This document shows, piece after piece, positions 1 to 64,000 of a DNA stretch of 64,000 nt. Below the pieces are notes generated by a model. The model had not been told where the DNA came from. It did no database searches and saw only the letters and a program-made list of their open reading frames with translations. A program made the position numbers and the translations under genes. The DNA lies in contig NZ_ANFZ01000006.1 of assembly GCF_000331245.1 (NCBI RefSeq), positions 124,001 to 188,000 on the forward strand. Reading direction: 5' to 3'. Source of the DNA: Blastomonas sp. AAP53 (GTDB lineage: Bacteria; Pseudomonadota; Alphaproteobacteria; Sphingomonadales; Sphingomonadaceae). Position 1 is the stretch's first letter. The number at the start of each line of letters is the position of its first letter.

Positions 1-910
1 GGGCAAAGCAGATGTCGGTGTGCTCCATGATCGCGCACCATTCGTCGCGGGTCTTGGTGAGGAACAAAGCGGTGAGCCTGTCCTTGAGCGGGCCCCACTG
101 GCGCGGGTCCATCTGCAGGTCGAACGCCGGGTCGCTCAATCCCGCCTTCTCGCGCAACAGCGCATAGAATTGCGGTTCAATCGAGCCGATCGACACGTAT
201 TTGCCGTCCGCGCATGCATAGGTGTCATAGAAATGCGCGCCGGTATCGAGCAGGTTGACGCCGCGCTCGTCACGCCACTGGCCGTTGGCAAGGAAGGTGT
301 AGGTCATCGCCGAGAGCACCGCTGCACCATCGGTCATCGCGCAATCGATCACCTGGCCCTTGCCGGTGCTGCGCGCCGACAGGATGCCTGCAACCATGCC
401 GAAGGCCATCATCATGCCGCCGCCGCCGAAATCGCCCACCGCATTGACCGGCGGGGTCGGCTTCTCGCCGGCGCGGCCATAGCTGTGCAGCGCGCCAGAC
501 AGCGCGATATAGTTGATATCATGTCCGGCGAGCGGAGCATAAGGGCCGGTCTGGCCCCAGCCGGTCATGCGGCCATAGACGAGCGCCGGGTTGTCGGCGA
601 GCAGCACATCGGGGCCCAGGCCCAGCCGCTCCATCACGCCGGGTCGAAAGCCCTCGATCAGGCCATCGGCGGTGCGCACCAGCTCGCGGACCTGTGCGAT
701 ACCGTCTGCCGATTTGAGATCGACCGCGATGACCTCGCGGTTGCGGTTGAGGATATCGCGGTTGCCGGCATTGCCCACCGCGGGCTTCCCGCTGGCCCGT
801 TCCACGCGCACGACTCGGGCGCCATGATCGGCCAGCATCATCGCCGCAAACGGGCCGGGACCGATCCCCGCCAGTTCGATTATGGTCACGCCTGCCAGTG
901 CTCCAGCCAT
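1..910 (-). CDS. CaiB/BaiF CoA-transferase family protein, alpha-methylacyl-CoA racemase type (partial, runs off left edge)
   Basis: This minus-strand frame starts at the ATG complementary to 908-910 and is open to the window edge, so about 303 N-terminal residues are visible. The N-terminus (IELAGIGPGPFAAMMLADHGA) is the class III CoA-transferase fold. Two motifs point to the racemase branch rather than formyl- or carnitine-CoA transferase: GHDINYIALSG with a His near residue 130, and GDFGGGGMM with an Asp near residue 160. These correspond to the His/Asp pair of alpha-methylacyl-CoA racemase, which epimerises 2-methylacyl-CoA thioesters. The true substrate cannot be read from sequence. The gene is divergent from a TonB-dependent receptor and has a palindrome just upstream. 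Confidence 0.9.
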   Translation of the reverse strand, partial: MAGALAGVTIIELAGIGPGPFAAMMLADHGARVVRVERASGKPAVGNAGNRDILNRNREVIAVDLKSADGIAQVRELVRTADGLIEGFRPGVMERLGLGPDVLLADNPALVYGRMTGWGQTGPYAPLAGHDINYIALSGALHSYGRAGEKPTPPVNAVGDFGGGGMMMAFGMVAGILSARSTGKGQVIDCAMTDGAAVLSAMTYTFLANGQWRDERGVNLLDTGAHFYDTYACADGKYVSIGSIEPQFYALLREKAGLSDPAFDLQMDPRQWGPLKDRLTALFLTKTRDEWCAIMEHTDICFA

Positions 911-1252
911 CTTGTCTCGCCTCTTTTTAACTGATCGGTTAAGCGCGGCACGCTAGCGCCGACGCCGTCCATTGCAAGGACCATTTGCCAAACCCTTGCT
1001 GCACTGCCGCAGACGCACAGCAGCATTTCCCGCATCTGCGGGCTTACCGTAACGTAAGGCTGATGCTGCACCGCAACACGGCGGTAATCCGCAGATTTCT
1101 GCGCATTGCACAAAGATGCAAAAACCTCATCGCGACATTAAAAAATTGCATTCATGCATGCGATGTGACAATTTTCTTCCTGCGCCAGACATCGCCTGAA
1201 GAGCGGTGGGAGGGCAACGGCATGACTTATAATGTGCTAGTGGGAGAAGAGG
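911..1252. other. Divergent intergenic region with several inverted repeats
   Basis: These 342 bases separate the divergent racemase and TonB-receptor genes. No gene of credible length is seen. Besides the palindrome at 927-942, the region holds CCCGCA-TC-TGCGGG (1029-1042), CTTAC-N6-GTAAG (1043-1058) and TTGCA-N6-TGCAA (1106-1121). A weak promoter-like pair, TTGCAT-N17-CAATTT, lies in the AT-rich stretch around 1147-1175. Each palindrome alone is short, but the density suggests a regulated divergent promoter region. Confidence 0.5.
927..942. promoter_or_regulatory. Palindromic operator-like site upstream of the CoA-racemase gene
   Basis: The 16 bases TTAACTGATCGGTTAA form a near-perfect palindrome with one mismatched pair, ending 17 bases upstream of the racemase start codon. 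The shape, with AT-rich arms around a GATC-like centre, is typical of TetR-family operators in front of acyl-CoA metabolism genes. No TetR-type gene lies in the visible flank, so any regulator would be encoded elsewhere or to the left. Confidence 0.5.
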
Positions 1253-3790
1253 ATGCGCACTTTGTGGAAGCCCGTTCTGGGCTTGCTTTGTACTGTCTCG
1301 ATGACATCGGTTGCTCAGGCGCAGGACGCGCAAGATCGCGAGGCGCCTGAGCGCGAAGTCATCATCGTCACCGCGACATTGCGCGCGGCCGATGTGCAGG
1401 ACATCCCGATCGCCGTCACCGCGGTCAGCCCGGATCAGCTCGATCGACAGAACGTTCAGGACATCAAGTCGCTGACATCGATCTCGCCCAGCTTCAACGT
1501 CCAGTCGTCGCAGACCGAAAGCCAGGGCACCTCGATCCGCATTCGTGGCGTGGGCACCACCGGCAACAATACCGGGCTTGAAAGCTCGGTCGGCGTGTTC
1601 ATCGACGGCATCTACCAGTCGCGCCCCGGCATTGCGCTGGGCGATCTGCTTGATCTGGAGCGGCTTGAAATCCTGCGCGGGCCGCAGGGCACATTGTTCG
1701 GGCGCAACACCTCTGCCGGTGCGCTCAACATCACCACGCAGCGGCCCGACTTGAACGAAGTCAAGGCATTCGGCAATTTCACCTATGGCAATTACGACTT
1801 CTTCAACGTGCAGGCAGGCGTCAGCGTTCCGTTGGTGACCGACCAGCTCGGTCTGCGCATTTCGGGTGCCTATCGCAAGCGCGATGGCTATCTGCGCAGC
1901 GCCACCGTGCCGGGCGCCGAAAGCGGCAATCGCGACCGCTATATCGTTCGCGCCCAGATGCTCTGGGAACCCTCGCCCGATGTCAGCATCCGGCTGATCG
2001 GCGATTATGCCAAGGCGAACGAGAATTGCTGCGATGCAGTGATCGTCCGTGAAACTGAACTGGTGCCGTTCTTTGCCTTCCATGGCCTGCCCAACAACGG
2101 CGTCGTCGCTTCCGGGCAGCAGGCGCTCAACCGGCTGCAGACCAATAGCCAGCAGTTCAACAACGATACCGAGCAGTACGGCTTTTCGGGCGAGTTGAAA
2201 TGGGACATCGGTCCGGTCCAGATGACCTATATCGGCTCCTACCGCCGCTTCGAGGCATCGTCCGACCAGGAATCCGATTTCATCGGTCTCAATGTGTTCA
2301 GTTCGGGCGCGGGCCAGGCTGCCGCGCCGACCACGCCGAGCAACGGCGGCCCCATCAAAACGATGACGCATGAGCTGCGCTTCCAGGGAAGCGCCTTCAA
2401 CGATGCGCTCGATTTCCTCGTCGGCGCCTATTATTCGGACGAGCAGATCGATGAGATCCAGTCGCTGACGCTTGGTCCGGATTACCAGCGAGCCGTGAGC
2501 GCGGGCAATTTCGCCAATGCCGCGGGCGTCAATCCTCTGTTTGCATTGACCGCGCTTGGCAATGGCGGCGTACCGGTCAGTGCGGCGGGCAACTTCGCGA
2601 TCAACCAGTTCCGCCAGGATGCGCAGAGCTTCTCGATCTTCACGCACAACGTGATCAACTTCACCGACAATCTCAGCCTCACGCTGGGTGCTCGTTATGT
2701 CGATGAAAGGAAGGAAGGCAGCTTCGATCAGCTCGCGGCGAATTCGCCGGCCTGTCAGGCGATCACCAATGGCGTGATTGCAGGGACCATCCCCGCAGCC
2801 CTTCGCGCCGGGGCGCTCGGCCTCACCTGCTTCCCGTTTGCGACCTCGGTGGGCATTACCGTGCCGGGAACCGGGGGCACGGTGCTCGCCAGTTCGATCC
2901 CCGGCCTGCCATTGCCGCGCGAATATGATCTGGTCTTCAAGGATGACGAGCTGACCTATACCGCGCAGGTCGCCTATAACAGCAACAACGGCTTCCTCGC
3001 TTATGCGGGCTTCAGCCACGGCTTCAAGTCGGGCGGTTTCAACCTCGATCCCGCCGCTGCAGCTTTGGGGGCGGATCCGCGGTTCAACTCGGAAAAGGTC
3101 GATGCCTATGAGGCGGGGATCAAGACCGAGTTTGCCGACGGCCGCATCCGGGCGAACCTGGCGCTGTTCCACATGGACATGACCGACTTCCAGGTGCTGG
3201 AGTTCACCGGTGTGCAGTTCCAGACGTTCAACGTCGCGGCAGCCAAATCGACGGGTGTGGAACTCGAAATGTTCGGACAGTTCAGCTCGGGCATCTCGGT
3301 CAACCTGGCCGTCACCTACGCCGACGCCCGCTATCCGCGCAATTGCGCCGCAGGCGTCGTCGGCACGGCACAGACCTTGGCCACCATCAACAGCCTGTGC
3401 GGTGCAGACCTGACCAACGCGCCCAAGTTCACCGGCGTCTTCGGTATCACCTATGACAAGGAGATCACCGATTCGGGCTGGAAGATGCTGGCCAACTTCA
3501 ACGTCAACTATTCGGACGACCGCCGCACCAGCACCTCGCCGCTGGACAGCAATGGCCTGCCGATCCCGCTCGACATTCAGGACAGCTATTTCAAGATGAA
3601 TGCCCGGCTTGGTTTCACCACGCCTGACGACCGCTATTCTTTCGAGTTGTGGGGCACCAACCTGAACAACGAGATCACGCGCGGCATCACGGCCAACACG
3701 CCGCTGCGCGGTGGGGCAGGCACCCGGTCGCGGATCGGCTTTGTCGAAGAGCCGCGGATGTACGGCATCACGGTGCGCGCAAAATATTGA
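1253..3790 (+). CDS. TonB-dependent receptor
   Basis: The product has 845 residues: a signal peptide (about residues 1-23, ending AQAQ), an N-terminal plug with the TonB-box-like EVIIVTA near residue 35, and plug motifs RIRGVGT and LRGPQGTLFGRNTSAGALNI. A long beta-barrel follows, ending in an aromatic-terminated strand (TVRAKY). It is an outer-membrane importer energised by TonB-ExbBD. The start ATG follows GGGAGAAGAGG. The ligand is unknown; the family serves siderophores, carbohydrates and many aromatic or lipid nutrients. The divergent CoA-racemase gene hints at a lipid or branched-acid substrate, but that is inference. A strong terminator follows. Confidence 0.93.
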   Translation: MRTLWKPVLGLLCTVSMTSVAQAQDAQDREAPEREVIIVTATLRAADVQDIPIAVTAVSPDQLDRQNVQDIKSLTSISPSFNVQSSQTESQGTSIRIRGVGTTGNNTGLESSVGVFIDGIYQSRPGIALGDLLDLERLEILRGPQGTLFGRNTSAGALNITTQRPDLNEVKAFGNFTYGNYDFFNVQAGVSVPLVTDQLGLRISGAYRKRDGYLRSATVPGAESGNRDRYIVRAQMLWEPSPDVSIRLIGDYAKANENCCDAVIVRETELVPFFAFHGLPNNGVVASGQQALNRLQTNSQQFNNDTEQYGFSGELKWDIGPVQMTYIGSYRRFEASSDQESDFIGLNVFSSGAGQAAAPTTPSNGGPIKTMTHELRFQGSAFNDALDFLVGAYYSDEQIDEIQSLTLGPDYQRAVSAGNFANAAGVNPLFALTALGNGGVPVSAAGNFAINQFRQDAQSFSIFTHNVINFTDNLSLTLGARYVDERKEGSFDQLAANSPACQAITNGVIAGTIPAALRAGALGLTCFPFATSVGITVPGTGGTVLASSIPGLPLPREYDLVFKDDELTYTAQVAYNSNNGFLAYAGFSHGFKSGGFNLDPAAAALGADPRFNSEKVDAYEAGIKTEFADGRIRANLALFHMDMTDFQVLEFTGVQFQTFNVAAAKSTGVELEMFGQFSSGISVNLAVTYADARYPRNCAAGVVGTAQTLATINSLCGADLTNAPKFTGVFGITYDKEITDSGWKMLANFNVNYSDDRRTSTSPLDSNGLPIPLDIQDSYFKMNARLGFTTPDDRYSFELWGTNLNNEITRGITANTPLRGGAGTRSRIGFVEEPRMYGITVRAKY

Positions 3791-3868
3791 GGTTTGCAAG
3801 ATTGATGGGGGACACTGCCTGAACCCCGGCGATGCCGGACACGATCAGGTGGTGAACATCAGTGACCT

Positions 3869-3903
3869 GGGGCGGCTCCGGCAACGGCAGCCGCCCCTTT
3901 TTT
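3869..3903 (+). terminator. Rho-independent terminator after the TonB-dependent receptor
   Basis: GGGGCGGCT (3869-3877) and AGCCGCCCC (3889-3897) form a perfect 9-bp stem with an 11-base loop, followed by a run of six T on the plus strand. The minus strand lacks an equivalent T run, so it ends the receptor transcript rather than the opposing Tad operon. Confidence 0.9.
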
Positions 3904-3938
3904 CGTCTGGCTTACGCGATGCGTCGCGCGGCCCGGGA

Positions 3939-4937
3939 TCACTGCTTGCCGAAAGCGTCGGCGATCGAACAGGCGGCAGGACCCAGAATGACGACGAACA
4001 GCGTCGGCAGGATGAACAGGATCAGCGGGATGGTCATGATCGCGGGCAGGCGCGCAGCCTTTTCTTCGGCGCGCATCATCCGTTCGTTGCGGAATTCGGC
4101 GGACAGCACGCGCAGGGCTGACGCCAGCGGTGTGCCGTATTTCTCGGTCTGGATCATCGTGGTGACGACACCGCGCACCGCGTCCAGCGCCACACGATAG
4201 GCCAGGTTTTCAAACGCCTGGCGCCGTTCGGTCAGGAACGCCAGTTCGATCGCGGTCAGCGCGAACTCGTCACCCAGTTCGGGATAGGCGCGGCCCAGTT
4301 CCTTGGCGACCCGGTTGAACGCAGCATCGACGGTAAGCCCTGCCTCGGCGCAGATCACCAGAAGATCGAGCGCATCGGGCAGGCCCTTGCGGATGGCATC
4401 GGTGCGCTTGGTGATGATGTTCTGAACAAACAGGTCGGGGGCCTTGTAGCTGCCGATCAGGATCGCAGCGAACAGGCCGAACTTCTTCATTGGGGTCCAG
4501 TCGGGCACCAGCACGCCCAGGCCGTAGATCAGCAGCGCAGCCATGCCGCCCAAGGCGATCGGCAGCACCATGCGGCCAAAGATGATGGCCACGGCGACAT
4601 CTTTTGAGCGGATGCCGGCCTGCGCCAGCTTCTGTTGCGCGGCCTTCAGCTGTTCGTCCTGCAGCACCCGCAGCGATTGCAGCGTGCTGCGCATCTTGTC
4701 GGTGGTGTCGTTCTTGTGAACGATCCGCGCGCGCTTCTTGGCGGTGGATGCGGTGATCCCGGCCTTCAGCTGCTCGCGCCGTTCGTTCAGCGCCTTGACC
4801 CGCTTGGCCATGGGATCGCGCACCGTGGTTGCGGCATAGATCGCGATGATCACTGCCAGGGTCGCCACGGCGGCCAGCAGTGTCGCAACCAGGACCACGT
4901 CGACCCCCATCAGGGTAGGATTAGCCATGTTCTGCAT
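3939..4937 (-). CDS. tadC: Tad pilus inner-membrane assembly protein TadC
   Basis: The 332-residue protein has an N-terminal membrane segment (VDVVLVATLLAAVATLAVII), a charged cytoplasmic stretch, further hydrophobic segments and a central type II secretion F domain (about residues 170-300, with GLPDALDLLVICAEAGLTVDAAF). TadC and TadB are the two inner-membrane platform proteins of the Flp/Tad pilus, related to GspF. The start ATG at 4937 follows GGGGGGAGG with good spacing. It is the last gene of the minus-strand operon, 16 bases after tadB. Confidence 0.93.
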   Translation of the reverse strand: MQNMANPTLMGVDVVLVATLLAAVATLAVIIAIYAATTVRDPMAKRVKALNERREQLKAGITASTAKKRARIVHKNDTTDKMRSTLQSLRVLQDEQLKAAQQKLAQAGIRSKDVAVAIIFGRMVLPIALGGMAALLIYGLGVLVPDWTPMKKFGLFAAILIGSYKAPDLFVQNIITKRTDAIRKGLPDALDLLVICAEAGLTVDAAFNRVAKELGRAYPELGDEFALTAIELAFLTERRQAFENLAYRVALDAVRGVVTTMIQTEKYGTPLASALRVLSAEFRNERMMRAEEKAARLPAIMTIPLILFILPTLFVVILGPAACSIADAFGKQ

Positions 4938-4953
4938 GTTGTCCTCCCCCCGA

Positions 4954-5925
4954 TCAGATTTCGAAACTGACCATCTTGGCCATGATGAACACGCCGATGG
5001 CCATCCAGAGCAGCCCGCCGAGGCCGGCGATCATCAGCCGCTCTTCAGCGAAAAAGCCGGCCAGATAGGCGGGATTGACCCACCAGATCATCAGGAAGAC
5101 GAGAAAGGGCAGCGAACCCACGATATAGGCCGATGCCTTGGATTCAGAGGACAGCGCCCTGATCTTCAGCTTCATCTGCGAGCGCGAGCGCAGCACGGCC
5201 CCCAGGTTGGAGAGCGTCTCGGCCAGGTTGCCGCCGGTTTCCCGCTGGATGGCCAGGGTGATGCAGAAGAAGTTGAACTCGGGCGTTTGCAGCCGGTTGG
5301 CGCTTTCCTGCAGCGCGTCTTCCATCGATCGGCCGATCTTGATCCGCTCTGTCACCAGCTTGAATTCCTCGCCCACCGGGCCCGGAACTTCCTTGGCAAC
5401 GACCTGCAGCGTCTCGGTGACTGGCAGGCCAGAGCGCAAACCACGCACCAGCAGATCGATAGCATCCGGAAAGCGGGCGGTGAACTGGCTGAGCCGGCGT
5501 TTGATGAAATGGCCGACGACCATATGCGGCAGGCCAAAGCCCAGCGCGGATCCGATGAACAGGCTCATCATGACCTGGCCGGAGCGAAGATAGACCAGCA
5601 CCGCGACCGCCAGGCCCAGCCCGACCACGATCTGGGTGAACTGCGCGACCGTCCAGTGCTTGCCGGTCATCGCCAGACGGCGGGCCAGCATCTGGGTCTT
5701 GGTCAGCTCCTCGCCGCTCTGGTTGAAGCGCGGCTTGCGGTTGGCGATGGCCTTGCGCATCTGCGCTTCGACCTTGGCGCTGGCGCTTTCGCTGTGCCGT
5801 TCGCGGACGGCCAGAACCCGCCGCTGCAGCTCCTTTTGCGATGACGGACCCGCAAAGGCCATGACGACCATCCCGAGGACGCTCGCCAGGCCCGCCGCCA
5901 ACAGCAATGTCTGCACCATATCCAT
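4954..5925 (-). CDS. tadB: Tad pilus inner-membrane assembly protein TadB
   Basis: The 323-residue protein has an N-terminal hydrophobic segment, a basic cytoplasmic region, a pair of mid-chain membrane segments, the type II secretion F domain (FPDAIDLLVRGLRSGLPVTETLQVV, about residues 150-280) and C-terminal membrane segments. It is the partner of TadC in the pilus assembly platform. In most Tad loci this gene directly follows the ATPase gene cpaF/tadA; here it follows tadZ after a 57-base gap containing a hairpin, and the ATPase is missing. Confidence 0.93.
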   Translation of the reverse strand: MDMVQTLLLAAGLASVLGMVVMAFAGPSSQKELQRRVLAVRERHSESASAKVEAQMRKAIANRKPRFNQSGEELTKTQMLARRLAMTGKHWTVAQFTQIVVGLGLAVAVLVYLRSGQVMMSLFIGSALGFGLPHMVVGHFIKRRLSQFTARFPDAIDLLVRGLRSGLPVTETLQVVAKEVPGPVGEEFKLVTERIKIGRSMEDALQESANRLQTPEFNFFCITLAIQRETGGNLAETLSNLGAVLRSRSQMKLKIRALSSESKASAYIVGSLPFLVFLMIWWVNPAYLAGFFAEERLMIAGLGGLLWMAIGVFIMAKMVSFEI

Positions 5926-5951
5926 GCGCCATCTACTCGCAATGTCGGCCC

Positions 5952-5974
5952 GCCACCCCGCGAACGGGGGTGGC
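5952..5974. repeat. Strong hairpin in the tadZ-tadB gap
   Basis: GCCACCCC (5952-5959) and GGGGTGGC (5967-5974) form a perfect 8-bp stem with a 7-base loop. It fills most of the 57-base space between tadZ and tadB, where cpaF/tadA normally lies in alphaproteobacterial Tad operons. There is no T run, so it may be an mRNA processing or stability element, or a repeat left at a rearrangement point. Confidence 0.6.
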
Positions 5975-5982
5975 TTTGCCGG

Positions 5983-7260
5983 TTACTTCTTGCTCGGCTT
6001 GGCAGGCAGCAGCGACTTGAAATCGCCAAACTTGCCCAGCAGCGATTTCTTCGCGCCGCCTGTATCCTTCTCGGCCACCGCTTCTTCCTCGGCCAGGCCC
6101 AGGCAACGATCGGTGAGCGATTTCATGACCGCGCCCGCCTTGGTCGACTTGCCGGCCTCGCAGAAGGGCTGACCCAGCTTGGCGGCCTGTGCCGCGGTCT
6201 TGGGGTCGGCGGGGATCAGAAAATCGATCTTGCGTTCGATCGTCGTCTCGAAGTCTGCCCGGGTGATTTCCAGCGTGGCGGGTTGCACCTTGTTGGCCAC
6301 CACCAGCACCCGCGCGGCAGGCGCATTGCTCTTGAGCCAGGCGAGCAGACGGATCGCGTCGCGCGCCGATGCCAGGGTCAGTTCGGTTACCAGCACCGCG
6401 ATGTTCGTATCGGCAACAAGGTGCGGGTAATCGATCAGCATCTGCCTGGGCAGATCGACGACGGTGTTTTCAAAGGCGTGACGGAATTCTTCCTGCAGCT
6501 GAAAGAATGCGGTGCCATCGGTGATCAGCGGAGAGCTGATCGGCGCCTCTGCTGACAGGATCGACAGCTTGTCATTGGCCTTGATCATCGCGCGTTCGAT
6601 GAACAGGCCGTCGATGCGGCTGGGGTTGTCGATGGCGTCAGTCAGGCCGCGGCCCGGCTCCAGGTCCATCGTCAGCGCGCCGGTGCCGAAATGCAGGTCC
6701 AGGTCCAGCAGGGCTGTCATGCGCCCGGCATTCTTGCTGAGCTGCCAGGCGAGCGAGGTCGCCACGGTCGATGCGCCCACGCCGCCGCGCGTGCCGATGA
6801 CCATGATGCTGACATGCGCGCGCTCGGTCGAAACCTCTCCGGCCTTGGGTGCGTTCAGCATCGCCTGCGCCTGCAGGATCGTATCACGGATCTGGTCTGG
6901 CCCCACCGGCTTGAGCAGATAGTCGTGCAGACCGCTGGCGATCAGGTCCCGGTACAGGCGCACGTCGTTGACCTGTCCCATCGCGATCACGACGGTGCCA
7001 GGCTCGCACACTTCGGCAAGGGCGTTGATATCGTTGAGCGGATCGCCCGATTCCGAAAGATCAACCAGCAGGATGTTGGGGCTAGCGGTGATCGATAGCG
7101 ACTGTACCGCGTTGCGCAGACCGCCCTTGCTGCATTTTTCCGACGGCCAGCCCATGTTGATGGCCAGGGACCGCACGATGTCGAGCGTCGTATCGTCGCA
7201 GATATAGGCCGCGAACGGGTCGCGATTGGCGGTTACGCCTGGTTTCCAGGGTGCGTTCAC
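5983..7260 (-). CDS. cpaE: Tad pilus localisation ATPase-like protein TadZ/CpaE
   Basis: From the GTG at 7260 the protein has 425 residues. An N-terminal receiver-like domain (about residues 20-140) is followed by a MinD/ParA-like domain with the deviant Walker A GTRGGVGASTVATSLAW near residue 160. The usual lysines of the KGGVGK(S/T) motif are replaced by Arg and Ala, as often seen in TadZ/CpaE. It directs pilus assembly to the cell pole. The GTG start overlaps the cpaD stop codon by 4 bases and follows GGGAGG, which supports this start over longer upstream ones. Confidence 0.9.
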   Translation of the reverse strand: MNAPWKPGVTANRDPFAAYICDDTTLDIVRSLAINMGWPSEKCSKGGLRNAVQSLSITASPNILLVDLSESGDPLNDINALAEVCEPGTVVIAMGQVNDVRLYRDLIASGLHDYLLKPVGPDQIRDTILQAQAMLNAPKAGEVSTERAHVSIMVIGTRGGVGASTVATSLAWQLSKNAGRMTALLDLDLHFGTGALTMDLEPGRGLTDAIDNPSRIDGLFIERAMIKANDKLSILSAEAPISSPLITDGTAFFQLQEEFRHAFENTVVDLPRQMLIDYPHLVADTNIAVLVTELTLASARDAIRLLAWLKSNAPAARVLVVANKVQPATLEITRADFETTIERKIDFLIPADPKTAAQAAKLGQPFCEAGKSTKAGAVMKSLTDRCLGLAEEEAVAEKDTGGAKKSLLGKFGDFKSLLPAKPSKK

Positions 7261-7898
7261 TGCGATCCTCCCGGCGTTAGCGTGCTTTCCTTGAGACCCT
7301 GCGCTCCGGTGGGAGGAGCCTCGCGATACTGCTTGATGGCAGCGTCTGACCGTTGCGTCGAAACCGTCAATGCGCCCGGTTCGCCGCGCACAAGGTCTTC
7401 CTTGTTCGCGACCATGGCGGCAATATTGCTGTTCACGGCGCAACCGAAGTTGCTGCTGGTGGCGTTGCGATAGTTCATTTCAAGCTTGGTTTGCCAATCA
7501 GGGCATCCCGGCACGTTGGCAAAGCTGCGGGAGACGACAACGCGCACCGTGCCTGCGGCAATCTGGCCACCGGTGACCGGGGCGACATCCCCCACCAGCA
7601 GGCCATGGCGCGATGCGGCGGCCTCGATCGCAGCCTTCACGACAACGTTGCGGCCGGCGGGGTCGTCGATCGCGACGCGATCACCATAGCCAAGATCCAT
7701 CGCCTGAAACCATTCGGCCAGCCGGCGCTGTTCCTGGCTCGGCAGCGATCCGCCCTGGGCGTCGAGATCAAGGGTGTAATTCTCCCGCGAGACCACGGGT
7801 TGATGGACGCTTTCGAGCATCCGATTGCTGGCCATGTTGCCACAGCCGGACAAGGTCAGCACGGCCGCTGCTGCGATGGCTGCATGATATGCGCGCAT
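7257..7898 (-). CDS. cpaD: Tad pilus lipoprotein CpaD
   Basis: The 213-residue protein begins with a lipoprotein signal peptide (AAAAVLTLSGC, acylation at about Cys19). The CpaD domain follows, with conserved features VVVSRSFANVPGCPDW and SSNFGCAVNSNIAAMVANKEDLVRGEPG. CpaD is an outer-membrane-anchored accessory of the CpaC secretin in Caulobacter-type Tad systems. It lies between cpaC and cpaE and its stop overlaps the cpaE GTG start, implying translational coupling. Confidence 0.92.
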   Translation of the reverse strand: MRAYHAAIAAAAVLTLSGCGNMASNRMLESVHQPVVSRENYTLDLDAQGGSLPSQEQRRLAEWFQAMDLGYGDRVAIDDPAGRNVVVKAAIEAAASRHGLLVGDVAPVTGGQIAAGTVRVVVSRSFANVPGCPDWQTKLEMNYRNATSSNFGCAVNSNIAAMVANKEDLVRGEPGALTVSTQRSDAAIKQYREAPPTGAQGLKESTLTPGGSQ

Positions 7899-7928
7899 AG
7901 ATATTCTCCTCAGAGCGGGTCGCTGGCC

Positions 7929-9611
7929 TTAATCGAACGAAAAACCGGGGGCGGCGGCCATATCGGAAGGCTTGCCGCCATTCTTGCCGGACGCCTTTGC
8001 CTTTTTCGCATCGCGCTGCGGCTTTGCGGGGGCAGAGGGCAGCGCGCGCGGCTGTGCGGGCAGCGCGCCGAATTCGGGTGCGCCGCCGCCCTCAGCCGGT
8101 GCCACGCTGGGCATGGGCCGGTTGCCGCCGCTGATCCCATCGGACTGCTGGTTGTTGATCAACCGTTGCAGTTCATCGGGGGTGCGGAAGCCATCGGTCG
8201 GCATCTTGATGTCATTGGCGTTGACCGGCTTCACCAGATACGGCGTCACCACGATGACCAGTTCGGTCTCGCCCTTGCGGAAGTTCGATGACTTGAACAG
8301 GTTGCCCAGCACCGGCATGTCGCCCAGGCCCGGGGCCTTGTCGACCAGGTCCTGCGAATTGTTGCTGAGCAGGCCTGCGATCATGAAGCTTTCGCCAGAA
8401 CCCAGCTCGATCGTGGTTTCAGCCCGGCGCGTGGTCAGCGCGGGAACCTGGAAGCCCCCCAAGGTTACCGACCCTGCCGACGACAGTTCGGACACTTCGG
8501 GCCGGACGCGCATCGAGATGCGGCCATTGGCCAGAACCGTGGGCGTATAGGCCAGGCTCACACCGAACTGCCGGTACTCGATGGTTGTCGCGCCGAAACC
8601 CTGGTTGATGGGGATCGGGAATTCGCCACCTGCCAGAAAGTCTGCGGTTTCGCCTGACAGCGTCGTCAGGTTGGGCTGCGAGAGCGTGGTGACGAGGCCA
8701 ACCTGTTCGGCCAGATCGAAGGCGCTGGCAATATCGACGCCGAACAGACGTCCTGCGGCCTGGATGGCCGTCTTGCCGTCAATTCCGTTGGTAAAGACGG
8801 TGGTGGCGCCGCCGGTGACGAACTGACCGGTTGCCGGATTGAACGGCAGCGACAGCGTGCCTGCGGGCAGGCCGAACTGGGCCGACGCATCAATGCGCGG
8901 CAGGGTGGTGATATCCAGCGTGTTGCCAATCGAGGCAAAATTGCGCGATGCACGACCGATTCCGAACTGGAAACCGCCGGTCGTGTCGCGAGTCAGCAGG
9001 TTCGCGCCGATCTCCTTGACCAGCGAGCGGCTGACCTCGGCGATGCGGACCTGCAGGTTGACCTGCATCGGGGTCGCGGTCGCCAGCCGGCTGATCACCT
9101 TGACGTTGTCGCCGACAAAGGCCTGTACCAGTCGCTCGGCTTCGGCGCTGTCCACTGGAGCGCCCACGGTTCCGGTCAGCAGGACCACCCCGTTCAGCGT
9201 GCTGACGCGGACCTTGGCATCGGGCATGGCCAGCGTCAGCATCTGATCGATCGAATCGAGGTTCGATCCGACTCGCACGGTGGCCGAATAGACCACCTGA
9301 CCGGCCGCGTTGCTGGCATACAGGGTGGTCTCGCCTCCGGCCTTGCCGAAGACATAGAGCTGCTTGGACGACTTGACCTGAACGTCGGCGATGCCGGTGT
9401 CTGCTACGAACAGATCGGTCATCACGCCGGGCAGCTGGATCAGCTGGCCTCGGCCGATTGACAGGACCAGCGTTTCAGCCGGGCGCTGCGCGGCAGACTG
9501 GGCGATGGCCTGGCTGCCGGCAATCGGTGCGATGCCGGTCAGCGAACCGATCGCCGCCACTGCGCCGCAAAGAAGCGCGCCTTTGAGGACTTTGGAAAAA
9601 CGCATGGTCAT
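7929..9611 (-). CDS. cpaC: Tad pilus outer-membrane secretin CpaC/RcpA
   Basis: The 560-residue protein has a signal peptide (about residues 1-39), an N-terminal domain (ETLVLSIGRGQLIQLPG), a BON-like segment (residues 100-170) and the type II/III secretin domain (about 240-450, with VPALTTRRAETTIELGSGESFMIAGLLS). A Pro/Ala/Lys-rich tail follows. It forms the outer-membrane channel for the Flp pilus. The start overlaps the cpaB stop (ATGA) and follows GGAGG. An ATG six bases further in is also possible. Confidence 0.93.
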   Translation of the reverse strand: MTMRFSKVLKGALLCGAVAAIGSLTGIAPIAGSQAIAQSAAQRPAETLVLSIGRGQLIQLPGVMTDLFVADTGIADVQVKSSKQLYVFGKAGGETTLYASNAAGQVVYSATVRVGSNLDSIDQMLTLAMPDAKVRVSTLNGVVLLTGTVGAPVDSAEAERLVQAFVGDNVKVISRLATATPMQVNLQVRIAEVSRSLVKEIGANLLTRDTTGGFQFGIGRASRNFASIGNTLDITTLPRIDASAQFGLPAGTLSLPFNPATGQFVTGGATTVFTNGIDGKTAIQAAGRLFGVDIASAFDLAEQVGLVTTLSQPNLTTLSGETADFLAGGEFPIPINQGFGATTIEYRQFGVSLAYTPTVLANGRISMRVRPEVSELSSAGSVTLGGFQVPALTTRRAETTIELGSGESFMIAGLLSNNSQDLVDKAPGLGDMPVLGNLFKSSNFRKGETELVIVVTPYLVKPVNANDIKMPTDGFRTPDELQRLINNQQSDGISGGNRPMPSVAPAEGGGAPEFGALPAQPRALPSAPAKPQRDAKKAKASGKNGGKPSDMAAAPGFSFD

Positions 9612-10642
9612 TTTCCTCCGACCGAAACTTCGGTCACTGTATTTCCACGCGCGACCCTGACGACCGGGCCGGTGGGCGCGGAAGGTGCGCTGACATAAGC
9701 GGCAGGTGCCCCAGCGGGAGCGGATGATCCGTTATATTCGCTCTGGCGACGGTTGCCGCCCGTGGACGGCATCGACCGGCGCTGGAAACGGGATACGTCG
9801 CCGCCCGTCACATACGTCACATCGGTGTCGACGGGCCGCGTGGCATAGGCCTTGAGCATCTTGTCTTCGGTCTTGCGATCCGCGCCTTCGGGCAGCTTGA
9901 TGTCGCCTGCGGCCATCGAGCGTTCCAGTTCGGCTTCGTTATCGGCGATCGAGCGCAGCGACAGGCTGAGCGTGCCGATGGTCTGGGCGACCGCAATCTT
10001 TTCCGCCAGCTTGGGTGTGGCTTCCACCGTCACGGTGGTGAAGGCGATGACCTCGGTCTTGCCCTCGGCGTTTTCGGCGTTCACGCGCTGGTCGGTGGCC
10101 AGCACGCGCAGGTTGCGGATGATCGTTTCAGACGCGTTGAGCGAAGGACCCTCGTCGCCGCTGACGGACTGCGTCAGCACCAGATCGACCCGGTCGCCGG
10201 GAAAGACAAAGCCTGCAACGCCGGTGCGGGCCGAAACTGGCACCGTGACCGCGCGCATGCCGGGGCCCAGTGCCGCTGCAAGGAAGCCGCGGTCGCCGGG
10301 CTTGACCAGCGAACCCTGGGTGACGGGCTGGCCAGCGGTGACGGGGTTGCGCACCACGGTGCCGAGCAGCGAATCGATCTTGGACTCGGCTTCAAGGAAA
10401 TAGGCGTTGCTCACCAGTTCGCTGGGCCAGGGCTGAAAGGCGACACTGTCTGGCGTGATGATGGTGCCGACGGGCAGCGAGCGGTTGGCCACAAGCACGC
10501 GCGGGCCGCTGGGGACGACCTGTTGCGGCGCGGCTGTCACTTCTGGCGCGGCCGATCCGGTGAAAAGGCTCCGGGCGAGAAAGGCCGTGCAGAGCGCGAT
10601 CAACAGCGCTCCTACCAGCAGGATGACTTTCCGTTTATCCAT
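9608..10642 (-). CDS. cpaB: Tad pilus assembly protein CpaB/RcpC
   Basis: From the ATG at 10642 the protein has 344 residues. It has an N-terminal membrane anchor (VILLVGALLIALCTAFLARSLF), a SAF domain (VLVANRSLPVGTIITPDSVAFQPWP, about residues 45-105) and the CpaB/RcpC middle region (RAVTVPVSARTGVAGFVFPGDRVDLVLTQ), with a low-complexity C-terminus. RcpC/CpaB is a periplasmic partner of the secretin, thought to help gate it. A TTG 18 bases upstream would lengthen it slightly but has no better ribosome binding site. Confidence 0.92.
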   Translation of the reverse strand: MDKRKVILLVGALLIALCTAFLARSLFTGSAAPEVTAAPQQVVPSGPRVLVANRSLPVGTIITPDSVAFQPWPSELVSNAYFLEAESKIDSLLGTVVRNPVTAGQPVTQGSLVKPGDRGFLAAALGPGMRAVTVPVSARTGVAGFVFPGDRVDLVLTQSVSGDEGPSLNASETIIRNLRVLATDQRVNAENAEGKTEVIAFTTVTVEATPKLAEKIAVAQTIGTLSLSLRSIADNEAELERSMAAGDIKLPEGADRKTEDKMLKAYATRPVDTDVTYVTGGDVSRFQRRSMPSTGGNRRQSEYNGSSAPAGAPAAYVSAPSAPTGPVVRVARGNTVTEVSVGGK

Positions 10643-10683
10643 GGCAAAAACAGCCCCCAAAGTCCTTCAGAATATTGATCTTT

Positions 10684-11157
10684 TCACGCAAAATGGTTAA
10701 AAAACCGTTCGCCAACGGGCCACAGCGTCGCAGCAGCGATGGCAACGCCATAGGGCACCTCGGGCTGGCCTTGCTTTTTGCGCAGACGGTGCTCGGCCAG
10801 GACGATCAGGGTCAGTGCCGCGCCGACCAGCGACATGATGATCGTGATCCGCGCCATATCGACCCACGGGAACCACAGGGCGACAGCCCCGAGCAGCTTG
10901 ACATCACCGCCCCCCATCGCACCGATGGCGAACATCAAAGCAAAAAACACGAACACGCCCGCGCCCAAGGCGAGCTGCAGGGCCATGTCTGGCCAGAAGG
11001 AAAGTCCGCAGGCCCACCAGAACAGCGGGGCGGCAAGCGCGATGGCGGCATTCAGCCAATCCTCGATCTCGCGGCGCAGGATATCGGTATACGCCGCGTG
11101 CAACAGCGCGATTGCCAATGCAGCCAGCAGACCGTAGACGAGAGGACCGTTTTCCAT
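10684..11157 (-). CDS. cpaA: Prepilin peptidase CpaA/TadV (A24 family)
   Basis: The 157-residue polytopic membrane protein carries both aspartate motifs of type IV prepilin peptidases: YTDILRREI near residue 27 and GGGDVKLLGA near residue 85. It lacks the N-terminal methyltransferase part of GspO/PilD enzymes, as expected for TadV/CpaA, which matures Flp pilin and pseudopilins. It is the first gene of the minus-strand Tad operon, 41 bases before cpaB. No flp pilin gene lies between them or just upstream, where the divergent hydrolase gene begins. Confidence 0.92.
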   Translation of the reverse strand: MENGPLVYGLLAALAIALLHAAYTDILRREIEDWLNAAIALAAPLFWWACGLSFWPDMALQLALGAGVFVFFALMFAIGAMGGGDVKLLGAVALWFPWVDMARITIIMSLVGAALTLIVLAEHRLRKKQGQPEVPYGVAIAAATLWPVGERFFNHFA

Positions 11158-11178
11158 GGGGCTTGGCGTATAGCGACG

Positions 11179-12162
11179 ATGACTTACCAAAAAGTAACCA
11201 TTGATCGGCGCGCAATTCCTGCAGGTGCCGTCGAAAGCCGCTGGACGGCAGCCGATGGCTGGCCTTTGCGGCGGATCGACTGGATGGCCGAAGGGTCACC
11301 GCGCGGTTCGATCCTGTTCATGCCCGGCCGCGGTGACATCTACGAAAAATACCTCGAAACGCTGGCATATTGGCAATCGCAGGGGTGGAACGTCACCTCT
11401 GCCGACTGGCGCGGGCAGGGCGGCAGTGGCCGCATGACCGATCACCAATATGTCGGCCATATCCAGGATTTTGCGCAGTGGATCGAAGACATTGCCGGGC
11501 TGTGGGCAGACTGGGCGGCGTCGCACCCCGGCCCGCATGTCGTCATCGGCCACAGCATGGGCGGGCATCTGGTGGCGCGCGCCATTCAGGAAAAGCGTAT
11601 CGACCCTGACGCTGCGGTGCTCAGCGCGCCGATGCTGGGCCTCAAGGGCCTGGGCCTGCCGATGTCGTTCGGCCATCTGGTCACGCGCGTCATGCGCGGT
11701 CTGGGCAAGCCTGAACGCCCGGCGTGGAAGGTGAGCGAAAAGCCGGCGTCGCCGCTCGCCATCCGCCAGACGCTGCTGACCCACGACAATGATCGGTACG
11801 CCGACGAGCTGTGGTGGTGGGGTGAGCGCCCCGAGCTGGTGATGGGCCCTGCCAGCTGGCACTGGGTCGAACGCGCGTATGAATCGAACATCCGGCTCAA
11901 TGCTCCTGGCCAATGGGAGAAGGTGCGCGTGCCGATGCTGCTGATCGGCACCAGCGCCGACCAGCTGGTCGACAACAAGGCGACGCTGGCCGCTGCCGCG
12001 CGGATTCCGGGGGCCGAACTGCTCGCCTTCGGGCGCGAGGCGCGGCACGAGATCCTGCGCGAGGTCGATCCGATCCGCGACCGAGTGTTGCAGACGATCG
12101 ACGATTTTCTGGCGCGCAAGGCGATCGCGGCAGAGGCTGAAAGGGTCGAGGCGACCGCCTGA
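11179..12162 (+). CDS. Alpha/beta hydrolase (S33, lysophospholipase/monoacylglycerol lipase-like)
   Basis: The 327-residue protein shows the serine aminopeptidase S33/hydrolase-4 pattern: the oxyanion region ILFMPGRGDIYEKYLE, the strand SADWRGQGGSGR, the nucleophile elbow GHSMGGH near residue 125, a likely acid in LIGTSADQLVDN and a catalytic His in ARHEIL. It probably cleaves an ester such as a monoglyceride or lysophospholipid, without visible signal peptide. The ATG at 11179 is the first start after the divergent cpaA start, only 21 bases away. It is coupled to the next gene through TGATG. Confidence 0.88.
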   Translation: MTYQKVTIDRRAIPAGAVESRWTAADGWPLRRIDWMAEGSPRGSILFMPGRGDIYEKYLETLAYWQSQGWNVTSADWRGQGGSGRMTDHQYVGHIQDFAQWIEDIAGLWADWAASHPGPHVVIGHSMGGHLVARAIQEKRIDPDAAVLSAPMLGLKGLGLPMSFGHLVTRVMRGLGKPERPAWKVSEKPASPLAIRQTLLTHDNDRYADELWWWGERPELVMGPASWHWVERAYESNIRLNAPGQWEKVRVPMLLIGTSADQLVDNKATLAAAARIPGAELLAFGREARHEILREVDPIRDRVLQTIDDFLARKAIAAEAERVEATA

Positions 12163-13274
12163 TGTCGGACTATGACGTCGTGATCATCGGCGCCGGCATC
12201 GCCGGGGCCAGCCTTGCGGCGGAAATCGCGCCGCATTGCCGCGTGCTGGTCGCAGAGGCCGAGGACCGGCCGGGCTATCATTCGACCGGGCGCTCCGCGG
12301 CGTTCTGGGCAGAAAGCTATGGCGGCCCCAAGGTCCAGCCCCTGACAACGGCATCCGGCCCGTGGCTGCATTCGCCGCCGCCGGGCTATGGCGACCGCAG
12401 CTTTCTTGCGCCGCGCGGGGCGCTGACACTGGCGCGCGTCGGCGAAGAGACACTGCTCGATGTGTTCGAGGCGGATTTCGCCGGGACGGGCGTTGCCATG
12501 GAACGCTGGTCCCGCGATCGGCTGGATGCGCTGCTGCCGGGGCTGGCGGCAGATATTCAGGCGGCGGTCTACGAGCCGGATTGCCAGGATATCGATGTCG
12601 GCGGACTGCATCAGGCGTTTCTGTCCGTCGCACGGCGCGCGGGTGCGGCGATCGCGCTGCGCGCGCCGCTGGAGCGGGCAGACTATGCCGACGGGCGATG
12701 GACGATCACGCTGGCCGGACAGCAGCTTACCACCAAATGGCTGGTCAACGCCGCTGGTGCCTGGGCAGACCCGGTCGCAGCGCGCGCAGGCGTGCGGCCT
12801 TTGGGCGTCCAGCCTTTCCGGCGCACCGTGTTGCAGATCCGCACATCGCCGGTGCCGTCGCCCGATCTTCCGCTGACATTGGGGGTCAGGGGCGACTATT
12901 ATTTCAAGCCCGAGGCAGGGCGTCTGTGGTTGAGCCCGCATGACGAGACCCCCGAAGATCCCGCCGATACCGCGCCCGACGAACTGGACATGGCGTTGGC
13001 AATCGACCGTTTCAGCCATGTCGTCGACTGGAAGATCGAGGCGGTCGAGCATCGCTGGGCCGGGCAGCGCAGCTTTGCGCCCGACCGGCTGTCACTGATC
13101 GGCTTTGCTGCCGATTGCCCGGGCTTCTTCTGGTTTGCTGGCCAGGGCGGCTTTGGCATCCAGACCGCCCCTGCTGCCGCACGGCTGGCGGCGACGATCC
13201 TGCTGGGTCTGACACCCGATGCCATGCTGAGCGGCATCGACGCGCAAATGTATAATCCCGCGCGCCTTGCGTGA
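12162..13274 (+). CDS. FAD-dependent oxidoreductase, DAO family
   Basis: The 370-residue protein opens with the dinucleotide-binding motif VVIIGAGIAGASLAAEIAPH and an acidic strand end (VLVAEAE). It has the DAO-family GRSAAFWAESYGG region and a C-terminal FAD contact (FFWFAGQGGFGIQTAPAAARLAA). Its closest well-known relatives are D-arginine dehydrogenase and glycine or sarcosine oxidase type enzymes, which oxidise an amine or D-amino acid; the substrate here is not certain. The start overlaps the hydrolase stop by one base, so the two are translated as a pair. Confidence 0.85.
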   Translation: MSDYDVVIIGAGIAGASLAAEIAPHCRVLVAEAEDRPGYHSTGRSAAFWAESYGGPKVQPLTTASGPWLHSPPPGYGDRSFLAPRGALTLARVGEETLLDVFEADFAGTGVAMERWSRDRLDALLPGLAADIQAAVYEPDCQDIDVGGLHQAFLSVARRAGAAIALRAPLERADYADGRWTITLAGQQLTTKWLVNAAGAWADPVAARAGVRPLGVQPFRRTVLQIRTSPVPSPDLPLTLGVRGDYYFKPEAGRLWLSPHDETPEDPADTAPDELDMALAIDRFSHVVDWKIEAVEHRWAGQRSFAPDRLSLIGFAADCPGFFWFAGQGGFGIQTAPAAARLAATILLGLTPDAMLSGIDAQMYNPARLA

Positions 13275-13336
13275 TCGCACTGGCAGCGCAGGCGCACATT
13301 TCATAACATCGGCTCCAGAATGAGGGAGTCGAGTCG

Positions 13337-13513
13337 ATGGCGCACAGTTTCGAGATCACCAAGGACAAGGCCGGCGAGTTCCGCGTGCGGTTCAAGTACA
13401 ATTCCGAAGTGATGTTCACGACCGAAGGCTATGCCAGCAAGGCATCGGCCAAGAATGCCATCGAATCGATCAAGAAAAACGGCCCGGACGCGCCGATCGA
13501 AGACAATAGCTGA
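13337..13513 (+). CDS. YegP/DUF1508 family small protein
   Basis: This 58-residue frame (starting MAHSFEITKDKAGEFRVRFK) follows GAGGGAG at a suitable distance. It contains one copy of the DUF1508 repeat: FRVRFKYNSEVMFTTEGYASKASAKNAI, ending in IKKNGPDAPIED. YegP of enterobacteria has two such repeats and sphingomonad versions are often single. The fold is a small alpha/beta unit; its function is not established. It faces rnhA tail to tail with about 20 bases between. Confidence 0.85.
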   Translation: MAHSFEITKDKAGEFRVRFKYNSEVMFTTEGYASKASAKNAIESIKKNGPDAPIEDNS

Positions 13514-13532
13514 CCGAAGCTAGCGCCTGATC

Positions 13533-13970
13533 TTAGCGGCTCACCGCCATGGCAGCGGCGCTCGCCAGCTGGTCGGCGCGTTCGTTTTCCGGGTGACCGG
13601 CATGGCCCTTGACCCAGCGCCAGTCGACCTGGTGCCGCGCCACCGCGCCGATCAGCTCATGCCACAGATCGGCATTGCGCACCGGCTTCTTTGAGGCGGT
13701 CTTCCAGCCGTTGCGCTGCCAGCCTGCCACCCATTTGGTGATGCCGTCCTTCACATAGGTGCTGTCGGTATACAGCACGACGTTGCACGGCTCGATCAGC
13801 ATCTCGAGCGCGCGGATCGCGGCCGTCATCTCCATGCGGTTGTTGGTCGTGTCCGGTTCGCCGCCCGAGAGTTCCTTCTCGTGCTTGCCGTAGCGGATGA
13901 TCGCACCCCAGCCGCCCGGGCCGGGATTGCCCTTGCACGCACCATCTGTGAATATTTCGACCGTTTTCAT
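13533..13970 (-). CDS. rnhA: Ribonuclease HI
   Basis: The 145-residue protein matches bacterial RNase HI in length and motifs. It has [17 protein letters not shown] with the first catalytic Asp at residue 8, the Glu of [14 protein letters not shown] near residue 46, the Asp of LYTDSTYV near residue 69, and the final Asp of [14 protein letters not shown] near residue 130. It removes RNA from RNA-DNA hybrids such as Okazaki primers and R-loops. It lies 36 bases after thrB and is the last gene of the ispH-thrB-rnhA operon. Confidence 0.96.
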
Positions 13971-14006
13971 GCCTGCTCAACCATTGCCTGATGCCTCTGG
14001 CCCGGT

Positions 14007-14978
14007 TCAGCCGAGCAGTCCGGACTGGGCCGGGTCTGCGTAGAACAAAAGCCGCCGGGCAAAGGCCATGGGATCCTTGCGGGTCACCAAAGCATCTGCG
14101 GGTGTATTTATCCAGTCATAAGCGCGACTTAAAGTAAAGCGTAACGCTGCCCCGCGTACCAAAATGGGAAGCGCAGCCAGTTCTTCGGCCGTCAGGGCAA
14201 GATGGCTGCGATATCCTGCAAGCAATGCTTCAGACAATGCCGCGTCGAATTCGGTGCCGTCGCCGGAAAAGCACCAGGCGCTGTGAGTCACTGCCAGGTC
14301 ATAGGCGCGCGCATCACGGCACGAGAAATAAAAGTCGATCAGGCCGCTGACCGTATCACCCAGCATCAGCACATTGTCGGGGAACAGATCGGCGTGGATG
14401 ACCGATTGCGGCAGGTCCGTCGGCCAGTGCGCGTCCAGATAGTCGAGTTCGCGCGCGACGATTCCCTCCAGATCGGGGTCGATCTGCTGCCATTGGCCCG
14501 CGCATTTGTCCGCCAGGTCATGCCAGCTGGCCAGCCCCATGCTGTTGGGCCGTCCGCCGGGGAAATCGGCAACCGCAACATGCAGCTCGGCCAGCGCCGC
14601 GCCCGCCGCATGGGCTTGCGCGGTATTGGGCGTGCTGAGCGAAATGCCTTCCAGAAATTCGATCAGGCAGGCCGGTCGTCCGCCGAGCTCGCGGATCTGG
14701 ACGCCCTGCCGATCGGCAATCGCGCGCGGCACGCGGCATCCGCGCTCCGCCAGATGATCGAGCAGCGCCATGAAGAACGGCAAGTCGGCCGGGTCAACGC
14801 GCTTTTCGTACAGCGTCAGGATGAACCGGTGCCCATCGGCGCCGCCGCGCGTTTCAACCAGGAAGTTGCTGTTCTCGACCCCTTCGGCGATACCCTTGAA
14901 GCTGATCAGTTCGCCTGTGTCATAGTCGCCCAGAAACCGCGCCATCATCTCGGCGCTGACATGCGTATAGACGGCCAT
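14007..14978 (-). CDS. thrB: Homoserine kinase, ThrB2 type
   Basis: The 323-residue protein belongs to the aminoglycoside-phosphotransferase fold, not the GHMP fold of enterobacterial ThrB. It shows the nucleotide region GIAEGVENSNFLVETRGG, the catalytic loop HADLFPDNVL near residue 195 and the metal motif GLIDFYFSCRDARAYDLA. It phosphorylates homoserine on the way to threonine. The start overlaps the ispH stop by one base (TGATG), a pairing common in sphingomonads and other alphaproteobacteria. Confidence 0.93.
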   Translation of the reverse strand: MAVYTHVSAEMMARFLGDYDTGELISFKGIAEGVENSNFLVETRGGADGHRFILTLYEKRVDPADLPFFMALLDHLAERGCRVPRAIADRQGVQIRELGGRPACLIEFLEGISLSTPNTAQAHAAGAALAELHVAVADFPGGRPNSMGLASWHDLADKCAGQWQQIDPDLEGIVARELDYLDAHWPTDLPQSVIHADLFPDNVLMLGDTVSGLIDFYFSCRDARAYDLAVTHSAWCFSGDGTEFDAALSEALLAGYRSHLALTAEELAALPILVRGAALRFTLSRAYDWINTPADALVTRKDPMAFARRLLFYADPAQSGLLG

Positions 14979-15943
14979 CAGGCAGCATCCACCTCTTCGG
15001 CGAGCGCGCGGGGCAGCTTGAAGGTGATGCGTTCATCGACGGTCTTGACCCGCTCTTCGGTCAGGTCGAAGTGCCGCCCCAGCACGTCGATGACCTCGCG
15101 CACCAGGATTTCCGGAGCGGATGCGCCCGCTGTCAGACCCAGCGTCTTGACGCCGTCGAACCAGCGCAGTTCGATTTCGACCGCGCGCTGGATCAGCTTG
15201 GCGCGGGTGCCTTCGCGTTCGGCAACCTCGACCAGCCGCAGCGAGTTCGAGCTGTTGGGCGCGCCGATCACCAGCACCAGATCGCAATCTTCCGCCATTA
15301 CCTTGACCGCCGCCTGTCGGTTCGAGGTGGCGTAACAGATGTCTTCTGCTTTCGGGCCAACGATGTCGGGGAAGCGCGTGCGCAGCGCGGTCAGGATTTC
15401 CGCGGTGTCATCGACCGACAGCGTGGTCTGCGTGAGGAAGGCCAGCCGGGTCTCGTCCTCGACTTGCAGCGTGGTGACATCCTCGACCGTTTCGACCAAA
15501 GTCATATGGCCAGGCTCGACCTGACCGAAGGTGCCGACGACCTCGGGATGCCCCTTGTGGCCGACGAAGATGATGTGGCGACCCGCCTCGACCTGGCGCT
15601 CTGCCTGCCGGTGGACCTTGGAGACCAGCGGGCAGGTGGCGTCGAGATAGTTGAGGCCGCGTTCGGCTGCCTTGTGCGGCACCGACTTTGGCACGCCATG
15701 CGCGGAAAACACCACCGGTACGCCATCGGGGACCTCGTCCAGCTCCTCGACGAAGATTGCGCCCTTCGCCTTCAGGCTGTCGACGACGAACTTGTTGTGG
15801 ACGATCTCGTGCCGGACATAGACCGGCGCACCATATTTATGGAGCGACAGTTCCACGATCTCGATGGCGCGATCGACACCGGCGCAAAAGCCGCGCGGCG
15901 ATGCGATCTTGACCAGGAGCGGAGGCTGGGCGGTTTCGGTCAT
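14978..15943 (-). CDS. ispH: 4-hydroxy-3-methylbut-2-enyl diphosphate reductase
   Basis: The 321-residue protein carries the three cysteines that hold the iron-sulfur cluster: [12 protein letters not shown] near residue 18, [13 protein letters not shown] near residue 104 and [12 protein letters not shown] near residue 204. It also has the substrate-binding His motifs ([22 protein letters not shown]). It makes isopentenyl and dimethylallyl diphosphate in the last step of the MEP pathway. It is the first gene of the operon with thrB and rnhA. Confidence 0.96.
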
Positions 15944-16127
15944 GTTCAGAAAGGCTTTCGTAGTTCAGTCCTTGTCTTAGGCGATGCAGCGCGCGGTGGA
16001 AAGCCCAAGCCGCACCGCGTTCGATCGCAAAGCCAGGGACGGAGCGCCGGAAATCTGCCCGTTGCGCTTAAACCCTTGGGCAGATAAGGAGCGATGCACT
16101 GTGGCCTCGAAGGATTTTTGTTTGCAT

Positions 16128-16793
16128 ATGCCCAATCTGCCCATGAAACAGACCGTTGCCATATTAGGCGCAGGGCTTGCCCTTCTCGGCCTTTCGGGCT
16201 GCGCGGAGAAGAACCAGCTGGTGGTGGATTCGGGCGTCGGCGTCGCATCCACGCTGTCGGCCTGTCCCAATACCGCGATCCCCGAGCACACCGGCGACGT
16301 GACCGTGTTCAATCCCGCGTCCAGCCGCGATGCCAGCGCGATCGACGTAGTGGCGACGATCACAAACGTGCGCCCCACCTGCGACGAGACCGGCGCGGAA
16401 ATCTATGCAACGGCGGCATTCGATGTCTTTGCCCGGCGCAGCGACAATCGCGGCCAGCGCACGGTCACCCTGCCGTATTTCGCTACCGTCATGCGCGGCG
16501 GCAATACGGTGGTCGCCAAGCGATTGGGGTCGGTGACGCTGAATTTTGCCGATGGCTCCTATCGTGCCGAAGCCAAGGCGACTGGCGCAGGCTATATCAA
16601 CAAGGCCGCTGCGACATTGCCCGAGGACATCCGCGAACGCATCACCCGCAAGCGCAAGTCGGGCGATGTGGACGCCGCGATCGATCCGCTGTCGGTGCCG
16701 GAAGTGCGTAGCGCGCTGCAGCGCACCAGCTTCGAACTGCTCGTCGGCTTCCAGCTGACGCAGGACCAGCTGCAGTATAACGCAACGCGATGA
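16128..16793 (+). CDS. Hypothetical outer-membrane or periplasmic lipoprotein
   Basis: From the ATG at 16128 the protein has 221 residues and starts with a lipoprotein signal peptide (MKQTVAILGAGLALLGLSGC), so Cys25 is the likely lipidation site. I do not recognise a named domain. The mature part is predicted mostly beta (TGDVTVFNPASS, RTVTLPYFATVMRGGNTVVAKR) and its C-terminal part is helical. An AAGGA lies 12 bases before this start; ATG 16143 is an alternative. It is a single gene before argS with a repeat-rich spacer. Confidence 0.75.
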   Translation: MPNLPMKQTVAILGAGLALLGLSGCAEKNQLVVDSGVGVASTLSACPNTAIPEHTGDVTVFNPASSRDASAIDVVATITNVRPTCDETGAEIYATAAFDVFARRSDNRGQRTVTLPYFATVMRGGNTVVAKRLGSVTLNFADGSYRAEAKATGAGYINKAAATLPEDIRERITRKRKSGDVDAAIDPLSVPEVRSALQRTSFELLVGFQLTQDQLQYNATR

Positions 16794-16974
16794 AGCTGCT
16801 TTATCCTCTCCCTTCGCGGGAGAGGGACAGCTTCACGCAGTGAAGCTAGGGAGAGGGCGGGGAGCACGACCGGTGCTTGGCTGCCTCTTTCCCACTTCGC
16901 CTAGGCAGCAAGCTGCCAAGGCTTCGTATCCTCTCCCGTAAAGGGAGAGGAGCAACGCGACCAAGGCCCTAACC
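16794..16974. repeat. Spacer built of two palindromic CCTCTCCC repeats
   Basis: CCTCTCCC-TTCGC-GGGAGAGG (16805-16825) is followed by the hairpin AGCTTCAC-GCA-GTGAAGCT (16829-16847) and a third AGGGAGAGG arm. A second copy, CCTCTCCC-GTAAA-GGGAGAGG, lies at 16930-16950. This resembles the dispersed palindromic intergenic elements common in sphingomonads and related bacteria. The last copy sits about 25 bases before argS and so lies in its leader. Confidence 0.8.
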
Positions 16975-18711
16975 ATGACACTCTACACGCTTTTCACCCA
17001 GCATCTGCACGAGGCGCTCGACGCGCTGGAAGCCAGCGGCACTCTGCCTGCCGGGCTGGATCGTGGCGCGCTGACCGTCGAGCCGCCGCGCGATGCATCG
17101 CACGGCGATCTGGCCACCAACGCCGCGATGGTACTCGCCAAGCCTGCCGGCACCAATCCGCGCGCGCTGGCCGAAGCGATCGCAGGCGAGTTGCGCAAGA
17201 TCGAAGCAGTGACCGCAGTCGAGATCGCCGGACCCGGCTTCCTCAACCTGCGGCTTGCTCCCTCGGTATGGACCGATGAGCTCAATGCCATCACGCAGCT
17301 GGGCACCGATTACGGCCGGTCGGAGCTGGGCAAGGGGGTGACGGTCAACATCGAATATGTCTCTGCCAACCCGACCGGCCCGATGCACATGGGCCATTGC
17401 CGGGGTGCCGTGGTGGGCGATGCCTTGGCGACGTTGCTCGAATATTCGGGCCACAAGGTGATCCGCGAATATTATATCAACGATGCAGGTGGCCAGGTCG
17501 ATGTGCTCGCGCGCTCGGTGCACTGGCGCTATCGCGAGGCCTTGGGGCTGGAAAGCGGCGACATGCCCGAAGGCCTGTATCCGGGCGACTATCTGGTGCC
17601 GCTGGCAAAGGAGCTCGCTGCTGAACTGGGCGATACGCATGCCAATGCGCCCGAGGCCGACTGGCTGCCTTCGTTCCGCAAGCGTGCGGTTGCCGCGATG
17701 ATGGACATGATCCGCGCCGATCTGGCACTGCTCGGCATCCATCACGACGTGTTCTCGTCAGAGGCCGAGCTGCAGGCCGCAGGCAAGCCCGAGGCTGCCG
17801 AAGCCGTGCTGCGCGCACGCGATCTGGTCTATGATGGCGAGCTGGAAGCGCCCAAGGGCAAGGTGATCGAGGATTGGGAGCCGGTCGAGCTGCCCTTGTT
17901 CCGCTCGACCAAATTCGGCGACGATCAGGACCGCCCGATCCGCAAGTCGGATGGCAGCTGGACCTATTTCGGCGCGGACCTTGCGTACCACTATCAGAAG
18001 GCCGAAACCGCCGACCAGCTGATCGATATCTGGGGCGCGGACCATGCTGGGACCGTCAAGCGGATCAAGGCGGCGGTCGCGGCACTGACCGAGGACCGGG
18101 CCAGCGGCCCCGCGCGGTTCGATGTGCGGCTGGTGCAGATGGTCAAGCTGATGCGCGGCGGGGAGCCGCTCAAGATGTCGAAGCGTTCCGGCAATTTTGT
18201 CACGCTCGCCGACGTCGTGAACGAGGTTGGCAAGGACGTCGTGCGCTTCACGATGCTCACTCGCAAGGCCGATGCGCAGATGGAGTTCGACTTCGAGAAG
18301 GTCGTCGAAGCCTCGAAGGACAATCCGGTCTTCTACGTGCAATATGCGCATGCGCGCATCCATTCGATCATGCGCAAGGCAGCAGGCGAGGGGCTTTCGG
18401 CATCGGCGGATCATCTCGATCTGCTCGGCACGGAAGAACACGCGCTGATCGCGATGGCGGCACAGTTCCCGCGCATCGTCGAAGCCGCGGCGCTCAATCG
18501 CGAGCCGCACCGCATCGCGTTTTATCTGGGCGATCTGGCCGCGGCCTTCCATGCGTTCTTCAACCTGGGCAATGATCGGCCTGACAAGCGTATCGTTATG
18601 GCGCACGATCCTGCGTCCAGCGGCGCAAGGCTTTTCATGGCGGCAAATATCGGGCAAGTCATCGCCAATGGCCTGGCGCTGATGGCGGTGGAGGCTGCTA
18701 CACAGATGTAG
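16975..18711 (+). CDS. argS: Arginyl-tRNA synthetase
   Basis: The 578-residue class I synthetase has the N-terminal Add-1 domain (about residues 1-110), the ATP-site motif SANPTGPMHMGHCRG (HMGH form of HIGH, near residue 133), the KMSKR loop (LKMSKRSGNF near residue 405) and the C-terminal DALR anticodon-binding domain (YVQYAHARIHSIMRKA onwards). It charges tRNA-Arg. It opens a plus-strand series of cell-envelope and division genes. Confidence 0.96.
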   Translation: MTLYTLFTQHLHEALDALEASGTLPAGLDRGALTVEPPRDASHGDLATNAAMVLAKPAGTNPRALAEAIAGELRKIEAVTAVEIAGPGFLNLRLAPSVWTDELNAITQLGTDYGRSELGKGVTVNIEYVSANPTGPMHMGHCRGAVVGDALATLLEYSGHKVIREYYINDAGGQVDVLARSVHWRYREALGLESGDMPEGLYPGDYLVPLAKELAAELGDTHANAPEADWLPSFRKRAVAAMMDMIRADLALLGIHHDVFSSEAELQAAGKPEAAEAVLRARDLVYDGELEAPKGKVIEDWEPVELPLFRSTKFGDDQDRPIRKSDGSWTYFGADLAYHYQKAETADQLIDIWGADHAGTVKRIKAAVAALTEDRASGPARFDVRLVQMVKLMRGGEPLKMSKRSGNFVTLADVVNEVGKDVVRFTMLTRKADAQMEFDFEKVVEASKDNPVFYVQYAHARIHSIMRKAAGEGLSASADHLDLLGTEEHALIAMAAQFPRIVEAAALNREPHRIAFYLGDLAAAFHAFFNLGNDRPDKRIVMAHDPASSGARLFMAANIGQVIANGLALMAVEAATQM

Positions 18712-18758
18712 CGTCGCCCCAGTTCGGCAAGGCGACTGCGCAGTAATGGGGCGGGTGA

Positions 18759-19385
18759 ATGAGCAATCGGCTGGGTGATGGCGTGGATGACGAACTGAGG
18801 GATCAGCCTTTGGGGCTGGATGCCGACGATGACAGGCTTCCGTGGCTCGAGTCAGCCGATGACGCGCCTTCGAACGAGGGCGGCACGGGCCGGATTCTCG
18901 GGCTTGTGCTGCTGGGCCTGGTGGCACTGTCGATCGTGTTGGCCGGGCTCTACTGGCTCGGCGGCAAGGGTGGTGCGCCCGAGGGCGATGGCAGCCTGAT
19001 CGCCGCACCCGAAGGCGACTACAAGGTTCGCCCCAAGGACAGCCAGGAGCAGGAGGTCGAGGGCACCGGCGATTCCAGTTTCGCGGTCAGCCAGGGTGAG
19101 CAGCCCGCAGGCCAGCTTGCCGATGCCGCAGGCGCACCGCCGCCGCCCGGTAGCGCGCTGGTGCAGCTGGGTGCGTATACCGATGAAGCGAGCGCGATCG
19201 AAGGCTGGGCCAAGCTGAGCCAGCGGCACGAGGTGCTGTCAGGATTGAACCGTCGCATCGCGGCGGCGACTGTCGATGGCGGGACCGTGTACCGCTTGAG
19301 CGTGGTGCTCGATACCCCTGCCAGGGCGGGCCAGGTGTGCGATCAGCTCAAGAAAGCTGGGCAAAACTGCCTCGTGGTACGTTGA
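18759..19385 (+). CDS. SPOR domain-containing membrane protein
   Basis: The 208-residue protein has an acidic cytoplasmic N-terminus, a single membrane segment (ILGLVLLGLVALSIVLAGLYWL, about residues 48-69), a low-complexity periplasmic linker and a C-terminal SPOR domain (VQLGAYTDEASAIEGWAKLSQRH to QLKKAGQNCLVVR, about 130-208). SPOR domains bind denuded septal peptidoglycan, so it probably localises to the division site. It sits between argS and nagZ, a conserved order in sphingomonads. Confidence 0.9.
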   Translation: MSNRLGDGVDDELRDQPLGLDADDDRLPWLESADDAPSNEGGTGRILGLVLLGLVALSIVLAGLYWLGGKGGAPEGDGSLIAAPEGDYKVRPKDSQEQEVEGTGDSSFAVSQGEQPAGQLADAAGAPPPPGSALVQLGAYTDEASAIEGWAKLSQRHEVLSGLNRRIAAATVDGGTVYRLSVVLDTPARAGQVCDQLKKAGQNCLVVR

Positions 19386-19418
19386 TTTCGTGTCGCGCTT
19401 GGCCGACAACTGCGCGCC

Positions 19419-20426
19419 ATGAAACCCGTGATTTTCGGCCTTTCCGGCCACAGTCTGACATCTGACGAACGCGCCTTTTTCCAGGAAAGCGTTCCTGTCG
19501 GCTATATCCTGTTCGGTCGCAATATTGACAACCGGCAACAGCTTCGCGCGCTGACCGATGAGCTTCGCGCGCTGCATGGCGATGACCGGCTGCTGATCCT
19601 GATCGATCAGGAAGGCGGTCGCGTTTCCCGGATGAAGCCGCCGCACTGGCTGGCGTTTCCGCCGGGCGGGGCGTTCGACCGGCTTTATGATGTCGCTCCG
19701 GCAAGCGCGATCGAGGCGGCGCGGGTGAATGCCGAGGCGCTGGCGCTGGACCTGGCCGAAGTCGGCATTACCGTCGATTGCCTGCCGCTGCTCGACGTTG
19801 CCATTCCGGGCGGTACGCCTGCGATCGGCGATCGGGCTCTGGGGCAGGAACCGATGCGCGTCGCCGCCCTGGGGCGTGCGGTGCTCGACGGCCTGAAGCG
19901 CGGCGGGGTGTTGGGCACGATCAAGCACATGCCGGGGCATGGCCGCGCGATGGTCGACAGCCATATGGAGCTGCCGCGCGTCACCGCGAGCGATGCCGAG
20001 CTGGAGCAGGACATCGCCCCGTTTCGCGCGCTCAAAAACGCAGAGATCGGCATGACCGGGCATATATTGTTCGAGGCCTGGGACCAGGAGAGGTGCGCGA
20101 CGCATTCGCCGTGGATCGTCGAGCAGATCATCCGGCAGCGCATCGGCTTTGACGGGCTGCTGCTCAGCGACGATCTCGACATGAAGGCGCTGGCGGGCGA
20201 GGTGCCCGACCGGGCCGCGCGCGCGATTGCAGCGGGATGCGACGTTGCGCTCAACTGCTGGGCGCGGATGGACGAGATGGTCGGAATTGCCAACGCGCTG
20301 CCTGATATCTCGGAAGCGTCGCGCGCACGCCTCGACCGCGCTCGCGCTGCGATTGTTCCGCTCGCCGACTGGTCGCATCAGGCCGATCTGATTGCGAAAC
20401 GTGACGCGCTGCTGGCGCTGGCGTGA
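19419..20426 (+). CDS. nagZ: Beta-N-acetylhexosaminidase (GH3)
   Basis: The 335-residue cytoplasmic protein is a single-domain glycoside hydrolase family 3 enzyme of NagZ size. Visible motifs are ILIDQEGGRVSR, IKHMPGHGRAMVDSH with the mobile His/Asp loop near residue 170, and LLSDDLDMKAL containing the catalytic Asp nucleophile. It removes GlcNAc from muropeptides during cell-wall recycling. Its stop codon overlaps the scpA GTG start by four bases. Confidence 0.95.
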   Translation: MKPVIFGLSGHSLTSDERAFFQESVPVGYILFGRNIDNRQQLRALTDELRALHGDDRLLILIDQEGGRVSRMKPPHWLAFPPGGAFDRLYDVAPASAIEAARVNAEALALDLAEVGITVDCLPLLDVAIPGGTPAIGDRALGQEPMRVAALGRAVLDGLKRGGVLGTIKHMPGHGRAMVDSHMELPRVTASDAELEQDIAPFRALKNAEIGMTGHILFEAWDQERCATHSPWIVEQIIRQRIGFDGLLLSDDLDMKALAGEVPDRAARAIAAGCDVALNCWARMDEMVGIANALPDISEASRARLDRARAAIVPLADWSHQADLIAKRDALLALA

Positions 20427-21268
20427 ACGAATTCGACCTCATCACTGGCGCTGACACCGGCACCGGCGCTGGCACCGCGAGTGCCGCCGTCTCGTCCGAC
20501 GGCGACTCGCTCTTTTTCCGCACTCCCGTGCCCGCCGCGACCGCAGCGGCAGAGGCATTGCTGATCGATGTCGATGGCTGGGAAGGGCCGCTCGACCTGT
20601 TGCTCGATCTGGCGCGACGGCAGAAGGTCGACCTGCGGCAGATCTCGATCCTCGATCTGACGAACCAGTATCTGGGGTTCATCGAAGGCGCGGCCAGCCT
20701 GAAGCTTGAGCTTGCTGCCGATTATCTGGTGATGGCCGCCTGGCTCGCCTATCTCAAATCCGCGCTGCTGCTGCCGGGCGACCCCGAGGTCGAACCTTCG
20801 CCCGAAGAACTGGCGCTGCGGCTGCAACTGCGGCTGCAAAGGCTGTCGGCAATGCGCGAGGCGGCAGGACGGCTGCTGGGCCGGGACCGGCTGGGCCGCG
20901 ATGTCTTTGCCCATGGCCAGGCCGAAGGGCTGCGGCTGCTGACGCGCACGCGCTATCAGTGCAGCCTGTTCGATCTCTTGAGCGGCTATGGCCGGGTGCA
21001 ATTGCGCAACCAGCCGGTGGTGCACATGGTCAAGTCGCGCCGGGTGATGACGCTCGAAGACGCGCTGTCGCGGCTGTCGTTCATGCTCGGCACCGCGCTC
21101 GACTGGACCGATCTTCGCGCCTTTCTGCCTGAAAGCGCCGACCCCCAGCTGCGTCGCTCCGCCACCGCCTCGACCTTCCTCGCGCTGCTAGAGCTGGCGC
21201 GGCAGGGGCAGGTGGAGCTGGCGCAGGAAGAGCCGTTTGCACCGCTGCAGGTCCGCAAGGCTTCATGA
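20423..21268 (+). CDS. scpA: Segregation and condensation protein A
   Basis: The 281-residue kleisin shows the family N-terminus (VDGWEGPLDLLLDLARRQKVDLRQISILDLTNQYL, after a divergent extension of about 50 residues) and the C-terminal winged helix (ATASTFLALLELARQGQVELAQEEPFAPL). It bridges the SMC ATPase heads with ScpB. The GTG start overlaps nagZ (GTGA), and the ATGA overlap with scpB shows coupling. The Thr/Ala/Gly-rich first 30 residues are not conserved-looking, so the true start could be slightly later. Confidence 0.93.
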   Translation: MNEFDLITGADTGTGAGTASAAVSSDGDSLFFRTPVPAATAAAEALLIDVDGWEGPLDLLLDLARRQKVDLRQISILDLTNQYLGFIEGAASLKLELAADYLVMAAWLAYLKSALLLPGDPEVEPSPEELALRLQLRLQRLSAMREAAGRLLGRDRLGRDVFAHGQAEGLRLLTRTRYQCSLFDLLSGYGRVQLRNQPVVHMVKSRRVMTLEDALSRLSFMLGTALDWTDLRAFLPESADPQLRRSATASTFLALLELARQGQVELAQEEPFAPLQVRKAS

Positions 21269-21909
21269 GCGAGATCGCTCCGCCCGACCCGGTCGTGCGC
21301 GCGGTCGAGGCGGCGCTGTTTGCCGCGACCGAACCACAGACGCTGGACGACCTGCGTGCACAGATCGGTGCAGAGGCCGATATTGCGGGCGCGCTGGCGC
21401 AGCTGGCGGCGGATTATGCCGGGCGCGGCGTCGAACTGGTCGAACGCGGTGGGCGCTGGCACTTCCAGACCGCGCCGGATCTTGCCTGGCTGCTGCGGCG
21501 CGAGACCGAACAGACGCGCAAGCTGTCGCGCGCGGCGACGGAAACACTGGCGATCATCGCTTATCACGAGCCGGTCAGCCGCGCCGAGATCGAGGCGATT
21601 CGCGGCGTGCAGGTGAGCAAGGGCACCATCGATGTGCTGATGGAGGAGGGCTGGGTAGCGCCTGTTGGTCGCCGTGAAGTGCCCGGAAGGCCGCTGATTT
21701 ATGCGACCACGCCGGGCTTTCTCACCCATTTCGGCCTGACCAGCCGTCGCGACCTGCCGGGCATCGACGATCTGCGCGCAGCAGGGCTGCTCGACCCTGT
21801 CGATCTGGCGCTGGAGGGCGCGCTGGCGACCGACGATTCCGCCGGTGACGCCGACCACTCGTCGGATGAATCGGATTCATTGCTGGAAAACCATGGCGAT
21901 GAGGCCTAG
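21265..21909 (+). CDS. scpB: Segregation and condensation protein B
   Basis: The 214-residue protein has two winged-helix domains; the second carries the family signature [23 protein letters not shown] near residue 92 and [24 protein letters not shown] near residue 132. It binds ScpA in the SMC-ScpAB condensin complex. A Ser/Asp-rich tail ends the protein. Its ATG overlaps the scpA stop (ATGA) and tatA follows after about 30 bases. Confidence 0.95.
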
Positions 21910-21938
21910 ATAGCCCGCAGGCCTTCAGGAGATTTGCC

Positions 21939-22187
21939 ATGGGATCGTTCTCCCTGATGCACTGGGTAATTGTGCTGATCATCATCGTCCTGCTGTTTGG
22001 CGGCGGACGGATTTCATCGATCATGGGTGATGTCGCCAAGGGCATCAAGAGCTTCAAAAAGGGCATGGCCGACGATGAAGACGAGCCGGTTCAGCCCAAG
22101 CGGCCCGTGGCTCAGATCGAGGCACCGCCAGCGCGTACCATCGACGGGACCGCGACCAGCGCAACCGAAGAGCGCAAGCCGGGCTGA
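21939..22187 (+). CDS. tatA: Sec-independent translocase subunit TatA
   Basis: The 82-residue protein has one N-terminal membrane helix ([20 protein letters not shown]), the hinge and amphipathic helix ([17 protein letters not shown]) and a short acidic or proline-rich tail. It forms the protein-conducting oligomer of the twin-arginine system. CAGGAG lies eight bases upstream of the ATG. The PhoD-like phosphatase in this window carries a Tat-type signal and is a likely client. Confidence 0.95.
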
Positions 22188-22241
22188 CCCGCGACTGCCT
22201 GTGGGCCCGTCGGCGGCGCAGCATGAAGGCGTGACCATGTC

Positions 22242-22604
22242 ATGATGGACATCGGATCGACCGAACTGTTGATGATCATCATCGTGGCGATCGTCGTGAT
22301 CGGCCCGAAGGATTTGCCGCGCGCACTCTACAAGGTGGGGCAGGTGATCGGCAAGGCCAAGGGCATGACCCGCCACTTCCGCTCGGGCATCGATGCGATG
22401 GTGCGCGAGGTCGAGCTGGAAGAGATGGAAAAGAAGTGGAAGGCGGACAACGAACGCATCATGCGCGAATATGCCGCCAACACGCCTTCGCCAGCACCCG
22501 CTCCGGCGAAGGAAGCGCTCGATGCACCGGCACCCGTTGATGCCGTGCCCGATGCAGAGCCGACAACCCCAGCCACCGTTGCCGTGACCGAGGGTGAACG
22601 ATGA
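22242..22604 (+). CDS. tatB: Sec-independent translocase subunit TatB
   Basis: The 120-residue protein has the TatB pattern: a short N-terminus with a Glu in the membrane entry (IGSTELLMIIIVAIVVIGPKDLPRAL), the conserved GPKDLP hinge, a long amphipathic helix (VGQVIGKAKGMTRHFRSGIDAMVREVELEEMEKKW) and a Pro/Ala-rich tail. TatB and TatC form the signal-peptide receptor. Two adjacent ATG codons (22242, 22245) are possible starts. Its stop overlaps tatC (ATGA). Confidence 0.94.
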   Translation: MMDIGSTELLMIIIVAIVVIGPKDLPRALYKVGQVIGKAKGMTRHFRSGIDAMVREVELEEMEKKWKADNERIMREYAANTPSPAPAPAKEALDAPAPVDAVPDAEPTTPATVAVTEGER

Positions 22605-23443
22605 GTGCGACCGATGCCGATCGTCCCGAAGACGAGGTCGACGCCTCGCGCGCGCCGCTGCTCGATCACCTGATCGAACTGCGCCAGCGGCTGGTCAAGT
22701 GCGTCGTGGCGTTGCTGGTGGCGTTTGGCGTCTGCTTCTACTTTTCAGAGCATATCTTCGCCTTCCTCGTGGTGCCGCTGAAAGAGGCGTTCGGCGATGG
22801 CGGCGGCAGGCTGGTCTATACCAAGCTGTACGAGGCGTTTTTCGTTCAGGTGAAGGTCGCGATCTTTGCGGCGTTCTGCCTGGCCTTCCCGATCATTGCC
22901 AACCAGTTGTGGGCGTTTGTCGCGCCCGGTCTGTACCGGCAGGAAAAGCGTGCGCTGTTGCCCTTCATCCTGGCAACGCCGCTGCTGTTCACCGCAGGCG
23001 CGGCGCTTGCGTATTACATCGTGATGCCCACCGCGTTCCATTTCTTCCTGCAGTTCCAGGGGGAATCGGGCGGGCTCGAGGTCGAGGCGCTGCCCAGCAC
23101 CGATGCCTATCTGTCGCTGGTGATGCAGTTCATCCTGGCCTTCGGAATCAGCTTTCTGCTGCCGGTGCTGCTGATGCTGCTCAACCGCGCGGGGATTGTT
23201 TCGCGCACCCAGCTGACCGGGCTTCGCCGGTACATGATCGTGGCGGCGTTCATCGTCGCTGCGGTGCTGACGCCCCCCGATGTCGTCTCGCAGCTGATGC
23301 TCGCGATCCCGCTGGTGCTGCTGTACGAGCTGAGCATCCTGGCGATCTGGTTCACCGACCGCAAGGCGGCAAAGGCCAAGCCGGCGGACGAACAGGCCGG
23401 TGGCGACGCGATTGCGTCCGCCCAGTCGGAACCCGCCGAATAA
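22601..23443 (+). CDS. tatC: Sec-independent translocase subunit TatC
   Basis: The 280-residue polytopic protein has six predicted membrane helices and the family motifs LLDHLIELRQRLVKC near residue 15, EAFFVQVKVAIF near residue 75, and LWAFVAPGLYRQEKR near residue 103. It recognises twin-arginine signals. A hydrophilic tail rich in Ala, Lys and Glu follows the last helix. The gene ends two bases before the convergent small lipoprotein gene. Confidence 0.96.
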   Translation: MSATDADRPEDEVDASRAPLLDHLIELRQRLVKCVVALLVAFGVCFYFSEHIFAFLVVPLKEAFGDGGGRLVYTKLYEAFFVQVKVAIFAAFCLAFPIIANQLWAFVAPGLYRQEKRALLPFILATPLLFTAGAALAYYIVMPTAFHFFLQFQGESGGLEVEALPSTDAYLSLVMQFILAFGISFLLPVLLMLLNRAGIVSRTQLTGLRRYMIVAAFIVAAVLTPPDVVSQLMLAIPLVLLYELSILAIWFTDRKAAKAKPADEQAGGDAIASAQSEPAE

Positions 23444-23444
23444 G

Positions 23445-23810
23445 CTATTTGCGCAAGGCCTCCACGCAGGCGGCGCGGTCGACCGACTGGCCATCGCTGC
23501 GGCGCGCATCGATATAGGTCACGATCTGCGCTCCACCCGATCCTTCCGGGTACAAAAAGGCATCGAGCACGCACGCGCCGCCGACGAACTGCAGCTTGCG
23601 CGCATCGAATTCGCGCACATCCAGCCGGGGCTGGCCGAACATCCGCTCCAGATCGCGTGCCGATTTGCCCAGCACCGCCTCCAGCCCCTTGGTGTTGAGC
23701 GTCGTGCTGCGCGCCGGCGCAATGGGGCGCTGCGGCGCACTGACCTGTTGCGGCGCGGCGCATGCGGCGAGGCCTGCAGCCAGTGCCAGCAAGACGGGAT
23801 AACGGACCAT
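23445..23810 (-). CDS. Small hypothetical lipoprotein
   Basis: The 121-residue protein starts with a lipoprotein signal peptide (MVRYPVLLALAAGLAACAAP, Cys17). The mature region contains a SmpA/BamE-like stretch (LEAVLGKSARDLERMFGQPRLDVREFDARKLQFVGGACVLDAFLYP) with two cysteines. The resemblance to the BamE fold is my inference from the short helix-then-hairpin pattern; no function is established. The ATG at 23810 overlaps the stop of the upstream EI24 gene (TGATG), so the two are coupled. Confidence 0.8.
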   Translation of the reverse strand: MVRYPVLLALAAGLAACAAPQQVSAPQRPIAPARSTTLNTKGLEAVLGKSARDLERMFGQPRLDVREFDARKLQFVGGACVLDAFLYPEGSGGAQIVTYIDARRSDGQSVDRAACVEALRK

Positions 23811-24490
23811 CAGGATTTCCCCCTGGCCCCGCGCTGGTGGAAAAGATGCGTGGCCATGGCGGCGGCTATAATCGGCGCGAGCAGATTGACCAAGGGTACG
23901 AGCAGTAACAGATTGGCGATCAGCCCAAGCACGAAACGGCTGGTCCTTGAACCGGGCGCGTCGCACAGCGCGGGATGCCGCGCCGCCACCATCTCGTCGA
24001 GATCGCGGCCGACCAGAACCGCGTTGACCGCCAGGAACAGCATCGGCGCGCCGACGCCGGTGAACAACAGGACCAGCGCAAAGGGCAGGGCCAGCGCATT
24101 GTAAAGCAGCGCGCGGCCCAGGCTGCGCAGCGCCATCGCCAGCGACGGCCCCCAGGGCAGGTCGCGCGCGCTGGCGGCGGCCCCAGGATAATGCCTGCGT
24201 TCGACCGCGATCACGATCCGGTCGGCGAACAGCTGCAGCACCGCGATCGCCACCACGCGCCACCAGAACCAGAAGGCGATGATCGTGCCGATGGCAGCGA
24301 TCACGCCGGTCCATTCGGCATAGTCGCCCAGCGGCCCGCCGTAGCGCACGATCGCCCAGGCCAGGCCCTGCCACAATGCCCAGCCGGACAGTGCAAACAC
24401 TAGCACCGCGCACAGCACGGTCCACAGCAGTGCGCTCAGGATCGCGCGGTCGCTCAGTTGGCCGAGGCTCTTGAAAAAGGCGCTTATCAT
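23810..24490 (-). CDS. EI24 domain-containing membrane protein (CysZ-like)
   Basis: The 226-residue protein has at least four hydrophobic segments (LLWTVLCAVLVFALSGWALW, WTGVIAAIGTIIAFWFWWRVVAIAVLQLF without exact boundaries, LPFALVLLFTGVGAPMLFLAV, FVLGLIANLLLLVPLVNLLAPIIAAAMATHLF) in the EI24/DUF540 pattern. Relatives include the sulfate transporter CysZ, but nothing in the context supports a sulfate role here. The ATG at 24490 starts an aligned N-terminus MISAFFKSL and is the first plausible start after the divergent kinase gene. Confidence 0.85.
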   Translation of the reverse strand: MISAFFKSLGQLSDRAILSALLWTVLCAVLVFALSGWALWQGLAWAIVRYGGPLGDYAEWTGVIAAIGTIIAFWFWWRVVAIAVLQLFADRIVIAVERRHYPGAAASARDLPWGPSLAMALRSLGRALLYNALALPFALVLLFTGVGAPMLFLAVNAVLVGRDLDEMVAARHPALCDAPGSRTSRFVLGLIANLLLLVPLVNLLAPIIAAAMATHLFHQRGARGKS

Positions 24491-24624
24491 TGCCTGCCAT
24501 GTGTCGGACAAATTGCAGGGCCGGTCAATCGCACGCGAATGGGCTTGAACCGGCCTGCCCAAGCCGATAGGCCGCGCGGCAACATTCCGCGCGCTTGCCG
24601 CGCCTGCAGAAAGCCTTTGCCACC

Positions 24625-25623
24625 ATGACCAGCCCCCGTTTTGACGTTCTCGCGATCGGCAATGCCATCGTCGATGTGATGGCCGCAGCCGACGAGGCCC
24701 TGCTCGCGCGCGAGGGGCTGACCAAGGGCGGCATGATGCTGATCGATGCCGATCGCGCGACATCGCTGTATGAAGCTATGGGTCCGGCGCAAGAAATCAG
24801 CGGCGGATCGGCTGCCAATACGCTGGCGGGTCTGGCTGCCATGGGCTGCAACTGCGCGTTTATCGGTCAGGTTGCCGATGATCAGCTGGGCGAAGTCTTC
24901 GCGCATGACGTCCGCGCGCTGGGCATCGACTATGCAACGCCGGTGCGAACCGGTGACGACACCCCCACCGCGCGTTGCCTGATCCTGGTCACGCCCGATG
25001 GTCAGCGCACGATGAACACGTTCCTGGGCGCATCGCAGTTCCTTCCCGCCAGCGCGCTCGATGCCGAGATGATCCAGGATGCCGCCGTGCTGTATCTGGA
25101 AGGCTATCTGTGGGATCCGGAAGAACCGCGCGCTGCCATGCGTGCCGCGATCGACGCTGCCCGCTCGGCAGGCCGCAAGGTGGCCTTCACACTGTCCGAC
25201 GCGTTCGTGATCGACCGCCATCGCGGCGATTTCCTCGACCTGCTCGACAAGGGCCAGATCGACATCCTGTTCTCCAACGAAGCGGAAATCTGCTCGCTGG
25301 CGCAGGTCGACGATTTCGAGGCCGCCGTTGCCATGATTGCCGCCAAGCTGCCGACGCTGGTCGTCACGCGCAGCGAACATGGCGCAATCGCGGTGCAGGA
25401 TGGCCAGCGCTTTGCCGTTCCAGCCGAACCGATCGACAAGGTGGTCGATACCACCGGCGCAGGCGACCTGTTCGCCGCCGGTTTCCTCGCCGGACAGGCG
25501 CAGGGCCATGATGCTGAAACCAGCCTCAAGATGGGTGCGATTGCGGCCGCCGAGATCATCTCGCACTTCGGCGCGCGCTCGTCGGTCGATCTCAAGGCGC
25601 TGATTGCGCAGAAGCTTGGCTGA
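24625..25623 (+). CDS. PfkB-family sugar/adenosine kinase
   Basis: The 332-residue protein has the ribokinase-like fold: FDVLAIGNAIVDVMA at the N-terminus, the first signature GGSAANTLAGLAAMG near residue 55 and the ATP/catalytic signature VVDTTGAGDLFAAGFLAGQ near residue 275 with the catalytic Asp. In sphingomonads such proteins are usually annotated as adenosine kinase, but sugar kinases share these motifs, so the substrate is not settled. It stands alone, with a long non-coding region after it. Confidence 0.88.
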   Translation: MTSPRFDVLAIGNAIVDVMAAADEALLAREGLTKGGMMLIDADRATSLYEAMGPAQEISGGSAANTLAGLAAMGCNCAFIGQVADDQLGEVFAHDVRALGIDYATPVRTGDDTPTARCLILVTPDGQRTMNTFLGASQFLPASALDAEMIQDAAVLYLEGYLWDPEEPRAAMRAAIDAARSAGRKVAFTLSDAFVIDRHRGDFLDLLDKGQIDILFSNEAEICSLAQVDDFEAAVAMIAAKLPTLVVTRSEHGAIAVQDGQRFAVPAEPIDKVVDTTGAGDLFAAGFLAGQAQGHDAETSLKMGAIAAAEIISHFGARSSVDLKALIAQKLG

Positions 25624-25774
25624 AGATTTGGGGGAGGGGCGGGGCGCTGTTTGCCTCGCCTGTCTGCTCACCGCGCGGGAACCCTTCCGGGGGCGGCGAG
25701 GATATGAGAGGGGCCGCCGGAAGTCGAAGCTCCCTGCACGGCCCATCACATGGTCAGCGGCCGGAAGTGCCGCC

Positions 25775-25852
25775 TTCGGAGTGTATCTCGCGCTTTAACA
25801 AGCGCCTGCCCAGACCAGTGGGCAGAAGGCTGTTAGCCGCGAACGCTCCGAA
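25775..25852. ncRNA. Candidate structured RNA element with three hairpins closed by a 7-bp stem
   Basis: TTCGGAG (25775-25781) pairs perfectly with CTCCGAA (25846-25852). Enclosed are GCGCTT-TAAC-AAGCGC, CTGCCCA-GACCAG-TGGGCAG and GGCT-GTT-AGCC. The result is a cloverleaf-like four-way junction of 78 bases. It is not a tRNA: there is no T-arm, no CCA context and the arms have the wrong sizes. Because the stems are perfect, either strand could fold. On the minus strand it begins inside the last codons of the tiny ORF. I do not recognise the family. Confidence 0.5.
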
Positions 25853-25889
25853 TGGACTTGACCGACCCCTTTGCTGAACCATGAGACAT
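25833..25889 (-). CDS. Candidate 18-residue small protein with full-length Shine-Dalgarno match
   Basis: The minus strand reads AAAGGAGGTGATCCG directly before an ATG at 25889. This is the exact complement of the conserved 16S rRNA 3' end, with GGAGG seven bases from the ATG. The frame encodes MSHGSAKGSVKSIRSVRG and stops with TAA. The peptide is basic and rich in Ser, Gly, Lys and Arg, with no membrane segment or signal. The stop lies inside the cloverleaf-like element. No gene follows on this strand. I do not recognise the peptide; alternatively the plus strand makes an RNA carrying the anti-Shine-Dalgarno sequence. Confidence 0.5.
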   Translation of the reverse strand: MSHGSAKGSVKSIRSVRG

Positions 25890-26020
25890 CGGATCACCTC
25901 CTTTCGCTATGTTGAAACCAAGTGAAGGGCCTTTCGCAAAAGCCCGGGCTGGCCCGGAATTCTGACGATCTGGAAACCTTGCACCCCTGTTGTGAATCAT
26001 TGCCGGGCCAACGGCAAGTC

Positions 26021-26048
26021 TTGTAATTCAAATTTTTAGTCCTAAAAT
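26021..26048 (+). promoter_or_regulatory. Sigma70-like promoter for tlyA
   Basis: TTGTAA (26021-26026), a 16-base spacer and TAAAAT (26043-26048) resemble a housekeeping promoter. The -10 element lies in the 14-base palindrome TTTTAG-TC-CTAAAA (26034-26047), so it may also be an operator or serve the opposite strand. The predicted transcript would start about 40 bases before the tlyA ATG. Confidence 0.45.
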
Positions 26049-26092
26049 CCGGCGCTCGCAAAAGCCAGTCGCTGCCGGTAAAGGCAGGCAAT

Positions 26093-26872
26093 ATGGCTGA
26101 CCAGAAGACCCCCCAAAAGCCGATCAAGCCGCGCAAGATGCGCATCGACCAGCTGCTCGTCGAGCGCGGGTTGGTGGAAAGCCGCGCGCGGGCCCAGGCA
26201 CTGATCCTGGCAGGTTTGGTCTTTGTGGGGGAGCGCAAGGTCGCCAAGGCCGGTGAGACAGTCCCCGAAGACGCAATTGTGGATGTACGCGGTCGCGATC
26301 ATCCCTGGGTTTCGCGTGGCGGCATCAAGCTTGCGCACGCGCTCGATCATTTCGGCATCGATGTCACCGGCATGACAGGCATCGACGTCGGATCGTCCAC
26401 CGGCGGCTTTACCGATGTGCTGCTGACACGCGGGGCTGACCATGTGTTCGCAGTCGACAGCGGCACCAACCAGCTGGCCTGGAAGTTGCGGCAGGATGAT
26501 CGTGTGACGGTGCACGAGCAGACCAGTGCGCGCATCCTCACCGACGCGCACATCACCAGGGCCATCGATATCGTGGTGTGCGATGCCAGCTTCATCGCGC
26601 TCGACAAGGTGCTGCCGGTGCCGATGGGGTTTGCGCGACCTGGTGCCTGGCTGGTCGCACTGATCAAGCCGCAATTCGAAGTGGGTCGCGACCAGATCGG
26701 CAAGGGCGGCGTGGTGCGCGATCCGGCCCTGCACACTTTGGTCTGCGAGCGGGTCATGCAGTGGCTGCAGCGCAGCGACTGGCCGGTGACGGGCCTCACG
26801 CAAAGCCCGATCACGGGCCCAAGCGGCAATGTCGAGTTTCTTGTCGCAGCGCAAAAGGGACGCAGCTGCTGA
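26093..26872 (+). CDS. tlyA: TlyA family rRNA (cytidine-2'-O)-methyltransferase
   Basis: The 259-residue protein has an N-terminal S4 RNA-binding domain (MRIDQLLVERGLVESRARAQALILAGLVFVGERKV region, residues 15-80). A FtsJ-like Rossmann domain follows, with the SAM motif TGIDVGSSTGGFTDVLLTRG near residue 95, VVCDASFIALDKVLP, and IKPQFEVGRDQIGKGGVVRDP. TlyA of other bacteria methylates 16S and/or 23S rRNA; older annotations call it hemolysin A. The tiny ORF with a perfect 16S-tail match lies divergently upstream, which may be coincidence. Confidence 0.92.
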   Translation: MADQKTPQKPIKPRKMRIDQLLVERGLVESRARAQALILAGLVFVGERKVAKAGETVPEDAIVDVRGRDHPWVSRGGIKLAHALDHFGIDVTGMTGIDVGSSTGGFTDVLLTRGADHVFAVDSGTNQLAWKLRQDDRVTVHEQTSARILTDAHITRAIDIVVCDASFIALDKVLPVPMGFARPGAWLVALIKPQFEVGRDQIGKGGVVRDPALHTLVCERVMQWLQRSDWPVTGLTQSPITGPSGNVEFLVAAQKGRSC

Positions 26873-26978
26873 CCCGAAAACGCAACGATTGCCATGGTAA
26901 ACCACGCTGGCGCGGGGCTGGCGAATCCGATATGCGGTGGCCGACGCCCTTTCTTTACGGGCAGGAGATTTCGCTTCG

Positions 26979-27548
26979 ATGAATGAAATTGCCTCTCCCA
27001 TGCAGCTGCGCCTTTCCTTCCTGCGCTGGGCTCTGCTGTTTGTGCCTTTGGTCGTTCTGCTGGGCTTTGGGGTCAGCAATTTTTCCGGTTCGGGCGAGGA
27101 AAATCGCTGGTTCCAGGCGTTGCAGAAGCCCGCAGCGCAGCCGCCCGGCTGGGCTTTCGGTCTGGCATGGTCGATCCTCTATGTGATGATGGGCCTGGCC
27201 GTCACCGTCGTGGTGACAGCGCGCGGTGCCCGGCTGCGGGGGCTTGCCGTGCTGCTGTTCTTCGTCCAGCTGGCGCTCAACCTGGCCTGGCCGATCTACT
27301 TCTTCGCGATGCACCAGGTGACCGGCGGCTTCTATTTGATCGTGGCGGTGTTCGTGGCGGCGTTTGCCACCACCATTGTCTTTGGTCGCGTCCGCCCGCT
27401 GGCAGCGTGGCTGATGGTGCCGTACCTTGTCTGGCTGTGCTTTGCCTCGGTGCTCAACAAGCAGATCGACGAGCTGAACCCCAACGCAGAGCAACTGGTC
27501 GTGCCGCGCGATGCGCCGCGCATTCAGCTGGCCCCTGCGGCGCAGTGA
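26979..27548 (+). CDS. tspO: TspO/MBR family membrane protein
   Basis: The 189-residue protein has five hydrophobic segments in the TspO pattern and conserved residues: W.QALQKPAAQPPGWAFGLAWSILYVMMGLA with the PPGW-F...W..LY signature near residue 50, LALNLAWPIYFF near residue 90, and LVWLCFASVLNKQIDELNP near residue 150. TspO binds tetrapyrroles and modulates photosynthesis or stress genes in alphaproteobacteria. A C-terminal extension of about 20 residues follows the last helix. The ATG follows AGGAG. Confidence 0.9.
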   Translation: MNEIASPMQLRLSFLRWALLFVPLVVLLGFGVSNFSGSGEENRWFQALQKPAAQPPGWAFGLAWSILYVMMGLAVTVVVTARGARLRGLAVLLFFVQLALNLAWPIYFFAMHQVTGGFYLIVAVFVAAFATTIVFGRVRPLAAWLMVPYLVWLCFASVLNKQIDELNPNAEQLVVPRDAPRIQLAPAAQ

Positions 27549-27609
27549 CCGGACGCGGCGGCTTGCGATTGGCGCAAACCGCCCCACATGATACCATCAA
27601 CACCAAGGT

Positions 27610-27630
27610 GAGAGGGCGGTTTGCCCTCTC
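27610..27630 (+). promoter_or_regulatory. Leader hairpin before the UbiK gene
   Basis: GAGAGGGC-GGTTT-GCCCTCTC forms a perfect 8-bp stem that ends two bases before the AAGGAG ribosome binding site of the downstream gene. It may stabilise the mRNA 5' end or present the binding site; it could also act with RNA-binding regulators. There is no T run, so it is not a standard terminator. Confidence 0.55.
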
Positions 27631-27643
27631 CAAGGAGCCAGTC

Positions 27644-27913
27644 ATGCAGAACAAGTCCGAATTCGGCGGTGATTTCGCCAAGTTCATCAACGGCCTCGCC
27701 GGCACGGTCGCCGGCATGAGCCGCGAAGCCGGTGAAAGCGCGCGCGAGCGTACCCGCGAGTGGATTGCCGGGCTCGATTTCGTCAGCCGCGAGGAATTCG
27801 AGGCGGTGAAGGAAATGGCGGCCAAGGCGCGCGAAGAGGCCGATACGCTCTCATCGCGGATCGCTGCGCTGGAGGCTGCGCTTGCCGCCAAGGGTGCGGG
27901 CACCGGCGAATAA
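27644..27913 (+). CDS. ubiK: Accessory factor UbiK family protein (BMFP)
   Basis: The 89-residue protein has the UbiK/BMFP layout: an amphipathic N-terminal part (FAKFINGLAGTVAGMSREAGESARERTREWIAG) and a C-terminal coiled coil (VSREEFEAVKEMAAKAREEADTLSSRIAALEAALAA). UbiK supports the ubiquinone biosynthesis complex in enterobacteria, and the Brucella relative BMFP is a trimeric membrane-fusogenic protein. The start follows AAGGAG at ideal spacing. Confidence 0.85.
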   Translation: MQNKSEFGGDFAKFINGLAGTVAGMSREAGESARERTREWIAGLDFVSREEFEAVKEMAAKAREEADTLSSRIAALEAALAAKGAGTGE

Positions 27914-28055
27914 GGCGCATTTAACCTGTCTTTATCCACAGTTTTTGAACAAGCTTCACCACATCACGGCCTAGACCGCGCCGTGGGACCATTGCGTGCA
28001 ACCGGGCATCGGGTCATTTTGAACCGGTGCCATGGGGCGCGAAAGGACAATTCAC

Positions 28056-28559
28056 GTGAACGAACAGCAGCTTGATTTGGACCGGGAGGAAGCCGCCCCG
28101 GTCGACATGCTCGCAGCGCTGTTCGAGGCGCGCGGCTGGCCTTGCGAGATGGTGGGCGAAGACGAGCTGCTGACCGAGGTCAAGGGCAGCTGGACCAGCT
28201 ATCAGTTGCGCGCAATCTGGCGGCATGAAGACAATGTGCTGCAACTGCTCGCCATGCCCGACATTCGCGTGCCGGACGAGAAATTTGCGGTGATCTGCGA
28301 GGCGCTTGCGCTGATCAACGAACAGTTGTGGCTGGGCCATTTCGACATCTGGTCGAACAGTGGCGTCGTTCTGTATCGCAACGGCATGATGCTGGGCAGC
28401 GACGCGATGCTGGGGCTCGATCAGGCGCAGCTCGCGGTGGAAGCTGCCATCGACGAATGCGACCGCTTCTATCCCGTCTTCCAGTTCATCCTGTGGGGCG
28501 ACAAGACTCCGCAAGAGGCGCTGGCCGCGGCATTGATCGACACGCAGGGCGAGGCTTGA
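28056..28559 (+). CDS. YbjN domain-containing protein
   Basis: The 167-residue protein matches the YbjN/sensory-transduction-regulator fold (type III secretion chaperone-like). It has MLAALFEARGWPCEMVGEDELLTEVKGSW near residue 20, a central beta region (YQLRAIWRHEDNVLQLLAMPDIRVPDEKF) and helices (QLAVEAAIDECDRFYPVFQFILWGDKTPQEAL). Function is not established; overexpressed E. coli YbjN alters motility and stress behaviour. I chose GTG 28056 because AAAGGA precedes it; the ATG at 28032 has no binding site. It is followed by a long inverted repeat. Confidence 0.85.
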   Translation: MNEQQLDLDREEAAPVDMLAALFEARGWPCEMVGEDELLTEVKGSWTSYQLRAIWRHEDNVLQLLAMPDIRVPDEKFAVICEALALINEQLWLGHFDIWSNSGVVLYRNGMMLGSDAMLGLDQAQLAVEAAIDECDRFYPVFQFILWGDKTPQEALAAALIDTQGEA

Positions 28560-28598
28560 GGGCGATTTTGGGCACGGGCAGCTCACGCCCGACCCGTT

Positions 28599-28680
28599 CC
28601 GTTTGTCCCGAGCGAGGTCGCGGGACGCATGCGCAACCGTTCAGAATAACGTCCCTCGACTTCGCTCGGGACAAACGGAG
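28599..28680. repeat. Imperfect long inverted repeat of the dispersed CCGTTTGTCCCGAGCGA type
   Basis: The 29-base arm beginning CCGTTTGTCCCGAGCGAGG at 28599 recurs inverted at 28650-28679 (ending CTCGGGACAAACGG) with a 22-base centre. The CCCGAGCGAAGTCGAGGGAC core is familiar from intergenic repeats scattered through sphingomonad genomes. The right arm ends in CGGAGG, which serves as the proC ribosome binding site, so the repeat is part of the proC leader. Confidence 0.8.
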
Positions 28681-28686
28681 GTAGCT

Positions 28687-29490
28687 GTGCTGTGCGCTTT
28701 CCCCCAATCGCTGCTGGTGATCGGCTCTGGCAACATGGCAGGCGCCATGCTGCGCGGCTGGTTTGCGCAAGGGTTGCAGCCTGACAGTGTCACCGTGATC
28801 GATCCGTCGCCGCGCGATCTTCCCCAAGGCGTGCGTCACCTCACAGCGATCGATACCTCGATTTCCCCGCCAGATTGGCTGCTGCTGGGCATCAAGCCGC
28901 AGATGCTGGGCGATGTCGCGTCTCAGATGGCCGCGCTCGATCTTTCGGGCACGTTGATCGTGTCGATGCTGGCGGGAGTGGAGATCGCGGGCTTGCGCAA
29001 GGCCGTGCCGAGTGCCCGCGCGATCGCCCGGATCATGCCCAACATGGCAGTGAGCATCGGCCAGTCGGTCACTGCGTTGTATTCCGAACCCCTGGCTCAG
29101 GCCGAGTGCGACCAGATCGAGGCGCTGTTTGCCATGCTCGGCACCGCCGAATGGCTGTCCGACGAATCACAGATGCACCTTGTGACTGCGCTCAGCGGAT
29201 CGGGGCCTGCCTATCTGTTCCGGTTCCTTGATGCGCTGGCCCAGGGCGCGGTGGCGCTGGGAATGCCGGAAGATCAGGCCGCGCGCTTTGCGTTGGGCAT
29301 GGTGCGCGGGTCTGCCGAACTGGTGCAGCAATCACCGGAGACGCCTGCGCAGCTGGCTGAACGCGTCGCCAGCCCGGGGGGCACCACCCGCGCCGCACTC
29401 AATGTGTTCGACGCCGATGATGCGCTGGCCCGGCTGGTGCACGATGCGATGGACGCTGCGGCCAGGCGCAGTGTCGAACTGGGCTCCTGA
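28687..29490 (+). CDS. proC: Pyrroline-5-carboxylate reductase
   Basis: From the GTG at 28687 the protein has 267 residues. It has the N-terminal NADP motif LLVIGSGNMAGAMLRGW, the central IMPNMAVSIGQSVTALYSE region near residue 115 and the dimerisation-domain signature LVTALSGSGPAYLFRFLDAL near residue 162, with SPGGTTRAALNV near the end. It catalyses the last step of proline synthesis. The GTG is preceded by GGAGG six bases upstream, formed by the end of the intergenic repeat. Confidence 0.94.
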   Translation: MLCAFPQSLLVIGSGNMAGAMLRGWFAQGLQPDSVTVIDPSPRDLPQGVRHLTAIDTSISPPDWLLLGIKPQMLGDVASQMAALDLSGTLIVSMLAGVEIAGLRKAVPSARAIARIMPNMAVSIGQSVTALYSEPLAQAECDQIEALFAMLGTAEWLSDESQMHLVTALSGSGPAYLFRFLDALAQGAVALGMPEDQAARFALGMVRGSAELVQQSPETPAQLAERVASPGGTTRAALNVFDADDALARLVHDAMDAAARRSVELGS

Positions 29491-29493
29491 CCG

Positions 29494-30363
29494 TCAGTCG
29501 CAGGGCAGGTCGTAGAATGTGCGGATCTTGGCCCAGGCCTCGTCCGCAGTCTCTACAAAGCTGAACAGGTCCAGATTGCCCGGCGAGATCACGCCTTCTT
29601 CTGCCAGGGCCTTGAAGTTGACGACGCGGTTCCAGAATTCGGCGCCGAACAGCACGATCGGGATCGGAGCCATCTTGCCGGTCTGGATCAGGGTCAGCAG
29701 TTCGAAAAACTCGTCGAAGGTCCCGAATCCGCCGGGGAACACGGCGACAGCCCGCGCGCGCAGCAGAAAGTGCATCTTGCGCAGCGCGAAATAGTGGAAC
29801 TGGAACGAAAGGTGCGGGGTCACATAGCGGTTGGGGGCCTGTTCGTGCGGCAACACGATGTTGAGGCCAATCGATTCCTTGCCGACGTCCACCGCACCGC
29901 GATTGGCGGCTTCCATGATCGACGGGCCGCCGCCCGAGCAGACGACGAACTGGCGCTTGCCATCCTCGACGACGCCGCACTCGCTGGCGAGCGCGGCCAG
30001 CTTTCGCGCTTCCTCGTAATATTTGGCCTTGGCAACGAGCCGCTCGGCGACTTGCTTGTCTTCGGGCGTGCGCGCGGCCTCGACCAGACCCTCGGTCTTG
30101 TCGGGCGAGGGGATGCGGGCCGAACCGTAAATCACCAGCGTCGAGCCGATGCCGGCCTCTTCCAGCAGCATCTCGGTCTTGAGCAGTTCCAGCTGGAAGC
30201 GCACCGGGCGCAGCTCCTGCCGCAGCAGGAATTCGGTGTCGCCAAACGCCAGCCGATAGGCAGGATCCTGGGTCTGGGGGGTGTCGTGCACCGCAGCTTC
30301 GGCGGTACGGGCGTCGTCGGCAGCTTTGCGGAAACGCGGCTCTGTCAGGTCTTTCTTGGTCAT
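29494..30363 (-). CDS. LOG family protein (TIGR00730-type Rossmann fold)
   Basis: The 289-residue protein has the lysine-decarboxylase-like/LOG nucleotide fold: VCSGGGPSIMEAANRGA near residue 147 and the catalytic signature PGGFGTFDEFFELLTLIQTGK near residue 218. LOG enzymes release bases from nucleoside monophosphates, as in cytokinin activation or AMP nucleosidase activity. This is the long form with an N-terminal extension of about 90 residues containing a second IYGSARIPS strand. The ATG at 30363 is preferred over a TTG nine bases upstream. Confidence 0.88.
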   Translation of the reverse strand: MTKKDLTEPRFRKAADDARTAEAAVHDTPQTQDPAYRLAFGDTEFLLRQELRPVRFQLELLKTEMLLEEAGIGSTLVIYGSARIPSPDKTEGLVEAARTPEDKQVAERLVAKAKYYEEARKLAALASECGVVEDGKRQFVVCSGGGPSIMEAANRGAVDVGKESIGLNIVLPHEQAPNRYVTPHLSFQFHYFALRKMHFLLRARAVAVFPGGFGTFDEFFELLTLIQTGKMAPIPIVLFGAEFWNRVVNFKALAEEGVISPGNLDLFSFVETADEAWAKIRTFYDLPCD

Positions 30364-30388
30364 CTGATGCAATTAAGAGGCGTGCGGC

Positions 30389-31291
30389 CTATCGGCAATA
30401 GCCTTGGCCGCTCATGTCGACATGCAGATGATCGTGGTGCGCGGAATTGTAGTTGGGGCCCAGCACGGTGCCGAAGCGCTTGCAGGCGCTGGCGTGGATG
30501 GTGCGCAGGAATGCGCGCTCCTGGTTGGAGCCGTTCCAGCCCTGCTTCACGCTGATTCGGCGGCCGTCGGCCAGCACGAAGGCGGCGATATCGATCGCAT
30601 TGGCATGGGCGTGCTGCGACAGCTTGGCCGATCCGGCAATCGTGCGGCACGAATAGCTGCCCATCGTTTCGATCTTCACCAGCGGGCTGCCCAGCATCTG
30701 CTCGGCCGCGCGAGCGATGCCGAATTGCGCCCACCCTGCAAAGCGCTGCGCCAGTTCGCAACGCACCGGGCCGATATTGCTGACCGCGAGCTCCGCTCCA
30801 TTGCGACCGACATCCGACAGGCCGATGGTGGAAAGCCGGACGCTGCCCAGCTGCGAGCAGCCCGCGCCAAAGGTCTGGTCGGGGACCGGCGTGAACCGAA
30901 CCTGCGCCTTCGAGAGCTGGTTGATGCATTGGCGCGTTCGCCCGGCGGGTGGGGCGGGCAGGGCGGCGACGGCGCTGCGTGCGGGTTGCTGCACGGTCGC
31001 GCGCGACAGGCCCCGACCTTCGGGCAGCATCGAGCAGCCGGCAATCAGCACCGAGAGGGCGGCAACCAACGCCATGCGCTGCAGTTCAGGCGAATCGATC
31101 TGGGTGTGAAAACGCGAATCGTCGCGGCGCACGGCCGACCGGTGGCGCTGATGCCATTTTGCAGAGGGACCGGACGCCGCCTGGGCTGATCCCGGGACTT
31201 CGGCAGTGCCAGAGGGGAGCGCTCCGCCATCACGGAAAGCTGGCAGGCCGGTCGCTGCAGAAGGTTCGATGGGGTTAAGACTTTCAGACAT
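30389..31291 (-). CDS. Extensin-like C-terminal domain protein (putative peptidoglycan hydrolase)
   Basis: The frame encodes 300 residues. The C-terminal extensin-like domain (about residues 118-300) has a likely zinc site in HAHANAIDIAAFVL and HHDHLHVDMSGQGYCR, as in D-Ala-D-Ala carboxypeptidase/VanY-type folds, and several cysteines. An internal Met at residue 73 (ATG at 31075) starts a good lipoprotein signal (MALVAALSVLIAGC). The true protein may therefore be a 228-residue lipoprotein, and the first 72 residues may be untranslated. No strong binding site decides. Confidence 0.82.
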   Translation of the reverse strand: MSESLNPIEPSAATGLPAFRDGGALPSGTAEVPGSAQAASGPSAKWHQRHRSAVRRDDSRFHTQIDSPELQRMALVAALSVLIAGCSMLPEGRGLSRATVQQPARSAVAALPAPPAGRTRQCINQLSKAQVRFTPVPDQTFGAGCSQLGSVRLSTIGLSDVGRNGAELAVSNIGPVRCELAQRFAGWAQFGIARAAEQMLGSPLVKIETMGSYSCRTIAGSAKLSQHAHANAIDIAAFVLADGRRISVKQGWNGSNQERAFLRTIHASACKRFGTVLGPNYNSAHHDHLHVDMSGQGYCR

Positions 31292-31444
31292 TGCAAGGAC
31301 ATTACACAGCGAACTTTAACCCTGCCGTGCCGAGGGTGGTTAATGGGCAGGTAACGACTGCAAGCGCGGCATTGCGCGGTCTTTGCGATGGGGGTACCGC
31401 TTGGCGCGACGAATGAGACTGGCAAGCAGAGGCGAGGCGGCACC

Positions 31445-32050
31445 ATGCTGCGATTAATCAACGTGCATCCGTTTTTCTGGGCGCTGCTGGCTTTCCCTGC
31501 AGTGGGCATGCTGGCGGGCTTTGTGCAGGATCCTGTCAGTGCATTCGACCTGATCCATCCCAGCGGCGAGTTTTCGGTCCGCTTCATGATCATCGCGATG
31601 ATGGTCTCCCCGCTTCGAGCGGTGCTGGGGCGCAGGCGCGGGCTCGACTGGCTGCTCGCCCGTCGGCGCGCATTGGGCGTTGCGGCCTGCGGCTACGGCG
31701 TGCTGCATCTGGCATTCTATCTCTACGACATGGGCGACTGGGGGATGATCGCCGAGGAGGCGCTGATCTTCAGCATCTGGACGGGCTACGCAGCGCTGGT
31801 GATCTTCATTGCCATGGCACTGACCAGCAACAACGCTTCGCAGCGCATCATGCGCGCGAACTGGAAGCGGCTGCAGCGTCTGGTCTACCCCGCTGCGTTG
31901 CTGATTGCGCTGCACTGGGTTTATGTCGACGGCGAAACGATGGGGATGGTGGTGCATTTTGTTCCGCTGCTCATCCTGGAAACGGCGCGGGTCGTCCTTA
32001 TGTTCAAGCGGCGTTCAGCGCGACGTGGCAAAGAGGCGCTCACTGGATAG
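31445..32050 (+). CDS. Ferric reductase-like transmembrane (MsrQ/YedZ-type) haem-binding protein
   Basis: The 201-residue membrane protein has about six hydrophobic segments and the ferric-reductase-like haem ligand pattern: GVLHLAFYLYDMGDW near residue 82 and LIALHWVYVDGE near residue 153. MsrQ passes electrons to the periplasmic methionine-sulfoxide reductase MsrP, but no msrP lies beside it; instead a PepSY protein follows. It may therefore serve another periplasmic or membrane oxidoreductase. Confidence 0.82.
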   Translation: MLRLINVHPFFWALLAFPAVGMLAGFVQDPVSAFDLIHPSGEFSVRFMIIAMMVSPLRAVLGRRRGLDWLLARRRALGVAACGYGVLHLAFYLYDMGDWGMIAEEALIFSIWTGYAALVIFIAMALTSNNASQRIMRANWKRLQRLVYPAALLIALHWVYVDGETMGMVVHFVPLLILETARVVLMFKRRSARRGKEALTG

Positions 32051-32066
32051 AGAAGAGGGATCAATT

Positions 32067-32378
32067 ATGAAATTTGCTCAGGCGATGCTGGCAGTGGCCG
32101 CAGCCACGGCGATGCAGTTTTCCGGCAGCCCGGAAGCCGCCGCCACCGGCAAGATGAAGTGCGACTCGGGCCCGCAGACGACCTGGAAAAGCCGGACCGA
32201 TCTTGAGGCCAAGCTGAAAAAGGATGGCTGGACGGTCAAGAAGTCCAAGGTCGATGGCGGCTGCTACGAAGTCTATGGCGTGACCCCCGAAGGTCAGAAC
32301 GTCGAGGCCTATTTCCACCCGGTGACGATGGAAAAGCTGCTGGTTTCGCAGCGCGGCAAGGTAATTTTCAAGAAGTGA
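32067..32378 (+). CDS. PepSY domain-containing secreted small protein
   Basis: The 103-residue protein has a signal peptide (about residues 1-26, ending PEAAA) and a PepSY-like domain (TTWKSRTDLEAKLKKDGWTVKKSKVDGGCYEVYGVTPEGQNVEAYFHPVTMEKL) with two cysteines that could form a disulfide. Such proteins often accompany MsrQ/cytochrome b-type membrane proteins. GAGGGA precedes the ATG. It lies 16 bases after the MsrQ-like gene and is followed by a terminator. Confidence 0.85.
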   Translation: MKFAQAMLAVAAATAMQFSGSPEAAATGKMKCDSGPQTTWKSRTDLEAKLKKDGWTVKKSKVDGGCYEVYGVTPEGQNVEAYFHPVTMEKLLVSQRGKVIFKK

Positions 32379-32384
32379 TCCCGG

Positions 32385-32423
32385 CGCCGCCCTGTGCTTT
32401 TGTTGCACGGGGCGGCGTGATTT
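32385..32423 (+). terminator. Hairpin terminator after the PepSY gene
   Basis: CGCCGCCCTGTGC (32385-32397) and GCACGGGGCGGCG (32405-32417) pair over 13 bp with a single G-T wobble and a loop of TTTTGTT, followed by TGATTTT. The stem is very stable, though the T run is short. Confidence 0.75.
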
Positions 32424-32486
32424 TGAACCCGTCTGCCATTTGGCGATTGCCAATCATGCAATTCGTCCCTAGGGCCGTCGACGGGC

Positions 32487-32526
32487 CACGCGGTCCCAAC
32501 GCCGCGCGTGCTCTCTGTAAGGAGAG
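32487..32526 (+). promoter_or_regulatory. Two-hairpin leader enclosing the serC ribosome binding site (serC RNA motif candidate)
   Basis: CACGCGG (32487-32493) pairs with CCGCGCGTG (32502-32510) with a small bulge. Immediately after, CTCTCT-GTAA-GGAGAG (32511-32526) forms a 6-bp stem with a GNRA-type tetraloop whose 3' arm contains the serC Shine-Dalgarno sequence. A serC RNA motif is known as a conserved leader of serC-serA operons in alphaproteobacteria. The position, the two-hairpin form and the gene pair fit, but I matched it from memory of the class, not by a covariance search. Confidence 0.6.
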
Positions 32527-32531
32527 ACTAC

Positions 32532-33689
32532 ATGACTGATACCGTTGGCGCGAGCACCACTGTGCTCGCCAAAAAACCTGCAACCCTGCCTGCTCGGCCG
32601 TATTTTTCCTCCGGCCCCTGCGCCAAGCCTCCGGGCTGGACGCCGCAAGCGCTTGCCACCGAATCGCTGGGACGTTCGCACCGCTCGAAGATCGGCAAGG
32701 CACGTCTGCAATATTGCATCGATCTGATGCGCGAGCTGCTCAAGCTCCCCGACACCCACCGCATCGGCATCGTGCCCGGATCTGACACCGGCGCCTATGA
32801 AATGGCGATGTGGACCATGCTGGGCGCACGCCCGGTAACCGCCATGGCCTGGGAAAGCTTCGGCGAAGGCTGGGTGACCGACGCGGTCAAGCAGCTCAAG
32901 CTCGATCCCACCATCCTGCGCGCCGATTACGGCCACGTGCCCGATTTGAATGCGGTCGATTGGTCCAACGATGTGCTGTTCACCTGGAACGGCACCACCT
33001 CGGGCGCGCGCGTTCCCAATGGCGACTGGATTGCCGATGATCGCGAGGGCCTGAGCTTTGCTGACGCCACCAGCGCGGTGTTCGCTTATGATCTGCCCTG
33101 GGACAAGATCGACGTTGCCACCTTCAGCTGGCAGAAAGTGCTGGGCGGCGAGGGCGCACACGGCGTGCTGATCCTCGGCCCCCGCGCGGTCGAGCGGCTT
33201 GAAACCTACACGCCTGCATGGCCGCTGCCCAAGGTGTTTCGTCTGGTCTCCAAGGGCAAGCTGGCCGAAGGCGTGTTCAAGGGCGAGACGATCAACACCC
33301 CTTCGATGCTCGCAGTCGAGGACGCGATCTTCGCGCTTGAGTGGGGCAAGTCGCTGGGCGGCGCAGAGGGCATGATCGCGCGCAGCAATGCCAACGCGGC
33401 AGCGCTCGATGCCATCGTCCAGGCACGCCCGTGGCTGGGCCATCTGGCACCCGATCCTGCCACCCGCTCGACCACCAGCGTCTGCCTGACGGTCGAAGGC
33501 GCGGACGAAGCCTTCATCAAGGCGTTTGCCGGATTGCTCGAAAAGGAAGGCGCTGCCTTCGATATCGCAGGCTATCGCGATGCGCCTGCAGGCCTTCGCA
33601 TCTGGTGCGGCGCTACGGTCGATACCGCTGATATCGAGGCGCTCGGCCCCTGGCTCGACTGGGCGTACGCCGAACTCATTTCCAAGTAA
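32532..33689 (+). CDS. serC: Phosphoserine aminotransferase
   Basis: The 385-residue PLP enzyme has the alphaproteobacterial/archaeal-type SerC form: PYFSSGPCAKPPGW at the N-terminus, GIVPGSDTGAYEMAMW for the cofactor phosphate, and FSWQKVLGGEGAHGVLILGPRAVERL with the Schiff-base Lys near residue 200. It converts 3-phosphohydroxypyruvate to phosphoserine, the step after SerA, whose gene follows. The ATG at 32532 follows AAGGAGAG inside the structured leader. Confidence 0.95.
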   Translation: MTDTVGASTTVLAKKPATLPARPYFSSGPCAKPPGWTPQALATESLGRSHRSKIGKARLQYCIDLMRELLKLPDTHRIGIVPGSDTGAYEMAMWTMLGARPVTAMAWESFGEGWVTDAVKQLKLDPTILRADYGHVPDLNAVDWSNDVLFTWNGTTSGARVPNGDWIADDREGLSFADATSAVFAYDLPWDKIDVATFSWQKVLGGEGAHGVLILGPRAVERLETYTPAWPLPKVFRLVSKGKLAEGVFKGETINTPSMLAVEDAIFALEWGKSLGGAEGMIARSNANAAALDAIVQARPWLGHLAPDPATRSTTSVCLTVEGADEAFIKAFAGLLEKEGAAFDIAGYRDAPAGLRIWCGATVDTADIEALGPWLDWAYAELISK

Positions 33690-33696
33690 TTGAACC

Positions 33697-33781
33697 GGGC
33701 TCCCCGCGAAGGCGGGGACCCATCTCCTGCGCGTGCACCTGGATGCAGCGGTCCGGAGATGGGCCCTGCCTGCGCAGGGGA
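33697..33781. repeat. Palindromic intergenic element between serC and serA
   Basis: TCCCCGC-GAAG-GCGGGGA (33701-33718) is followed by CCATCTCC (33720-33727) and its inverse GGAGATGG (33755-33762), then a second GC-rich arm (CCTGCC...GGG). The CCCCGCGAAGGCGGGGACCCAT core is a common sphingomonad intergenic repeat. It splits the serC-serA pair and could lower or process the downstream message. Confidence 0.75.
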
Positions 33782-33813
33782 CCGGCACTTTTTTTCCGAC
33801 AAAGGAATGACCC

Positions 33814-35403
33814 ATGCCTAAAGTTCTCATTTCCGACAAAATGGACCCCAAAGCCGCGCAGATCTTCCGCGAGCGCGGCTGCGAAGTCGATGTCATCACC
33901 GGCCAGACGCCCGAAGAGCTTGCCGGGATCATCGGCCAGTATGATGGCCTCGCCATTCGCTCTTCGACCAAGGTGACCAAGGCGATCCTCGACGCTGCCA
34001 CCAACCTCAAGGTTGTCGGCCGCGCCGGGATCGGTGTCGACAATGTCGATATCCCGTCGGCTTCGGCCAAGGGTGTCGTCGTCATGAACACCCCGTTCGG
34101 CAACTCGATCACCACCGCAGAACACGCCATCGCGCTAATGTTCGCGCTTGCCCGCCAGCTGCCCGAGGCCGATGCCTCGACCCAGGCCGGCAAGTGGGAA
34201 AAGAACCGCTTCATGGGTGTGGAGCTGACCGCCAAGACGCTGGGTCTGATCGGCGCAGGCAATATCGGTTCGATCGTTGCCGATCGTGCATTGGGCCTCA
34301 AGATGAAGGTCGTGGCTTTCGATCCGTTCCTGACGCCCGAGCGCGCGGTGGAGCTGGGCATCGAGAAGGTGACGCTGGATGAATTGCTGGTACGCGCCGA
34401 TTTCATCACGCTGCACACGCCGCTGACCGACCAGACGCGCAACATCCTGAGCAAGGAGGCGCTCGCCAAGACCAAGAAGGGCGTGCGCATCATCAACTGC
34501 GCGCGTGGCGGCCTGATCGACGAGGCGGCACTCAAGGAGGCGCTGGACTCGGGCCATGTTGCCGGCGCTGCGCTCGATGTGTTCGCCAGCGAGCCTGCGA
34601 CCGACAGCCCGCTGTTCGGCACGCCCAATTTCGTCTCGACCCCGCATCTGGGCGCGTCGACCAGCGAAGCGCAGGTCAATGTCGCGATCCAGGTGGCCGA
34701 ACAGATGGCCGACTATCTGGTCAAGGGCGGCGTAACCAACGCGCTCAACATGCCCAGCCTCTCGGCGGAGCAGGCGCCCAAGCTGCGCCCCTATATGGCG
34801 CTGGCGACCAATCTGGGTCTGCTCGTTGGCCAGCTGGAAAGCGATCGGGTCAAGAGCATCGCCATCGAGGTCGAGGGCGCTGCTGCCGAGCTCGACATGA
34901 AGCCGATCACCGCTGCCGTGCTCGCCGGGTTCATGCGCGCGTTCAGCAGCTCGGTGAACATGGTCAACGCACCGTTCCTCGCCAAAGATCGCGGTCTTGA
35001 CGTGCGCGAAGTGCGGCATGACCGTGAAGGCGATTACCACACCCTGGTGCGTGTCTCGATCGAGACGGCCGATGGCGAACGGTCGGTTGCCGGAACATTG
35101 TTCGGCAATGCCACGCCGCGTCTGGTCGAAATCTACGGCATCAAGATCGAGGCCGATCTGGCTGGCCACATGCTGTACATCGTCAACCGTGACGAACCCG
35201 GCTTCATCGGGCGTCTGGGTTCGACTTTGGGCGAGGCGAACGTCAACATCGCGACCTTCCATCTGGGTCGTCGCGAGGCGCGTGCCGGAGGTGAAGCGGT
35301 GCTGCTGCTGTCGCTCGATGGTGCGGTGGCAGAGCCTGTGCTGTGGAAGCTGTGCCAGCTTGCCGGTGTGAAGACCGTCAAGAGCCTGAAGTTCGACGGA
35401 TAA
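33814..35403 (+). CDS. serA: D-3-phosphoglycerate dehydrogenase
   Basis: The 529-residue protein is the long SerA type: N-terminal substrate domain (MPKVLISDKMDPKAAQIF), NAD domain with TLGLIGAGNIGSIVADRALGL near residue 145, catalytic Arg/Glu/His in NCARGGLIDEAALKEAL, TDSPLFGTPNFVSTPHLGAST, then the intervening ASB domain and a C-terminal ACT domain (LYIVNRDEPGFIGRLGSTLGEANVNIATFHLGR). It starts serine synthesis; the ACT domain often allows serine feedback. It probably shares the serC leader and promoter. Confidence 0.96.
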   Translation: MPKVLISDKMDPKAAQIFRERGCEVDVITGQTPEELAGIIGQYDGLAIRSSTKVTKAILDAATNLKVVGRAGIGVDNVDIPSASAKGVVVMNTPFGNSITTAEHAIALMFALARQLPEADASTQAGKWEKNRFMGVELTAKTLGLIGAGNIGSIVADRALGLKMKVVAFDPFLTPERAVELGIEKVTLDELLVRADFITLHTPLTDQTRNILSKEALAKTKKGVRIINCARGGLIDEAALKEALDSGHVAGAALDVFASEPATDSPLFGTPNFVSTPHLGASTSEAQVNVAIQVAEQMADYLVKGGVTNALNMPSLSAEQAPKLRPYMALATNLGLLVGQLESDRVKSIAIEVEGAAAELDMKPITAAVLAGFMRAFSSSVNMVNAPFLAKDRGLDVREVRHDREGDYHTLVRVSIETADGERSVAGTLFGNATPRLVEIYGIKIEADLAGHMLYIVNRDEPGFIGRLGSTLGEANVNIATFHLGRREARAGGEAVLLLSLDGAVAEPVLWKLCQLAGVKTVKSLKFDG

Positions 35404-35420
35404 TCGAGAATTGATGGGAT

Positions 35421-35456
35421 GGTGCCTGCCCGCTGCCGCAAGGCGGGGCGGGCACC
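35421..35456. terminator. GC-rich hairpin between convergent serA and PilZ genes
   Basis: GGTGCCTGCCCGC pairs imperfectly with GCGGGGCGGGCACC across a short loop, filling the space between the serA stop and the stop of the opposing PilZ gene. There is no T run on either strand, so it would be a hairpin-only or Rho-assisted bidirectional terminator. Confidence 0.5.
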
Positions 35457-35461
35457 TGCCG

Positions 35462-35938
35462 TCACTTGTCGCGCCGGACCATCGATATGCTGGGGCGGTA
35501 GGCATTCGTCACGGGCTTGAACCGTGTGAAGACGTGATGCTCCAGTGGCTTGTTGACCTTGCCATCCCAGTTGCTGCTGTTGAACGACAGGTTTTCAAGC
35601 TGCTTGGTGTCGATCCGCAGATCGGATGTCAGCTGTGCGCCGAACTGGCCATTGCGTACCCAGCGAACTTCGGCCTCGAAACGGCCAAGCCCCGGGCGGT
35701 CGATCTCGATCACGTCCCCTGCGTGCAGCGGTGCGCTGCAGCGCCCGCCCAGCCCTCCGCTGGAGATATCGCGGATGACCCCGTCTGCACTGCCAAAACG
35801 CTCGTGAAACACGGTGACCTTCATCAGGCGGTGCACGCGCGTTTCGCGCTCAGGCACAGGGGCACCCCGCCCAGGGGCGCTGCCGCCGAGGGGGGCGGTG
35901 CTGATGCCGGTGGTCAGTCCTTTTTTACCGAAAGACAT
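35462..35938 (-). CDS. PilZ domain-containing protein
   Basis: The 158-residue protein contains a PilZ domain (about residues 30-115). It has the c-di-GMP-binding arginine cluster PERETRVHR near residue 30 and the DxSxxG loop VIRDISSGGLGGRC near residue 55, followed by GDVIEIDRPGLGRFEAEVRWV. A C-terminal extension of about 45 residues has no recognised domain. It is probably a c-di-GMP receptor in surface behaviour; the Tad pilus genes in this window are possible but unproven targets. Confidence 0.88.
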   Translation of the reverse strand: MSFGKKGLTTGISTAPLGGSAPGRGAPVPERETRVHRLMKVTVFHERFGSADGVIRDISSGGLGGRCSAPLHAGDVIEIDRPGLGRFEAEVRWVRNGQFGAQLTSDLRIDTKQLENLSFNSSNWDGKVNKPLEHHVFTRFKPVTNAYRPSISMVRRDK

Positions 35939-36011
35939 GATGCGCGTTTCCTCACGCGACCATGCCTATGGAGAAACCTTTAAATTGAGGTAAAATTGAT
36001 CGCCGGTCTGA

Positions 36012-36458
36012 TCAGGCCGGATCGAAGCGATCCAGATACTGGTCAAATTGTGATTCACCCATTCCGGTCAGCGACACGCGCGTCCTGCGCCGGTCGGAGC
36101 GATCGGCGACCATTTCGACATAGCCCTTCTCACGCAACTGGTGGATCAGGCGCAGCGCGGTGCTCTCCGGCGCATCGCTCATCAGGCACAGATCGCTCAT
36201 GGACAGCTGATTGCCACTGCGTTTTGCCGCCAGCAATGCAATCAACATGTCCCACAACGGGCTGCGCAGCTTCAAGCCAGGGAAGCTGCTTGACCGCATC
36301 CGGCTGGACTGCTGTTCGCGCATGATCAGCCGCATCTTGCGATCTGCATCCTGCCCGTTGATACGGGCGGCGTCAGGCCCCGCTTCGGTTCGGATCGGTC
36401 TGTGCCACGCGGTGGATGATCGCGCTGTGATGTCTCTGGCTACTGATTTCACGTGCAT
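36012..36458 (-). CDS. MarR-type winged-helix transcriptional regulator
   Basis: The 148-residue protein has a winged-helix domain (about residues 65-140): LWDMLIALLAAKRSGNQLSMSDLCLMSDAPESTALRLIHQLREKGYVEMVADRSDRRRTRVSL, with the DRSDRRR wing typical of MarR regulators. The N-terminal 50 residues are basic and without clear fold, so a later start such as the Met near residue 42 is possible. A perfect 12-base palindrome lies upstream and the CoA-ester lyase gene is divergent. Confidence 0.82.
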   Translation of the reverse strand: MHVKSVARDITARSSTAWHRPIRTEAGPDAARINGQDADRKMRLIMREQQSSRMRSSSFPGLKLRSPLWDMLIALLAAKRSGNQLSMSDLCLMSDAPESTALRLIHQLREKGYVEMVADRSDRRRTRVSLTGMGESQFDQYLDRFDPA

Positions 36459-36514
36459 ACCCCTGTGATCGAAACACGCGCCCGCTGGCCATTGTTGTGT
36501 AGCATTGGTGTGCC

Positions 36515-36526
36515 GTGACCGGTCAC
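36515..36526. promoter_or_regulatory. Perfect palindrome between the MarR regulator and the CoA-ester lyase
   Basis: GTGACCGGTCAC is a perfect 12-base palindrome 57 bases upstream of the regulator start in a divergent intergenic region. Autoregulation by a dimeric MarR-type protein from such a site is common in the family, but the assignment here is inference. Confidence 0.4.
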
Positions 36527-36684
36527 ATCGTTGCGCATGGCTCTCAATAAGGCAGTTCTTGCAGTATCTTCAAGCAGTTACTACCCCGGTTTTTAGGGGG
36601 TAAGCTAAGAATTGCGGCGTCTATGCGCCGATCAACATCGACGATAGAAGGCGTTTGCGGGGCACTGGGGCTCTGCTGCGACGG

Positions 36685-37581
36685 ATGATGCCGATGATGA
36701 TGGACCATAGCCAACCGATGCGATCCTGGCTGTTTGCGCCTGGTGACAGCGAGAAGAAGATGGCCAAGGCCGCAGACAGTGCCGCCGATATTGTGCTGCT
36801 GGACCTGGAAGACGCGGTCGCCCCTGAAAGCAAGCCCGCAGCGCGCACGATGGTCCACGCCATGCTCGCCAGCCGGCCCAGCGCACGTGAGCGGCTGTGG
36901 GTGAGGGTCAATCCGCTCGATGGTCCGCATACGCTGGCCGATCTGGCCGCCGTCATGCCCGCCAGCCCCGGTGGCATCATGTTGCCCAAGGCGCAGGGAC
37001 GGCACGATATCGAGCGGCTCGATCATTATCTGTCGGCGCTGGAAGTGGCGCATGGCATTGCCCAGGGGTCGACCCCGGTGATTGCACTGGTGACCGAAAC
37101 CGCCGAATCGATGTTCCACACCGGCAGCTACAAGGGCGCGCCGCGTCTTGTCGCCATGAGCTGGGGGGCAGAGGATCTGGCCGATTCGATCGGTGCGAGC
37201 GACAACCGCAACCCCGATGGCAGCTATGGCTTTACCTACGAACTGGCGCGCAGCCTGTGCCTGTTGGGCGCAGCGAGCGCGGGTGTGGCGGCCATCGAGA
37301 CGATCCAGGGTGATTTCCGCGACCTGGAGGGATTGAAGGCGCGCGCGGAGCAGGTCCGCCGCAACGGGTTCCGCGGCATGCTAGCGATCCATCCGGCGCA
37401 GGTCGATGTGATCAATGCCGCCTTCACCCCCAGCGCCGAAGAGCTGGCGCATGCGCAGATGGTCGTCGATCTGTTCGCCGCCCATCCTGGTGTCGGTACG
37501 ATCGGTTATCAGGGCGGCATGCTCGACCGCCCACATCTCTCGCGCGCGCAGCAGCTGCTCCGGCAAGCGGGGCAGGGTTGA
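36685..37581 (+). CDS. HpcH/HpaI aldolase/citrate lyase family protein (CoA-ester lyase)
   Basis: The 298-residue protein has the CitE-like TIM barrel: RSWLFAPGDSEKKMAKA near residue 14, IVLLDLEDAVAPESKPAAR near residue 35, VRVNPLDG, PGGIMLPKAQGRHDIERL with the catalytic-region Lys, and ALVTETAESMF. Family members cleave malyl-, beta-methylmalyl- or citryl-CoA. Substrate is not certain. Six ATG codons lie between 36685 and 36718; the alignment-like core begins at the last, so the N-terminus is uncertain. Confidence 0.87.
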   Translation: MMPMMMDHSQPMRSWLFAPGDSEKKMAKAADSAADIVLLDLEDAVAPESKPAARTMVHAMLASRPSARERLWVRVNPLDGPHTLADLAAVMPASPGGIMLPKAQGRHDIERLDHYLSALEVAHGIAQGSTPVIALVTETAESMFHTGSYKGAPRLVAMSWGAEDLADSIGASDNRNPDGSYGFTYELARSLCLLGAASAGVAAIETIQGDFRDLEGLKARAEQVRRNGFRGMLAIHPAQVDVINAAFTPSAEELAHAQMVVDLFAAHPGVGTIGYQGGMLDRPHLSRAQQLLRQAGQG

Positions 37582-37614
37582 CGAACACAAGTTGCGTCGG
37601 GCGCTTGCCGACCC

Positions 37615-37642
37615 CTTGAGTTGCAAACGTGCAACACTATGT
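37615..37642 (+). promoter_or_regulatory. RpoH (sigma32-type) promoter of clpB with an internal inverted repeat
   Basis: CCCCTTGAG at 37612-37620 and CACTATGT at 37635-37642 fit the alphaproteobacterial heat-shock promoter pattern (CTTGA, then a C-rich TAT-type -10 element), about 40 bases before the clpB ATG. The spacer contains TTGCA-AACG-TGCAA (37621-37634), a perfect inverted repeat that a repressor could use. There is no CIRCE element. Confidence 0.65.
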
Positions 37643-37680
37643 GTGGTCAGCAAGGGCATAGATAGGGCGGAGACACTCCC

Positions 37681-40260
<2,580 letters not shown>

Positions 40261-40289
40261 GGCGGCGGCCGCTTCGGCCGGCACCACAT

Positions 40290-40385
40290 CCGCTCAGCCT
40301 GAGCTTGTCGAAGGCCCCGCTATGCCGCCTGCGTGGGCGCGGGTCCTTCGACGACGCTGGCTGCGCCAGCTGCTCAGGATGAGCG
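40290..40385. repeat. Inverted repeat between convergent clpB and DUF2891 genes
   Basis: CCGCTCAGCCTGAGCTTGTCGAAGG at the left recurs inverted at the right (CCTTCGACGACGC... ending GCTCAGGATGAGCGG), with an internal hairpin CTGGC-TGC-GCCAG in the right arm. The CCTGAGCTTGTCGAAGG core is a widespread intergenic repeat in alpha- and gammaproteobacteria. It may also stop both converging transcripts. Confidence 0.75.
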
Positions 40386-40396
40386 GACGTTTTTGG

Positions 40397-41527
40397 TTAT
40401 CGGGAAGCAACCCCCCGCTTCGTGGTCAGATACGTCGCAAAGCTGCCCAGCCAGTGGCTGCCTTCGTAATTGGCGTCGCTGACCGCCGCGAGCCCGCTGG
40501 TCGCGTGCGCCTTTGACGTGGCGAGCAGCGCAGGGATGCGGGCATCGCCTTTCGGCAGCGCGCTCGCGATGCCCTCCATCGCCCAGGCGCGCGAGAGGTT
40601 GACGCCATCGAGGTGCACCAGCTTGCCGTCGGTCGGATCGCGGACCTCGCCGGGCACGAGCCAGCCGGTTGAGCCATCCGCCGGGATCTGCGGCAGGAAC
40701 CGGCCCAGCCACGCGGCGAACTCGGCCTGCGGCATCACGCGGCGCATCAGATCGGCTTCCATCAGGCAGGGCGAGAGGAAATCCTCACCCGACGGCTCGT
40801 AGGCCAGCGGGCAATTGATGTCGGCGCGGTGGAATTCGAGCGCCTTGTCCGCCAGCTGCTTTTCGAACGCGGCGTTGCCCGTCTGGCGCGCATAGTCGAT
40901 CATCAGGCCAAACGCGAAGGCGCTCTGGTTGTGCGTGCCCAGCCGGATCGGATAGGCGAGCTTGGGCAGCCAGGCTTGGGTTTCGACAACGATCCTGTCC
41001 TCCAACGGCCGCAGCGTTTCGCGCCAGGCTTTCAGCTTCGGGTCATCGCTCTCGTCGAGTTCCGACACCAGCTGCAGCAGCCAGGCGGTGCCATAGGGTC
41101 GCTCGAACCCCTTGCGGCCTTCCGCCTCGATATAGTTCAGTTCGGCGGCGATATTGTCCTTCGTGAAGCTGCGGTCGAGCGCGGCAAGGATGGCGGGCTT
41201 CATTGGCGATTGCGGATCGGTCTTCAGGATGCGCACCAGCAGCCAGTGGCCATGGACCGAGCTGTGCCAGTCAAAACAGCCGTAGAACGCAGGGGTTAGC
41301 TGCGCCGGGGTGCGCGCGTCGCCGGCGTCATTGAGGACGTGCGAGATCTTGTTGGGATATTCCTTGTGCACGCAGGTCAAGGCCAGCCGGGCAAAGCGAT
41401 CGTTCACCGCATCGGGGCGTGCGGCGGGAATCGTGACTTCATCGGTATCTTGGCTCGCATCCGGCGAGCCGCAGGCTCCCAGCAGCATCAGGCTGGCCAG
41501 CGCCACCCCCATCGATAGTTTCAGCAT
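40397..41527 (-). CDS. DUF2891 family lipoprotein
   Basis: The 376-residue protein starts with a lipoprotein signal (MLKLSMGVALASLMLLGAC, Cys19). The DUF2891 domain fills the rest (FARLALTCVHKEYPNKISHVL, FYGCFDWHSSVHGHWLLVRIL, RPYGTAWLLQLVSELDE, LGTHNQSAFAFGLMIDYAR, FLSPCLMEADLMRRVM). It is alpha-helical, resembling an alpha/alpha-toroid; conserved His, Asp and Trp residues suggest an enzyme, but no reaction is known. It stands alone between clpB and the Anbu cluster. Confidence 0.88.
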   Translation of the reverse strand: MLKLSMGVALASLMLLGACGSPDASQDTDEVTIPAARPDAVNDRFARLALTCVHKEYPNKISHVLNDAGDARTPAQLTPAFYGCFDWHSSVHGHWLLVRILKTDPQSPMKPAILAALDRSFTKDNIAAELNYIEAEGRKGFERPYGTAWLLQLVSELDESDDPKLKAWRETLRPLEDRIVVETQAWLPKLAYPIRLGTHNQSAFAFGLMIDYARQTGNAAFEKQLADKALEFHRADINCPLAYEPSGEDFLSPCLMEADLMRRVMPQAEFAAWLGRFLPQIPADGSTGWLVPGEVRDPTDGKLVHLDGVNLSRAWAMEGIASALPKGDARIPALLATSKAHATSGLAAVSDANYEGSHWLGSFATYLTTKRGVASR

Positions 41528-41677
41528 GTGTGTCCCTTCTGCATGTGCCCGCGATTACACACGACAAGGGGGGCGGGGGCAAGTTCGCCAGGCACGATTT
41601 GCGGCGAAATGGCGCGATTTGCGGCGTGTCATTTCCCATCTTGCGGCAGTGCACAATAGCTGTCACATCTTGTGCCA

Positions 41678-43105
41678 ATGACAGGGGATAAACCGCACTT
41701 TGATGAGATGCTGCTGCCCGATGGATCGGTGCGCGCGCCCTATAGCGAATTTTGCGACTGGTACAGCGCGCAGGATGCAGCAAGGCTGCGAACCAAGGCG
41801 CGCGATGCGGAAAACTTCTTCCGCCGCACCGGCATCACCTTTGCGGTCTATGGCGAGGAAGACGCGAGCGAGCGGCTGATCCCGTTCGATATCGTGCCGC
41901 GCATCATTTCGGGCCGCGAATGGGCACGGCTCAGCCGCGGCATCGAGCAGCGGGTGCGGGCGATCAACGCGTTCCTGCACGATATCTACCACCGGCAGGA
42001 GATCCTGCGCGCAGGCCGCGTGCCGGTCGAACTGATCGCCAAGAACGATGCCTATCTGCCGCAGATGATCGGCATGGACCCGCCCGGCGGCATCTATACG
42101 CACATCATCGGCGTCGATATCGTGCGCACCGGGCCCGACCAGTTTTATGTGCTGGAAGACAATGCGCGGACCCCTTCGGGCGTCTCGTACATGCTCGAAA
42201 ACCGCGAGACGATGCTGCACATGTTCCCGGAGCTGTTCCGCAAGAACCGGGTGCGCGAGGTTTCCGATTATCCGCGCAAGCTGCGCCGCTCGCTCGCCGC
42301 CAGCGCGCCGCGCGCCTGCAACGGCCCGCCAGAGATCGCGGTGCTAACACCGGGCATCCACAACAGCGCCTATTTTGAGCACAGCTTTCTGGCCGACCAG
42401 ATGGGGGCCGAGCTGGTCGAAGGGCACGATTTGCGCGTGGTCGATGGCCGGGTCGCGATGCGCACCACCCAGGGCTACCGTCCGATCGACGTGCTGTATC
42501 GCCGGGTCGATGACGATTATCTCGATCCGCTGACCTTCCGCCCGGAATCGGCGCTCGGCGTTCCCGGGATCATGGATGTCTACCGCGCCGGCGGCATCAC
42601 CATCGCCAATGCGCCCGGCACAGGCATCTCCGACGACAAGGCGATCTATAGCTACATGCCCGAGATCGTCGAATTTTATACCGGCGAGAAGGCGATCCTC
42701 GAGAATGTGCCGACCTGGCGCTGTTCGGAGGCCGATTCGCTGGCCTATGTGATGGAGCATCTGCACGAGCTGGTGGTCAAGGAAGTGCACGGATCGGGTG
42801 GCTATGGCATGCTGGTCGGGCCTGCCGCGAGCCGCAAGGAACTGGCAGCCTTCCGCGCCAAGCTGAAGGCGCGGCCCGCCAATTATATCGCGCAGCCGAC
42901 GCTTTCGCTGTCCACGGTGCCGATCATGACCCGCCAGGGGTTGGCGCCGCGCCATGTCGATCTGCGGCCTTTCGTGCTGTGTTCGCCCAAAGGCATCGAC
43001 ATCACCCCGGGTGGCCTCACGCGCGTGGCGCTCAAGAAGGGATCTTTGGTGGTCAATTCCAGCCAGGGCGGCGGGACTAAGGACAGCTGGGTACTCGACG
43101 AATGA
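41678..43105 (+). CDS. Circularly permuted ATP-grasp type 2 protein (Anbu cluster)
   Basis: The 475-residue protein is the DUF404/DUF407-type ATP-grasp: FRRTGITFAVYGEE, FDIVPRIISGREW, INAFLHDIYHRQEIL, FYVLEDNARTPSGVSYMLENRE near residue 155, VVKEVHGSGGYGMLVGP and LRPFVLCSPKGIDITPGGLTRVAL near the end. Such proteins are always found with alpha-E proteins and often with transglutaminases and Anbu proteases. A peptide-bond-forming ligase activity is suspected from the fold but the substrate is unknown. The ATG at 41678 is chosen; GTG 41672 is an alternative. Confidence 0.92.
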   Translation: MTGDKPHFDEMLLPDGSVRAPYSEFCDWYSAQDAARLRTKARDAENFFRRTGITFAVYGEEDASERLIPFDIVPRIISGREWARLSRGIEQRVRAINAFLHDIYHRQEILRAGRVPVELIAKNDAYLPQMIGMDPPGGIYTHIIGVDIVRTGPDQFYVLEDNARTPSGVSYMLENRETMLHMFPELFRKNRVREVSDYPRKLRRSLAASAPRACNGPPEIAVLTPGIHNSAYFEHSFLADQMGAELVEGHDLRVVDGRVAMRTTQGYRPIDVLYRRVDDDYLDPLTFRPESALGVPGIMDVYRAGGITIANAPGTGISDDKAIYSYMPEIVEFYTGEKAILENVPTWRCSEADSLAYVMEHLHELVVKEVHGSGGYGMLVGPAASRKELAAFRAKLKARPANYIAQPTLSLSTVPIMTRQGLAPRHVDLRPFVLCSPKGIDITPGGLTRVALKKGSLVVNSSQGGGTKDSWVLDE

Positions 43106-43136
43106 TGGCGTTTCCGATCACGCAGGGGATGCTCTG

Positions 43137-44078
43137 ATGCTGGGCAAGACCGCAGGCGGGCTGTTCTGGATGCAGCGCTATCTGGAACGCAGCGAAAATA
43201 TCGCGCGGCTGGTGGACGCCGGTTTTCGCATCGCGCTCACCCGGTCGGAAGCGGCCGAGGACGAATGGGCATCGGTGCTTTCGACCGCCGGCGTGCGCCA
43301 GGCCTATTCGCAGCGCTATGACAAGGTCGATGGATCGAGCGTCATCAACTTCCTGCTGCGCGACAAGGCCAATCCTTCCAGCGTGATGTCGGTGATCGAA
43401 GGCGCGCGCAACAACGCCCGTCTGGTGCGCACGGCACTCACGCGCGAGGTGTGGGAGGCGACCAACGAGTGCTGGATGACGCTGAAAGAGGCGCTGCGCA
43501 CTCAGATCTCGGACAATGAACTGCCCGACGTGCTGAGCCTCATTCGCCAGCAGAGCGCACAGGTGCGCGGTGCCCAGAGCGGCACGATGATGCGCAACGA
43601 CATCTATTTCTTCGCGCAGCTGGGCACGTTCGTCGAGCGGGCCGACAGCACCGCGCGCATTCTGGACGTCAAATATTACGTGCTGCTGCCGTCGCTGTCC
43701 TATGTCGGGTCGAGCCTGGACAATGTGCAGTGGGAAACGATCCTGCGCTCGGTCTCTGCCTATCGCGCGTTCCGCTGGCTCAATCCCGGCGAGACGAACC
43801 CGCGCAACATCGCGCAGTTCATGATCCTCGATCAGGTGATGCCGCGGTCGCTGGCCTTTTGCGCAGGCCGGATGACGGGCGCGCTCGAGGCGATTGCGCG
43901 TGAATACGGCGGGGCAGGGGAGAGCCTGACGCATGCATCAGCGCTCAGCCGGGAACTGGCGGCGACCAATATCGACATGATCGTCGACAATGGGCTGCAC
44001 CAGTTCATTCAGGACTTCATCAAGCGCAACAACGCCATATCCGCCCTGATCGAACAGGAGTTCCGCTTCTACCATTGA
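43137..44078 (+). CDS. Alpha-E domain-containing protein (Anbu cluster)
   Basis: The 313-residue all-helical alpha-E protein begins with the family signature MLGKTAGGLFWMQRYLERSENIARLVDAGFR. It has FLLRDKANPSSVMSVIEGARNNAR near residue 78, FAQLGTFVERADSTARILDVKYYVLLP near residue 162 and AFRWLNPGETNPRNIAQFMILD near residue 215. No activity is known; it always accompanies the ATP-grasp protein, whose stop lies 31 bases upstream, and probably forms a complex with it. Confidence 0.92.
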   Translation: MLGKTAGGLFWMQRYLERSENIARLVDAGFRIALTRSEAAEDEWASVLSTAGVRQAYSQRYDKVDGSSVINFLLRDKANPSSVMSVIEGARNNARLVRTALTREVWEATNECWMTLKEALRTQISDNELPDVLSLIRQQSAQVRGAQSGTMMRNDIYFFAQLGTFVERADSTARILDVKYYVLLPSLSYVGSSLDNVQWETILRSVSAYRAFRWLNPGETNPRNIAQFMILDQVMPRSLAFCAGRMTGALEAIAREYGGAGESLTHASALSRELAATNIDMIVDNGLHQFIQDFIKRNNAISALIEQEFRFYH

Positions 44079-44132
44079 GGTGAGTTGCGAGGCGGATGTT
44101 GGGCGCGATAGTATAAGGGTTACGGGTCAACC

Positions 44133-45038
44133 ATGCGGCTGCATATCGTCCATCGGACATCCTATCACTACGACACACCCATGCCGTATGCACTGCAGCG
44201 GCTGCGGATGATCCCCAAGGATTCCGCCGGGCAGTGCGTCATCCGCTGGAAGACCGATGTCGAGGGCGGCACCAAGCAGGTCGAGTATTTCGACCATCAC
44301 AACAACCATGTCGAACTGTTCAGCTTCAATCCCGATCAGCACGAGGTGGTCATCCACTGCGAAGGCGAGATCGAAACCAGTGATCGCGCCGGGATGGTGG
44401 GGCAGCATGGCGGGTCTGCGCCCTTGTGGTATTTCAAGCGTGAAACCCCGGTCACGCGCGCTGGACCCGGCATTCGCAAGCTGCTGCGCCAGTTCGACGA
44501 CCCCGGCACTGCGCAGGGCGATGCGCCACGGCTGCACGCCTTGTCCGGACTCGTCCGGGGAGCGGTAGCCTATGAGATCGGCCAGACAGGCGCGACGACA
44601 ACCGCAGAAGAGGCGTTGAGCGCAGGGCATGGCGTCTGCCAGGACCACGCGCACCTGTTCATCGCACTGGCGCGGCTGCTGGGCTATCCTGCGCGCTATG
44701 TCAGTGGCTATCTGCTGATGAACGACCGGGTCGATCAGGATGCCGGGCACGGCTGGGCCGAGGTGCATGTCGATGGGCTGGGTTGGGTCGGTTTCGACAT
44801 TTCCAACGGCTATTCGCCCGACGAACGCTATGTCCGCGTTGCCACCGGTCTCGACTATCGCGAAGCCGCGCCGATCGCGGGGATCACGTTCGGACGCGGC
44901 ACCGAGGCGATGACTGTGACCCTGCAGGTGCAGCAGAGCCAGTCACAATCCCAGTCGCAATCGCAAGGCCACCAGTCGCAATCTCAATCCCAGCAGTCGC
45001 AGTCGAATTCCCAGTCGCAGGGCGAGGTGCCGTCGTAG
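44133..45038 (+). CDS. Transglutaminase-like cysteine protease family protein with Gln/Ser-rich tail (Anbu cluster)
   Basis: The 301-residue protein has the bacterial transglutaminase-like N-terminal domain (IVHRTSYHYDTPMPYALQRLRMIP) and the catalytic core with Cys in AGHGVCQDHAHLFIALARLLG near residue 170, His in DAGHGWAEVHVDGLGWVGFD near residue 210 and the following Asp. The last 40 residues are almost only Gln and Ser (QSQSQSQ repeats), unusual for the family and likely disordered. Family members act as peptidases or cross-linkers. No signal peptide is seen. Confidence 0.9.
   Translation: MRLHIVHRTSYHYDTPMPYALQRLRMIPKDSAGQCVIRWKTDVEGGTKQVEYFDHHNNHVELFSFNPDQHEVVIHCEGEIETSDRAGMVGQHGGSAPLWYFKRETPVTRAGPGIRKLLRQFDDPGTAQGDAPRLHALSGLVRGAVAYEIGQTGATTTAEEALSAGHGVCQDHAHLFIALARLLGYPARYVSGYLLMNDRVDQDAGHGWAEVHVDGLGWVGFDISNGYSPDERYVRVATGLDYREAAPIAGITFGRGTEAMTVTLQVQQSQSQSQSQSQGHQSQSQSQQSQSNSQSQGEVPS
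44932..45022 (+). repeat. Degenerate CARTCN hexamer repeat encoding the Gln/Ser tail
   Basis: About fourteen tandem hexamers of the type CAGTCG/CAATCC/CAGTCA encode Gln-Ser dipeptides at the transglutaminase C-terminus, broken by GGCCAC and AATTCC units. The array stays in frame and codon choice varies between copies, so the protein tract, not only the DNA, seems kept. Slipped-strand length change is plausible. Confidence 0.85.
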
Positions 45039-45078
45039 CGGTTTTCCACACCCAAAACCGCAAGCGCACCATTCGGGC

Positions 45079-45107
45079 TTGACCCGTTGTTGCGCATGAC
45101 CCCTTAT
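45079..45107 (+). promoter_or_regulatory. Possible internal promoter of the Anbu protease gene
   Basis: TTGACC (45079-45084), a 17-base spacer and CCTTAT (45102-45107) lie 35 bases before the protease ATG in the 103-base gap after the transglutaminase gene. The -35 match is good and the -10 match weak. It would allow the protease to be made apart from its cluster. Confidence 0.35.
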
Positions 45108-45141
45108 GAACTTCATGCGAACAAAGGGGGAGGACGCTCCT

Positions 45142-45873
45142 ATGACATATTGCGTCGGGATGCGCCTGGACAAAGGGCTGGTGTTCATGTCGGACACCCG
45201 CACCAACTCCGGCGTCGATAATATCAGCACTTTCAAGAAGATGTTCACCTGGGAAAAGCCGGGTGATCGCTACATCACGGTGATGACCGCCGGAAACCTC
45301 GCGACCACTCAGGGCGTCATCAGCGTGCTGGAAGAGCGGACCAAGGCGCCCGCTGAGCGCAAGCCTTCGATCATGGAAGCGCCCACCATGTTCCAGGTCG
45401 CGCGGATCATTGGTGAAACGCTGCGCGACGAGATCAATCGCACCCGGTCGATATCCGGCCAGACCGCCTCGTCCGCCTTCAGCGCGACGATGATCATCGG
45501 TGGCCAGATCAAGGGCATGGATCCGAAATTGTTCATGGTCTATCCCGAAGGCAATTTCATCGAGGCGGGCGACGACACGCCGTTTTTCCAGATTGGCGAG
45601 ACGAAATATGGCCGCCCCATCCTGGTGCGCGCCTATGATCGCGACATGTCGTTCCATGACGCGATCAAGCTGCTGATGGTGTCGTTCGATTCGACCATCA
45701 AGGCCAATCTGTCGGTGGCGCTGCCGCTCGACCTGCAAATCTACGCCTCCAACAGCTTTGCCGGTCGCAACCGCCGAATTCATGCGAGCGACCCCTATTA
45801 CAATCTGATCGCCGACCAGTGGAGCGACGCGCTGAAGACTGCCTTCCATTCGCTGCCCGATTATACCGGCTGA
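45142..45873 (+). CDS. Anbu/BPH proteasome-type protease
   Basis: The 243-residue protein is a 20S proteasome/HslV homologue of the Anbu (ancestral beta subunit) type. It begins MTYCVGMRLDKGLVFMSDTRTNSGVDNISTFKKMF, giving an N-terminal Thr nucleophile after Met removal and the characteristic Asp and Lys of Ntn hydrolases. FSATMIIGGQIKG and LFMVYPEGNFIEAGDDTPFFQIGETKYGRPIL follow. Known Anbu proteins form open helical or ring assemblies; natural substrates are unclear. GGGGGAGG precedes the ATG. Clustering with ATP-grasp, alpha-E and transglutaminase genes is the hallmark of the Anbu locus. Confidence 0.93.
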   Translation: MTYCVGMRLDKGLVFMSDTRTNSGVDNISTFKKMFTWEKPGDRYITVMTAGNLATTQGVISVLEERTKAPAERKPSIMEAPTMFQVARIIGETLRDEINRTRSISGQTASSAFSATMIIGGQIKGMDPKLFMVYPEGNFIEAGDDTPFFQIGETKYGRPILVRAYDRDMSFHDAIKLLMVSFDSTIKANLSVALPLDLQIYASNSFAGRNRRIHASDPYYNLIADQWSDALKTAFHSLPDYTG

Positions 45874-45914
45874 TGGTGCTTGCATGGGGTGACGCGCCGA
45901 CCTAGTTTGGCCGC

Positions 45915-47318
45915 ATGACAAACAAGATGCGCAACACCCTCATTTTTCTGGGCCTTTCCACCGTTCTGGTCGGTGGTGCCGGCTGGTATTTCCTGAGCGG
46001 TGATACGGCCACGCTCGACATCGCCGACGTCAGCGGTCCATCGCCGGTAATCTCTGCGCCGCGCAAGGAAATCATCCCGACGATCAACGTTGCCGACGTG
46101 AAGGTCTGGGGCGAGGGCGAGGCGCCTCAAGCCGCCAAGGGTCTGGCAGTCGCCCGTTTTGCCGACGGGCTCGATCATCCACGATCGATGCTGGTGCTGC
46201 CCAACGGCGATGTGCTGGTGGCAGAAACCAACAGTCCGCCGCGCGAGAACAAGGGCGTCGAAGGCTTTGTCATGCGCATGCTGATGAACAAGGCAGGCGC
46301 GGGCGTGCCCTCTGCGAACCGCATCTCGCTGCTGCGCGACGCCGATGGCGACGGCAAGGCCGAGTCCAAGACCGTCCTGCTCGAAGGGCTGAACTCGCCT
46401 TATGGCATGGTGCTGATCGGCGAGACGCTGTACGTCGCCAACACCGATGCGGTGATGGCCTATCCCTTCACACCCGGCCAGGTCAAGATCACCGCAAAGG
46501 GCCGCAAGATCCTGGACCTGCCTTCGCAGAAACCGAACAACCACTGGACCCGCAACCTGCTCGCCAACGCCGATGGCAGCAAGCTGTATGTCGCGATCGG
46601 CTCTGCAACCAACATCGCGGAAAAAGGGCTGGATGTCGAAAAGGGCCGCGCGCGGATCATCGAATACAATCTGGAAACCGGCAAGAAGCGCGATTTCGCC
46701 GTCGGCCTGCGCAACCCGGTCGGCATCGCCTGGGAACCCAATTCCGATGCGCTGTGGACGGTGGTGAACGAACGCGACATGCTGGGGTCCGATCTTGTGC
46801 CGGATTACATGACCAAGGTGGAAGCGGGCATGCATTTTGGCTGGCCGTGGAATTACTGGGGCGGGTACGAAGACTTCCGCGTTGAGCCTCGCCGTCAGGA
46901 CCTGCGCGAATACACCCGTCGTCCCGATTATGCGCTGGGCAGCCACGTCGCGCCCCTGGGCCTGACGTTCGCCAGCAAGGCGGCATTGGGTGACGGCTTT
47001 GCCAATGGCGCGTTCGTTGCGCTGCACGGCTCGTGGAACCGTAAGCCCGCCGCAGGCTACAAGGTGGTGTTCGTGCCCTTTGGTGCTGATGGACGGCCCG
47101 CCGTCACGCGCGACGTCGAGGGCAAGGTGACGGGCGGTCTGCCGGTCGATGTCCTGTCCGGCTTCCTGGCCAAGGATGGCTCTGCCAAGGGGCGCCCTGC
47201 CGATGTGACGATCGACAGCAAGGGCGCTCTGCTGGTCACCGACGATGTCGCCGGTATCATCTGGCGGGTCCGCAATGAGCAGGCCGGGGCCAAGCCGGTC
47301 GAAACCGCGATGCGCTGA
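45915..47318 (+). CDS. PQQ-type sorbosone/glucose dehydrogenase-like beta-propeller protein
   Basis: The 467-residue protein has an N-terminal membrane anchor or signal (NTLIFLGLSTVLVGGAGWYFL) and a six-bladed propeller of the L-sorbosone dehydrogenase/sGDH family: ADGLDHPRSMLVLPNGDVLVAETN near residue 85, LNSPYGMVLIGETLYVANTD, IAWEPNSDALWTVVNERDMLG, HVAPLGLTFASKAALGDGFANGAFVALHGSWNR and KGALLVTDDVAGIIWRV. It likely oxidises sugars or aldehydes in the periplasm with PQQ; no PQQ synthesis gene is in the window. Confidence 0.88.
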   Translation: MTNKMRNTLIFLGLSTVLVGGAGWYFLSGDTATLDIADVSGPSPVISAPRKEIIPTINVADVKVWGEGEAPQAAKGLAVARFADGLDHPRSMLVLPNGDVLVAETNSPPRENKGVEGFVMRMLMNKAGAGVPSANRISLLRDADGDGKAESKTVLLEGLNSPYGMVLIGETLYVANTDAVMAYPFTPGQVKITAKGRKILDLPSQKPNNHWTRNLLANADGSKLYVAIGSATNIAEKGLDVEKGRARIIEYNLETGKKRDFAVGLRNPVGIAWEPNSDALWTVVNERDMLGSDLVPDYMTKVEAGMHFGWPWNYWGGYEDFRVEPRRQDLREYTRRPDYALGSHVAPLGLTFASKAALGDGFANGAFVALHGSWNRKPAAGYKVVFVPFGADGRPAVTRDVEGKVTGGLPVDVLSGFLAKDGSAKGRPADVTIDSKGALLVTDDVAGIIWRVRNEQAGAKPVETAMR

Positions 47319-47409
47319 CGGGTGAGATCCCGCGCTCCACCAGAGCGATATCGGGAGCATTTGCACGTCAATTCAGGAACTTCCCGCAAATCTTGCGCGT
47401 ATATTGCGT

Positions 47410-47646
47410 ATGAGCAAGACACACGAAACCACACCGCCCACGACCGATCAGTCACGACTGGCTGAAAAGGCGCTGAAACTGAAGCAGCAGGACGAGCAGC
47501 GCGAAGATCCAGAGTATCTCGCGCGTCAGACCGATACCCCCGACGAGGGCAGGATCGACGAACCGAGCGATCACAATCCTCCGATGGGCGCGTTCGACGC
47601 CGAGGGGCAACGCCCCGTGCTCGAACGCTCCAGAAAGGTGAGGTGA
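47410..47646 (+). CDS. Small acidic hydrophilic protein of unknown function
   Basis: The 78-residue protein (starting MSKTHETTPPTTDQSRLAEK) is rich in Glu, Asp, Arg, Gln and Pro, with one helical stretch (RLAEKALKLKQQDEQREDPEYLAR) and otherwise looks disordered. I do not recognise it. A GTGA overlap and AAAGG at its end lead into the HPF-like gene, suggesting co-translation. A TTG six bases upstream is an unlikely alternative start. Confidence 0.65.
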   Translation: MSKTHETTPPTTDQSRLAEKALKLKQQDEQREDPEYLARQTDTPDEGRIDEPSDHNPPMGAFDAEGQRPVLERSRKVR

Positions 47647-47651
47647 TCGAC

Positions 47652-47966
47652 ATGCTGGTACAGTTCAACACCGACAACCGCATCACCGGCGACGAGGCCT
47701 TGGCCGCGCAAGCCGAGGAGATCGTCACATCGCGCCTCAACCGCTTTTCCAGCCGGTTGACGCGCGTGGAAATTCACGTGGCCGACGTCAACGGGCCACG
47801 CGGTGGTAGCGACGATATTGTTTGCACGCTCGAAGCGCGCCCCGAGGGTGGCAAGCCCGTCACCGTCAAGGGCAATGGCGGCCAGGTGGACGCAGCGCTT
47901 CGGGATGCTGCCGACAAGATGCAGGCGCTGCTCGACACCCATTTCGGCAAGCTCCGCACGCACTGA
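47652..47966 (+). CDS. Short HPF/RaiA family ribosome-associated protein
   Basis: The 104-residue protein has the HPF/YfiA fold: LVQFNTDNRITGDEALAAQAEEIVTSRLNRFSSRLTRVEIHVADVNGPRGG, then DIVCTLEARPEGGKPVTVKGNGGQVDAALRDAADKMQALLDTHFGKL. It is a short form without the C-terminal dimerisation domain of long HPF, so it may be an additional ribosome-binding factor rather than the 100S-forming one. AAAGG lies nine bases before the ATG; a GTG nine bases upstream overlaps the preceding stop. Confidence 0.82.
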   Translation: MLVQFNTDNRITGDEALAAQAEEIVTSRLNRFSSRLTRVEIHVADVNGPRGGSDDIVCTLEARPEGGKPVTVKGNGGQVDAALRDAADKMQALLDTHFGKLRTH

Positions 47967-47988
47967 TCTGCGTTCCAGAATCGAAAAC

Positions 47989-48021
47989 GCCCGCTGTCAC
48001 GGCAATGACAGCGGGCATTTT
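47989..48021. terminator. Bidirectional terminator between HPF-like and M13 peptidase genes
   Basis: GCCCGCTGTCA (47989-47999) and TGACAGCGGGC (48006-48016) form a perfect 11-bp stem with a 6-base loop. ATTTTTG follows on the plus strand and GTTTTCG on the minus strand, so it can end both converging transcripts. Confidence 0.93.
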
Positions 48022-48038
48022 TGCGTTCGTGGCTGGGG

Positions 48039-50240
48039 TTACCAGATGCGGATGCGCTTTTCCGGCGGCAGGTACAGGTCATCACCCGGCTGGACGTTGA
48101 ACGCCTTGTACCACTCGTCGAAATTACGGACGGTGCCGTTGGCGCGGTAGTTGGCGGGGGAGTGCGAGTCCGTCTGCAGCTGCTGGCGGAGGAACTCCTC
48201 GCGTGACTTGTTGCGCCATACCTGCGCCCAGGCCATGAAGAAGCGCTGGTCGCCGGTCATGCCGTCGATCACCTTGTCTTCCTTGCCGTTCAGGTGGATC
48301 TTGTACGCGCGGTACGCCATCGAAAGACCGCCGACATCGCCGATATTCTCGCCCAGCGTCAGAGCGCCGTTGACGCAGGTCTTGCCGTCATCGAGCGGGC
48401 ACAATGCGCCGTACTGCGCCACCAGAGCGCTGGTGAGCTTCTTGAAATTGGCCTGATCTTCCGGCGTCCACCAGTCACGCAGCACGCCGTCGCCGTCCGA
48501 TTTCGATCCCTGATCGTCAAAGCCATGGCCCATTTCGTGGCCGATGACCCCGCCGATCGCACCATAGTTCACCGCCGGGTCCGCCGTCAGGTTGAAGAAT
48601 GGCGGCTGCAGAATGGCAGCGGGGAAGACGATCTCGTTGCGTGGCGGCGAATAATAGGCGTTCACCGTCTGCGGCAGCATGAACCATTCGGTCTTGTCGA
48701 TCGGCTTGCCCAGCTTCGAGATGTTGTCCTTATAGCCCCAGGTCGTGGCTGCGATCACGTTGTCGAGTGCCTTGCCCGGCGCGATCGTCAGATTGTCATA
48801 GGTTTCGAACTTTTCGGTATAGCCGATCTTGGGTGTGAACTTGGCGAGCTTGTCGCGCGCCTCGACCTTGGTGGCATCGCCCATCCAGGTGATGTCGTCG
48901 AGGTTCGCCGCCATCGCCTTGCGCAGGTTGCCGACCAGCTCATCCATCGCCGCCTTGTTTTCAGCCGGGAAATAGCGGTCTGCGTAGATCTTGCCGACGA
49001 TTTCGCCCATCGTGCCTTCGACTGCGGCCACCCCACGCTGCCAGCGCTCGCGCTGCTTCTGCTGGCCGCCCAGCACCTTGCCGTAAAAGGCAAAGTTGGC
49101 CTGATCGATGTCCGAAGGCAGCACGCTGGCATTGCTGGACAGGAAGCCGGCCGCCAGCCAGGCCTGCCACGCCTCGATCGGCGCTGTGTTGGCAAGCTGG
49201 AACAGACCGCCAATGCCGCTGCCCAGCTTGGCTGCCTGTTCGGGCGTCAGCTTCTCTGCGGCGAGCTCTTCTGCCGTCGGGGTGAGCTGACGGACGACGA
49301 AGTCCTGTTGGCCATCGACTCCGATCGCCTTGATGAACGTCTCCACCGGGAAGCCGCCGCCCAGAGCGACCATCTCGGCCTTGGTCATCTTGTTGTAGGT
49401 CAGATTGCGGTTGCGGCCGACGGCGCGATCCCAGTGCGCGGTCGCGATCGCCTTCTCCAGGTCATAGACCGTCTGTGCGGTCGCTGCCGGATCGGCATAG
49501 CCTGCCTTGCCCATCAGGAAGGTCAGGTACTGCATGTAGCCAGCGCGGATCTTCTGGTTCGCTTCGCTGTCGACCAGATAATAATCGCGGTCGGGCAGGC
49601 CAAGGCCCGCCTGGGTCACCTGGAAGATGTAGGTATCGGTCTGCTTGGAGTCGATGTCGACAAATCCGGCCACCGGGCTGCGGAAACCGGGGGTGCCGAA
49701 CAGCTTGGCCAGGTCTTCGCGGGTCTTGGCAGCCTTGATCTTGTCGAGATACGGCTGGGCAGGGGCCAGGCCCGCTGCGTCGATGGCGGCGGTATCGAGA
49801 TAGGCGTTGTAGAACGCGGCCACCTTGCCGGCGCCGGTCTTCGGGTCGGGCTTGGTCGCTGCCAGCTCGTCGATGATCTTGCGCACGCGCTGTTCGGACT
49901 TTTCCGCCAGCAGCGTGAACGCGCCATAGCGGGTGCGGTCGGCGGGCATTTCGAAGCTGTCGAGCCACTTGCCGTTGACATAGGCATAGAAGTCATCGCC
50001 CGGCTTGACGGCAGGATTCATCAGCGTGGTGTCGATGCCCCAGCTGCCCCAGTAATCGCGCGCGGTGGTGGTAATGCCCTCGGCGTCGGGCGTGCCGGCC
50101 ATTGAGGCGTCGCCCGGCGCTTCGCCGTCCTCGATCAGCAGATCGATGTCGCGCGTCTGGCCCTCGGGCGCTTGTGCGCCAGCAGGCACCGTCGCCAGCG
50201 CGATCAGCGCCGCCGATGCAAACAGGATATTCTTGACCAT
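48039..50240 (-). CDS. M13 family metallopeptidase (neprilysin-like, PepO type)
   Basis: The 733-residue protein has a signal peptide (MVKNILFASAALIALATVPAGAQA), the M13 N-terminal domain (about 70-450) and the peptidase domain with the zinc motif GGVIGHEMGHGFDDQGSKSDG near residue 560. The third ligand region is LTLGENIGDVGGLSMAYRAYK, and it ends in the family terminus DDLYLPPEKRIRIW. It is a periplasmic zinc endopeptidase of small peptides. GGGGAGCT lies before the ATG. It is the only gene on this transcript. Confidence 0.95.
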   Translation of the reverse strand: MVKNILFASAALIALATVPAGAQAPEGQTRDIDLLIEDGEAPGDASMAGTPDAEGITTTARDYWGSWGIDTTLMNPAVKPGDDFYAYVNGKWLDSFEMPADRTRYGAFTLLAEKSEQRVRKIIDELAATKPDPKTGAGKVAAFYNAYLDTAAIDAAGLAPAQPYLDKIKAAKTREDLAKLFGTPGFRSPVAGFVDIDSKQTDTYIFQVTQAGLGLPDRDYYLVDSEANQKIRAGYMQYLTFLMGKAGYADPAATAQTVYDLEKAIATAHWDRAVGRNRNLTYNKMTKAEMVALGGGFPVETFIKAIGVDGQQDFVVRQLTPTAEELAAEKLTPEQAAKLGSGIGGLFQLANTAPIEAWQAWLAAGFLSSNASVLPSDIDQANFAFYGKVLGGQQKQRERWQRGVAAVEGTMGEIVGKIYADRYFPAENKAAMDELVGNLRKAMAANLDDITWMGDATKVEARDKLAKFTPKIGYTEKFETYDNLTIAPGKALDNVIAATTWGYKDNISKLGKPIDKTEWFMLPQTVNAYYSPPRNEIVFPAAILQPPFFNLTADPAVNYGAIGGVIGHEMGHGFDDQGSKSDGDGVLRDWWTPEDQANFKKLTSALVAQYGALCPLDDGKTCVNGALTLGENIGDVGGLSMAYRAYKIHLNGKEDKVIDGMTGDQRFFMAWAQVWRNKSREEFLRQQLQTDSHSPANYRANGTVRNFDEWYKAFNVQPGDDLYLPPEKRIRIW

Positions 50241-50404
50241 CTGTAGCTCCCCGGATGTCAGTTTTGGCCCGCAACCGTGCGGACAGTCGCCTTGGTTCCC
50301 GCGCGATCGCGGGCGGCGACGATGCTGACAGCCTAAGGGGGCGCCTGTGCACCTGCAAAGCTTTTCGGCAGGCGACAGGCTCCCGTCGACAAACGGCGTG
50401 ATGG

Positions 50405-52090
50405 TTAAACGTCTGAGTTCTCTGCAGAGGGGCTCCAGCGTGACCAGCCGGGTTCGCAGATCGTCCTGCGGCCGGGCAGGACGCAGCGGCTCTCGGTTCC
50501 GGCCAGTTCCATCGACTGCTCACGGATGGTCCGCATCGCGTGCCAGTTCGATGTCGCCCGCTCCTGCGTCAGGTTGACGGTCATATAGCCGCGGCTGCCG
50601 GTGTCCGCCCATTTGAGCTGCGAATTGCCGCGCATCAGCGCGCCTGCCACATCCTTGGGCGCGATGGTCGGGGCATAAGCTTCAAAGCCAGGCGATGTGA
50701 CCGCATGCCCTGCAAACTCGACGCCTGCAGGCTTGCCATCGGCGCTCAGATCGAAGCCCCAGCCGTTGTGGCTGTCGCCCGACAGGACCACAAGATCGGC
50801 GTCCGCTGCCTGGGCCGACTTGAGCAGGGCTTCGCGCTGGACCGGATAGCCGTCCCAGGCGTCCATGTTGAACGGCAGGCCTGCCTTGCTGGCGGCAAGC
50901 CCTGCCGCAGAGCGCGTACGCACGATCTGCGGCGCATCCTTGGGCACCCAGTCTGCGGTTTCGACCGGCAGCTTGAGCGAGCCCATCACGCATTGCTGGG
51001 CCCAGACCTGCCAGCGCGTGCCCGATGCCTTCGACGCCTTGAACTGTTCGCCCAGCCAGCGCGCCTGATCGTCCCCCAGCATGCGGCGCTCAGGGTTCAC
51101 CCAGGTCTCATCGCGAAATTTGGCCAGTGCGGCTGCCAGGTCCCCACCGCCGGCGAAGGCCTCGGCGAGTTCGGCCGGCTTGTCGCGGCCGGACAGGCGG
51201 CTTTCGGTGCGGATGATCGTGGCGAGGTTGCCGATCTGGTAGCTGCTCCACAGCGCGTCGCCGGGCATCAGGTCGGCCACCGGCATCCATTCGCGATAGA
51301 CCTGTTCGGCGATCCGGCGGCGGGTGGCGTAATCGCCTTCGCTCGCATCCTGATGGTTCTGCGCGCCGCCCTTCCAGGCATCATTCGCGATCTCGTGATC
51401 GTCCCACATCGCGATCATCGGCACGCTCTGGTGCAGAGCTTGCAGATCGGGGTCGAGCCGGTAGCTTGCGTACCGCAGGCGATAATCGGCGAGCGTGACC
51501 ATCTCGTGATCGGGCTGCACCATCCGTCCGGCCAGCGCCTGCGCGCGGGTCGGGTAAACATCGGGCCCGTATTCATAAATATAGTCGCCCAGATGCAGCG
51601 CGAGATCGATGTCCTTGCGCGCGGCGGCATGGCCATAAGCGTTGAACCAGCCGAAGGGCAGGTTGGAACACGAGAAGACGCCCAGGTTGAACGCCTTCGT
51701 CTCACCCTTGGGCAGCGTGCGCGTGCGGCCGACAGGAGACTTGGTGCCATCTGCAGCGACGAAGCGATAGAAATACCAGCTGTCGGGCTTCAACCCGGCG
51801 ACCGTCAGCTTGGCGATATGGTCGCGTGCGCCGCTGGCGGTGACGGAACCGCCCGCCTGCGGCTTGGTGAAATCCGGTGTCGCCGAAAGTTCGGCGGTGA
51901 GGCGGGTGTCATTGTCGGCGACATAGCGCGTCCACAGCAGCACCGATTCGGCGCTCGGCTCGCCGCTTGCCACCCCATGCGAAAAGCCCCGCGCTGATGC
52001 GAAAGCCAGCGCCGCTCCCGGGATCGAAAGTGCGGCCAGGCCGAATGTGCCAGCCTTGATCAGCAGCCTGCGGTCGATCGTCATTGTCAT
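50405..52090 (-). CDS. phoD: Alkaline phosphatase D family protein, Tat-exported
   Basis: The 561-residue protein has a twin-arginine signal (DRRLLIKAGTFGLAALSIPGAALA) and the PhoD N-terminal domain (FSHGVASGEPSAESVLLWTRY). The metallophosphatase core shows GVFSCSNLPFGWFNAYGHAAAR, LHLGDYIYEYG, MIAMWDDHEIANDAWKGG and VVLSGDSHNGWGFDL, residues that bind iron and calcium. It is a periplasmic phosphodiesterase or monoesterase that releases phosphate from organic sources. GGAGGGG precedes the ATG at 52090. A Pho-box-like sequence lies about 110 bases upstream, so induction by PhoB at phosphate starvation is likely. Confidence 0.94.
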   Translation of the reverse strand: MTMTIDRRLLIKAGTFGLAALSIPGAALAFASARGFSHGVASGEPSAESVLLWTRYVADNDTRLTAELSATPDFTKPQAGGSVTASGARDHIAKLTVAGLKPDSWYFYRFVAADGTKSPVGRTRTLPKGETKAFNLGVFSCSNLPFGWFNAYGHAAARKDIDLALHLGDYIYEYGPDVYPTRAQALAGRMVQPDHEMVTLADYRLRYASYRLDPDLQALHQSVPMIAMWDDHEIANDAWKGGAQNHQDASEGDYATRRRIAEQVYREWMPVADLMPGDALWSSYQIGNLATIIRTESRLSGRDKPAELAEAFAGGGDLAAALAKFRDETWVNPERRMLGDDQARWLGEQFKASKASGTRWQVWAQQCVMGSLKLPVETADWVPKDAPQIVRTRSAAGLAASKAGLPFNMDAWDGYPVQREALLKSAQAADADLVVLSGDSHNGWGFDLSADGKPAGVEFAGHAVTSPGFEAYAPTIAPKDVAGALMRGNSQLKWADTGSRGYMTVNLTQERATSNWHAMRTIREQSMELAGTESRCVLPGRRTICEPGWSRWSPSAENSDV

Positions 52091-52198
52091 GGGTGCCCCC
52101 CTCCTTGAGGAAATTTCTGTTTTGCACATCGGACAGCGCGGGGGCCTTTTGGTCAAGGCCGATGTCGGGCGTGTGACAATCAGGCCAAAAATGTGATA

Positions 52199-52237
52199 AT
52201 TACAGAAATATGACATTCAGGCGTAAGATATATGACA
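52199..52237 (-). promoter_or_regulatory. Pho-box-like PhoB site of the PhoD-like gene
   Basis: On the minus strand, TGTCATATATC is followed one unit later by TGTCATATTTC and then TGTAAT. GTCA half-sites lie exactly 22 bp apart, and TGTCAT-N5-TGTAAT has the 11-bp spacing of the classical Pho box (TGTCAT-N5-TGTCAT). The site is well placed upstream of a phosphatase gene. Confidence 0.72.
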
Positions 52238-52253
52238 TTTGCATTGCCAGGAC

Positions 52254-52270
52254 TGTCACACAAGTGTAGC
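52254..52270 (+). promoter_or_regulatory. Weaker Pho-box-like site of the small helical protein gene
   Basis: TGTCAC-ACAAG-TGTAGC shows two TGT-led half-sites 11 bp apart, oriented toward the plus-strand gene at 52306. It lies back to back with the stronger phoD site, as in a divergent PhoB-controlled pair, but the second half-site matches poorly. Confidence 0.4.
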
Positions 52271-52305
52271 ATTTCTCCTGTCACCAACAGAAAGGACATG
52301 CCGAC

Positions 52306-52716
52306 ATGAGCACCAAAGTTATCGCAATCGCGGCCCTGGCCGCCCTCGGTATGGCTGCTCCGGGCGTTGCCCAGCCTGTGCAGAACCGGGCGGCGGCGAC
52401 CGAAATCGGCTATGCGGATGGCGCCCTGGGGTTTGCCGCGCTGATGAAGGGCAATTATCCGGTCGCGCTCGAACAAATGCAGGCCGCTGAAAAACAGGTT
52501 TCTCCGGCTGCCCGCCGTGATCCCGCAAGGTTGATCAACATGGGTCTGGCCTATGCCAAGATGGGCGATATTGCCTCGGCCCGTAGCCACTATCAGGCTG
52601 CGATCGGTGCAGAGCGTTCGTTTGATCTCATCCTCGCCGATGGGCGCGTCATGGACAGCCGTGTGGCGGCACGTCATGCGCTGCGCCGTCTCGACCAGGG
52701 CTATGCCAGCCGCTGA
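52306..52716 (+). CDS. Secreted tetratricopeptide-like protein
   Basis: The 136-residue protein has a signal peptide (MSTKVIAIAALAALGMAAPGVAQ, about 23 residues). A helical repeat-like part follows: IGYADGALGFAALMKGNYPVALEQMQAAEKQ, then PARLINMGLAYAKMGDIASARSHYQAAIGAERS, which matches a TPR hairpin. TPR proteins bind partner proteins; its partner is unknown. AAAGGACATGCC precedes the ATG. It is divergent from the PhoD-like gene across a Pho-box-bearing promoter region and has its own terminator. Confidence 0.8.
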   Translation: MSTKVIAIAALAALGMAAPGVAQPVQNRAAATEIGYADGALGFAALMKGNYPVALEQMQAAEKQVSPAARRDPARLINMGLAYAKMGDIASARSHYQAAIGAERSFDLILADGRVMDSRVAARHALRRLDQGYASR

Positions 52717-52748
52717 CGGCCAGGCCTGCTCCTCTTCACGTTCTGCTG

Positions 52749-52779
52749 ACCCGGTTGGACATGGTTCAACCGGGTTTTT
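52749..52779 (+). terminator. Rho-independent terminator after the TPR gene
   Basis: ACCCGGTTG (52749-52757) and CAACCGGGT (52767-52775) form a perfect 9-bp stem with a 9-base loop, followed by TTTTC. Confidence 0.9.
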
Positions 52780-52979
52780 CTGTGTCATCGGCTGCCGACT
52801 GTGGCCGATTAGCCACCTGATTGGGCCATAATCGCCTGCCGCAAAGGGTTGCGCGCTTTGTTTGCCGAGGTCGCGGGTGCGCGTACGCCCAGCGCCGACC
52901 CAATAAAAATCATTGAATTCAGAGTGATGCACTTGAGCTTTGCGTGATTGTCGCACGGCTTACACAAATGACTCCGAAG

Positions 52980-53011
52980 AGTCACAAACCTGACCTTCCT
53001 TTGTCATCAAA
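52980..53011 (+). promoter_or_regulatory. Pho-box-like site of the surface lipoprotein gene
   Basis: AGTCACAAACC and TGTCATCAAAA put GTCA half-sites at 52981 and 53003, exactly 22 bp apart. The first unit is nearly the same as TGTCACAAACT before gspC, which also has its second GTCA 22 bp on. That shared pattern, more than any single half-site, supports PhoB control. Confidence 0.6.
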
Positions 53012-53142
53012 ATCGCCCCGCAGGTTCATCTTGCCTGCCTATCAGCCCCCCGAACGGCGTTCCAGGGGGTGGAATCAGATCATCTCCGTTCGTTCCTGAA
53101 AAGCCGACAGACTGTTCTGTCCTGATTTGCGGAGATTCCAAG

Positions 53143-54702
53143 ATGCTCAATGCACGTGTTCGTTCGGTCCTGATGGCTTCGGCCGCAGCCCTGGTGGTTA
53201 CCGCTTGCGGCGCAGATGACGTTGCATCCCCCGGTGAGGGCGTGATCGTTGTTCCTGCTCCGGCACCTGCACCCGCGCCTGCGCCGGCCCCCACGCCGAC
53301 CCCGACTCCTCCTGCTACTGGCCCTGCTGCCGATTGCCCCAACGGCACCGCCAATGTCGGCACGATCACTTTGGGTGGCGGCGCGGTTGCCCGCAACTGC
53401 CAGCTTTCGGGCACCATCACGACCAACCTGGTCATCCCGCGTCGCGCTGGGACCGTCTATTCGCTCTCGGGCCGCGTTCAGGTCGGCATCGATGTCGGTG
53501 CTGCTGGCGGCGCCGGCACGTCGGCTATCCTGACCATCGAACCGGGCGTCACCTTCTTCGGTTCGTCGGGCGCCGACTTCCTGCTGGTCAACCGCGGCTC
53601 GCAGCTGTTTGCCGAAGGCACCGCGACCCAGCCGATCATCTTCACCGCACGTGACAACGTCACCGGCGTTGCTACCGCCAATTCCAAGGGCCTGTGGGGC
53701 GGCGTTGTCATCCTGGGCCGTGCTCCGTTGTCGGATTGCGCGACCGGATCGCCGACCAACCCCAATGGCACGCGCACCGATTGCTCGGGCGTGGTCGAAG
53801 GCACTAACGCCAATTATGGCGGCGCGGTACCGGCCGACAACTCGGGTCGCATCGCGTTCTTCCAGGTCCGTTATTCGGGCTTTGAAGTCCAGCCGGGCAA
53901 CGAACTGAACGGCATCACGCTGGCAGGCGTCGGATCGGGCACGTTCTTCCAGAACGTCCAGGTCTACAACAGCTCGGATGATGGCATCGAATGGTTCGGT
54001 GGTCGCGTGAACGGTCGCAACCTTGTCGGCCTGGGCAACGACGATGACACGTTCGACATGGATCTGGGCTATCAGGGCTTCAACCAGTTCCTGCTTGGTA
54101 TCCAGACCGCCAGCGCCAACCACGTGATTGAAGGCGACTCGAACGGCAACGAAAACGCCGAGCCGCGCACCAAGTGGTCGATGGCAAACGCCACCTTCGT
54201 GTCGACCCAGACCACCGCTGACGAAGCTGCGATCCTGCTGCGCGGCGGCATGGACTTCGCTGCCTACAACAGCGTCATTTCCGGCCCCGGCTGGTGCCTT
54301 GACGTTGACAGCGCGGTGACCATGCAGGCATCGGGCGCTGCAGGCGATGAAGCCGGTCCGCCGCGCTTCGAATCGGTGTTCCTCAGCTGCCCCAACGCCT
54401 TCACCAACGACAACAACGTTGCCGTTGCCGACATCCAGGCGCTGTTCACTGCAGGATCGAACAACACCATCAACGGCACTTCGACGCTGTCGGCCATCTT
54501 CATCAACGGTGCCAATGAAACCGCCCGTCCGGTGTTCAACGTCACCGGCCTCAGCGCAGCTCTGGGCGGCACGTTCTACAACAGTGCGGCTTACATTGGT
54601 GCGGTGCGCGATGCCGCCGACACACGGTTCCAGGGATGGACTTGCGGTCTGTACAGCAGCACGCCTGCCTGCACCGCAGTGCCGGCCATTCCCACGACCT
54701 GA
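53143..54702 (+). CDS. Proline-hinged surface lipoprotein paired with a TonB-dependent receptor and T2SS
   Basis: The 519-residue protein starts with a lipoprotein signal (VLMASAAALVVTACGADD, Cys22). An Ala-Pro/Thr-Pro hinge (PAPAPAPAPAPTPTPTPP, about residues 38-58) comes next. A long, cysteine-containing, Gly- and Asn-rich domain follows, with the look of a right-handed beta-helix (ITLAGVGSGTFFQNVQVYNSSDDGIEWFGG; FDMDLGYQGFNQFLLG). I do not know a reaction for it. A lipoprotein with a flexible linker beside a receptor and a T2SS operon fits a cell-surface protein exported by the T2SS, as with ElpS of Caulobacter. A Pho-box-like site lies upstream. Confidence 0.78.
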   Translation: MLNARVRSVLMASAAALVVTACGADDVASPGEGVIVVPAPAPAPAPAPAPTPTPTPPATGPAADCPNGTANVGTITLGGGAVARNCQLSGTITTNLVIPRRAGTVYSLSGRVQVGIDVGAAGGAGTSAILTIEPGVTFFGSSGADFLLVNRGSQLFAEGTATQPIIFTARDNVTGVATANSKGLWGGVVILGRAPLSDCATGSPTNPNGTRTDCSGVVEGTNANYGGAVPADNSGRIAFFQVRYSGFEVQPGNELNGITLAGVGSGTFFQNVQVYNSSDDGIEWFGGRVNGRNLVGLGNDDDTFDMDLGYQGFNQFLLGIQTASANHVIEGDSNGNENAEPRTKWSMANATFVSTQTTADEAAILLRGGMDFAAYNSVISGPGWCLDVDSAVTMQASGAAGDEAGPPRFESVFLSCPNAFTNDNNVAVADIQALFTAGSNNTINGTSTLSAIFINGANETARPVFNVTGLSAALGGTFYNSAAYIGAVRDAADTRFQGWTCGLYSSTPACTAVPAIPTT

Positions 54703-54724
54703 TTGCAAACCGCTGACCGGTTTC

Positions 54725-54758
54725 GGGGCGGCGGCGAAAAGCGCCGCCGCCCCTTTTT
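54725..54758 (+). terminator. Strong terminator or attenuator between lipoprotein and TonB-receptor genes
   Basis: GGGGCGGCGGCG (54725-54736) and CGCCGCCGCCCC (54742-54753) form a perfect 12-bp stem with a 5-base loop followed by five T. It ends only 21 bases before the receptor ATG and directly before its GGAGGG site. If both genes share the promoter, it would give much more lipoprotein than receptor. Confidence 0.92.
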
Positions 54759-54779
54759 GATGAATTCTTGGAGGGACCC

Positions 54780-57485
54780 ATGGCGAAATTGACGCCGCTT
54801 TCATTCGCTGCACTGCTGATGGCCAGCTCCGGCTTGGTTTCGCCAGTCGCTTTCGCTCAGGAAGCTCCTGCGCCTCAGGCCGACGCGCCTGATGCTCAGG
54901 AACCAGTCGAGGACGAGATCGAAATCTCTGGCCCCGGAGCCGGCAGCAGCGGTGAGGAAATCGTCGTGCGCGGTCGCTTCATCCCCAACCCGATCAAGGC
55001 CACTTCAGAGGTGCTCTCGGTCCTCAGCGAAGCTGATATCGCCCGCACCGCCGATGGCGACATTGCAGGATCGCTGCAGCGCGTCACCGGCCTCAGCGTC
55101 GTTGGCGGCCGCTTCGTGTTCGTTCGCGGACTTGGCGAACGCTATTCGCTCGCGCTGCTCAACGGCTCGCCGCTGACGTCGCCCGATCCGCTGCGCCGTA
55201 CGGTGCCGCTCGATATCTTCCCGACCAGCGTGATCGCCTCGACCACCATCCAGAAGAGCTATTCGGTCGACTATCCGGGTGAATTCGGCGGCGGCGCGAT
55301 CAATCTCACCACCAAGTCGGTGCCGCGCGATCCGTTCTTCAAGATCGAGTTCAGCACCGGCGGTGACACGATCACCACAGGCGAAGTGGGCTATACCTAT
55401 TTCGGTTCGTCGACTGACTTTACCGGTTTCGACAACGGCGCGCGCACACTGCCGGGCAACCTGCGCGATGCGTTCGCCTCTGGAAACCCGATTGCAGCGG
55501 GCACCAATTTCACCGCTGCCGAAGTGCGTGACCTGACCGCGAGCCTGGCCAACGCCAACACGTCACTGATCCAGCGCAACAACAACATTCCGGCCAATTT
55601 CTCTGGCCAGATCAGCGGTGCAACCAGTTTCCTAGTGGGCGATGTCAACATCGGGATCGTCGGTGCCACTGGTATCAACAACACCTGGCGTACGCGCGGC
55701 GGTGTTCAGCAGATTTCTCAGGGCATTGTTCCGGTCAACGGCGTCGATACGCTGAACCCGGATATCGATTTCCGGTACCTGACCACTGAAAACCGGATCG
55801 TGGTCAACGGTTTGCTCGGTATCACTGCCGATGTTGGTGAGCACAAGTTCAAGCTCACCAACCTGTATATCCGCGATACGTTGAAGGATGCGTCGATTCG
55901 TGAGGGTATCGACGCTCGCGTCACCGATACCCGCCTGATCAACCGCAGCCGTACCAACTGGTTTGAACGCCAGTTGATGAACAGCCAGTTCGTCGGAGAA
56001 ATGAAGTTCGACGATTTCCGTCTGAACTTCCGTGGCAGCTATGCCAATTCGCAGCGTGAAGCGCCCTATGAGCGGACGTTCGATTACACCTTCAACGCAG
56101 TGGCTGGAGATTTCGTCAACGATCTGCAGTCAGCGGGTGAAAGCGCGCGCATTGCATTCAGTGACCTGGATGACAATGTCTACGGCGCGAACATCGATCT
56201 GGCCTATGATGCGGACATCGGCATCCCGATCACGCTTTCGGCGGGCTATGCCTATTACAAGAACGACCGTACTTCGGTACGCCGTGACTTCCGCTTCCTG
56301 AGTGGCCAGGGCCCGCTGCCCTTTGCGGTTTCGCAGCAACGCCCCGATTTCCTGCTGTCGGACTTCAACGTCTATACGTTCGACGTCCGCCTGGTGGAAA
56401 CATCGGGGACCAATGGCGCAGCGGCGTATTCCGCCGGCCTGGAAGTCCAGGCAGGCTATCTGCAGTTCGAAGCCAAGTTCACCGACACGCTCAAGCTGCA
56501 GGCCGGTGTGCGGTATGAAGATGGCGACCAGTTCGTGCTGCCGATCGACCTGTTCGGTCTGGGCAGCGCCAACCTGGTGGCGACCAACATCAAGAAGGAC
56601 GACTGGCTTCCCGCCGCGACGCTGACCTGGAACCTGGCTGAAGACATGCAGGTGCGCTTTGCCGCCTCCAAGACCATCGCCCGGCCCCAATTCCGCGAGC
56701 TTGCGCCGCAGCAATATCTCGATCTGGAATTCGATCGCACCTTCTTCGGCAATCCGTTCCTGAAGAACAGCCGACTGATCAACCTTGAAGCCCGCTACGA
56801 GTATTTCTTCGGGCGTGATGAGCGCGTGACGGCGGCGGTGTTTTACAAGGATATCCGCGATCCGATCGAAAACCTGGGCTTCCGGCAGGGCGACAACTTC
56901 TTCACCACCTTCGCCAACGCTCCCAAGGCGACGCTGTACGGTGCGGAAATCGAGCTGGTGAAATATTACGACCTGATCGATCTGGGCGGCAAGTTCTTCG
57001 AAGAGCGCCGTCTGCTGATCGCGGGCAATTACACCTACACCAATTCGGACGTGAAGGTGACCGCGCAGGACCAGATCGCCGACCCTCTCAGTGGCAATAT
57101 GGTGGCAGCGTCCTCCATCTTCCGCACCGGCGGTTTTGCTCTCACCGGCCAGTCGGACCACATCGCGAATGTGCAGTTGGGTCTGGAAGGCACCGGCGAG
57201 CGCCTGTCGCAGCAGACCATCCTGATGTCGTGGAACAGCAACCGCGTCACCAACCGCGGCCCCGCCGGACAGCCTGACTTCGTGGAATATACCGGAGCGC
57301 GGCTCGACTTTGTGTGGCGTGAAGGCTTCAAGATCTTCAACAAGGTTGGTGAACTCAAGTTCGAGGCACGCAACCTGCTCGGAACCGATTATGCCGAGTT
57401 TCAGCAACTGAACGCATCGACGATTCTCAACAATGCCTATGACATTGGCAGGGCGTTCTCGATCGGCGCTTCGATCCAGTTCTGA
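54780..57485 (+). CDS. TonB-dependent receptor linked to the surface lipoprotein and T2SS
   Basis: The 901-residue protein has a signal peptide (about 1-27, ending AFAQ), an acidic Pro/Ala/Glu spacer and a TonB box-like EEIVVRGRFIP near residue 60. The plug domain shows DIAGSLQRVTGLSVVGGRFVFVRGLGERYSLALLNGSPL and FPTSVIASTTIQKSYSVDYPGEFGGGAINLTTKS. A beta-barrel follows, ending FSIGASIQF with a terminal Phe. GGAGGG precedes the ATG. It is separated from the lipoprotein gene only by a terminator. The ligand is unknown; the Pho context suggests a phosphorus-containing nutrient released by the lipoprotein or phosphatase. Confidence 0.93.
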   Translation: MAKLTPLSFAALLMASSGLVSPVAFAQEAPAPQADAPDAQEPVEDEIEISGPGAGSSGEEIVVRGRFIPNPIKATSEVLSVLSEADIARTADGDIAGSLQRVTGLSVVGGRFVFVRGLGERYSLALLNGSPLTSPDPLRRTVPLDIFPTSVIASTTIQKSYSVDYPGEFGGGAINLTTKSVPRDPFFKIEFSTGGDTITTGEVGYTYFGSSTDFTGFDNGARTLPGNLRDAFASGNPIAAGTNFTAAEVRDLTASLANANTSLIQRNNNIPANFSGQISGATSFLVGDVNIGIVGATGINNTWRTRGGVQQISQGIVPVNGVDTLNPDIDFRYLTTENRIVVNGLLGITADVGEHKFKLTNLYIRDTLKDASIREGIDARVTDTRLINRSRTNWFERQLMNSQFVGEMKFDDFRLNFRGSYANSQREAPYERTFDYTFNAVAGDFVNDLQSAGESARIAFSDLDDNVYGANIDLAYDADIGIPITLSAGYAYYKNDRTSVRRDFRFLSGQGPLPFAVSQQRPDFLLSDFNVYTFDVRLVETSGTNGAAAYSAGLEVQAGYLQFEAKFTDTLKLQAGVRYEDGDQFVLPIDLFGLGSANLVATNIKKDDWLPAATLTWNLAEDMQVRFAASKTIARPQFRELAPQQYLDLEFDRTFFGNPFLKNSRLINLEARYEYFFGRDERVTAAVFYKDIRDPIENLGFRQGDNFFTTFANAPKATLYGAEIELVKYYDLIDLGGKFFEERRLLIAGNYTYTNSDVKVTAQDQIADPLSGNMVAASSIFRTGGFALTGQSDHIANVQLGLEGTGERLSQQTILMSWNSNRVTNRGPAGQPDFVEYTGARLDFVWREGFKIFNKVGELKFEARNLLGTDYAEFQQLNASTILNNAYDIGRAFSIGASIQF

Positions 57486-57518
57486 CACGCCATACGGCCG
57501 TACGGCCTACGCAAAAGA

Positions 57519-57547
57519 GGGGGCGGACCGCAGGTCTGCCCCCTTGT
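57519..57547 (+). terminator. Hairpin terminator after the TonB-receptor gene
   Basis: GGGGGCGGACC and GGTCTGCCCCC pair almost perfectly around GCA, followed by TTGT. It separates the receptor from the gspC operon, which has its own Pho-box-like site. Confidence 0.75.
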
Positions 57548-57591
57548 CGTTGGGCTATTGCCGATGGCGCGCGCATTGTCGTTCAAATATC

Positions 57592-57620
57592 TGTCACAAA
57601 CTGGTAATCCAAGCGTCATC
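57592..57620 (+). promoter_or_regulatory. Pho-box-like site of the gsp operon
   Basis: TGTCACAAACTGGTAAT starts at 57592, with GTCA at 57593-57596 and again at 57615-57618, 22 bp apart. The first unit equals the one before the lipoprotein gene except for the first and last bases. It lies 60 bases before the gspC start. Confidence 0.6.
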
Positions 57621-57678
57621 CAGCGCGCCTAGCAGCGTCGGGGGGCCATGGGGATCGGCCTGCAACGGGGAGTGATTC

Positions 57679-58587
57679 GTGGCATCAGCGGCCCAAACTG
57701 GCGCGCAGACTGGCCTAGGTGCTTCGCTCTCCCGATTCCGGTCGGTGCGATTCGAGGCAAAGGGAACAGGGCTGGGGCGCTATCTGCCGACCGGCCTGTA
57801 CGGCTGGCTGCGCGCGTTGCTGGTGCTGGCGCTGATCATTCAGGTCGCCCGGCTGGTGTGGACGATCGTTACACCCATCGCGCCACTTGGTGACTGGCAG
57901 GCGCGCACGGCCAATATCATGTCGCCTTCCGCGCGCGCTGCGCTGTTCGCCAGCTTCGATGGCTTCGACCGGGCGGCAGCGACGGGCGATGCCAGTGCGG
58001 CTGTCACCTCGCTCGACCTGACGCTCTACGGCTTGCGCATGAACGAGGCCTCGGGTGGCGGGTCTGCGATCATTGCGGGGTCAGACGGTGTCCAGCGCAG
58101 CTACGATGTCGGGGAAGAGGTCTCTTCCGGCGTGAAGCTGGTGCAGGTGCTGTTCGATCATGTCGTGCTGGAACGCGCCGGCAGCCGCGAAAGCCTGTTC
58201 CTCGACCAGTCAGTCCCGGCAGAGACGGTGGGCGATGCGCCTCTCGCCGCCGCTGCCGCGCCGGGTGCAGTCGGCGCTCCGCCGGTGGTCCAGGCTCCAG
58301 GCCCGATGACACCCGAGGCGATCAACGGCGGCATCGGTTTTGCCCCGCGCATGGAAAATGGCCGTGCGACCGGCTTTGCTGTCACCCCCAAGGCCGATGG
58401 CGCCGTATTCGCACAGGCCGGGTTCAAGCCGGGCGACATCGTCGTCGAGATCAATGGCCGCAAGGTCAGCTCTGCCGCTGATGGCGCAGCCTTGGCCGGG
58501 CAAATACGGCCTGGCGCGCGCATTTCACTGCTCATCGAACGTGGCACGGAAACCCTTCCCATTGCCCTGATCATCCCGGAAAAATGA
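57679..58587 (+). CDS. gspC: Type II secretion system protein GspC
   Basis: The 302-residue protein has a cytoplasmic N-terminus, one membrane segment (GWLRALLVLALIIQVARLVWTIV, about residues 42-64), the periplasmic HR domain (VTSLDLTLYGLRMNEASGGGSAIIAGSDGVQRSYDVGEEV), an Ala/Pro linker and a C-terminal PDZ domain (GRATGFAVTPKADGAVFAQAGFKPGDIVVEINGRKV). GspC links the inner platform to the GspD secretin. The GTG start follows GGGGAG. The stop overlaps gspD (ATGA). It opens the gspCDEFG operon. Confidence 0.92.
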   Translation: MASAAQTGAQTGLGASLSRFRSVRFEAKGTGLGRYLPTGLYGWLRALLVLALIIQVARLVWTIVTPIAPLGDWQARTANIMSPSARAALFASFDGFDRAAATGDASAAVTSLDLTLYGLRMNEASGGGSAIIAGSDGVQRSYDVGEEVSSGVKLVQVLFDHVVLERAGSRESLFLDQSVPAETVGDAPLAAAAAPGAVGAPPVVQAPGPMTPEAINGGIGFAPRMENGRATGFAVTPKADGAVFAQAGFKPGDIVVEINGRKVSSAADGAALAGQIRPGARISLLIERGTETLPIALIIPEK

Positions 58588-60779
58588 AAAAAAACAGCTC
58601 CCTTTTCGCGCTGGGCGCGGCTCTCGCCCTGGCGACATCGCTGGCCTCGCCATTGGTCGCACAGCACAGTCTGAACGTGCGCGATGCAGACGTGCGGGCG
58701 TTCATCGAGGATGCAGCCTCGGTCACCGGGCGAACGTTCATCATCGATGGCCGGGTGCAGGGCAAGGTGTCGGTCGTCACCGACAGACCGCTCAGCCGCA
58801 GCGAATATTTCGAGGTTTTCCTCTCGACATTGCGCGCCAACGGGCTGATCGCGGTGCCCACCGCCAACGGCGCGTACCGCATCCAGCCGACCGATGGCGC
58901 AGCTTCCGCGCCGGGCCGGGTGGGCAGCCGAGGTGGGCAGAACGAGTTTGTCACCGAGGTCTTCCGCCTGCGTGCGATCGATGCGACGACGGCGGTCGAG
59001 ACGCTGCGGCCGTTGGTCAGCCGCGAAGGATCGATCACTGCCAATCGCAGCGGCAATAGCCTGGTCGTTGCCGATTATGCCGACAACATCCGCCGTATCC
59101 GTGCGCTGATCGGCCAGATCGACCGCGATAACGCGACAACCCAGGTGATCACGCTGAACCATGCCGGCGCGCGCGAGATCGCGATGACGCTCCAGCAGCT
59201 CAGTCCGGCGCCGGGCGGTGGCGCAGAAGGCGGCGGAGGCGGGGCGCCTTTGGTGTCGGTGGTGGCCGTCGACAGCAGCAATTCGGTCGCGCTGCGCGGC
59301 GATGCCCCGACGATCGCGCGGCTCACCGCAATCGCCAAGGAACTGGATGCGCGCGCCGCCAATGGCAGCGAAATCCGCGTGATCTGGCTCGATTATGCCG
59401 ATGCCGAGCAGCTGGTTCCGGTGCTGCAGATGATGGTCGGCGGGCAGGGCGGGGGCGGCGTGCAGCCGATGTCCGCTGCGGCTTCGGCCCCCGCAACCGG
59501 CGGCGCTGCGCCGGCAGCGGCATCTGCGCCCATCGGCGGCGCGGTGGGCCTCTCCAACGGTCGCGGCACCGCGATCATCACCCGCTATGAAGGCGCCAAC
59601 GCGGTGATCATTTCCGCGCCGGTCGATGTCCAGCGTTCGTTGGCCGAGCTCGTGCGGCAGCTCGATATCCGCCAGGAACAGGTACTGGTCGAGGCGATCA
59701 TCGTCGAGATATCGGACAAGGTGGCACGCGAGCTCGGCGTGCAGTTCCTGATCGGCGGCAAGGATATTCCGTTCCTCGTCACGCCCTTTTCCAATGTCGC
59801 GCCCAACATCCTCGACATTGCAGGCGGCATCCTCGCCAACGATCTCGACGAGACCACCACGGTCATCAACGGCGACACCGTCACCACCTCCACCAACAGC
59901 CAAGTCGGCGATTTTCTCCGCCAGAACGCAGCCAACCGGATTCTGGGTGCGCGCGGCGGCTACACCGGCTTTGCCGCCGATATCGGCAACAACCGCGTGC
60001 TGGGCGCGATCATCAACGCGGTGCAGGAAGACAGCGAGTCCAATATCCTCTCGACTCCTTCGCTGACCGTGAACGACAATGTGCAGGGGTCGATCCTGTT
60101 CGGTCAGGAAATCCCGATCAGCACCGGCGAGGCGCTGTCGAACAATTTCGACAATGCCTTCCGCACCATCCAGCGGCAGAATGTCGGCATCGAGCTGGAG
60201 GTGAAACCGCAGATCAACGCGGGCAACCAGGTCAAGCTCGACATCCGGCAGGAGGTCAGCTCGATCGTCGGGCCGGTGAGCAACGATTTCAACGAGCTGA
60301 TCATCAACAAGCGCGAGGTGAAGACCACGGTCACCGTGCGCGACCGCGAGATCATCGCGCTGGGCGGGCTGCTCGATGACAACGAGCGGCGCACGATCCA
60401 GAAGATCCCGCTGCTGGGTGACATTCCGATCATCGGCGAGCTGTTCAAGTCGCGCGGGCGTGAGCGGACCAAGACCAACCTGATGGTGTTCATCCGTCCG
60501 ACGATCCTGCGCACCGCCGAGGATGCGCAGGCTATCGCCGCGCGCCGCTACAATTACGTGCGCGCGGCGCAGATCGAGTTCAACCCCAAGGTCGAGCCCT
60601 CGCTCGACACCATCGTGCGCGATTATCTGGGCGCGAATATCCCCGTGGCCCCTGCCGCAGGGCCGGGCGATCAAGTCATCACGCCACGCGCGATGCCGGG
60701 CACCGCGCCGCTCGACACCACCACGCTGCCGCCGAGCAATGTGCAGCAGTTGCCGCCCATCAACGGAGGTCAGCCATGA
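58584..60779 (+). CDS. gspD: Type II secretion system secretin GspD
   Basis: The 731-residue protein has a signal peptide (about 1-27), N0 domain (SLNVRDADVRAFIEDAASVTGRTFIIDGRVQGKVSVV), N1-N3 domains with a Gly-rich loop (APGGGAEGGGGG) and an Ala/Gly/Pro insert in N3. The secretin core includes VLVEAIIVEISDKVARELGVQF, ILSTPSLTVNDN and VTVRDREIIALGGLLDDNERRT, ending in a Pro/Gln tail. It is the outer-membrane channel. Coupled to gspC and gspE by ATGA overlaps. No S-domain pilotin site is obvious. Confidence 0.95.
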   Translation: MKKNSSLFALGAALALATSLASPLVAQHSLNVRDADVRAFIEDAASVTGRTFIIDGRVQGKVSVVTDRPLSRSEYFEVFLSTLRANGLIAVPTANGAYRIQPTDGAASAPGRVGSRGGQNEFVTEVFRLRAIDATTAVETLRPLVSREGSITANRSGNSLVVADYADNIRRIRALIGQIDRDNATTQVITLNHAGAREIAMTLQQLSPAPGGGAEGGGGGAPLVSVVAVDSSNSVALRGDAPTIARLTAIAKELDARAANGSEIRVIWLDYADAEQLVPVLQMMVGGQGGGGVQPMSAAASAPATGGAAPAAASAPIGGAVGLSNGRGTAIITRYEGANAVIISAPVDVQRSLAELVRQLDIRQEQVLVEAIIVEISDKVARELGVQFLIGGKDIPFLVTPFSNVAPNILDIAGGILANDLDETTTVINGDTVTTSTNSQVGDFLRQNAANRILGARGGYTGFAADIGNNRVLGAIINAVQEDSESNILSTPSLTVNDNVQGSILFGQEIPISTGEALSNNFDNAFRTIQRQNVGIELEVKPQINAGNQVKLDIRQEVSSIVGPVSNDFNELIINKREVKTTVTVRDREIIALGGLLDDNERRTIQKIPLLGDIPIIGELFKSRGRERTKTNLMVFIRPTILRTAEDAQAIAARRYNYVRAAQIEFNPKVEPSLDTIVRDYLGANIPVAPAAGPGDQVITPRAMPGTAPLDTTTLPPSNVQQLPPINGGQP

Positions 60780-62374
60780 AGATCCGCAAGGGCGATACCC
60801 CGGCTGATGCGCCGATCGATGTGCTGGACGAGGCTGCTCTCGACCTTGCCCCGGAACGCACGATGGCGCGGATGATGCTCGACATTCCTTATGGCTTTGC
60901 CCGTGACAATGGCGTGGTGATGCTCGGCGAGGCCGATGGACGGATGAAGGTCGCTCTGCGCGAAGGCGCGGACCCCGTGACCCTGCTCGAAGTGCGGCGC
61001 TACCTGGCCATGCCGTTCGATGTCGAAATCGCACCGGTCGCGCAGTTCGAGCGGTACCTTTCGGACCATTACGCGGTCGAGGGCAATGCGGCAGCGATGG
61101 CGCATTCGATGAACATCGACGGCGGCGACCTGGAGCTGCTGGCGAGCGATCTGCCCAGCGCCGAAGACCTGCTCGACAGCGCCGACGATGCGCCCGCGAT
61201 CCGCCTGATCAACGGCGTGATCGCCGAGGCCGCGCGCCAGGGCGTCTCGGACATCCATATCGAGCCCTACGAGACAGGCCTTGTCATCCGCATGCGGATG
61301 GACGGCGTGCTGCAGGAAAAGCTGCGGATGCCGCCCAATGTCGCGCCGGTGATCGTCAGCCGCATCAAGGTGATGGCACGCCTCGACATTGCCGAACGCC
61401 GTGTGCCGCAGGATGGCCGCATTGGGCTGACCATCGGCGGCAAGCTGCTCGACGTTCGTGTTTCGACGCTGCCCAGCCGGGCAGGGGAGCGCGTCGTGCT
61501 GCGCCTGCTCGACAAGGAAAACGCCAATATGGATCTGGGGCTGCTGGGCATGAGCCCGCGTACCCACAAGATCCTGGCCGAGGCTTTGTCCGAACCCAAT
61601 GGCATCGTGCTGGTGACCGGGCCGACCGGATCGGGCAAGACGACCACGCTCTATTCGTGCCTCAAGCAGTTGAACGATGGCTCGCGCAACATGCTGACCG
61701 TCGAGGACCCGGTCGAATATGCGATCGAGGGTGTCGGCCAGACGCAGGTCAACCCCAAGGTCGGGCTGACCTTCGCAGCGGGCTTGCGCGCGATCCTGCG
61801 CCAGGACCCTGATGTTGTGATGATCGGTGAAATCCGCGATCACGAGACGGCAGAGATCGCGGTGCAGGCTTCGCTCACCGGCCATCTGGTGCTTTCGACC
61901 GTCCATACCAACGATGCGATCGGCGCAATCACCCGCATGCGAGACATGAAGATCGAGCCGTTCCTGCTCGCCTCGACCTTGCGCGCGGTGGTTGCGCAGC
62001 GGCTGGTGCGGCGGCTGTGCCCCGAGTGCCGCGAACCGGTGCAGGCCGATGGCTCGCTCGCCTCGCTGCTCGGCTTCGACAAGGGCACCGTGGTCTATCG
62101 CCCGGTCGGCTGCGATTCGTGCAACCACACCGGCTTTGCGGGCCGCATCGGCGTGTTCGAGGCGGTGCGCGTGGATGAAACCATCCGCCGCCTGATCAAC
62201 GACAATGGCGACGAGGCGATCATCGCGCGCCACGCCTTCCTCAATGCGCCCAATCTGGGCTCGGCCGCGCGCGAACTGGTGCGCACCGGCCAGACCACGG
62301 CGGAAGAGGCGATCCGCATTTCGCGGCGGGAGGCGGAACCGGCGCCGCCGCCGCCAGAAATGATCAATGGCTGA
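60776..62374 (+). CDS. gspE: Type II secretion ATPase GspE
   Basis: The 532-residue protein has the N1E/N2E region (1-130), Walker A GPTGSGKTTTLYSCL near residue 285, the Asp box VEDPVEYAIEGVGQTQVNP, Walker B AILRQDPDVVMIGEIRDHETAEIAVQASLTGHLVLSTVHTNDA and the zinc-binding CPECREP and CDSCNHTGF pair near residues 418-450. It powers pseudopilus extension. It is dedicated to this gsp operon and is not the missing Tad ATPase, which belongs to the TadA/CpaF branch. Confidence 0.96.
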   Translation: MKIRKGDTPADAPIDVLDEAALDLAPERTMARMMLDIPYGFARDNGVVMLGEADGRMKVALREGADPVTLLEVRRYLAMPFDVEIAPVAQFERYLSDHYAVEGNAAAMAHSMNIDGGDLELLASDLPSAEDLLDSADDAPAIRLINGVIAEAARQGVSDIHIEPYETGLVIRMRMDGVLQEKLRMPPNVAPVIVSRIKVMARLDIAERRVPQDGRIGLTIGGKLLDVRVSTLPSRAGERVVLRLLDKENANMDLGLLGMSPRTHKILAEALSEPNGIVLVTGPTGSGKTTTLYSCLKQLNDGSRNMLTVEDPVEYAIEGVGQTQVNPKVGLTFAAGLRAILRQDPDVVMIGEIRDHETAEIAVQASLTGHLVLSTVHTNDAIGAITRMRDMKIEPFLLASTLRAVVAQRLVRRLCPECREPVQADGSLASLLGFDKGTVVYRPVGCDSCNHTGFAGRIGVFEAVRVDETIRRLINDNGDEAIIARHAFLNAPNLGSAARELVRTGQTTAEEAIRISRREAEPAPPPPEMING

Positions 62375-63572
62375 CTTTGCCTATCGGGTGATCGATTCGG
62401 CCGGGCGCGAGCGCGAGGGGCGCATCCGCGCGCCGTCCGATGCGCAGGCGCGCGCAGCGCTCATCCGCAAGGCGTATCATATCATCACGGTGAGCCCAGC
62501 GCCGCCGCGCAAGGCGTTGCTGACGCAGCGCACCGCACGATTGAGCCCAAAGCAGCTCACGCTGTTTACCCGGCAGATGTCTTCGCTGATGAGCGTCAGC
62601 CCGCTCGAAGAGGCGCTGCGCACAATCAGCCGCCAGACCGAAAAGGCCAATGCGCGCGAGGTGCTGATCAACGTGCATGGCGGGGTGATGGAGGGTCAGT
62701 CGCTTGCGGAATCGATGGCGCGCGAGCCGCGCAGCTTTCCGCCATTGTACCGCGCGATGATCAGCGCAGGCGAAAGTTCAGGCTCGCTGCCGGTGATCAC
62801 CGAACGGCTGGCGGCGCTCCTGGAACAGCAGGCCGAGGTGCGCGGCAAGCTCATCTCCGCGCTCGCCTATCCGATCATCCTGAGCCTCGTGGCCTTCGGC
62901 GTGGTCGCAGGCCTGATGATCTCGGTGGTGCCGCGCGTGGTCGAACAGTTCGACAACGCGCAGACGCAGCTGCCGCTCATCACGCGCATCGTCATCGGAA
63001 TCTCTGCCGTGCTCGCTGATTACTGGTGGCTGATGGCGCTTGTTGCGCTGCTGGCGGGCCTGGGCTTCTGGCGCGCAATGAAGGTGCCCGCGTTCAAATA
63101 CCGTGTCGATACCTTCGTGCTGAAGCTGCCCTTCATCGGCAAGCTGATCCGCGACATGAACGCGGCACGGCTGGCGCGGACGCTGTCGACCATGGTGCAG
63201 AGCCGCCTGCCTTTGCTCGAAGGCATGAAGCTCACCACCCGCACCGTGCGCAACAGCGTGCTGCGCGAGGCGCTCGAAGAGGCGGTTGAGGCCATCCGCT
63301 CGGGCGGGTCGCTGTCCGCCGCGCTCAGGAATGCGGGGACATTCCCGCCGCTGCTGGTGTATCTTGTCGCCAGCGGCGAGAGTGCAGGCCAGCTCGATAC
63401 GATGCTCGAGCGCGCCGCCGATTATCTGGAGCGCGAGTTCCGCAACTTCACCTCCACCGCGATGGCGCTGCTCGAGCCGGCGATCATCGTGGTGATGGGC
63501 GGCGCGGTGGCGCTGATCATCCTGTCGATCCTGCTGCCGATATTGCAGCTGCAAAACCTGACTGGCTTATGA
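62367..63572 (+). CDS. gspF: Type II secretion inner-membrane platform protein GspF
   Basis: The 401-residue protein has the two GspF cytoplasmic domains (about 65-190 and 270-390; LTLFTRQMSSLMSVSPLEEALRTIS and LARTLSTMVQSRLPLLEGMKLT) and three membrane segments (ILSLVAFGVVAGLMISVVPRVV, WWLMALVALLAGLGFW, AIIVVMGGAVALIILSILLPIL). It anchors GspE and GspL. The start overlaps gspE by eight bases and follows the family N-terminus FAYRVIDSAGREREGRIRA. Confidence 0.95.
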   Translation: MADFAYRVIDSAGREREGRIRAPSDAQARAALIRKAYHIITVSPAPPRKALLTQRTARLSPKQLTLFTRQMSSLMSVSPLEEALRTISRQTEKANAREVLINVHGGVMEGQSLAESMAREPRSFPPLYRAMISAGESSGSLPVITERLAALLEQQAEVRGKLISALAYPIILSLVAFGVVAGLMISVVPRVVEQFDNAQTQLPLITRIVIGISAVLADYWWLMALVALLAGLGFWRAMKVPAFKYRVDTFVLKLPFIGKLIRDMNAARLARTLSTMVQSRLPLLEGMKLTTRTVRNSVLREALEEAVEAIRSGGSLSAALRNAGTFPPLLVYLVASGESAGQLDTMLERAADYLEREFRNFTSTAMALLEPAIIVVMGGAVALIILSILLPILQLQNLTGL

Positions 63573-63580
63573 GGACCAAT

Positions 63581-64000
63581 ATGCTGAATTTCCGATCCGC
63601 GCTGCTGAAGCGCCTCTCGCCCAAGGCGCGCAAGCGCGCTAACGGCTTCACGCTCGTCGAGCTGATGGTGGTGATCTTCATCATCGGCCTGCTCGCGACG
63701 ATCGTCGTCATCAACGTGCTGCCCAGCCAGGACCGCGCGATGACCGAAAAGGCGCGCAGCGACATTGCGACGCTGTCCCAGGCGCTCGAAATGTACCGGC
63801 TCGACAACCTGACCTATCCGGGCTCGGCCGAAGGGCTCAACGCGCTGGTGACTGCGCCGCCGACACTGGCGCAGCCGGGCCGCTATCGCAGCGGCGGCTA
63901 TATCAAGAAGCTTCCGCAGGACCCCTGGGGCCGCCCGTATCAGTACATCAGCCCCGGCACGACCGGCGCATTCGACCTCTATTCGCTGGGCGCCGATGGC
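63581..64000 (+). CDS. gspG: Major type II pseudopilin GspG (partial, runs off right edge)
   Basis: About 140 residues are visible. A basic prepilin leader (KRLSPKARKRANG) precedes the cleavage site G|FTLVELMVVIFIIGLLATIVV with Glu at mature position 5. The GspG body follows (EKARSDIATLSQALEMYRLDNLTYPGSAEGLNALVTAPPTL; GYIKKLPQDPWGRPYQYISPG). It polymerises into the pseudopilus. ATG 63581 has GAGGA in front; ATG 63569 overlapping the gspF stop is an alternative. No prepilin peptidase GspO is visible on this side. Confidence 0.94.
   Translation, partial: MLNFRSALLKRLSPKARKRANGFTLVELMVVIFIIGLLATIVVINVLPSQDRAMTEKARSDIATLSQALEMYRLDNLTYPGSAEGLNALVTAPPTLAQPGRYRSGGYIKKLPQDPWGRPYQYISPGTTGAFDLYSLGADG

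Follow-up and report, generated by a model that had tools for sequence, protein, structure and literature searches.

In Blastomonas sp. AAP53, four neighbouring transcription units, encoding a PhoD-like alkaline phosphatase, a small exported TPR protein, a surface lipoprotein with its TonB-dependent receptor, and the gspC-H part of a T2SS, are most likely switched on together by Pho boxes. The boxes, their identity with those of pstS genes, their conservation and the gene order can be read directly from the DNA. The features concerned, all within the 64,000-nucleotide stretch that was analysed (the window), are collected in Table 1. The identities first given to the PhoD, TonB-dependent receptor and GspC genes from the letters alone proved right.

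Table 1. Features of the cluster, with positions in the window
Feature	Position	Strand	Remarks
PhoD-like alkaline phosphatase	50405..52084	-	PF09423, E 1.6e-96; PF16655
Pho-box array, four 11-bp units, upstream of PhoD	52194..52237	-	score 20.1, second-best distinct site in window
Candidate Pho box of TPR gene, TGTCACACAAG/TGTAGCATTTC	52254..52275	+	weak score in window, 9.0
Small exported TPR protein, 136 aa	52306..52716	+	PF07719; orthologues upstream of the lipoprotein gene in other genera
Pho box, three 11-bp units, upstream of lipoprotein gene	52980..53010	+	score 11.0, third-best distinct site in window
ElpS-type surface lipoprotein	53143..54702	+	lipobox ...VVTAC22; predicted beta-helix-like
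Intrinsic terminator between lipoprotein and receptor genes	54725..54758	+	GC hairpin and T5
TonB-dependent receptor paired with lipoprotein	54780..57485	+	PF00593, PF07715
Pho box upstream of gspC	57592..57622	+	score 27.8, best in window
gspC-gspD-gspE-gspF	57679..63572	+	Pfam matches; gspG and gspH next

GTCA repeats in the window and the genome

The sequence-only reading had noticed GTCA half-sites exactly 22 bp apart (start to start) before three genes, and all three pairs are present: upstream of the PhoD gene (minus strand, 52236/52214; TGTCATATATC TTACGCCTGAA TGTCATATTTC), of the lipoprotein gene (plus strand, 52981/53003; AGTCACAAACC TGACCTTCCTT TGTCATCAAAA) and of gspC (plus strand, 57593/57615; TGTCACAAACT GGTAATCCAAG CGTCATCCAGC), the last two with the common core GTCACAAAC. 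The true period at these sites is 11 bp; degeneracy of the middle unit made it look like 22 bp. The PhoD array has a fourth unit, TGTAATTATCA, that reaches 52194. Its TGTCATATTTCTGTAAT core is retained by 5 other Blastomonas genomes, one of which shows a single substitution. It had further been stated that no such pair was noticed in front of the other operons. The window has two more pairs, one lying within a gene near 14793 and one on the minus strand (52969-52994) overlapping the lipoprotein array. The TPR gene, overlooked between the PhoD and lipoprotein genes, has a candidate box of its own.

The bare GTCA-N18-GTCA pattern is, when taken alone, weak and non-specific evidence. It has 72 matches in the 3.6-Mb genome, compared with 29 for the reversed pattern, and 45 of the 72 are intragenic according to a simple codon-usage gene caller. 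Exact adjacent 11-bp pairs occur six times genome-wide, mostly 5' of genes without an obvious phosphate link. The 72 matches, and the share of them within genes, speak for the view that the three matches in the cluster to a loose eight-base pattern are chance, picked out by the reader's selection. Chance is nevertheless hardly credible, as a matrix built from the pstS promoters of other genomes puts the three sites on top, and boxes recur in orthologous promoters of many genera, never before the receptor gene.

Identity of the repeats with pstS boxes

The matrix was trained on the upstream regions of pstS-like genes in 30 sphingomonad genomes, the Blastomonas sp. AAP53 genome being excluded. 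GTCA-GTCA distances in these regions were 11 bp in 16 cases and 22 bp in 13, every other distance occurring 3 times or fewer, and the antisense control gave at most 2 for any distance. Expectation-maximisation yielded from the same regions a de novo 31-bp motif, TGTCATAAAA.TGTCACA.AA..gTCACA.a. When both strands of the window were scored with this matrix, as had been proposed, the gspC, PhoD and lipoprotein boxes were the three best distinct sites, and the highest unrelated site scored 10.7. Ranked in the same way, the top distinct sites among the 72 pattern matches are those of an OprP-type porin, pstS, gspC, PhoD and the lipoprotein. Under the pstS matrix the three sites stand out. Genome-wide statements here rest on pattern searches and on about 320 kb of genome stretches under the matrix; within that other sequence of the same genome, the weak lipoprotein score was reached by three positions at two distinct places. 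A strong Pho-box-like array with a score of 24.0 and the core GTAATAAAACCGTCACG was also observed on the minus strand at C18 ~91019 (L138 ~2520), with no long ORF just downstream, and could serve a small gene or RNA.

A PhoB equivalog (330.7 bits, above the cut-off) is encoded in the same genome, in which pstS, two permease genes, an ABC ATPase gene and a histidine kinase gene adjoin each other. The genome also encodes other response regulators, which score lower against the PhoB model, and another member of the OmpR family that reads 11-bp direct repeats might in principle tie the cluster to a different signal. This appears very improbable given that the same matrix fits the genome's own pstS box (30.1) and that of a phosphate-selective porin (PF07396; 33.3), and that the phosphatase gene carries the same box. 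The GTCA repeats are supported as ordinary Pho boxes, and as candidate PhoB sites, by the spacing signature of pstS, by their ranking under the pstS matrix and by their conservation before the lipoprotein and gspC genes in many genera. The earlier idea of PhoB-type direct repeats of 11 bp agrees with the enrichment of 11- and 22-bp spacings in sphingomonad pstS and orthologous promoters.

Conservation in relatives

Orthologous promoters were drawn from 80 lipoprotein loci of named genomes, close relatives being Sphingomonas (Blastomonas) ursincola and B. natatoria, and a box was called at a matrix score of at least 12. Boxes were found in the lipoprotein promoters of 65 of 78 loci (antisense, 5; column-shuffled matrices, 0.8%) and in the gspC promoters of 39 of 43 (antisense, 0; column-shuffled, 0.6%), and in none of 77 receptor upstream regions. 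Counted without the matrix, a spacing of 22 occurs in 47/78 lipoprotein promoters and 21/43 gspC promoters, the mean of other spacings being 2.25 and 0.27, respectively. The same promoters carry boxes in the other Blastomonas genomes examined. Several genomes in which gspC was not found have a box 5' of an ORF located after the receptor gene, by eye a T2SS gene. The order lipoprotein, receptor, gspC is kept within 9 kb in 41 of the 65 loci with enough downstream sequence. For homology with ElpS, the protein compared was a relative, 45% identical, in a Caulobacter sp. MAG (L228), where it is followed by gspC with a box.

For TPR orthologues, a box scoring at least 12 was present in 17 of 20 cases, with scores up to 31, but the figure is less clear-cut here than for the lipoprotein and gspC genes because the opposite strand is also boxed in 14 of the 20 regions. 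At two places (L155 9264 and L156 9266) the minus-strand boxes, scoring 30.9 and 33.8, face away from the TPR gene, although the neighbouring gene runs towards it. Other genera, too, have divergent boxes close to the TPR gene, but no clear divergent gene was found for them.

The lipoprotein, its receptor and the phosphatase

The lipoprotein has at least 580 relatives, and had no match in Pfam or NCBIfam. Its AlphaFold model (mean pLDDT 88.9) is beta-rich, and a fold search returned no match at E of 0.001 or below, the weak best matches including many beta-helix proteins. A SusCD-like pair, with an alpha-helical lipoprotein of the SusD type, was also considered; the beta-rich predicted model makes a SusD fold unlikely. 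The strong intrinsic terminator that follows the lipoprotein gene and precedes the receptor gene has a folding energy of -33.4 kcal/mol with a small flanking hairpin included, and a hairpin with a T-run occupies this position in 27 of 77 relatives. With a terminator so placed, the receptor gene is probably transcribed from the lipoprotein promoter by read-through, and the lack of boxes before the receptor in relatives is as expected if that promoter serves it.

The PhoD protein has a twin-arginine-like N-terminus (DRRLLIKAG). Downstream of its gene and on the same strand lies a gene for an M13 metallopeptidase (48039-50240) with a signal-peptide-like N-terminus; this enzyme may be the protease by which ElpS-type lipoproteins are set free. 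Elsewhere in the window (41672-45873), circularly permuted ATP-grasp, Alpha-E, transglutaminase-like and proteasome-subunit-like proteins are encoded in a cluster that we take to resemble the Anbu gene cluster.

The split T2SS

The T2SS genes of Blastomonas sp. AAP53 lie in three loci, gspC-H in the window, gspIJK on contig C4 and gspLMN on contig C2, and the contiguous gspC-N of Caulobacter was not found in this genome; no sense-strand Pho box was found upstream of gspIJK or gspLMN. It could thus be argued that only the PhoD and lipoprotein genes are under strong phosphate control and that T2SS expression is largely constitutive, Pho contributing little to it, an argument that gains from the two boxless loci and from GspL protein levels in Caulobacter, which differ little between rich and poor medium (PMC2996285). 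Such a division is unlikely, however, when set against the gspC box, the strongest in the window and widely kept in relatives, and against the Caulobacter T2SS, which is part of a 47-gene PhoB regulon (PMC11208175). Joint control that includes gspC-H remains the preferred reading. The proposal of one phosphate-starvation cluster that takes in the T2SS is favoured by the fit to the pstS matrix, the conservation, the PhoB gene and the Caulobacter precedent, but is to be narrowed to gspC-H, where alone among the T2SS loci a box is present, and its regulation is what we infer.

Proposed regulation

At low phosphate, PhoR phosphorylates PhoB, which binds repeats of this kind and recruits RNA polymerase. 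In the cluster, phosphorylated PhoB would occupy the 11-bp direct repeats (TGTCAY-N5) when phosphate is scarce and would jointly activate the PhoD, TPR, lipoprotein-receptor and gspC-H units, with the receptor's share arising by read-through of the terminator. The joint role would be the freeing and capturing of phosphorus compounds at the cell surface. PhoB binding, induction at low phosphate and this role are suggested by what is known of PhoB and by analogy with Caulobacter. A more speculative and rather doubtful extension is that these genes form a conserved sphingomonad phosphate-capture module, in which the beta-helix lipoprotein would be the surface partner of the receptor and the TPR protein an accessory reserved for the module. 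Secretion of the enzymes or the protease that supply the module would then be limited by the portion of the split T2SS under Pho control.

Comparison with known systems

In Caulobacter crescentus, the genes for the ElpS lipoprotein (cc0170) and receptor cc0171 and gspC-N stand in this order; ElpS is produced under phosphate starvation and arrives at the surface independently of the T2SS, which helps its release, probably via a secreted protease (PMC2996285). The receptor was reported to be constitutive, a point against the joint control proposed here (PMC2996285). The same 2010 paper had already pointed out that Sphingomonas alaskensis has its genes in a comparable order (PMC2996285). Phosphate and PhoB control of an ElpS-receptor-T2SS cluster is published for Caulobacter, and the idea is not new; a search of the open literature, most subscription journals lying outside it, found no publication on the cluster's control in sphingomonads. 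With dozens of sphingomonad genomes compared, it is probable that PhoB directly controls, in a second alphaproteobacterial order, the module described from a single Caulobacter species, and the known unit is extended by the TPR gene and, in Blastomonas, also by PhoD. A further product of the analysis is a Pho-box matrix that can be used for sphingomonads, bacteria that matter in soil, in water and in the breakdown of pollutants.

The Blastomonas cluster is like that of Caulobacter in having the lipoprotein, TonB-dependent receptor and gspC genes in the same order. It differs in that its T2SS is split and boxed only before gspC-H, in the adjoining PhoD and TPR genes, each with a box, and in the terminator that separates the lipoprotein gene from that of the receptor. 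The boxes share with pstS and canonical PhoB boxes the 11-bp TGTCAY direct repeats, the matrix, the orientation and the upstream position, but depart from the canonical form in the degenerate middle unit of the three sites, a variant common in sphingomonad pstS promoters. Expression of the Hxc T2SS of Pseudomonas aeruginosa depends on phosphate starvation, and its cargo is the alkaline phosphatase LapA; Hxc differs from the Blastomonas T2SS in both lineage and cargo.
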